DNA from: a virus | DNA length: 32,444 nucleotides | Virus record (IMG/VR): IMGVR_UViG_3300025086_000128 | Location: 1 to 32,444 of that record | Direction: 5' to 3' (one strand) | Shown: in pieces, positions 1-32,444 of the stretch | How the letters are laid out: each line of letters begins with the position of its first letter | How positions within the stretch are numbered: the stretch's first letter is position 1 | Program-made: the position numbers and the translations under genes | Notes under the pieces: generated by a model | What the model was told of the DNA's origin: nothing | The model's input: only the letters and a program-made list of their open reading frames with translations | Databases searched by the model: none

Positions 1-3000
1 TGTGGATTATCAGCATCAAAAGTTTCCATCTCACTTATAACATTTTCATTATAGTTAAGAGTTTTTTCAGCATTAACTACTTGTCTGATTTTAATGCCTA
101 AAACTGGTGAAAAGTTTAAAAGTTCCATTGGCACAGCACTCTCGTCTTTATTATAACCCTTTTCTCTTTGCTCTTTAAATTTAATAAGAGTATTTTTTAA
201 GGTAGATGCAATAGCTCCATATATACCAGCGCCTCTTAATATAGAGTCAATACTACCTTGTATTACTCTTTCTCTTTTCTTTAATATTTGATCTTCGTCT
301 TGATCATCGTCAAACATAACTGCAAATAAAGCTGTTTGCAAACTATAGAATATAACGTTTTGTATACCACCGTAATATAATATTTTAGATAAATTACCTA
401 AATTACTTTGTGTTTTACTAGTGTAAGGTGGTGATATCCTGCCCTTCATAACATCTAAAGCGGCTTTTTTAATTATTCTATTGTACTGTGACGTAATATT
501 TTGGAAGTTTAATATTAGTTTACCTATCCAACTAGCTTGTTGTTGCGACGTCATATCAGGTCTTGACGACTGCTGGGTTGACTGTGTTAAATCTTGAAAA
601 TCAGTAAAAGCCGCTGCCTCAGCTTCTTTCTGGCTTATGCCATCTTTTTTATATTTATTAACTCTATTTCTATAAAACGTAGCGCCACCAGTTGCGATTG
701 CTACATTATCACCAATTTGTGTAGGTAGAAACCCTAGTTTTAATAATCTACTTATTACTACTTTAGTTGGGTTTTTAGAACCAGCAACAGCTTGAGCGAG
801 ATCGTTACCGTTAATATCTGTGCCAATACCACCCCTTCTTTGTTTTAACATGTCAGAATTAAATATAAAAGCAAAATCGTTCCAGTATTGTTTTTGATTA
901 GCAAAAGCTTTAGCAGCTGCAAATATATTGTTGTCAGCAAAGTTTATATAGTTAACAATAGACATTTGCTGTAGTACTGCGGATCTAACATTAAAAAACA
1001 TAACAGTACCAACCGATCCATTTAAATAGTTCATAAGTTTATTAACTGTAGCGTGTTGGCCTTTTGGTCTGTTAATACCAGTGCCAATCCTATGCAGCAT
1101 GTCTTCTAACGCGCTTCTAAAATCAGCGCCATAACCAGCTTCAATTTTGTTTAAGTTATCTTCAGAAAATATTATATCAGCATTTTCGTTAAACTCTGTA
1201 AAATACTTTGCTCTACCAACTCTACCGGTGGCATCTATTAAATCTGTTTGTATATTACCACCTTCCCAGCCTTTGCCCGGCTCTACATATGTGTCTTGTT
1301 TAGATATTGTGTTAACTGTTTCCGCGTACTGCCTAAGATCTAGATCATTCATTACTAATTCGACTAAATTAGCTTGGTCTACCTCACTCAAACCTTCTAT
1401 AGTGTAACCATGTTTATTCCATAGATATATTCTTACAGCATCTTCAAATATAAAATCACCATCAGGTGTTTTCTTTCTAAGTTTCTTTTTAATATCTGGA
1501 AACTGTTTGTTTAACGCTTTGTAGTCGTTTGCTATTGCTTGTTTAGCTGTATCTATTTCTCTGTACGCTCTATTTAAAGGTTTAACCAAAGCTTGTTCAA
1601 AAAAGTTTCTATGTTGATCACCTCTTTTACCTTTACCCATAAAATTATATAACAAGCCTACAAAGTCTTCGTGCGATGGTGGTATAAATAATCTAAACTT
1701 ACCTTTCTTTTCACCACGTTTTCTAGCTTTTATAGCCATAAAACGTTTTTTAGCTTCAATACCAGTAACTTCTTCTAATATTTTATTAAAGTCATTATCC
1801 ATTGATTTACTAAACTTAATCTTAGCTTGTTGTACTTTAGACTTAACATCAAATTGTTCTAACATGTTTTTAACAGCCTGTACGTTTTGTAACGCATCAT
1901 CTGCGAAATAAAAGTCATTATAACCTTCGCCAACTTTATTGGCTATCCAAAGTGCTTTTGCCTCAGCTGTAGAATTACCAAGACCTGTTATGTTTTTTAA
2001 AGGTATATTTAAACCATTAGCTTTTAAAAAGTCAAATATAGCTTTTTGAGCAGCTGGTGGCCTAGCAGTTAAAACAAACATGTTTTTAGGGCCAAACTTA
2101 CTTTGTAGTTTCATTGCCTTATTAAACAATGGTGCTAACTTACCTTTAACAACTTTATTAAACTCAGAAAAATCAAATGTATAACCTTGGTCTAATAAGT
2201 TCTCATAAGTACTAGCATACTGCTCAGCGTTTAAAGTACCAGTTGTACCATCAGGTCTAGTAAACTTAACTAGTGATTCTGTTGTAGCTAATGTATCATC
2301 AAAATCTAAAACAGTAATACCTTTAGTAGGGTTATTAACTGAACGAGAAAATCCAATAGCTTTACCAAGTGTTTGTCTGTCTTTAGGTTTAGGATTTAGC
2401 AACTCTGTTTTACCTTTTAATTTTAAACCTTTAATATATTCTAATACTTTTGGCATGCTTTCATAACCTTTACCGTTACGATTACTAGTATGACCAGGAT
2501 ACTTTTTTATTAAACTATTTATTTTATTAGGTAAAACATGTACATAAGCGTTATTTAAAAATTCACTTAATTCAGTTCTATCAATTTTACCATCTACATG
2601 ATCCATTATTTTTCCTAATATATCATTTGCAGTTATCTCATGCTCTAGTACAAGATCTTTAGCTTTACCTTTTACATAGTAACCTGATTTAGATATTTTT
2701 CTAATCGGACTTCTTTGACCGTAAGACGTTAGCGACAATATAGCTTTTATACGCCCCTTACTTAAACCAGAATCTAATAATTTAAAAAGCCATTTACGCG
2801 CTTGATCTGCTTGCTTATCAATGGTTTCCGCATGTTTACTTGGATTTGATTTTATAGCTGTAATTTCTTGATATAAACCTAAAGGCTGTAATTTACCGTC
2901 TAAATTAATTTCAACTTTAAAACCACGTTTGCCAGCCGGTGTTAACTTAAAATACTTATTATAATCTTTACCAAATATTTTAGAAACCTCTTGTTCTAAA

Positions 3001-6000
3001 AGTTTTTCGTTAGTAGTAATATAATCTACCATAGATGATCTTATTGGTCTACCAACGTTTATTAAATATTCAGCCACAATACCAACCTGCTCTTTAATTT
3101 CTAAACCTTTTAATAAACTTTTGTAAAAATCAGCAGCATATTTTTTTGCATCACTTCTAATTTCTTTTGCATAATAAGTCTTTACACCATCCTCAAGTTC
3201 TTGCATTGGCATAAAATCAATGTTATGTTGCTTTTTAACTTGAGCATAAGCAGCGTCATACGATGTGATAACATCGTTACCTCTAGCACGTTCTTCCTGT
3301 AATTTAGAATAAAAATCATGAGCAATAACATTGTTACCATCTTTGTACTCTTCAATTTTTTTAGAAATATAAGGGTCTAATTTATTTCTTTCTTGTAAAG
3401 TTGTCAAAGAAAACTTAACTTTATTTTCTGCATTTTTAGAAAACTTTAATCTTAAATCCTGTTGTTCACCATTTATTTTTAAAGTTTGCAACTTTCCTGA
3501 GCGTATATCTTCAATGCTGCGTGCTTTTCTAGCATCAAGCGTAATTTCTATATTAACTTTTTGTCCTTGTAGTTCGTAATATCTTTCAAGATTAGGTATT
3601 TGGTTAACAGTACCTTCTACTTTTATAGTTTCTCTACCTAAATTAGAAATATAATCTGTATAAGTATTTGTTATTTCGTAACTAGTTATATTGTCAAGAT
3701 GAATAGCATCTCTACCGAATACGTTTTTTACTACGTCTTTTTTATTTTTGTAAACTCTTGTTTCTTTATCAGATAATCTATCTCCATTTTCATAAATACT
3801 AGTTGAAGCAATATCAATAAAATCACCTTCTGTAAACTCAAACTGTTTACCATGTAATTTACCGTTTTTACTATTAAATTCACTAATTATTACTCCGTCA
3901 AGATTTTTTACTATAACGCTACCAGTTTTATTGTCACCAATTACTTTTTCGTATTTTAATATTTTTGGCTCTATACCAGGTTTTTTAGGTTGAACTTGAA
4001 TAACTGGTCTAAAACCATCTTTTGCTTTTTTACCTTTAACTATAGGGGCATCAGTCGGGCTGTCGTTTCTATCCCACCAAGACATATTGTTGCCATCTCT
4101 AAAAGAAACTAATCTACCGTTGTGAAAAGCAATTTTAAATCCATTACCTTCTTGGTTGTAATTTTTCCAGTTACTCCAAGCTTCATCAAGCTCAGTCTTC
4201 TTGTCACCTATTAAGTCAGCATATACCTCGTACTCACCTTGTTTTTCTAACAAAAACATTTCTACTTTATAACCTTTGGCTTTCCACTCATCAGCAAAAC
4301 GCTCGGCTTCCTGTCTATTATCAAAGTTTCCATATTGTTGATCAATTCTAGTGTCCCTAGCACATAAACACCAAGGATTTGCTTTTTTGCCAAAATGAGT
4401 ATCTATTACTTTTCTAGTATCACGTTGTCCTTGTTTAGAGTCTTCAACATCGTAAACTGTAACACCATTGGTGTATTGAGTTTTATTAGAAAACGTTTTA
4501 ACTTTGTCTGGATCAGTTCTAGTAGCTTTAACTTCTCCAACATATGTTTCTATTAGAACATTAGGGTTTTTAAAAGAGAACGGATCTAGCTTCTTCTGGT
4601 CAGCTATTCTTTCAGCTTCTATAACTTTATAACCATCTTCAGGTAATATTAAGTAACCGTTAGCAGTATAGTGCATAGCTAACTTTTCATATTTAGACTT
4701 TTTGTTATTTGGTATGTTTTTACCTTCAACAAATTTAAATATGTTTTGTACAGCTTTATCCACTTGTTCTCGTGTAAGATCAGGTCTTTTCTTTATTAAT
4801 CTTTTTTCGTAAGCATCTCTATGAGATCTAGAAAACTTAATTTGAGAGTAAACATTAAAATCACCATTACCATCCATAGTGGCATTAATATCGCTAACCG
4901 CATTACTTTTAGAAAATTTAACATTTGTTTCTCTACCTATTTCAGCTGCTAAAGTTTGTAAGTTGTCTTGCGCTAATATTTCTCCTTTTAAATCAGCTAA
5001 CTCTTGTCTTTTTTGCATTACCGCTGGTTCTTGAGCAACTTCCATTGTTGCGTCATAAGCCAATGCACCAGCCATATACTTAGCTAATTGATCTTTTCTA
5101 GTACCTCTTTTTCCAGATCTTTGTTTAGTTATAGGATTAAAAGCTGGTATATCAAAAAAACTAAGTAACTCGTTTTCTGTAACATCAACTTTTTCATACA
5201 AATTAACAGCGGTACCTTTATCTATAATATTTAAAGATTCAGGTGGTAATAGTTTTTGATCAACAGCGTCTTGTACTTCTTGTTTTGATGTAAGTTTTCT
5301 AACAAACCTAGTAAATACTCTTTCATCTTGCGGTACATTTCTTTCTAATTGCACTAAATCAGAAGTAAACATAACTTTCATTATAGGTTCTCTAAACTTT
5401 TTTAGGTTACTAACGTACTCTTTGTTTCCTAAAAAGTTTTTAACTGTTTTAAATAAGTATATATTAGCTTCATCTCTTAATTTTCTTTGTATATTTCTAA
5501 CAGACGTACCAGCTTCGTAAGCCCTTAATAAAGCTTTACGAGCAGCACCTAAAACATCATTGTATATTTTACCACCAGTTTCAATACCTATAGCTCTTCT
5601 AAATTCAGACTTTTTTTGTATTTCTGCTTTAGCTTTTTCAGCTTTTCTTCTATTTCTAGCAGCTGGTGATATATCTTCTCTTTCAAAAGCTTCTAATGCT
5701 GTATCAGTTTCTGCCGCAACTTGTACTTTTACTTCGCCTTCTTTTGTTCTGCTATCTACATCTTTAGCTTGTTTTTCTTGTTCTGTTTTTTTATATATTT
5801 TATTATAAACATCACCAGCTCTAAATTTTATTCTACCTTGCAAATAACCAAAAAGACTTTCGTTTTGCTCTGGTTTAAAGTTTTTTATATCAGGTGTTAA
5901 TTGAGTTATAACATCATCAACAAAATTTGCAGGAACAACATCAGCTTTATATTGAGCTCTTATTAAAGCGTTTAAATAACCTTTTTCTTTTATTTCTTTA

Positions 6001-8258
6001 ATAACATTATCAACTTCTGCTTGATAGTAAAAATTACCAGTGCCTTTTTCTCTAAGATTATTACCGTCTGAATCTACTTGTCCAAGTTTGTCAACAGCTT
6101 CTTTAACTTTAGCTTTTTGCTCAGCTGTAATAGATTTTTTCTTAACACTTTTTGTTTCACCTTCAACAAGCTTATCACTAGTTAGTTCAACATCTAATAT
6201 TTTAGTGCCCATAAGTTTACCAAGTAAACCTTTTCTATTTATATTTTTATTATATGTTTGAATAAACTTAATAAAATCTTGTGCTGTGTTTAGTTTAAAC
6301 TCTCCATAACCAAATCCTGCAGCAATATCTTTAAGCTCGTTTCTTAAACCTTTTGATTCAAGCTCTTTTAAATCTATTAGTTTTTTATCTAATAAATCAG
6401 AAAACACGGTCATATACTCTTCTAAAGCTCCTTTTTTTATAGTACCATCTGGATTAGTATAAAACCGATCTATTCTTCTTTGAACTCTACTATAAGCGTC
6501 TGGATTATTTTTTTGCAAATAATCTTTTAACTCGTTTATAAATGGTTGCATTGAAGCGTTGTCAGTTTTAAATTGTCTAGAGATCATATAATGAAAAAGC
6601 TCATGGCCTAAAACATTTGTAGCACTAGCTACCGCTGCTATATTTTCATTTATATATATTGTAGCTTTACCATCTTTATCTTTAGCTAAAAACATACCGT
6701 CAGATTTTTTTACACCTTCCTGTATTTTTTTTGGCAACGCTTCTATTTCTTTGTTATTTTTAAGTCTAACTATGTTAAGATCATCTCTATTAATACCTTT
6801 TGTTTTTTTAAGTCTTTCAGATATTGCTTCAGAAGCTTTTAACGCTTCTCCAATAGCTGTCTCAACACCAACATCTAAATTAGTATCACCTAGTAAGTCA
6901 AAATTTTGTTGATAAAAATTTCTTATTTGATTTTCCGCGTTGGCTCTAGCTTGTTCTGAGTAATTAGTATTATTAATAATATTTAATAATTTATTAGCGG
7001 CATCTTCATTTTTTCCGTATTGTAATTTTTCTTTATTAGACAACGCTTCAAACTTAGCATATAAATCTTTTTTATTTTTGTCTGACTGTTCAATTAATTT
7101 TTTTTGATTGTTTTCAAAAAATTCTATATTTTGTTTATTGCCATCTTTTTTAGCTTGTTTTAAATCTAAATAATTTTCTTGAATTTCTTTTGCAATTTGC
7201 ATTTGTTGCTCGTGAAATTGTTTTGGAGCTAAAAAGTGAATTAATTTTTCTTGTTGTTCTTTTGTGTTTAATCTTCCTTGTGTAACTCTAGAACCTCCAG
7301 TTACAACACCACCCATTAAACCACCAATAACAAAAGAATTTACACCACCCCTTATATAATCGCTTGTTGATTTTGGGTCTCCAAAAATAAATTGATCAGC
7401 AGCTTGTTGTCCAATATCAGTAAGAGTTTCAGTTCCACCTTCAAACAAAAAACCTAAACCAGCTTTTTTTCCAGCAGATTTAATAAAATTTTCGCTAAAT
7501 TCTTTAACTACTTTTTCTTTACCAGCACCAATACCCATTGTATATCTAGCAAGTTTACCACCAAGAAACTCAGCGCCAAATTCAGAACCACCTTTAACTA
7601 AAGAATTATACCATATATTTTCTAAAGTTTGATCTGGTCTATTTTTTATAGACTCTTTAAATGACTCTCCAGCAACTGTAGCACCTAAAGTCATAGAACC
7701 AAGAACTGGAAAAGCAATAGATAAAGCTACAGAAGGGGCCGAGCTTACAGCTTGATAAGTGGCTAGTTCAGCAGCATCACCATATCTACCATCCTCTATT
7801 AACCCATAAAAATCAGCTTTTTGTTTAGTGTCTTCATCATATTTCAAAATGCCCATAGAATCATAAGCTTCTGTAATTTCATCTAGAGTTTTAGTTAACA
7901 TATTAACACCATCCTCGTTCATTTCTTCTTTTGTCATGCCTATAGCGCTTTCATAAGCGCCTTCTATTAAGCTAGCCCCACCGCTTATGTTTCTAGTCAT
8001 AAAACCAGATAAGCCAGTTATAAAAGGAACTAAAGGTTTAGGTATGTTATATAAATTAGAATAAATATCTGTATTAATTTTATTAAAAAGAATCTCTTGG
8101 GCCATCTGTTTTTCACCAGCATTAGTAGAGCTTGTTTTTCTCATACCACCATCAAGATGAACTTGCATAAACTCATCAAAACTAGCATAGTCTTGTTGAC
8201 CTGCAAAAGCATTTTGTAAATCCTGTAAAGTGTATTGATTGCCTTTATACTCAAACAT
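1..8258 (-). CDS. Giant multidomain (polyvalent-type) virion/ejection protein, 3' end outside window
   Basis: One continuous minus-strand reading frame of at least 2752 codons, running off the left edge without a stop. The ATG at 8258-8256 shares one base with the TAA of the upstream gene (TAATG), which fixes the start and suggests translational coupling. Seen in order: hydrophobic, Gly-rich stretches in the first ~330 residues; a zinc-peptidase motif HELFH at residues 552-556 with a following EEY (613-615) as possible third ligand; a WCLCA motif at 1296-1300; a HAD-type phosphatase signature (DFDDT 1985-1989, T2064, DD 2120-2121); and a C-terminal region from about residue 2400 that resembles large polyvalent-protein-associated domains (LPD38-like), with a hydrophobic segment. 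Last gene of the ejection-like set, in the position T7 gp16 occupies in T7. Inference: stored in the capsid and delivered with DNA. Exact domain families were not searched. Confidence 0.85.
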   Translation of the reverse strand, partial: MFEYKGNQYTLQDLQNAFAGQQDYASFDEFMQVHLDGGMRKTSSTNAGEKQMAQEILFNKINTDIYSNLYNIPKPLVPFITGLSGFMTRNISGGASLIEGAYESAIGMTKEEMNEDGVNMLTKTLDEITEAYDSMGILKYDEDTKQKADFYGLIEDGRYGDAAELATYQAVSSAPSVALSIAFPVLGSMTLGATVAGESFKESIKNRPDQTLENIWYNSLVKGGSEFGAEFLGGKLARYTMGIGAGKEKVVKEFSENFIKSAGKKAGLGFLFEGGTETLTDIGQQAADQFIFGDPKSTSDYIRGGVNSFVIGGLMGGVVTGGSRVTQGRLNTKEQQEKLIHFLAPKQFHEQQMQIAKEIQENYLDLKQAKKDGNKQNIEFFENNQKKLIEQSDKNKKDLYAKFEALSNKEKLQYGKNEDAANKLLNIINNTNYSEQARANAENQIRNFYQQNFDLLGDTNLDVGVETAIGEALKASEAISERLKKTKGINRDDLNIVRLKNNKEIEALPKKIQEGVKKSDGMFLAKDKDGKATIYINENIAAVASATNVLGHELFHYMISRQFKTDNASMQPFINELKDYLQKNNPDAYSRVQRRIDRFYTNPDGTIKKGALEEYMTVFSDLLDKKLIDLKELESKGLRNELKDIAAGFGYGEFKLNTAQDFIKFIQTYNKNINRKGLLGKLMGTKILDVELTSDKLVEGETKSVKKKSITAEQKAKVKEAVDKLGQVDSDGNNLREKGTGNFYYQAEVDNVIKEIKEKGYLNALIRAQYKADVVPANFVDDVITQLTPDIKNFKPEQNESLFGYLQGRIKFRAGDVYNKIYKKTEQEKQAKDVDSRTKEGEVKVQVAAETDTALEAFEREDISPAARNRRKAEKAKAEIQKKSEFRRAIGIETGGKIYNDVLGAARKALLRAYEAGTSVRNIQRKLRDEANIYLFKTVKNFLGNKEYVSNLKKFREPIMKVMFTSDLVQLERNVPQDERVFTRFVRKLTSKQEVQDAVDQKLLPPESLNIIDKGTAVNLYEKVDVTENELLSFFDIPAFNPITKQRSGKRGTRKDQLAKYMAGALAYDATMEVAQEPAVMQKRQELADLKGEILAQDNLQTLAAEIGRETNVKFSKSNAVSDINATMDGNGDFNVYSQIKFSRSHRDAYEKRLIKKRPDLTREQVDKAVQNIFKFVEGKNIPNNKKSKYEKLAMHYTANGYLILPEDGYKVIEAERIADQKKLDPFSFKNPNVLIETYVGEVKATRTDPDKVKTFSNKTQYTNGVTVYDVEDSKQGQRDTRKVIDTHFGKKANPWCLCARDTRIDQQYGNFDNRQEAERFADEWKAKGYKVEMFLLEKQGEYEVYADLIGDKKTELDEAWSNWKNYNQEGNGFKIAFHNGRLVSFRDGNNMSWWDRNDSPTDAPIVKGKKAKDGFRPVIQVQPKKPGIEPKILKYEKVIGDNKTGSVIVKNLDGVIISEFNSKNGKLHGKQFEFTEGDFIDIASTSIYENGDRLSDKETRVYKNKKDVVKNVFGRDAIHLDNITSYEITNTYTDYISNLGRETIKVEGTVNQIPNLERYYELQGQKVNIEITLDARKARSIEDIRSGKLQTLKINGEQQDLRLKFSKNAENKVKFSLTTLQERNKLDPYISKKIEEYKDGNNVIAHDFYSKLQEERARGNDVITSYDAAYAQVKKQHNIDFMPMQELEDGVKTYYAKEIRSDAKKYAADFYKSLLKGLEIKEQVGIVAEYLINVGRPIRSSMVDYITTNEKLLEQEVSKIFGKDYNKYFKLTPAGKRGFKVEINLDGKLQPLGLYQEITAIKSNPSKHAETIDKQADQARKWLFKLLDSGLSKGRIKAILSLTSYGQRSPIRKISKSGYYVKGKAKDLVLEHEITANDILGKIMDHVDGKIDRTELSEFLNNAYVHVLPNKINSLIKKYPGHTSNRNGKGYESMPKVLEYIKGLKLKGKTELLNPKPKDRQTLGKAIGFSRSVNNPTKGITVLDFDDTLATTESLVKFTRPDGTTGTLNAEQYASTYENLLDQGYTFDFSEFNKVVKGKLAPLFNKAMKLQSKFGPKNMFVLTARPPAAQKAIFDFLKANGLNIPLKNITGLGNSTAEAKALWIANKVGEGYNDFYFADDALQNVQAVKNMLEQFDVKSKVQQAKIKFSKSMDNDFNKILEEVTGIEAKKRFMAIKARKRGEKKGKFRLFIPPSHEDFVGLLYNFMGKGKRGDQHRNFFEQALVKPLNRAYREIDTAKQAIANDYKALNKQFPDIKKKLRKKTPDGDFIFEDAVRIYLWNKHGYTIEGLSEVDQANLVELVMNDLDLRQYAETVNTISKQDTYVEPGKGWEGGNIQTDLIDATGRVGRAKYFTEFNENADIIFSEDNLNKIEAGYGADFRSALEDMLHRIGTGINRPKGQHATVNKLMNYLNGSVGTVMFFNVRSAVLQQMSIVNYINFADNNIFAAAKAFANQKQYWNDFAFIFNSDMLKQRRGGIGTDINGNDLAQAVAGSKNPTKVVISRLLKLGFLPTQIGDNVAIATGGATFYRNRVNKYKKDGISQKEAEAAAFTDFQDLTQSTQQSSRPDMTSQQQASWIGKLILNFQNITSQYNRIIKKAALDVMKGRISPPYTSKTQSNLGNLSKILYYGGIQNVIFYSLQTALFAVMFDDDQDEDQILKKRERVIQGSIDSILRGAGIYGAIASTLKNTLIKFKEQREKGYNKDESAVPMELLNFSPVLGIKIRQVVNAEKTLNYNENVISEMETFDADNP

Positions 8259-9658
8259 TATTTTTCTTTTTTGATGACTGGGAAGTTTGTATTTCTAAAT
8301 GGATTTTTTCCTTTTGGATCTGGTATTCTATCAAAACCTATAAGATCTCTTAAATTAGCAATTTGATTCGGTGTTTTAATTGTAGATTTATTATTCTCAC
8401 CTATGTGTTCAAAATTACCATCATTCATTCTAGTAAAAGTATAATTTACACCGTCAAGTTTAACTGTAATTTCATCACCTATTTCACCGCTTTTTATAGC
8501 GTCGTATTCGTTTTGCATCATTACTTGAGTTCTATACCCATATTGAGAAGGTGTTTTTTCTACGTTTTGTAGATTAAACCTTCTTGATTGCTCGTTTTCT
8601 AACCTATTTTTCTCAGCGTTTATTTTTTGCCAATGTTCAGCGTGCTCTCCTTCCGCTTCTTTAAGCAATCTTTCTTTTAATATTTGATTAGATGTTTCTA
8701 AGTCAAAATCATCATTTTTATGATTAACAACCGCGTCTATAAAGTTTGCTTTTTCAGTGTCACTTAAAACTGCATCACCATCTATATCAAACTTAGTTAC
8801 ATCTATACCAAGAGCAGTTATTATTTCAGCCTCTAAAGTACCATCTGCCATATCTTGCTCAAGTAGACTTTTTAAGTTTTGTTTACCACCTCTTTTGCCT
8901 GGTAAATCATTACCTACCATACCTCTCCATTCGCTTTCGTTTGAAGGTAAGCTTCCTAAAACCTTTACAAGATAACCATCTGCGTCAAAAGTCTCTTGGC
9001 TTAACACATATTTTTTACCCTGCATATGTGCTACTCCTACTTTATCGTTTTTAAATATAGAGGCAAGTTGTTCGTATTCTTTAGATGGAACTAGTTTTTC
9101 TTCACCATCAATATCCAAATGAAACACAACATCACCTGTTTTTTCATCTCTACTAGTTTTTGTGTAATCACCAGTTTGTATCTTAGCTATAATACTATTT
9201 TCTTCCGCAGTGTAATCGCTTGTCATTAAACCATCTTTAACATCTTTAGCATGTTGTAAATTAAACGCTTTGTGGTTCTGTATCCAATTAGAGTGGTTTT
9301 GTATAAATTTAAGACCTTCTATTCTTTTTTTATCATCTTTCTGGTCAATACCTTCAAGGTATATTTTTTTAGCTTTAACCAACTCGTCGTAAGTGCTATC
9401 ATATAGTTTTTGACTTAATGTACCTGAGTTTAATAATACTTGATCCGCGGCATCGTCATAAAGTTTAACAGATTCATTATACTTTTTATTTTCTTCAGAC
9501 TGTTTATCTATAACCGCTGTAGCCAAATTAGCACCGGTTTGTGTTGCTAGCTGTAAACCAGTGTACATACCTGCAACATTGTCGTAATTTTTATACGCAG
9601 CGGCAGCACCTTGTATTAAAGCTGTATTAGCGCCGTAATTTGTTGTTTTCTTTGCCAT
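8258..9658 (-). CDS. Probable internal virion/ejection protein with an EF-hand loop
   Basis: 466 residues starting MAKKTTNYG. The N-terminus (about residues 12-50) is Ala/Gly-rich and amphipathic; the rest is charged and largely helical. Residues 291-302 read DIDGDAVLSDTE, a textbook EF-hand calcium loop (acidic side chains at positions 1, 3 and 5, hydrophobic at 8, Glu at 12). It lies 18 bases after a small Gly/Gln-rich protein and overlaps the giant protein by one base, so the three genes parallel T7 genes 14, 15 and 16 in order. I recognise no enzyme motif. Assignment as an ejection protein is by context; it could instead be another inner-capsid or tail-associated protein. Confidence 0.75.
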   Translation of the reverse strand: MAKKTTNYGANTALIQGAAAAYKNYDNVAGMYTGLQLATQTGANLATAVIDKQSEENKKYNESVKLYDDAADQVLLNSGTLSQKLYDSTYDELVKAKKIYLEGIDQKDDKKRIEGLKFIQNHSNWIQNHKAFNLQHAKDVKDGLMTSDYTAEENSIIAKIQTGDYTKTSRDEKTGDVVFHLDIDGEEKLVPSKEYEQLASIFKNDKVGVAHMQGKKYVLSQETFDADGYLVKVLGSLPSNESEWRGMVGNDLPGKRGGKQNLKSLLEQDMADGTLEAEIITALGIDVTKFDIDGDAVLSDTEKANFIDAVVNHKNDDFDLETSNQILKERLLKEAEGEHAEHWQKINAEKNRLENEQSRRFNLQNVEKTPSQYGYRTQVMMQNEYDAIKSGEIGDEITVKLDGVNYTFTRMNDGNFEHIGENNKSTIKTPNQIANLRDLIGFDRIPDPKGKNPFRNTNFPVIKKEK

Positions 9659-9676
9659 GTTTATATTTGTTTAATC

Positions 9677-10468
9677 TTATTTTAAGCCCATGTAGTAGTC
9701 ACTTCTTGATTGCATTTTACCGCCAAGTTTGTATAATTTATCTGATCCTCCTAATTTCTGGGCGTTTGTCATGCCATATTTTCCCGTGCTTTTCTCTGTT
9801 TGATCAATACCAGCAGTTGCTATTTGTCCACCAGCGGAAACAAGACCACCGACAGCAGCTATTTGTTGTGCTCTAGCTTCTGCTATAGCTTGGTTAGCAG
9901 CGCCAAGTTCTTGTTGTGCCATACCTAACCGCGTTCCAGTTTTTTGATATTCTAAAGATCTAGCAGTTTCAGCGCCTTGTAATTGCATTGCGTCTACTTG
10001 TGCCGCGCCAGCTCTTTCCATTTGTTGTATCTTACTAGCTTCAGTGGCTTGTAGTTTTTGGATTTGAGATTCTTGCATACCAATACTAGCGCTAGACTGT
10101 TGAGCTGCTAATTGACCTTGGTTTGCCAAAGTCTGTGCTAAAGCAGCTATACCAGAACCACCTGCAGCACCCTGAAGGTTTTGCATTATATTAGTTTGGG
10201 TTTGTTGAAATTGTTGTGCTTGGAACCTAGCTTGTTGCTGATTAACCGTCATGTCTTCAAAAGTGTTTTCCATGTCTTCAAAACGGTTTTTAATAGTTGA
10301 TGCTAAGTTAGTAGTATCTAAATTTTTGTACTCTTCTTCCAAAGCAAGCATTTTTGTTCTAGCATCATTTGCAGCATTTCTTCTTTCAGTACGACCCTGT
10401 AGAGACATTGCTACTTGTGCGCCCGCGCCAACTACAGCTAAACCTATTCCTACACCTATAAATGCCAT
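9677..10468 (-). CDS. Probable small ejection protein (T7 gp14-like by context)
   Basis: 263 residues. Residues 3-24 form a Gly/Ala/Val-rich hydrophobic segment with small residues spaced as in glycine zippers, suited to membrane insertion. Residues 75-200 are extremely rich in Gln and Ala and are predicted by eye to be long helices or coiled coil. A second Gly-rich hydrophobic stretch covers about 203-220. Size, composition and position just before two larger ejection-like genes match the small internal virion proteins of podoviruses such as T7 gp14, which form a pore in the outer membrane. No sequence identity to gp14 is claimed. Starts 3 bases after the cupin gene. The leader AACAAATAAATT before ATG has no Shine-Dalgarno sequence. 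Confidence 0.72.
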   Translation of the reverse strand: MAFIGVGIGLAVVGAGAQVAMSLQGRTERRNAANDARTKMLALEEEYKNLDTTNLASTIKNRFEDMENTFEDMTVNQQQARFQAQQFQQTQTNIMQNLQGAAGGSGIAALAQTLANQGQLAAQQSSASIGMQESQIQKLQATEASKIQQMERAGAAQVDAMQLQGAETARSLEYQKTGTRLGMAQQELGAANQAIAEARAQQIAAVGGLVSAGGQIATAGIDQTEKSTGKYGMTNAQKLGGSDKLYKLGGKMQSRSDYYMGLK

Positions 10469-10471
10469 AAT

Positions 10472-10942
10472 TTATTTGTTTTTATTAATATATTCTTCAT
10501 ATTCTTCATAATTTAAAGCTACTATTTCTTTTTCTAACTTATCTAAATCTTTTGTATTAGAAGGGTTTTTGTGTATATTTACAAATATAGAATCTTCATT
10601 TGCAATTATAACTCTTTTAGCGCCAGGCTGTGATATAACGTAACATGGTGCTATATAATCTTCTGTATTATCTTCGGTGGCTATCGTAACATGTCCGGTT
10701 AATAAAAACCAAACATGTAAGTGTTTGTGTATTGCACCTATAACAGCGTTGCCCTTTGGCATATCCATCTGTCTAATATAAACACCATCTGTAAAAGCAT
10801 GTTTAATTGGTGCTATTTTACTATCTCTAACAACTTTTTTACCATCACCCTCTATATTAATACCATCAGCAACACTTAACAATGCTTTTTCAATACTAAC
10901 TATTTTTTCCCGTGAATTTATTGAAACTTCTTTTTTAGACAT
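10472..10942 (-). CDS. Cupin-fold protein
   Basis: 156 residues. The middle holds a cupin-like beta-barrel pattern. Residues 69-83 (G, then HKHLH at 72-76, then G83) match the first cupin motif, with two to three His available for metal, although the usual Glu of that motif is absent. The second half-motif is around P106-G107 to H124. Cupins bind metal ions and act as oxygenases, isomerases, sugar-modifying enzymes or plain binding proteins; the sequence alone does not say which. The gene sits between a fibre-like protein and the ejection-like genes, so it may be a virion component or modify one. It follows a 44-base A/T-rich gap with a perfect inverted repeat and ends 3 bases before the next gene. 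Confidence 0.75.
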   Translation of the reverse strand: MSKKEVSINSREKIVSIEKALLSVADGINIEGDGKKVVRDSKIAPIKHAFTDGVYIRQMDMPKGNAVIGAIHKHLHVWFLLTGHVTIATEDNTEDYIAPCYVISQPGAKRVIIANEDSIFVNIHKNPSNTKDLDKLEKEIVALNYEEYEEYINKNK

Positions 10943-10943
10943 A

Positions 10944-10966
10944 ATTATATATAATTTATATATAAT
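10944..10966 (-). promoter_or_regulatory. A/T-only perfect inverted repeat in the cupin leader
   Basis: The 44-base gap before the cupin start contains two perfectly complementary 10-base arms (10944-10953 and 10957-10966) around a 3-base centre, all A and T. It ends two bases from the ATG. It might be a promoter -10 region, a protein-binding palindrome, or a weak hairpin covering the start. The base composition of the region makes chance palindromes more likely, so the call is tentative. Confidence 0.3.
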
Positions 10967-10986
10967 ATAGTCACAGTTTTCACTAT

Positions 10987-12174
10987 TTATTTACTACTTT
11001 CAAAAACGTCAGCACCTACGTTAAACAGTTCTGCTTTTTCTTGTGAATTATTTTTAAGAGTGACACTAGCGTAATAACCTAACACACTGCTTAAGTTTGC
11101 TTTATTATCTTTACTAAACATTATAAAACTACCATCACCAACGCAAGTAGTAACACCAGGGGTAACTGTAACACCAGGCGCTGTGCCTCCCAAATGCCAC
11201 TTTCCAAATGCTTGAAGAGCAGGTGGCATTATACCATACGTTTTAAGATCTAAAAAATATTGATTATAACCAACACTAGGATTTGTTACTCCAGGAAAAT
11301 TAAGATCTATCCAGTCAAAAAACGCTTGAAAGTTATTACCCTCACCATTACTTGGATTACCAGTGGCACCACTGGTGCTAAGTGGAACACCGGTAACAGC
11401 ATCGTTAGCTATCCATGAAAAAGGTAAGTTACCAACACTGTTACCACCACCAACAATATTTGTAAACCCTGGTATCGAACTATCATATAAGTATATAGGA
11501 TTACCATTTATATCAACAAAAGCTCCTTGCCCTGGTATATTGTTTTCGTTTGGGGACATGGACACGTAGCCATAAACTACCCAATAATTATTTTTTGTAG
11601 GATCATAACCAGTTTTACTAGAACTAACCGGGCAATTAGGGGTAATAACGTTTGGGTTTATAGCATGAAAACTTACATCTTGAAAATTTACAGATGGATT
11701 ATCAAAAAACCACGCAACAGCATTTTCTGTTTCATAATAACCACTACTAACACCTGTCGAAACGTATTCTAATGGATCTACATCAAACCTAGGTATATGA
11801 TCAGAGCAGGTTCCAGAGCCAGTACCAGGGTTTACTGTGGTTACCGTTGGTGATGTTGTACATACCGGTACTGTTATTTGTGAAAAATAACGATTAAATA
11901 AATCCTGAGGCATATTACAAGTTATAGAATTTGTAACACCATTCCAAGGTGTTATCTCTACAATCTCACCAATCATGAGTATTTCGTCTTGATTAGATGT
12001 TAGATGTGGTGTAGTTGTTGAAGCCCAAGGGTCACCTGTTATTGGATTTTGAGATGTACCATAATTAATAGGATTTGAAAAATAAGCAACATCTCCTGTC
12101 TGAACAGAAACATTTAAAGGATTTGGAAAGTCTAATTGTATCACTGGGTCACCAGGTTGCCATGTAAGATGCAT
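10987..12174 (-). CDS. Probable virion surface protein (fibre or decoration), unknown family
   Basis: 395 residues, rich in Gly, Asn, Pro, Thr and aromatic residues, with short beta-prone stretches and almost no charged helical segments. This composition is typical of phage fibre or receptor-binding proteins. It opens with MHLTWQPGDPVIQLDFPNPL and has Thr/Pro/Gly-rich linkers around residues 100-120. I recognise no catalytic motif. It starts 5 bases after the stop of the Ig-domain protein, in the same operon, just downstream of the giant tail gene, which is where host-contact proteins often lie. Function is inferred from composition and position only. Confidence 0.6.
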   Translation of the reverse strand: MHLTWQPGDPVIQLDFPNPLNVSVQTGDVAYFSNPINYGTSQNPITGDPWASTTTPHLTSNQDEILMIGEIVEITPWNGVTNSITCNMPQDLFNRYFSQITVPVCTTSPTVTTVNPGTGSGTCSDHIPRFDVDPLEYVSTGVSSGYYETENAVAWFFDNPSVNFQDVSFHAINPNVITPNCPVSSSKTGYDPTKNNYWVVYGYVSMSPNENNIPGQGAFVDINGNPIYLYDSSIPGFTNIVGGGNSVGNLPFSWIANDAVTGVPLSTSGATGNPSNGEGNNFQAFFDWIDLNFPGVTNPSVGYNQYFLDLKTYGIMPPALQAFGKWHLGGTAPGVTVTPGVTTCVGDGSFIMFSKDNKANLSSVLGYYASVTLKNNSQEKAELFNVGADVFESSK

Positions 12175-12179
12175 ATTTA

Positions 12180-13601
12180 TTATTTTACAGTTATATTAAT
12201 TTCTTTTTCCGCGCTAGTATTTGTCCCGTCACTTAACGTATAGAGTATCTTATCAATACCGACGTAACCATTGTTTGGTGTGTAAGAAAAAGCTCTTCCA
12301 CTAGTAGATATACTACCATTAAAAGGTCCACCTGTTGCTGTTGCTGTTTTTGTAGAAATATCAGTGTCATAATCACCAGTATTTATTGAAAAAGAAGAAG
12401 AGTTTTTTGGAACATCAACATATATATTAAAAGCATTAGGTGTTCTAGTAATTATGTTATCCAAATCTAACGTGTGTGTAACACTTCGTTTTTCAAAATT
12501 TGAAAAGTGCAATTTATTTACTAATGTTACGGTGTTGCTACCACTTCCATCAAAAGTAGAAGCAGATAAAACTCTAGACTTATCATCGTCTAATTCCAAA
12601 CTCATACCATGCACAATATTAATAGGTGTCGTTAATTCTATACAAGCGTTACCGTCTTCATTAATTTGAGATATTATCTTTGCTATAGAAGATCTTGCCT
12701 CGTAAACAAAAGTAATTTTTTTATCTTCTGATATAGCAACGTTTGTATCTACCGCAATGTTTTTACCACATTCTACTTTTTCTATAAAAAAATTATGTAA
12801 ACCATCAACTTTACAAGTCATACCTGGAAAAAGCCCAACGGTATCACTTAATTCAAATCTATTTGTTGCTCTTTTACACGTTTCAACGTCTAAACTTTTA
12901 TGTACTATTTTTTCTTTTGTTACAGTTCCTCTAACACTCATAGTATCATTTATTTCTTGTGTTATTTCGCTGTTTATAGTTCTTGTAGTTAAAGGTTCTA
13001 GTATTAAATTAGTACCTATTTTAACCTCTGGATCTGCTTTTATTTTTCTTGTAAAAGTAGTGTCTTTAGAAATTGAACCATTAAAAGTGTCTTTAACATA
13101 AAAAAATCCCGCTGTGTCACCCTCTGAAGCTTCAGTAATAACTAATGTTTGTGTTTGTGTTTTTTCTACATTTTCAAAAGCAGCTGCTTTTATAGTTATA
13201 TCAGATCCTCCTGAAACAGTTAGTCCAGGTCCTGTTTGAGAAGTTGATGTTTTTAAAGTTATAGTTACATCTGGGTATTGATACACTCTCGATGTTGTAG
13301 TACCAACCCCGCCAGAGTCAGCATTTGGGGTTAAAGTTATATCATAATATTCTTCAATTAAACCACCAGTTGCACTAGTCGAAATATCAGGAAATTTTTG
13401 GTTTAATGTATATACGCCAGAAACAGGTATCTCTACATTTTGCAAAGGATTATCTAGTATACAGTCACCACTACTATCATTTATTTCTAAAGAAAAACCA
13501 GAACCCTTTGTGCCATATATTTTTATAGCACGCGTTTCGCCTCTAGACCTTATGTAATCTTGTGATTTTTCAATAGTAAATGATTTTATTATTTTTTCCA
13601 T
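12180..13601 (-). CDS. Probable tail fibre/adhesin with C-terminal Ig-like domain
   Basis: 473 residues, mostly alternating beta-prone segments (Thr, Ser, Val, Ile), without catalytic motifs. The last ~80 residues carry a bacterial Ig/cadherin-like signature: FSYTPNNGYVGIDKILYTLS followed by DG, the pattern of Big/VCBS-type domains that hold out surface and phage structural proteins. It follows the 3235-residue tail gene after 23 bases and precedes another probable surface protein by 5 bases. Inference: a fibre, decoration or adhesion protein attached to the tail. It could also be a baseplate-like wedge; the N-terminal part is unrecognised. Confidence 0.65.
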   Translation of the reverse strand: MEKIIKSFTIEKSQDYIRSRGETRAIKIYGTKGSGFSLEINDSSGDCILDNPLQNVEIPVSGVYTLNQKFPDISTSATGGLIEEYYDITLTPNADSGGVGTTTSRVYQYPDVTITLKTSTSQTGPGLTVSGGSDITIKAAAFENVEKTQTQTLVITEASEGDTAGFFYVKDTFNGSISKDTTFTRKIKADPEVKIGTNLILEPLTTRTINSEITQEINDTMSVRGTVTKEKIVHKSLDVETCKRATNRFELSDTVGLFPGMTCKVDGLHNFFIEKVECGKNIAVDTNVAISEDKKITFVYEARSSIAKIISQINEDGNACIELTTPINIVHGMSLELDDDKSRVLSASTFDGSGSNTVTLVNKLHFSNFEKRSVTHTLDLDNIITRTPNAFNIYVDVPKNSSSFSINTGDYDTDISTKTATATGGPFNGSISTSGRAFSYTPNNGYVGIDKILYTLSDGTNTSAEKEINITVK

Positions 13602-13624
13602 TTATATGTTTATTTAATAATTAT

Positions 13625-16600
13625 TTAAATAGCTGTTCCGCAAGGTAAAAATTGATTACTACTACTTGGTGGCGGTTGTCCTGCTACGTTATAAGCATGG
13701 TTTGGTCCTGGGTTAAAATAATTTGTTGAACCATGCCGAACTATTCTACCTGGCGCGTAAGCAATGTTTGGTTGCCAAACAGGAATAGTATTACTGTGTC
13801 CTATTTGTTGGGGCTGGTCACAACCGTTTAAACATGGAATATCAAACTCATAAGGACAAGATCTACCAAAATTATCTGTTATAACAAGAGCATAAGCCAA
13901 TTGTATAGCGCCAGGAATAGTACTATTAGACATTTCTAAACCTGTAATACCAGCGTCTTTTAATTTATTACCATTAGCATCGGCATTTGTCCCTATTGGA
14001 TGAATATAATTAGCGCCCATTCCTGATGTTATGCTACTGCTAGTAAGAAATGGCCCATATTGAACACCTATAGGTATTGCAACGCTAGCACCTGGGAAGA
14101 AGTTTCCGTGAACATCTCTATCCCACTTGTAGTATTGAATAGTAAAACTATCAGGATAAGGACAGGCACCCACGGGTATCATTACGAATCCAGCTGGAAA
14201 ATAACTTGTTGGTGCTAGAGGACTGTCATCACAAAAAGGATTAAAAGCACCATCAAAATTACTCCCGTCAGCACAACCACCTGTTCCATTTATTGGTGTT
14301 GCTGATGTTGTGTGAAGGCTAGCGTGACCACCTGGTTGACCAGTTGTAAAACCTATAGGTTTAAATGGAACTAAAGAAGTACCAATTTTTGGACCATGAC
14401 AATCGTCACAAGTCCAACTTGGAAATTCCCCTTGGTTATAGTTTAAATAAGGATGAGGTGTTCCACTAGGAGGACAAGGAGGACACGGTATGTTACAAGG
14501 TACAGTTACATTTTGTGTAAGCACACACCCTAGCATATCTGTCACTGTGAAGTAATAGTAACCGTTATATTGAGGATTTTGACTAGACCATAAGTTAGTT
14601 GGTCCTGCTAAAGAAGATGGTAACGTAGGATTTGTAGAGTTATATGTGTATAGCATTTGATCCGTACCAGTCGTGTTGTCATGCCAGAAGAATTCTAGTG
14701 TCCAAGATGGTGGTATTTGGAAATTAGTTAAATTAACGTTAGCAATAACTTGATTTTGATTTCCACCAGTAAATACTATTGTACCATCACCATTATCACC
14801 AGTTGTACAATCTGCACTAGTAGCGTGTGTAATAGCAAAATTCATTGCGGGTTGACCTGCTCCTATAGGACAAGTAGATGTGTTGTTACAAGGAATTTCA
14901 AATTCTTCAACAGTTATACAACCAAAATTATCAAAAATTACGACAGCGTATTTATTTCCTGAAACTAAAGTACTAGACAAGCCTGTTATAGAACCAATAC
15001 TACCATTAGCATTTGACACATTTGTAAAAGGACCTTGAGCACTACCGATTATTAAAGTCGCATTACCTATACCTGGAAAAGAAGAGCCAAGAGTACTAGT
15101 ATTCCACTCATAATACCTAACTTCAAAACTAGTTATAGTTGAGGTGTTAAAATTAACATGTAGTATTTCGTGAGCACCACCCGCATCATCAGTATTACAA
15201 CCATCTGTACTGTTAGCTGCTGTTATATTTTGCCCTGGGTTCCACGCAAGTGGACTAGTGTTAGGTATTGTAACTTCACTAGTACACGTATCTGTACAGT
15301 CAAGTGTAAAAGGAACTTTTGGGTAAACACACCCAGTATCATCTGTTAATTGATATTTATAGTTTCCTTCAGAGAGACTATCAGTTACTTCGTTTATACC
15401 AGGAGATATACCTTGGTTTGACGCAATAAGATTTGAAGGATTTGTGTTACCAAAAATACCTGGTTTCCAAATTCTATAACCCCAAGTAGTTGCAGGGAAA
15501 TTTAAAGATACACATCCAATAGCTACTTTACCACCATTTTGTTGTGGACCAAAATCACCAGGTTCCCAACATCTACCTAACAACTCAAACCATTTTGGAT
15601 CTTGTTTAGAAAACTGAAACACACCAGGTTGAGAGTTACAAGGTAAAGCGCCACATTGAATAGAAAAAGGTTCTTCAAATCTACAACCCATATCATCTGT
15701 TATTACAGCTACATAATCTCCTTGAGCAAAGTTAGTTTGTAAAACAGAATTACCATTTGTTGTGTACGTACCACCGTCCGTAGCCACAATAGTACCACTA
15801 GTGTCTTCGTAGTGAACTTGCCAACTTGTAGCTGGAAGTTGTAAAAATACACTTACATTTACAGAGCCATCATTACAAGCATTAGGTTGCGCATTGTTAG
15901 TGTGAACGTTTATTACGTAAGGAGGACCATTTTTTATTAAAGTACATGGGTCAGGCGTACATAAATTGTTGGTATCAGCGTTGCACATTGCTTCTGTTGC
16001 GTATGCTCCAGATAACCCTTGTATTTCAACACAAGTATGTGTTGGTGGAGGAGCGGACGCTATTAAACTGTTAACTGCAACAGTAAACTCTTGGCATGGA
16101 ATTCCTAATTTTCTTTTTCCGCCTCCAAATAACGTTCTTATACTATTTAAGAAAGGACCAGAGTGTTGTGGATTAGCAGTGTTAAAAGCGCTGTCTGTAA
16201 TAGCAGGGAGCCCATTAACATAACCGTCTGGAGTAGCACCATTTCCAGAGTTAACGGAATATATTAAACTTAAAAATGTATCAAAATCTATACCATTAGT
16301 AAAAGTAACACCCCAGTTTTGTTGAACACTTCTGTCGTTCCAATAATCAAGTACTTCTTGAACATTTTTATATATAATTCCAGTAATAGGATTAATTATC
16401 AAACCTATTCTATAAGGATTATTATCTATACTAGAAACAAAGTGATATTCATCAAAATTAAAATTATGCCTGGTAGAATCATCAAAAAACCAACGTAAAT
16501 CATTTTCGTGTATTGATGCAACGATGTTTGAAGCTATAGCACCAGCTTGAAGAGTATCTTCCGTACAGCCATCATAAACATCATATTGTTGACTTTGAGG

Positions 16601-19600
16601 AGATACCGGACATTGAACACATCTTACTGGTGGTGGTTGTGAAATTGGCTGACAATCCCAAGACGTAAAATCACCACCTATTACTGTAACAGCACTACTT
16701 TCATCAATACCTTGGTAAGAAAATTCTTTAGTATCTATATTACCAGCTGTACCGTCGTCTAACCACTCCGTGTGAACACCTTGAACAGTAGAAAACCATT
16801 TACCTTCTTTATTTTTAAACTCAGTAGGTTCAACCTCTTGCAAGTTAGTATACATGTTATCAACATACCAACCTAATTTATCATAATTATCCCAATACTC
16901 TCCTGAATTACTTGTTTGATTTAAACCACCATCAGATGTTATTCTTGATTGAGTGCCTTCGTAATCTAATGTTTGAAAACTTTTTACAGATCCAGGTATT
17001 TCATTAAATAAAAACTCAACACTAGACTCTGTAAATTCACCGTAAAAATTATTGTATTGTTCTGTTAAGTGGTGTTGATATAACTGACCGTTTTTAAAAG
17101 TAAAGTATTCATTATTTAAACTTATACCATTTTCATAATGAAAAGATTTAAAACTAGGCCAGCCTCTAACTTTGTCTGCGTATGACAATGTTATTGGATC
17201 TTTAGTTTCAACAGAAGTATAAACTCTAGTATCCCAAACCACATCGCTAATAACACCTACTGTTTGCGGGCCATAGTTATTAGGACCAGATAAACTACCA
17301 ACGTCATTGTTGCTAGGCGTTAAACTTAAATGTATTTTAAAAGTACCACCACCTAAGTTTTCTTTTAATATAACAATCGTACCAATTGGTATACCAGGTC
17401 CAACTATATCATCACCAACTTCTACTTTATTGTAAAGCTCATAAGGAGCTATTAATTGATTAATTGGAGAATATGTTATTGGTCCTGTAACTCCAGCACC
17501 CGCAAGCGGTAAAATTGGTATTCCTAAAATTTTAGCAGAATAAGTTGTGTAATCGTAATAATCTAAACTAATATTATATTCTTTTTTCTTATCGTCAAAA
17601 CTACCTATTATATTTGTAGTACTAGGTAAGTTATCATTAAACCAATCAGACATACCATATTGTGATATAGGTGTTATACCATCTCTAGAAAGTCTTAATA
17701 CACTACCTCTTACGCTATCAGTAAAATATAATCTATAAGCATCAGAAGCTAAAGATTCAGGGTTTTTAGATATTCCATATTCTCCAGCGAAAGGCATTGT
17801 TTGTCCTAATACTCTATCTGTTGCGGTAACATTTGAGTTTCCATCTGCATTAAATAAAGCGTCTTTATCTGCTAATACTCTAAATACTTTATCTTCGCAA
17901 AACGTTACTAGATCAGTATCTCTAGCAAAAAGCTTTTGTATACTACCATGATCTGGGTTTAAATCTTTTGTTATTTTTTCAGCTTGTATAAATTGATTTA
18001 AATTATTAACACCACTTAGTGAGTTGTATATCCCAGAGTATATAAACCCATTAGACCTTTGTTCTTCCATGTAAGGCTCTTCAAGAACAGCGGATACCTT
18101 TGGTCCTTTGTCTATTGTTATCTGATTAAAATCATCTCTAATACGATTAGATTCAACACCGTTACCAAAAGAATAAGCGTTAAAAAATGGTAAGGTAACA
18201 GGATAATTGTGTGCGTCTAATTCAACTTCAAATATAGGTAAAACCAAGCTTGTTCCAGACCAAATTGGAGCTACTCTTACGTTTATAGATGTAGAACTCC
18301 CATCTGCTCTTACAAAAGTCAATCTAGAACCTACTGGTGGCATAGTTTGCCCAGGTTGACCATTTAATGGAACCCCGTTGATATCACACAACACTAAATA
18401 AACCCTGTCTTGTAGCACGTAGGCTTGATGTACTCTAATGTCTTTAGATTGATCAGTAGAAACACTTACAGCTACACCACCAACTGTGTCTAAAACTATA
18501 GTCGCGCCGCCCCCAAGTGCAGTTGTGTCCATACACTCGACTTTACTATTTTTACTTAAAAAAGCTGGACTCACGGCAATATCCCCAGCGTGAATAGGTC
18601 CAAAAAATTGATCTATATTAGACTCGTTGAGCTCAGTTGGATATATTTGACCAACCTCGTGGTATATTTCAAGTCCTAAATCGTCTTTAGGTTCTGTTTC
18701 CCAAATACCAGGATTTTGACTGAAATAACCCTCTGTATTACCACCATCTGTACCATAAGGTTCTAATATTTGCCAAGTACAACTACCAGGCGCTGGACTC
18801 ATTACACCCGCTCCATCCTGCATTTTTAAACCTGGTATTTTATCATAAGTATTAGTACCACCAGCATCGTTAGTTAAAGTAAAATAATTAGCACCCATGC
18901 TGCGACCGGAATACATACCGTCTGGACGTATGCCTGGTGCAACCGTAGATGGGGGTGTAGTTAAAACATCTCCATTGTGATCATAATGCGGGGCTAACGA
19001 AGCATCATTTGTAGGCGAGTAAAAATGAGGACCAATACCAGCTATACCCTCAGTACCAGTTGTCGTGCCACCAACGCCATTGGTTTGTCCCGGTAAAACC
19101 TCTGCGTATATTTGAAATCTTCTTCTTCTGTTACTAGCAGATCCCCAAGCATTGGTAAACATAGGCCATCTATTAGAAGTTGTAGATTCTCGTTTAAACC
19201 ACGACGCTTCAGTAGCGTAAGTTGTAGAACCACCACTGCCAGTAAAGTTAGTATTTGAATCTTGATAATTTCCTATACCTTGAGAAGCCCAATTTGCTCT
19301 ACGATGATAAGACTCCGGTGTAGGTAAAGATATAGGTGGAACTCCGCCCTTACCTATTTGGTTTAAAACGTGTTCAGTGACATAATCCGCTATTTTAGTA
19401 TAATTATAAAGCTCTATACCTCTTTCCGCTGTTGGTTGCCATTCACTTTGATCGTATTCATTTGCATTAAAAGTACCACCAGAAATATTAAGGCTTGCAG
19501 CCGCTGGAGAAGAACTCAAAGCTTTGGTTACATACACAACTTGCCCTGGGTCTTCTTTCCATCTCCATATAGTGTTAGGTGTAGTTATATAATCTATAAA

Positions 19601-22600
19601 CTCTTGCTGTGATATGTAATCTCCAGCCCAAGTAGCAGAGTTAAAATACGAATATAATTTATCTTGTGAAGATACGTCACTCATTGTAAATTTTACAGGA
19701 GAATAACTATTTGCACCACCCATACCAGCAAAAGACAACGTAATAATACTGTGATTACTACCATAAGAAGGACTACTAGAAGGCGCTCCAAAACCAGGTA
19801 ATATTTCACCACCATTAGTTTTTGTTTCGTTAAATAAAACGGTATCTAAATTACCACCACTATTAACCCAATAAGGATGATTACTTAATAATGGTGATTT
19901 AACATTAGCTAAACCTAAATAACCACCATTAGGACCACCCTCTCCATTTGACACGTGGTTAGTACCATCGCCTATTAATTGTAGTTGGTGATTAGGGTTG
20001 CCGTGATAATTTCTCCAATCACCACCCCAAACAGCATGAAAACGATTAGGACCACTAGCAGGGTCTCTATTCCAACCCTTGTTCCAATAAGAACTAATAA
20101 GTACACTTGTAGCTCCACTATTAGAGCCTATAGCCGCCACTGAACCAAAAGACATCCAGCCGGGTTGATAAGTAGCACCGTGTGTTGAATATTTCCATTG
20201 ATGATTACTTCTACTAGCGTGATAATTAGCTTGATATTTATTATAAGCCCCAGTACCACTTGGTCCACTAGGACCAGCAAGTGGAGCTGTGCCAGTGTTT
20301 GCGTAAAAAGCAGGGTAATTAGATTCATCAAAATAATAATTATTGTAGTAAAACGGTCTAAATGCTTCAATTTTATCTATGAACCAACCACTGGAATCAC
20401 TAGCTGGATTGCTAGTATTACCAGCTCGCTCCCAATAAACATGACCAAGTCCATTATTACACGCTGAAACGCCGGTTTGCTGATTATCACTATCTATAAG
20501 TATTTCGTTTATACCAGCCGGGTGCGTGGCGCCGGGGCTTAGACCATACCAAGCAGAAGGATCTGTAGCTGGGTCGTATATACCACCATTAACAGTATTG
20601 ACATCTCTAGGGTTTATGTATTGAGAAACTATTTGTGACACAGATGTGTATGTACTTGCTAAACCAGTATAACCTAATATATACTGTTGTAACATGGAAT
20701 CTTTTAATATTTTAACAAAAAATCTACCTTCATACTCTGGTTTAATTTTTTGTTCTCTTTTTATAAATTCTACTCTATTGTTACCATACGCAGGTGTTAT
20801 GGTTGAAGCAGGCGCACTAAAAGGCGTTGTAATACCCATATCTACGCCAAACTCTCTATCTGCAGTTATTTTCCAATAACCACCAACAGGAATAGTAGCC
20901 CCAGCGTTACGGTTTTCCCAACTTTTAACAGTATACCAATCACTAGCGCCGTTGTTTGAAACAATTCTAAATTGCTTATCAGTTATTTCAGGTTCTTCAT
21001 CCCATATTTTAGCTTGTACTCCAAATTGATCGTCATTTATTTCTATAAAAGTACCGCCAGGATAAGGAAAGTCAACGTCTGTTGGACCACCACTCATTAG
21101 TATTGGACCAGCAGAAGTACCCGACGAGGTGCCATCTATAACAGTTCTCACCGCTGTGCGCTCTGTTTTGACAAACTCAGGGGCCTCGTTCTCTATTGCT
21201 AATATTTTATATCTTGCCAAGTCAGTTATAGGCACATTAGATTCGTGAGATTTTTTTAATATTAAAAAAGTTTCTATATCCACCTTGCTTCTATCGGAGG
21301 ATGGAAATGTAATCCATATGTTACCGTCTTCAGCTAAATACCAACGATCCATTGCTAAGTTGTAATACTCACTAGACGTTTCTTTTACTAAAAACTTAAA
21401 CGCTTTAGCGAAATCTGGTTTAGCACTCCATATTTGCGCGTCAAGTTTCGTTTGACGTGGGGCGTGTTTTTTCTCTATATATATTGAGTTTTCTTCTGTT
21501 GAAGAATCTGAAAATACTGGGGTTTCTCTTCCGTACTCATCTATATAGATAACACCTAGTTGGTAAGTTCTAAGAGATTTTATTGTTTTAGCAGAATTAT
21601 AATTGTAAGCTGTAGCCGGGTTTAATTGCTCTGGATCAAGTGCGCCAACAGACAAATGTCTCGTTGTTAATCTTAAATCAACTGTAATATTTTCACTCGC
21701 CCTTAACGCTGATAGTTGATTAGTACCTGGGGTATATAGTCCAGTTGGTTGCTGTAACGTAGAAGAAACTAAATTATAGTTTTGTAAATAGTTAGCATAA
21801 ACCAATCTGCTACCTATAACCTCTTGAGCTAAAGCTTTTCTAGGCACGTTATCAAAAGGTCTTAGTAATTGATTAGATGGTAATAAAGCGTGTATCATTT
21901 CCGCTTCTATTTTTAAATAACCATAAGTTCTAGCTGGAAATACTAAAGTATCATCACGTAATTGGTTTGGAGAAATAGCGTTATAATTTTCGTAAAAAGC
22001 ATTAGGTGATGTATCTAAAGAAACTCTATCTACAGTTTTTATAGAGTAAACAGAAGGATTGTCAGATTCTTTATATAGTATATCAATACTAACCACATCG
22101 TCTGGTATTGAGCGTTCGTCTACAAAGTTACAAACACCAAGTTCTCTAACTGTATTTACCATTGCTAAATTATAACCTTCTTTTGGTAAATAATCATAAT
22201 CACCAGGTAAAAATGCAATTTCTGTAAAAGGTGAAAAAGCAGAATACTCACCATCTTTGTATTTATATCTACTAGCAAAACGTGGAAATCTAAACTCGTA
22301 TAAAGCTTCAGGTTGAACTAAAGATACATTGAAAAAATTATCAGTTAAATCTACGTTTTGATCATAACTAAGTATCTTTATTGAAGCTATCATATTTGTA
22401 CCAGTAAGAGAGCTTTGTAACCCAACAATTTGAACAATTATACTTGTTTTTTTCAAAATACCTGTTGCTGGCGCAACAGATTCTATTTTTAGTTTGTCTC
22501 CAATATAGAAATCAGGATAATCATCAAATTGAACTGAAATATTACTAGTAAGGTAATTACCTGAAGCTGGGTCAAACCAAAGACTTATATCGGTGTTTAA

Positions 22601-23332
22601 AGTTGTTGTTACTTGACCTACCATAGGCCCAGAGCCTAAAACATCACCACGTTCTGTGTTTTTCATTTCAAGCATAGGAGCAGTTTGAGGACCTTTCCTA
22701 ATTACTGTTATATGTTCGTGTTTTAAATTTATTGGATTGCCAAGATTGTCTAAGGCTTCTACATACGGAAAAGACGCGGCTAGTGTTTTGTCTGGGTTTG
22801 GAACGTAAAAAATTGTATGTGTAAAAAAGTCAGGAGTCCCAAGTCTTGTTTTTGATATATTAATTCTTTTTGGCTCAGTGTTATCATCTGTCCAAAATAA
22901 AGTATCTTCTATAATATTAATACCAGTTATTAAATAGCTTTTATCAAAGTTTAAAACTCTACCACCTTCGCCAGGTAGTAAATTTGGAAAAAATATATCA
23001 ACAGCAATTGGAGATACTTTTTTTGTATTGTAGTCGTATTCAGCTATAAAATCAAGACCTATACCAGATACTAACCAGTATAATCTGTCTTTTTCACCGT
23101 TTTTAATACTACCTACACAATGAAAACCATATGATTCTAAATTAACACCACCAAAAAATTCAGATGAAATATCTAAATTACCCATTAAATTTTGAAGTGA
23201 TCCCATATCAGACTCATCTGATGTAGAAACTTGAGCGTTCATTGCGTCTCTATACTCACCATTAGGAACTAGTCTTTCGTCTAGGTCCTTATTCATTTTA
23301 CCCGCTTGAAACCTATGATTTAAATCTGGCAT
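13625..23332 (-). CDS. Giant tail protein, muzzle/stabilisation-like N-terminus with SprB-like C-terminal modules
   Basis: 3235 residues, the largest complete gene here. The N-terminus (KMNKDLDERLVPNGEYRDA, then the SDMGSLQN region) is a pattern I associate with the tail muzzle/stabilisation proteins of crAss-like and related marine phages, which close the short tail around the DNA channel. The body is beta-rich with many Trp, Tyr, Asn and Gly. The C-terminal fifth holds tandem Cys-bearing modules ending in an ITDDMGC-like motif (see separate entry), a CxxC pair and a CDDCH motif at 2975-2979. Preceded at 4 bases by the ring-like protein gene and followed at 23 bases by the Ig-domain protein. 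Such length suggests that receptor-binding domains are fused to the tail hub. Family assignment by memory, not search. Confidence 0.78.
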   Translation of the reverse strand: MPDLNHRFQAGKMNKDLDERLVPNGEYRDAMNAQVSTSDESDMGSLQNLMGNLDISSEFFGGVNLESYGFHCVGSIKNGEKDRLYWLVSGIGLDFIAEYDYNTKKVSPIAVDIFFPNLLPGEGGRVLNFDKSYLITGINIIEDTLFWTDDNTEPKRINISKTRLGTPDFFTHTIFYVPNPDKTLAASFPYVEALDNLGNPINLKHEHITVIRKGPQTAPMLEMKNTERGDVLGSGPMVGQVTTTLNTDISLWFDPASGNYLTSNISVQFDDYPDFYIGDKLKIESVAPATGILKKTSIIVQIVGLQSSLTGTNMIASIKILSYDQNVDLTDNFFNVSLVQPEALYEFRFPRFASRYKYKDGEYSAFSPFTEIAFLPGDYDYLPKEGYNLAMVNTVRELGVCNFVDERSIPDDVVSIDILYKESDNPSVYSIKTVDRVSLDTSPNAFYENYNAISPNQLRDDTLVFPARTYGYLKIEAEMIHALLPSNQLLRPFDNVPRKALAQEVIGSRLVYANYLQNYNLVSSTLQQPTGLYTPGTNQLSALRASENITVDLRLTTRHLSVGALDPEQLNPATAYNYNSAKTIKSLRTYQLGVIYIDEYGRETPVFSDSSTEENSIYIEKKHAPRQTKLDAQIWSAKPDFAKAFKFLVKETSSEYYNLAMDRWYLAEDGNIWITFPSSDRSKVDIETFLILKKSHESNVPITDLARYKILAIENEAPEFVKTERTAVRTVIDGTSSGTSAGPILMSGGPTDVDFPYPGGTFIEINDDQFGVQAKIWDEEPEITDKQFRIVSNNGASDWYTVKSWENRNAGATIPVGGYWKITADREFGVDMGITTPFSAPASTITPAYGNNRVEFIKREQKIKPEYEGRFFVKILKDSMLQQYILGYTGLASTYTSVSQIVSQYINPRDVNTVNGGIYDPATDPSAWYGLSPGATHPAGINEILIDSDNQQTGVSACNNGLGHVYWERAGNTSNPASDSSGWFIDKIEAFRPFYYNNYYFDESNYPAFYANTGTAPLAGPSGPSGTGAYNKYQANYHASRSNHQWKYSTHGATYQPGWMSFGSVAAIGSNSGATSVLISSYWNKGWNRDPASGPNRFHAVWGGDWRNYHGNPNHQLQLIGDGTNHVSNGEGGPNGGYLGLANVKSPLLSNHPYWVNSGGNLDTVLFNETKTNGGEILPGFGAPSSSPSYGSNHSIITLSFAGMGGANSYSPVKFTMSDVSSQDKLYSYFNSATWAGDYISQQEFIDYITTPNTIWRWKEDPGQVVYVTKALSSSPAAASLNISGGTFNANEYDQSEWQPTAERGIELYNYTKIADYVTEHVLNQIGKGGVPPISLPTPESYHRRANWASQGIGNYQDSNTNFTGSGGSTTYATEASWFKRESTTSNRWPMFTNAWGSASNRRRRFQIYAEVLPGQTNGVGGTTTGTEGIAGIGPHFYSPTNDASLAPHYDHNGDVLTTPPSTVAPGIRPDGMYSGRSMGANYFTLTNDAGGTNTYDKIPGLKMQDGAGVMSPAPGSCTWQILEPYGTDGGNTEGYFSQNPGIWETEPKDDLGLEIYHEVGQIYPTELNESNIDQFFGPIHAGDIAVSPAFLSKNSKVECMDTTALGGGATIVLDTVGGVAVSVSTDQSKDIRVHQAYVLQDRVYLVLCDINGVPLNGQPGQTMPPVGSRLTFVRADGSSTSINVRVAPIWSGTSLVLPIFEVELDAHNYPVTLPFFNAYSFGNGVESNRIRDDFNQITIDKGPKVSAVLEEPYMEEQRSNGFIYSGIYNSLSGVNNLNQFIQAEKITKDLNPDHGSIQKLFARDTDLVTFCEDKVFRVLADKDALFNADGNSNVTATDRVLGQTMPFAGEYGISKNPESLASDAYRLYFTDSVRGSVLRLSRDGITPISQYGMSDWFNDNLPSTTNIIGSFDDKKKEYNISLDYYDYTTYSAKILGIPILPLAGAGVTGPITYSPINQLIAPYELYNKVEVGDDIVGPGIPIGTIVILKENLGGGTFKIHLSLTPSNNDVGSLSGPNNYGPQTVGVISDVVWDTRVYTSVETKDPITLSYADKVRGWPSFKSFHYENGISLNNEYFTFKNGQLYQHHLTEQYNNFYGEFTESSVEFLFNEIPGSVKSFQTLDYEGTQSRITSDGGLNQTSNSGEYWDNYDKLGWYVDNMYTNLQEVEPTEFKNKEGKWFSTVQGVHTEWLDDGTAGNIDTKEFSYQGIDESSAVTVIGGDFTSWDCQPISQPPPVRCVQCPVSPQSQQYDVYDGCTEDTLQAGAIASNIVASIHENDLRWFFDDSTRHNFNFDEYHFVSSIDNNPYRIGLIINPITGIIYKNVQEVLDYWNDRSVQQNWGVTFTNGIDFDTFLSLIYSVNSGNGATPDGYVNGLPAITDSAFNTANPQHSGPFLNSIRTLFGGGKRKLGIPCQEFTVAVNSLIASAPPPTHTCVEIQGLSGAYATEAMCNADTNNLCTPDPCTLIKNGPPYVINVHTNNAQPNACNDGSVNVSVFLQLPATSWQVHYEDTSGTIVATDGGTYTTNGNSVLQTNFAQGDYVAVITDDMGCRFEEPFSIQCGALPCNSQPGVFQFSKQDPKWFELLGRCWEPGDFGPQQNGGKVAIGCVSLNFPATTWGYRIWKPGIFGNTNPSNLIASNQGISPGINEVTDSLSEGNYKYQLTDDTGCVYPKVPFTLDCTDTCTSEVTIPNTSPLAWNPGQNITAANSTDGCNTDDAGGAHEILHVNFNTSTITSFEVRYYEWNTSTLGSSFPGIGNATLIIGSAQGPFTNVSNANGSIGSITGLSSTLVSGNKYAVVIFDNFGCITVEEFEIPCNNTSTCPIGAGQPAMNFAITHATSADCTTGDNGDGTIVFTGGNQNQVIANVNLTNFQIPPSWTLEFFWHDNTTGTDQMLYTYNSTNPTLPSSLAGPTNLWSSQNPQYNGYYYFTVTDMLGCVLTQNVTVPCNIPCPPCPPSGTPHPYLNYNQGEFPSWTCDDCHGPKIGTSLVPFKPIGFTTGQPGGHASLHTTSATPINGTGGCADGSNFDGAFNPFCDDSPLAPTSYFPAGFVMIPVGACPYPDSFTIQYYKWDRDVHGNFFPGASVAIPIGVQYGPFLTSSSITSGMGANYIHPIGTNADANGNKLKDAGITGLEMSNSTIPGAIQLAYALVITDNFGRSCPYEFDIPCLNGCDQPQQIGHSNTIPVWQPNIAYAPGRIVRHGSTNYFNPGPNHAYNVAGQPPPSSSNQFLPCGTAI
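13820..15930 (-). repeat. Five SprB-like Cys modules within the giant tail protein
   Basis: Five diverged protein repeats, each ending in hydrophobic-x-D-(D/N/M)-x-G-(x)-C, then 4-6 residues, F or V, two residues and C. Anchor Cys residues are 2550 (ITDDMGC), 2668 (LTDDTGC), 2805 (IFDNFGC), 2936 (VTDMLGC) and 3159 (ITDNFGRSC), so spacing is 118, 137, 131 and 223 residues. Modules A to D begin near a Cys/Asp/Gly stretch such as ACNDGSV. The layout resembles SprB/PKD-type adhesin repeats. The DNA is too diverged to register as nucleotide repeats. Confidence 0.6.
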
Positions 23333-23336
23333 TTAA

Positions 23337-24683
23337 TTAGTGTTTAATTTGTTTCGACTTACCTCTTAAAATTTGAGTTATTTCTTCTAGTTTAATATTA
23401 GAAAGTCTTATTTTAGCTTTTCTAGTTTCAGCAAATCTTTCTTTTTTATATCTTTTAACTATATATTCTGGAATATTTATTTTTGCTGATAAACAACCGT
23501 AAGCGATCCATTTGTACATTGCCTCTTCAGCAAACTTATGCAGCATAGTTTCCTCATGAGTACCTACGTGATCACTTATATAATCTAATATCACAGTTTT
23601 TCCAGATAAATTAGAGCTAAAATGAATTTTTCCAGCATGACAATCTATATAGTAACTACCATTGACCTGAGCATGTTGAGGGTCTAGACCATATCTTCTA
23701 CCTTCGTTTGGCCAATATATATCATTTTCATAATCTTGATAATCATTTGTATTGTTTTCTGAAGGAGTATGTGATTTGTATTTAGACCAAGTATCTGAAT
23801 CATCGCTATAATTAACAAAATTGATATTGTCAGATGTAGCAGATACTGCTGTAGAATCATTATCTAAAGTTATCACCGTTCCTTGAATATCAACAACTTT
23901 TGTTCCTATTGGAAAGTCTTCATGAGAAGCTATCATTCCAACAGTTACTTTAGCAGCGTCTTCTGCTGAGGCAGCTTGTATTCTATGGTCAGGAGCAGTC
24001 CAAGTTACACCCTCTAAATGAACAGCACTAACTAATTGATTTGATATTGGTTTTGCGCCTCCTATTTTTGGAGGGTTAAATGATAATGTTTGTGTAATAG
24101 TGCTAAGTGGAACAGCATCCATTGTTATTGTAGTAACATCACTAACTGTAGAAGTATGGGTAACAAAGTAATCTCGTCCACTAAAAAGATCTTGTCCTGT
24201 AATTAACATACCAGTATATATTTCCGGGTAAGAACCATCTAAAACAACATCTAGACTACCAACCGCTAAAGAACCTACAGCTGTAACCTCATAATCTCCA
24301 TCTGTATTTTGTTGTATGGCTTTTGGATTTGAAGTTTTGCTAAGTGTTGGATATATAACGTGTTTTATACCACTAGCATCACTCCAAGATAATTTAACAT
24401 AGTTGACATAATCGTGTGGCAATGGCATTGTTAAACTTGGTGGTACTTCTATTTCTTGAGATTTACAAGACTTTAAAGTATCAAAACTTAATTCTTGCAA
24501 AGCCCGATAAGCATGAAAACTAATATCAGATCTTAAAGTATTATCTAAAAGTTTTCCAGCCCCAACATATGTAGCAGTAAAATTATTTATAACTTCTGCC
24601 ATAGAAATAAACTGGTATTCACCGTATCTATTTTGGTTATTATAATAACTAGTTTGAGTACCTGATGATAATAAGTTTGCCAT
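23337..24683 (-). CDS. Probable ring/adaptor or tail tubular protein
   Basis: 448 residues. The N-terminal ~100 residues are helical (EVINNFTATYVGAGKLLDNT and then RSDISFHAYRALQELSFDTL), followed by a PxSLTMPLPHDYVNYVKL segment. The centre is beta-rich, and a helical basic C-terminus ends RGKSKQIKH. This two-helix, beta, helix organisation and position between the small adaptor-like gene and the muzzle-like gene are typical of the ring or tubular proteins that join portal and tail in podoviruses and crAss-like phages. Starts 4 bases after its upstream neighbour and ends 4 bases before the next start, so the genes are tightly coupled. No enzymatic motif seen. Confidence 0.68.
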   Translation of the reverse strand: MANLLSSGTQTSYYNNQNRYGEYQFISMAEVINNFTATYVGAGKLLDNTLRSDISFHAYRALQELSFDTLKSCKSQEIEVPPSLTMPLPHDYVNYVKLSWSDASGIKHVIYPTLSKTSNPKAIQQNTDGDYEVTAVGSLAVGSLDVVLDGSYPEIYTGMLITGQDLFSGRDYFVTHTSTVSDVTTITMDAVPLSTITQTLSFNPPKIGGAKPISNQLVSAVHLEGVTWTAPDHRIQAASAEDAAKVTVGMIASHEDFPIGTKVVDIQGTVITLDNDSTAVSATSDNINFVNYSDDSDTWSKYKSHTPSENNTNDYQDYENDIYWPNEGRRYGLDPQHAQVNGSYYIDCHAGKIHFSSNLSGKTVILDYISDHVGTHEETMLHKFAEEAMYKWIAYGCLSAKINIPEYIVKRYKKERFAETRKAKIRLSNIKLEEITQILRGKSKQIKH

Positions 24684-24687
24684 TTAT

Positions 24688-25386
24688 TTATATTTTTTCT
24701 TGTTGAATTTTTGAAACATCTAAATTTTGCGCTGTTTGTGCTAATCCAGGTTTGTTTATTGTTATACCAGCTAAAGTTAATATTTTATAAACAAATTCTG
24801 TTTCTTCAGATTCGTGTAAAGAGGAATCAGTAGCTCTATTCGCGTTATAAAGTGCCCTTTCATTTATAACATCATAACCCCACTCAGTTTTATCAGGCCT
24901 ACGTATTATTTCAGCGGTAACACTACCTGTCAACAAACCAGCGTTGTTATACACTTGTATATCAGTGCCACTAATATTACTTTTTATATATATAGGATTT
25001 TTTTCTAAACCAAGAGCGTGAAAAGTAGAGTCTAAGTAATTTCTAACTTCGTTTATATTTACAAGTTTAGCCTCGTAATTAACACCTCCTACTAAAACAA
25101 AAACTCTACCTGTCCTGTAGTTTTGTGTAAATGTCGTGCCAGAAGTGACTGTTTCAATAGTTGTAAACGGTACAAGTTTATTTTCAATTAACTCTACCAT
25201 GTCTGAAGCAGAAGTTGTGTCTGTAGGTAATTGTTTAGCAGCGTCTAAATCGTAAAAATACTGCTCAAATATTTGTTGTTGAGCTTGGTTTGCTAATAAA
25301 TTAAATTCTAAAGGCGTTATATAACCTCTTTGCTCTTTATTGGCTAAGGCTAAAACTCTTTGATATACAGTATCTATACGTATCAT
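24688..25386 (-). CDS. Probable head-tail connector (adaptor) protein
   Basis: 232 residues. The N-terminus, MIRIDTVYQRVLALANKEQR followed by GYITPLEFNLLANQAQQQIF, is a pattern I have seen in structural genes of marine Bacteroidetes phages, directly next to a 400-500 residue ring protein. Helical N-terminal ~70 residues, a beta-rich middle and a helical C-terminus fit an adaptor or T7 gp11-like connector that binds under the portal. Packed with 5-base and 4-base gaps between neighbours. The name is given from neighbourhood and fold impression rather than detected homology. Confidence 0.65.
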   Translation of the reverse strand: MIRIDTVYQRVLALANKEQRGYITPLEFNLLANQAQQQIFEQYFYDLDAAKQLPTDTTSASDMVELIENKLVPFTTIETVTSGTTFTQNYRTGRVFVLVGGVNYEAKLVNINEVRNYLDSTFHALGLEKNPIYIKSNISGTDIQVYNNAGLLTGSVTAEIIRRPDKTEWGYDVINERALYNANRATDSSLHESEETEFVYKILTLAGITINKPGLAQTAQNLDVSKIQQEKI

Positions 25387-25391
25387 TTTTA

Positions 25392-25580
25392 TTATTTTTT
25401 ATAAGGAAATGCTTTGTTTAAAGCTTCTTGTCTTTTTTTGCAGCCACAATCTTTTTTACCTAACGCTCTCGCTCCAGCTTGCGCTAAGTTATGTATACCT
25501 GTGAATTTTGTGAAGTTGTATACTGTATCTCCTAAACCTCTAGATTTTCTAATATAATTTGGTAAATTATTTGTATTCAT
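25392..25580 (-). CDS. Small basic Cys protein, conserved in type, function unknown
   Basis: 62 residues ending in a compact basic tail with KKDCGCKKRQEALNKAFPYKK-type residues, where the CxC pair could bind metal or form a disulphide. The central part (FTKFTGIHNLAQAGARALGK) is helical. I recall short proteins with a similar CGCKKRQ...FPYK tail in other marine phages, but no function. Its ATG follows a strong hairpin by 13 bases, and its stop is 5 bases before the connector gene. A real gene is supported by tight packing, frame and the characteristic tail. Confidence 0.7.
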   Translation of the reverse strand: MNTNNLPNYIRKSRGLGDTVYNFTKFTGIHNLAQAGARALGKKDCGCKKRQEALNKAFPYKK

Positions 25581-25593
25581 ATTAAAAGTTTTT

Positions 25594-25630
25594 GTAGCTT
25601 GTAATCGCCCCGTAGGGCGATCACCGCTAC
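25594..25630 (-). ncRNA. Stable mRNA hairpin with UACG tetraloop
   Basis: In the 57-base gap between two structural genes the minus-strand RNA can form a 10-bp stem (GUGAUCGCCC with GGGCGAUUAC, one G-U pair) closed by a C(UACG)G loop, a member of the UNCG class of exceptionally stable tetraloops. It is extended below a G/AA internal loop by a 5-bp stem (GUAGC with GCUAC). No U-tract follows on the minus strand, so it is not a standard terminator. Likely roles are mRNA processing, 3' end protection or translation control of the small Cys gene. Confidence 0.7.
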
Positions 25631-25637
25631 AGTTAGA

Positions 25638-26483
25638 TTAATTTAATCTTTTTTCTATATTTGCATATATTTCCATACCTTCATCAGTTTTAAACCAATG
25701 TGCTAAAGCAGTGTATGGATGCTCGTCAAATGGAACTGTCATTATAGGTCTATTATTAGAACCCCACATAAAGTTTCTTTGATCAGAACTTAGCTTTATA
25801 ATTCCAAGCTCAGTAGCTTTAATACCAAAGTTTCTAAGTTGAACATTGTCGTCTGTAGACAACTCTAAGAACAAAGCTGGATTAGACCTAGCAAATATTA
25901 ATAAATCTCTTTTCAGTTCCTTAGAACTCATCTTAGATACACCAGAGCCTTTCTCTACACGCATTATGGCTTCAGCCATATCAACGTCCATATCTCTAGC
26001 TGCTAGTATTGCGTCTGCCTCCATTTCTAACACTTCAATTTCATCAGCAGCAACCGCTTCTGGTTTGTGCTCATAAAAAATAATATCTTTATGTGGGTGG
26101 TATAAAGATAATAATTTTTGCAAAACAGTTTTATTTTTTTCAACATATAAAACACCGTTTCTAAAAATAACATGAGATAATCTTTGATCACCTTTCATTT
26201 CGTCAACAAATGAAGTTCTTTGATTTTCACAATACTTTAACTCTCTTTCATAACCTTTTTCTTCGTCAAAATAATAAATATTAGAAGATTTTAACATATA
26301 AGATAAAGGTTTTTTGTTAGATTTTAAATAATAAGCTCTATCTTTTATTTCCCACTCAGGTTTTTTAGTTTCAACCTTTTTAGGTTTTGGTGTTTCAACA
26401 ACCGGTGTTTCAACAACCGTTTTTTCTACTTGCTCGTCACCAGGATCTCCTTGGTAAAAGTCTTTTTTTGTTTTTTTTGCCAT
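25638..26483 (-). CDS. Conserved head-region protein of unknown function
   Basis: 281 residues. A Lys/Pro/Glu/Val-rich, apparently disordered N-terminus (about 1-45) includes an exact tandem VVETP VVETP. A mixed middle domain follows (YYLKSNKKPLSYMLKSSNIY), then an acidic helix (about 145-170). A compact C-terminal domain (ELKRDLLIFARSNPALFLEL to the end) follows. I associate this C-terminal pattern with head-region proteins of Bacteroidetes phages but cannot name a function. First gene after the terminator behind the capsid gene; its start region is nearly identical to that of the scaffold-like gene. Possible head completion, cement or vertex protein. Confidence 0.65.
   Translation of the reverse strand: MAKKTKKDFYQGDPGDEQVEKTVVETPVVETPKPKKVETKKPEWEIKDRAYYLKSNKKPLSYMLKSSNIYYFDEEKGYERELKYCENQRTSFVDEMKGDQRLSHVIFRNGVLYVEKNKTVLQKLLSLYHPHKDIIFYEHKPEAVAADEIEVLEMEADAILAARDMDVDMAEAIMRVEKGSGVSKMSSKELKRDLLIFARSNPALFLELSTDDNVQLRNFGIKATELGIIKLSSDQRNFMWGSNNRPIMTVPFDEHPYTALAHWFKTDEGMEIYANIEKRLN
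26389..26418 (-). repeat. Exact 15-base tandem duplication
   Basis: Two perfect head-to-tail copies of ggtgtttcaacaacc (plus-strand reading) at 26389-26403 and 26404-26418. It is in frame and encodes VVETP twice in the disordered N-terminus of the 281-residue protein. Confidence 0.9.
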
Positions 26484-26512
26484 AATATAATATATAATAA
26501 AATTAATAAAAT
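26484..26512 (-). promoter_or_regulatory. A/T leader shared with the scaffold-like gene
   Basis: Between the terminator and the ATG of the 281-residue protein gene. Reading in the gene direction it contains TTTATTAATT, about 20 bases of alternating T/A, and TATATTATATTATGG over the start. The leader of the scaffold-like gene has the same elements with one base of spacing difference. There is no Shine-Dalgarno sequence. It may be a promoter restarting transcription after the terminator or a translation-start element. Confidence 0.35.
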
Positions 26513-26543
26513 AAAAAGGCCGAGGCCTAAGCCCCGGTCTTTT
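26513..26543 (-). terminator. Intrinsic terminator after the capsid gene
   Basis: Minus-strand RNA: AAAA, GACCGGGGC, loop UUAG, GCCUCGGCC, UUUUU then AUUUU. The stem has one A-C mismatch and one G-U pair, and the flanking A and U runs extend it. It begins 11 bases after the capsid stop codon (26556-26554). GC-rich stem plus U-tract in otherwise very AT-rich DNA is strong evidence. Confidence 0.85.
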
Positions 26544-26553
26544 AAAAAATAGT

Positions 26554-28038
26554 TTACTTCATTAACATAAAGTTGTTTGCACCTTGAGTGATTAAACATC
26601 TTTCTGATAAGAAGTGTAGTTGCATCATGTCTAACGCTGATGTAGCAGCACCTACAGAACCAGTAACCCAAGTTTTCATTCTTCGGTCATCAGATTGTGA
26701 AGCTCTATATCTAACGTGTAAGAAAGGACGTTTCATACTAGCGCCAACAGTTTGATCGTAAACTGAAGAAGAACCAGCAGGAATCATAACCCCTCTAATT
26801 GCATTAGCACCAGCGGCATCATTGATACCACCTCTTGTAGCTTTGTCATTTAAGTATCTGAAGTCAGATTTGTAGAAGTCATAAGAACCTCTTCTAAAAC
26901 CAGTAAAACCTAAATTTAACGCCATGTCTTCAGAGTTATTGAACACTCCGTAAGAAGTACCACCAGCTCCGTAAGAATTCATAGAAGCCAACATGTCATC
27001 CATTGCTAACGATGTAGATCTGTTAACAAACATCATGTATTCTTCAATAGCACCTTGCTTATCAAACTCAGCTAAAATAGCATCGAACTCAGCTAAATCA
27101 GTAGCAGCATTAACACCACTAACTCCAGTAGTAACATTACCTCTTGATTCTATAGCGGCAAATAAACCTTGTGTACCTGAAGAATCAGCATTAGCTGTTA
27201 AGAAATCAGCCACGTCATCTGTACCAGAAACACCTAGTTCACCCTCTAACATTGCCATTTCTAAATAATCAGTAAAACGAGCTCTTGTTTCAGCCTCAGC
27301 TTTTAAATACCACAAGTAACCAGATTGACCTGTTTCAGTAGAAACTTCAACCCAACCAATTTTAGAAGAATCAGAACCATTAACCTCGTAATAGTCTTTA
27401 ATAATAATTGGCTTGTTAGTGAAAGTTTTAAAATCAGGCTCATTAGCTTCTCTTCTATCAGCAGCAGCAGCTACTTGAGAGTTGTATGATTTACCTTTTG
27501 CAAACTCAGAACCATAAACTAATAATGTACCTGTATTACCCTCGCCAAGAGTTGTAATATCAGCCACACCGTAAGGTTCTACATCTATTACATCGTTTAC
27601 AACTTTAACTACTAAACATTTTAATACAGCAGCTGTAGTAGCAACGATAATAGTATCGTTAACTCTCACACCGTGCGAAGCAGCAGCATAAGTAGCTCCA
27701 GCATCAATATGACCAGTAATAGTTATTTCACCACCGTTTGTAGCAGCACCATCATCAACATCAGTAATTGAACATGTGTATGATAAGTGTAGTCTACCTT
27801 GTTCTGACCAAACAACTTGATCAGCCGTCATTGCTTCTTCTGCGCCTACTTGATTAAGAAAGCCAGAAATTGTACGAGGCCCAAAAACTTCAGCCTCTTT
27901 TTCCATTAAATCTGGAACGTATTGTTGACCCCAACCCGCGTTTGTGGCGGATGAAAGGTCTAGGTAATTTGCCGCAGTAGCTTGCTGGATTGGACCAGGA
28001 GTACTGTTTAACAAACCACCAGGATTTGATATTGCCAT
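26554..28038 (-). CDS. Major capsid protein
   Basis: 494 residues, the size expected for a HK97-fold capsid protein without a delta domain. N-terminus MAISNPGGLLNSTPGPIQQA, then an arm region (DLMEKEAEVFGPRTISGFLN). There are long Ala/Gly/Val-rich soluble segments, balanced charges and a C-terminal stretch (RYRASQSDDRRMKTWVTGSV) of the type seen at the end of capsid proteins. Position after portal and scaffold-like genes and a dedicated strong terminator behind it both fit the most highly expressed structural gene. Its leader ATTACAAA before ATG shows no Shine-Dalgarno sequence. No frameshifted extended form is suggested. Assignment rests on order, size and recognised style rather than alignment. 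Confidence 0.8.
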   Translation of the reverse strand: MAISNPGGLLNSTPGPIQQATAANYLDLSSATNAGWGQQYVPDLMEKEAEVFGPRTISGFLNQVGAEEAMTADQVVWSEQGRLHLSYTCSITDVDDGAATNGGEITITGHIDAGATYAAASHGVRVNDTIIVATTAAVLKCLVVKVVNDVIDVEPYGVADITTLGEGNTGTLLVYGSEFAKGKSYNSQVAAAADRREANEPDFKTFTNKPIIIKDYYEVNGSDSSKIGWVEVSTETGQSGYLWYLKAEAETRARFTDYLEMAMLEGELGVSGTDDVADFLTANADSSGTQGLFAAIESRGNVTTGVSGVNAATDLAEFDAILAEFDKQGAIEEYMMFVNRSTSLAMDDMLASMNSYGAGGTSYGVFNNSEDMALNLGFTGFRRGSYDFYKSDFRYLNDKATRGGINDAAGANAIRGVMIPAGSSSVYDQTVGASMKRPFLHVRYRASQSDDRRMKTWVTGSVGAATSALDMMQLHFLSERCLITQGANNFMLMK

Positions 28039-28058
28039 TTTGTAATAATTTTAAATTG

Positions 28059-29270
28059 TTATTTATTGTTTTTAATTTTAAACTTAAAATCAGAAGAATT
28101 ATCACCTAACACTTTTACTTTTATTCCACCCGCTTCAACAGTACCGTGACTTTGTCTAGGATTCATATCAACGTTCTTGGCTTTAGAAACGCTATTTTTC
28201 ATAGCATCAGCTTTACCTTGCTCATAAAAGTGTTTTGCAACAGCGTCTGCATTCATCGCTGTAAATAAAGATTTATGATAACCCTTAGCATCTGATAACA
28301 TAAGATTTTTATCTAAAAACTTTTTAGTAAAATTATTTATATCACTTTGAGTATTTTTAATCTCTTCAGCGTTGTTTACATTAAACCTATATTTTTTATC
28401 ACCGACATTGTATTCAAAACCTTTGAACTTGTCGTTAAAAACTTTATTAGTTTTTTGTGTAAAAACATTAGAGCTTTTTTCAACAGCTTTTTTATTTGCT
28501 TCTGATTCTTTGTTGTATCTATTAAAGAAGTTCATAGCTTTTTGTTGTTCAGGCGTGAGCCTCGAACCAGCTTTAATTTCTTCATAGTATTTGGACTTTT
28601 GCCCGTCCAAGTGGCTTCTAGCGCTGGCAACTTGCTCTTTAAGCGCTAATTTTTTTCTTCGTACTTCTCTTTCGTCATCTTCTTCTTCATCATAAGAAAA
28701 AGAATCTTCCATAAGAAAATTTATCTCTTCGTTTGTTAAATGTGGTTTTGTTTGTTTATAATACTCATACAAAACATCATTATCGTTTAATTTGCTATAA
28801 TCTTGGTTTAGCTTTACATAATCGTTTATATCACCACCGGTTTCTTCTATAAAATCAACTAGCTTTTGAATATTGTCTGGTAGTGGCTTACCTGTAGATT
28901 CTGCTTCAGCAATAGCTTCTTCAATTTTTTCTTCTACTTCAACAACTTCTTCTTCAGTAGAATCTTCAGTTATTTCTTCTAGTGTTGGAGTTTCTTGTGC
29001 TTCTGCTTCCTGCTGTACTTCTTCTTGTTCTTGTGCGGGCTCGGCGTTATTAGACTCTGCAACCACTCCGCTGTTGTCAACGTTATCTTCTTCAACCTCT
29101 TCTTTGGTTTCATTTTTTTCTTCTTTTGGTTTTATTGGTTTATCTAAATTTACTTTGATAACGTTATCTTCTTGTTTTGTTTCATTACTAATGTTTACTT
29201 TAGTAACATTATCATCTTGTTTTTGCTCTACAGTCTTTTCAGGTGTAGTTTCTTTTTTCTTTTTTGCCAT
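28059..29270 (-). CDS. Probable scaffolding protein
   Basis: 403 residues. Residues 1-120 are extremely charged and low-complexity (Lys then Glu/Val/Thr-rich) with no hydrophobic core. The middle is helical and charged (an acidic DEEEDDEREVRRKKLALKEQ stretch). The C-terminus is helical and basic and ends KFKIKNNK. Such an elongated, acidic, alpha-helical protein between portal and major capsid genes is the hallmark of scaffolds, which bind the inner capsid face through a basic C-terminus. No protease motif is visible. It starts 27 bases after the portal gene; its leader and first codons are duplicated at the gene at 25638-26483. An internal 15-residue tandem duplication lies near its N-terminus. 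Confidence 0.72.
   Translation of the reverse strand: MAKKKKETTPEKTVEQKQDDNVTKVNISNETKQEDNVIKVNLDKPIKPKEEKNETKEEVEEDNVDNSGVVAESNNAEPAQEQEEVQQEAEAQETPTLEEITEDSTEEEVVEVEEKIEEAIAEAESTGKPLPDNIQKLVDFIEETGGDINDYVKLNQDYSKLNDNDVLYEYYKQTKPHLTNEEINFLMEDSFSYDEEEDDEREVRRKKLALKEQVASARSHLDGQKSKYYEEIKAGSRLTPEQQKAMNFFNRYNKESEANKKAVEKSSNVFTQKTNKVFNDKFKGFEYNVGDKKYRFNVNNAEEIKNTQSDINNFTKKFLDKNLMLSDAKGYHKSLFTAMNADAVAKHFYEQGKADAMKNSVSKAKNVDMNPRQSHGTVEAGGIKVKVLGDNSSDFKFKIKNNK
29133..29222 (-). repeat. 45-base (15-codon) tandem duplication in the scaffold-like gene
   Basis: Two adjacent 15-codon units encode KQDDNVTKVNISNET and KQEDNVIKVNLDKPI. The best-conserved 30-base core lies at 29149-29178 and 29194-29223 with 4 differences and a 45-base offset. 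Confidence 0.8.
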
Positions 29271-29297
29271 AATATAATATAATAATAATTAATAAAT
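29271..29297 (-). promoter_or_regulatory. A/T leader of the scaffold-like gene
   Basis: The 27 bases between portal stop and scaffold-like start contain TTTATTAATT and end in TATATTATATTATGG across the ATG. Twenty-two bases including the first codons are identical to the leader at 26484-26512. No Shine-Dalgarno sequence. Promoter or translation-start element, unresolved. Confidence 0.3.
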
Positions 29298-31715
29298 TTA
29301 CCTAGGTGTAAACCCGCCTAAATCAATTCCGCCTCCTAGTATATCATTACCTGAAGACTCAAAGTTTTTAGGTGGTTTTCCACTTTTTCTTTGGTCAATC
29401 ATTTCTGATTGTTGTGTAGCTTGTATTTTTGTTCTTTCGTCTTTACGGTTTTCTTTTTCTTTTTCTCTACTTTTCATACCTTCAACTTCTATACCTTTTA
29501 ACTGCATGTTATATTGAAACTCTAACTCCATTAACTCTTTTTTCATCGCAACTTCTTGCATCATTTTGCTAGCTTCTATTTGCGCTTCTATTTGCAAAAG
29601 TTCTGCCTTGCTAGAATTTAAAGCTTGGTTTTTTTGAACGTCAGCTTGCGCAGCTGCTTGAGCCGACTGTTGGTTGAGTTGAGCTTGACGCTCCATGTTT
29701 TGTTGTTGTATGGTTTGGTCTTTATCTTGTTTCTTTTTTCTTCTTATTTTTAAAAGTTGATTAGCTAGTTTTGTATTTCTTACTTCTCTTACATCTATAG
29801 CATCTTCTAGCTCTATAGTTTTTTGTTGTAAAGCCATTTGAATATTGTTTTCTAACTTAGCTTTTTCCTCTTCGTCAGGAGAAAGTTCTAAGAATATTCC
29901 AAAGTCATATAAATGTAAACTTTTCATTTCACTTAAAGTAGCAACGTTATGTGTTCCTATAGCCTCAATAAAAGCATCTCTAGTAGGAGAATATTCAATA
30001 ATGTCTGATATTCTTAATGATAAACACTCAGCTACTTCAGAAGTTAAAAACAATCCAGCTTGCAGCACGTGTCTCGTAGCGGTGTTACTATTTGCTGCTG
30101 CTAACTTTTGAACCCCAACTAAAGCGTTTTTATCTGGAGTACTACCATCTCTAGCCTCGTTTAAACCTGTTACGTCTCTTATCATCTGTAAGTAATAATT
30201 GTAATTACCTATAAGCGCTTGCATTTTATTACCACCACTAGCGCTTGTTATTTCTTGAATTGGAACTTTACCTGGATTCATATCACCGTCTTGAGTAAAA
30301 GATCTACCAATTACAGAACCAGTTTGGAAAAACATATTTAAAGCCTCTTGGGGATTGTAGTTTGTACCATTACCAAGATCAACTTCGGCTAAACCATCTG
30401 CATCTAAGTAAACACCATCTGGAACCATACGTGACATTACTTGTTGTAACTTTAAATGGGTCAACTGAATCATATCGGCAAAACCAGTTATACGTTTCAC
30501 AAGTGAATCAATTTTTCCATTATATATACGAGGGGCTACAATAGCATAATTCATCTTTACTTTAGTGTAGTTACTTTTAGGGCGCATCATGTTTGTAGCC
30601 ATTTCCCATTTAAGTAATTTGTCTGTACCTAATATTAAGGCTCCTTCATATAGAACTTCTATAGATCTTAATAATCTAGAATAACCCCCTTCTTTATCTT
30701 GTGGTGGGTTAAAATTATCATCTTTAGGTATTATTTTATCAGCACCAGTTCCAGTTTCTTTTATTTTGTAAACTTCATTCATATAGGTTTTATAGTTAAA
30801 ATATAAAACTTGAACAGTGTTGTTATCTTCTTGTTTTCCAGAATAATTTGTATTATAATTATTTTTATTATAATTTTTATTATTCATTATATCTTCAAGA
30901 TCACTTTCTGATAAATGAGGAAATTGTTTTGCCAACTCGTTAACTGGTATTGATTTTACTTCACCAACATAATATATGTCATCAAAATTAGGAGAATCAG
31001 AATATGAATAAACTAAATTAGCAGGATCAACGTAATCTATAGTAACGCCCTCTGAAGTAGTAAAGTTTGTTTTTACCGCCCCCATACCGAGCACGGCTAA
31101 ATCGTAATAAAATCTTTTCTTTATTGATTCGTAGTTGTTACCTTCAAACAAAACATTTAAAGCTTGTTCTTCAGCTATTTCAACAGCTTGTTTGTAAGTT
31201 AACTGCATGTGCAGCGCTAATTCTTCTTCAGATTCCGGAAGTTCTTCTTTTTTATTTTCGTATAAATCCGCATTAAAGTTTTCCATTGCGGCGTCGTTAA
31301 ACTCTTTACTTTGTATATCTCGTAAAACAGATTCCATATACTCAGTTCGTTTTTTAATACCAAAAGGATCTTGAGAATATGCTTTTATATCATAAGTTCT
31401 TTCAGCTATACCATTAACAACTATATCTACAAACTTGGATATTATAGGCACAGGCTTCCAGTCTAAATTTAAATAGGACAAATCACCATTTATAGATAAT
31501 TCATCCTTATATTTTTGTATAGACTGTTCTCCCCTAGCGTACAGTCTTAGATTATGAAAATCTTTAATATTTGACATATACCTATTAACACTTCTATCTT
31601 CATTGAACCACTCTGTCTCTATAGCTTTAGCTACTTTCATACCATAGTCATAACTTAGCTTTTCAGCGTCACTCACTGTTTGACTTGGAAAATAACTTTT
31701 ATTAGAATATGCCAT
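29298..31715 (-). CDS. Portal protein
   Basis: 805 residues, within the range of portals of crAss-like and related phages. The N-terminal third has the conserved LRLYARGEQSIQKYKDELSI and WKPVPIISKFVDIVVNGIAE patterns that I associate with these portals. The centre carries DVTGLNEARDGSTPDKNALV and helical stem/wing segments. The C-terminal ~150 residues are Gln/Lys/Glu-rich and predicted by eye to be a long coiled coil, likely the barrel inside the capsid, ending in a Gly-rich DILGGGIDLGGFTPR tail. The portal forms a dodecameric ring through which terminase packages DNA and to which the tail adaptors bind. It starts one base after the terminase stop (TAATATG) and has no Shine-Dalgarno sequence. 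Confidence 0.85.
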   Translation of the reverse strand: MAYSNKSYFPSQTVSDAEKLSYDYGMKVAKAIETEWFNEDRSVNRYMSNIKDFHNLRLYARGEQSIQKYKDELSINGDLSYLNLDWKPVPIISKFVDIVVNGIAERTYDIKAYSQDPFGIKKRTEYMESVLRDIQSKEFNDAAMENFNADLYENKKEELPESEEELALHMQLTYKQAVEIAEEQALNVLFEGNNYESIKKRFYYDLAVLGMGAVKTNFTTSEGVTIDYVDPANLVYSYSDSPNFDDIYYVGEVKSIPVNELAKQFPHLSESDLEDIMNNKNYNKNNYNTNYSGKQEDNNTVQVLYFNYKTYMNEVYKIKETGTGADKIIPKDDNFNPPQDKEGGYSRLLRSIEVLYEGALILGTDKLLKWEMATNMMRPKSNYTKVKMNYAIVAPRIYNGKIDSLVKRITGFADMIQLTHLKLQQVMSRMVPDGVYLDADGLAEVDLGNGTNYNPQEALNMFFQTGSVIGRSFTQDGDMNPGKVPIQEITSASGGNKMQALIGNYNYYLQMIRDVTGLNEARDGSTPDKNALVGVQKLAAANSNTATRHVLQAGLFLTSEVAECLSLRISDIIEYSPTRDAFIEAIGTHNVATLSEMKSLHLYDFGIFLELSPDEEEKAKLENNIQMALQQKTIELEDAIDVREVRNTKLANQLLKIRRKKKQDKDQTIQQQNMERQAQLNQQSAQAAAQADVQKNQALNSSKAELLQIEAQIEASKMMQEVAMKKELMELEFQYNMQLKGIEVEGMKSREKEKENRKDERTKIQATQQSEMIDQRKSGKPPKNFESSGNDILGGGIDLGGFTPR

Positions 31716-31716
31716 A

Positions 31717-32444
31717 TTACTTTATTATTTGTGAATTAGATCCAGCGTTGTTATATCTGGAAATATTTATATTTAACTTGTTTTTTTCAACTTTAGGATT
31801 TGGTGCATACAAATGTCTATTATTAGCCATTATAGCTAAACCACTACTTATAGTTGCGTCAAACTTTGTTCTTTTATTTATATCGAATTTACTCCAATCA
31901 TTTAACAAATCGTTGAAGTATAAGTCTCCAAATGTACTATCTTGCTTCATGCCTACATGATCTTGTATATACATTTCAATAGCCGCGGCGTGAGCTTGTT
32001 TTATATCTTCAGAAGAGTTAGGTATACCACCTACTTCTTTTTCTGCAACTGATAGTTTATTCCATATCTTGTCAGGTCTATTCATACTAAAACCTCTATA
32101 ACCTCTACGCCTTAAATAATACAAAAGCCTAGGTTTATTATTCTCTGCAAGTATTGGCATGCCGTAAAATACTAGTGCCATTAAAACATCTTCAAAGAAC
32201 ATTTCAGCTGTAGGTGGTCTTGATAAGTATTCTAAAAAAAAGCTATTAGCAGGAGCATCTTCCATACTAAACCTAGTTAAGCCGTGTAATGCTCCTTTAG
32301 ATCCTTCTCCATCTACGGTTCCTGATATATCATAAGAGTCACAACCAAATGCCCCCATGTGTTCATTACCAGGATATTTTACACCATTTTTTAATACCAC
32401 TCTATTCTGTAGTTGCTGGGGTGGAACCCAACTAACTTTAAACC
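31717..32444 (-). CDS. terL: Terminase large subunit, C-terminal nuclease domain (5' end outside window)
   Basis: About 241 residues visible. The frame stays open to the right edge: 14 codons (starting FKVSWVPPQQ) precede the GTG at 32400, which is therefore an internal Val codon rather than a start. The RNase H-like nuclease is recognisable from FGCDSYD (first Asp), the FYGMPILAENN stretch (Glu) and KFDATISSGLAIMA (third Asp), which is the order of metal ligands in terminase nucleases. This domain cuts concatemeric DNA during headful or site-specific packaging; the ATPase domain would lie beyond the window. Followed after one base by the portal gene, the classical order. Confidence 0.82.
   Translation of the reverse strand, partial: FKVSWVPPQQLQNRVVLKNGVKYPGNEHMGAFGCDSYDISGTVDGEGSKGALHGLTRFSMEDAPANSFFLEYLSRPPTAEMFFEDVLMALVFYGMPILAENNKPRLLYYLRRRGYRGFSMNRPDKIWNKLSVAEKEVGGIPNSSEDIKQAHAAAIEMYIQDHVGMKQDSTFGDLYFNDLLNDWSKFDINKRTKFDATISSGLAIMANNRHLYAPNPKVEKNKLNINISRYNNAGSNSQIIK

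Follow-up and report, generated by a model that had tools for sequence, protein, structure and literature searches.

Giant phage proteins in which many unrelated domains are gathered around a zincin hub, in a neighbourhood of virion genes, have been described as polyvalent proteins (Iyer et al. 2017, PMC5512222). The virion RNA polymerase (vRNAP) of coliphage N4, a protein of about 3500 aa that also contains a zincin, is packaged in the virion and has a role in early transcription. Zincin-bearing giant virion proteins are therefore already known from these two systems. A third point of reference is phicrAss001, a muzzle-bearing podovirus of Bacteroidota that stores large cargo proteins in its head and tail (PMC10172136). 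For phages without an RNA polymerase of their own, the start of the takeover of host transcription is often unknown.

The giant protein described here resembles polyvalent proteins in its many unrelated domains, its zincin hub and its virion-gene neighbourhood, and N4 vRNAP in its size and zincin. N4 brings its own polymerase, whereas the giant carries a module resembling sigma-70 region 2, and no Rpb1-type polymerase was found in its relatives. The likeness to the phicrAss001 cargo proteins gp45-gp50 (PMC10172136) is one of Bacteroidota podovirus context, muzzle and protein size; crassvirus cargo differs from the giant in that it includes RNA-polymerase subunits. The novelty rests on the sigma-like, zincin-linked module. 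We found no description of a virion-borne sigma-like domain in the literature searched, the coverage of which is incomplete, and the polyvalent-protein paper (PMC5512222) does not mention sigma, haloacid or phosphatase. We attach an even chance to the reading of the giant as a modular virion protein of polyvalent type, probably ejected, whose sigma-2-like part engages the host RNA polymerase.

The window, that is, the whole stretch of DNA analysed, is the entire 32,444-base viral record IMGVR_UViG_3300025086_000128. It holds the structural half of a tailed phage: the C-terminus of the terminase, the portal, several virion proteins, a muzzle-domain protein and, at the record edge, the giant. 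The genes referred to below are:

3..8258, minus strand: giant virion-type protein, 2752+ aa, its C-terminus running off the record edge
8258..9658, minus strand: upstream gene, 466 aa, overlapping the giant by 1 base and belonging to a family common to 68 upstream genes of relatives
13625..23332, minus strand: tail protein, 3235 aa, with a crassvirus muzzle C-terminal domain (context)
29298..31715, minus strand: portal protein, which places the phage near Elemovirus, Pervagoviridae and Pachyviridae

The single frame of more than 2752 residues that the initial annotation described is present in the ORF listing, opening with ATG and running for 2752 aa without a stop codon up to the end of the record; from complete homologues, a median of 95 residues is estimated to lie beyond the edge. 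The 1-base coupling to the upstream gene also exists (TAATG) but is not a family trait. In 120 relatives the giant is preceded by a large gene with a median length of about 500 aa; the median spacing is 6 nt, and only 8 of these relatives have the 1-base overlap, which rules it out as a conserved coupling. The closest portal is that of a Manatee Spring phage (53%), followed by Elemovirus (43%) and Cellulophaga phi38:1 (36%), and from these neighbours the host is probably a member of the Bacteroidota, presumably a marine one; the nearest cultured relatives infect Flavobacteriia. Neither Rfam families nor tRNAs were found in the window. The muzzle domain of the 3235-aa protein, in a relative of Elemovirus and Pervagoviridae, hints at a tail architecture common with crassviruses. 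A 473-aa protein at 12180-13601 has a C-terminal bacterial Ig (Big_9) domain and is likely a tail or receptor-binding component.

The giant itself is divided into the following regions, in order from its N-terminus:

7269..7805, minus strand: N-terminal block, residues 152-330, common with the giants of phi18:3, phi38:1, Elemovirus and Gundel
6090..6767, minus strand: zincin-like metallopeptidase domain, residues 498-723, with HELFH (552-556) at 6591-6605 and E614 at 6417-6419
5709..6032, minus strand: sigma-70 region-2-like module, residues 743-850, after the zincin, from profile searches and hhalign
4692..5675, minus strand: helical module, residues 862-1189, common to about a quarter of relatives
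3999..4511, minus strand: W-C module, residues 1250-1420, holding WCLCA and a SPOR-like insertion, in 12 of the giants examined
1818..2330, minus strand: predicted HAD phosphatase domain, residues 1977-2147, its fold closest to the T4 PNKP 3'-phosphatase
3..1811, minus strand: conserved C-terminal helical region, residues 2150-2752, in all complete relatives and with no Pfam match

The N-terminal block, which includes a hydrophobic stretch at residues 171-189, ties the giant to cultured flavophages. Residues 130-330 have homologues in phi18:3 gp123, elemo gp18, phi38:1 gp101 and Gundel gp74, the last three of which are encoded at the corresponding end of the structural genes. The GenBank record of Cellulophaga phi18:3 gp123 carries the note 'experimental MS/MS proteomics analysis'. 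Because of this homology and the matching gene position, the window giant is probably located in the virion, as the initial annotation had proposed, the MS/MS annotation itself belonging to the homologue gp123. The comparison with T7 gp16 made there holds for gene position but for nothing beyond it. The flavophage giants share the N-terminal block and operon position with the window giant, and Gundel gp74 also its C-terminal region; in contrast to the window giant, all four are without a significant sigma-2-like or HAD module.

A scan with the whole giant protein returned 18 relatives, while profile scans with the C-terminal region and the HAD domain returned at least 539 and at least 529, respectively; tblastn with the complete giant as query found no match in 50,697 phage records. 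The fetched IMG/VR loci yielded at least 121 unique complete giants (2032-3620 aa), and HExxH is present in 116 of these 121. Because C-terminal and HAD searches supplied the set, these two domains are over-represented in it. A block map, in which E-values from small sets and iterated profiles serve as inclusion criteria and not as significance, describes a mosaic: the zincin region occurs in most members, residues 860-1200 in a subset and the W-C part in few. This exchange of modules bears out the polyvalent-like modularity suggested earlier, and, as in polyvalent proteins, several unrelated catalytic domains stand in one protein near virion genes. The suggestion that the C-terminal region is itself of polyvalent type found no support: no Pfam 'polyvalent' LPD domain was detectable there in any of 15 members scanned, and the other Pfam searches of the giants detected no known LPD or PolyVal domain either, these families being divergent. 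Pfam searches of 103 variable middle regions gave isolated weak matches only and no recognisable toxin or enzyme. With Foldseek, neither long model had a PDB match at E < 0.001, and in BFVD this level was reached by two uncharacterised viral proteins only.

The zincin identity of residues 498-723 is well supported by sequence. All 59 aligned relatives keep H552, E553, H556 and E614, the last supplying the third ligand, so that the HExxH plus downstream Glu of zincin metallopeptidases is complete; HExxH arises in 1.1% of composition shuffles of the giant. The PADLOC model for the CapP metallopeptidase matches with E 3.1e-5 against the whole protein and 2.7e-6 against the domain, and matches 3 of 11 family members. 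These results support the assignment of HELFH to a zinc peptidase. A profile search of PDB sequences returned nothing useful, and structural comparison gave a weak match to anthrax lethal factor (Z 4.8, 144 residues aligned, 6% identity). Lethal factor is also the protein with which profile searches are reported to connect the N4 vRNAP zincin (PMC5512222).

Behind the zincin, residues 743-850 form a module that the initial annotation had missed and that shows remote homology to sigma-70 region 2. When 177,635 PDB sequences were searched with a profile built from 51 copies, 12 matches came up at E ≤ 10; 11 of them are sigma factors, which belong to several types and align over a common region (8b3z, E 0.0035; RpoS, 0.042; sigma-K, 0.048; FliA, 1.2). 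A trimmed second profile placed sigma factors at ranks 1 and 2 (0.0034, 0.0065) and in 10 of 16 matches, while a smaller third profile ranked OPA1 above them. Compared with sigma region 2 by hhalign, the module gave Prob 83.9 at a score of 36.0 and Prob 71.0 at a score of 33.1, whereas column-shuffled decoys did not exceed scores of 14.2 and 23.6, nor nine other modules from the giants 16.3. Against four E. coli sigma sequences and one phage sigma, Prob was 67, with 0.4 for a control module. The match extends over 60-72 columns and includes an F-x-P..G..(F/L)..Y core, the conserved positions mapping on sigma-70 D403, I405, L412, F419 and Y430 and on the P..G turn. VIA-align gives Z 5.0 to sigma-70 for residues 743-850, which is weak for helices.

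No region 4 was found in the giant (all modules tested at or below Prob 2.2), and the module differs further from sigma-70 factors in being embedded in a giant protein and in not retaining equivalents of W433/W434. In sigma-70, this aromatic pair is used in promoter (-10) melting. It could be argued that the zincin and HAD domains are real and that the sigma-like part is a helical hairpin that arose by convergence, serves structure or packing and makes no contact with RNA polymerase. The remoteness of the similarity, the missing promoter-melting aromatics, the OPA1 ranking and the rarity with which single sequences of the module match PF04542 in Pfam would all fit such a hairpin; the predominance of sigma factors at one aligned region and the far lower scores of the other modules and shuffled profiles do not, and we consider convergence rather unlikely. 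Under a second alternative, the module acts as a decoy: seated at the sigma site of the host core polymerase, it would shut off host transcription instead of starting that of the phage. A region 2 on its own, without region 4 or the tryptophan pair, is what a decoy might look like; however, sequence cannot separate blocking from recruitment, and the separate sigma factors of related phages would meet the same block. We regard the decoy as unlikely. The preferred reading remains a module that engages the host polymerase.

The module is found in 70 of 129 giants at E < 1e-3, and a search of viral contigs with the module alone identified 233 relatives. All 79 newly fetched copies lie within such large, mostly zincin-containing frames, and in 111 of 120 unique copies the module starts 120-230 residues after HExxH (median 171). 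No significant match was obtained in the cultured phage records and cultured relatives examined, and no bacterial or archaeal genome in the genome_contigs collection yielded the module at this sensitivity.

The gene content of related phages is consistent with a phage that works through the host RNA polymerase, judging from their separate sigma factors together with the lack of a detected Rpb1-type polymerase. Separate sigma factors of about 250 aa score above the PF04542 cut-off in 6 of 8 (loci L186-L192) and in 5 of 20 related records, and a search of 11 related records (62-71 kb) found no Rpb1-type RNA polymerase, its controls being positive in 14 of 14. A search for T7-type RNA polymerase (PF00940) gave no match in 11 relatives, its control being likewise silent.

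The short motif FS[KR] occurs 371 times in 116 representative giants, against 125 expected from shuffles (shuffle maximum 149), and precedes the C-terminal region in 67 of the 116; ahead of the sigma-like module, [FMIV]SK is found in 38 of 115, the rate among random windows being 9%. As the representatives are related, these counts are not independent. The threefold enrichment of FS[KR] often falls at module junctions. We hypothesize that linkers of this type could be cut by the zincin. Such cleavage might instead take place in the head, with the zincin acting as a maturation protease during assembly and the giant delivered already processed, as proposed for P1 DdrB (PMC5512222). Both motif counts would suit this order of events as well; against it, FS[KR] is not strictly conserved ahead of the C-terminal region, and the comparable N4 vRNAP, likewise a zincin-bearing giant, is packaged without processing (PMC5512222). 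Processing before delivery seems fairly improbable to us, and we continue with cleavage inside the cell.

The initial annotation's HAD signature (D1985, D1987, T2064, D2120, D2121) is confirmed at the level of a structural model as a HAD phosphatase with a Rossmann-like HAD fold. Motif I (DFDDT, 1985-1989), the motif II threonine (T2064, in LTARP) and the motif IV acidic pair (D2120/D2121) are all in place, as in the HAD superfamily; DFDxT, TAR and DDAxxN show little or no variation among 12-73 homologues, and hhDFD[DG]T arises in 0.15% of composition shuffles. Pfam recognised DUF2608 in 11 and HAD in 6 of 12 members. A profile search of PDB sequences returned nothing useful, and the Foldseek result on the long models made VIA-align necessary for this domain. 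The AlphaFold2 model, built with 73 homologues, has pLDDT of about 80-90 across most of the domain, and its five top VIA-align rows are all PNKP-type 3'-phosphatases, a resemblance overlooked in the initial annotation. T4 Pnkp aligns with Z 13.0 over 126 of 142 residues (2.3 A, 12% identity), making its 3'-phosphatase domain the closest solved fold, with the same catalytic motif set; the kinase domain of the T4 enzyme has no recognised counterpart in the giant. Other HAD phosphatases follow within about 1-2 Z, so PNKP-like substrate choice is a lead and not a finding. The domain is present in most relatives and absent from L012, L013 and L016.

Taken together, the giant's combined domains may help the phage take over its host at entry. 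The protein would share the head with other cargo proteins and be extruded through the tail when the phage infects. Once in the cell, the zincin would cut the linkers and free the units. Docked on the clamp of the host RNA polymerase, the sigma-2-like unit could then either bring the enzyme to the incoming genome or exclude host sigma. The HAD unit might remove 3'-phosphates from broken nucleic acid, for example from ends left by host nucleases, and module exchange would tune the payload to host and defence. That the injected giant contacts the host polymerase through a zincin-released sigma-2-like module, and thereby commandeers transcription during DNA entry, is a tentative proposal that we hold with limited confidence. 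If true, an abundant family of probable virion proteins from Bacteroidota phages would, through its zincin-linked sigma-like module, provide a new means of beginning to control host transcription. The many modules exchanged naturally within the family also form a large series that could be searched for injected counter-defence functions.

The W-C module is a rare accessory. WCLCA does lie at residues 1296-1300, as described earlier, but a double-cysteine module is not supported: the second cysteine, C1299, varies among relatives (WCLAA, WCLIA, WCLTQ, WCITQ), which excludes it as a functional residue and leaves a W-C rather than a C-x-C motif. Searches of the module against PDB gave weak SH3 matches only. 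The SPOR/ferredoxin-like insertion within it (residues 1308-1351, 4206-4337) is variable among relatives. Genes annotated as GroEL and GroES occur in the Manatee Spring relative MW202828 (L020), and GroES also in elemo and phi18:3. Finally, 34 of the 121 giants (e.g. L167, L101, L086) terminate in Cys/His tails resembling zinc knuckles (C...G.RC...C..H).
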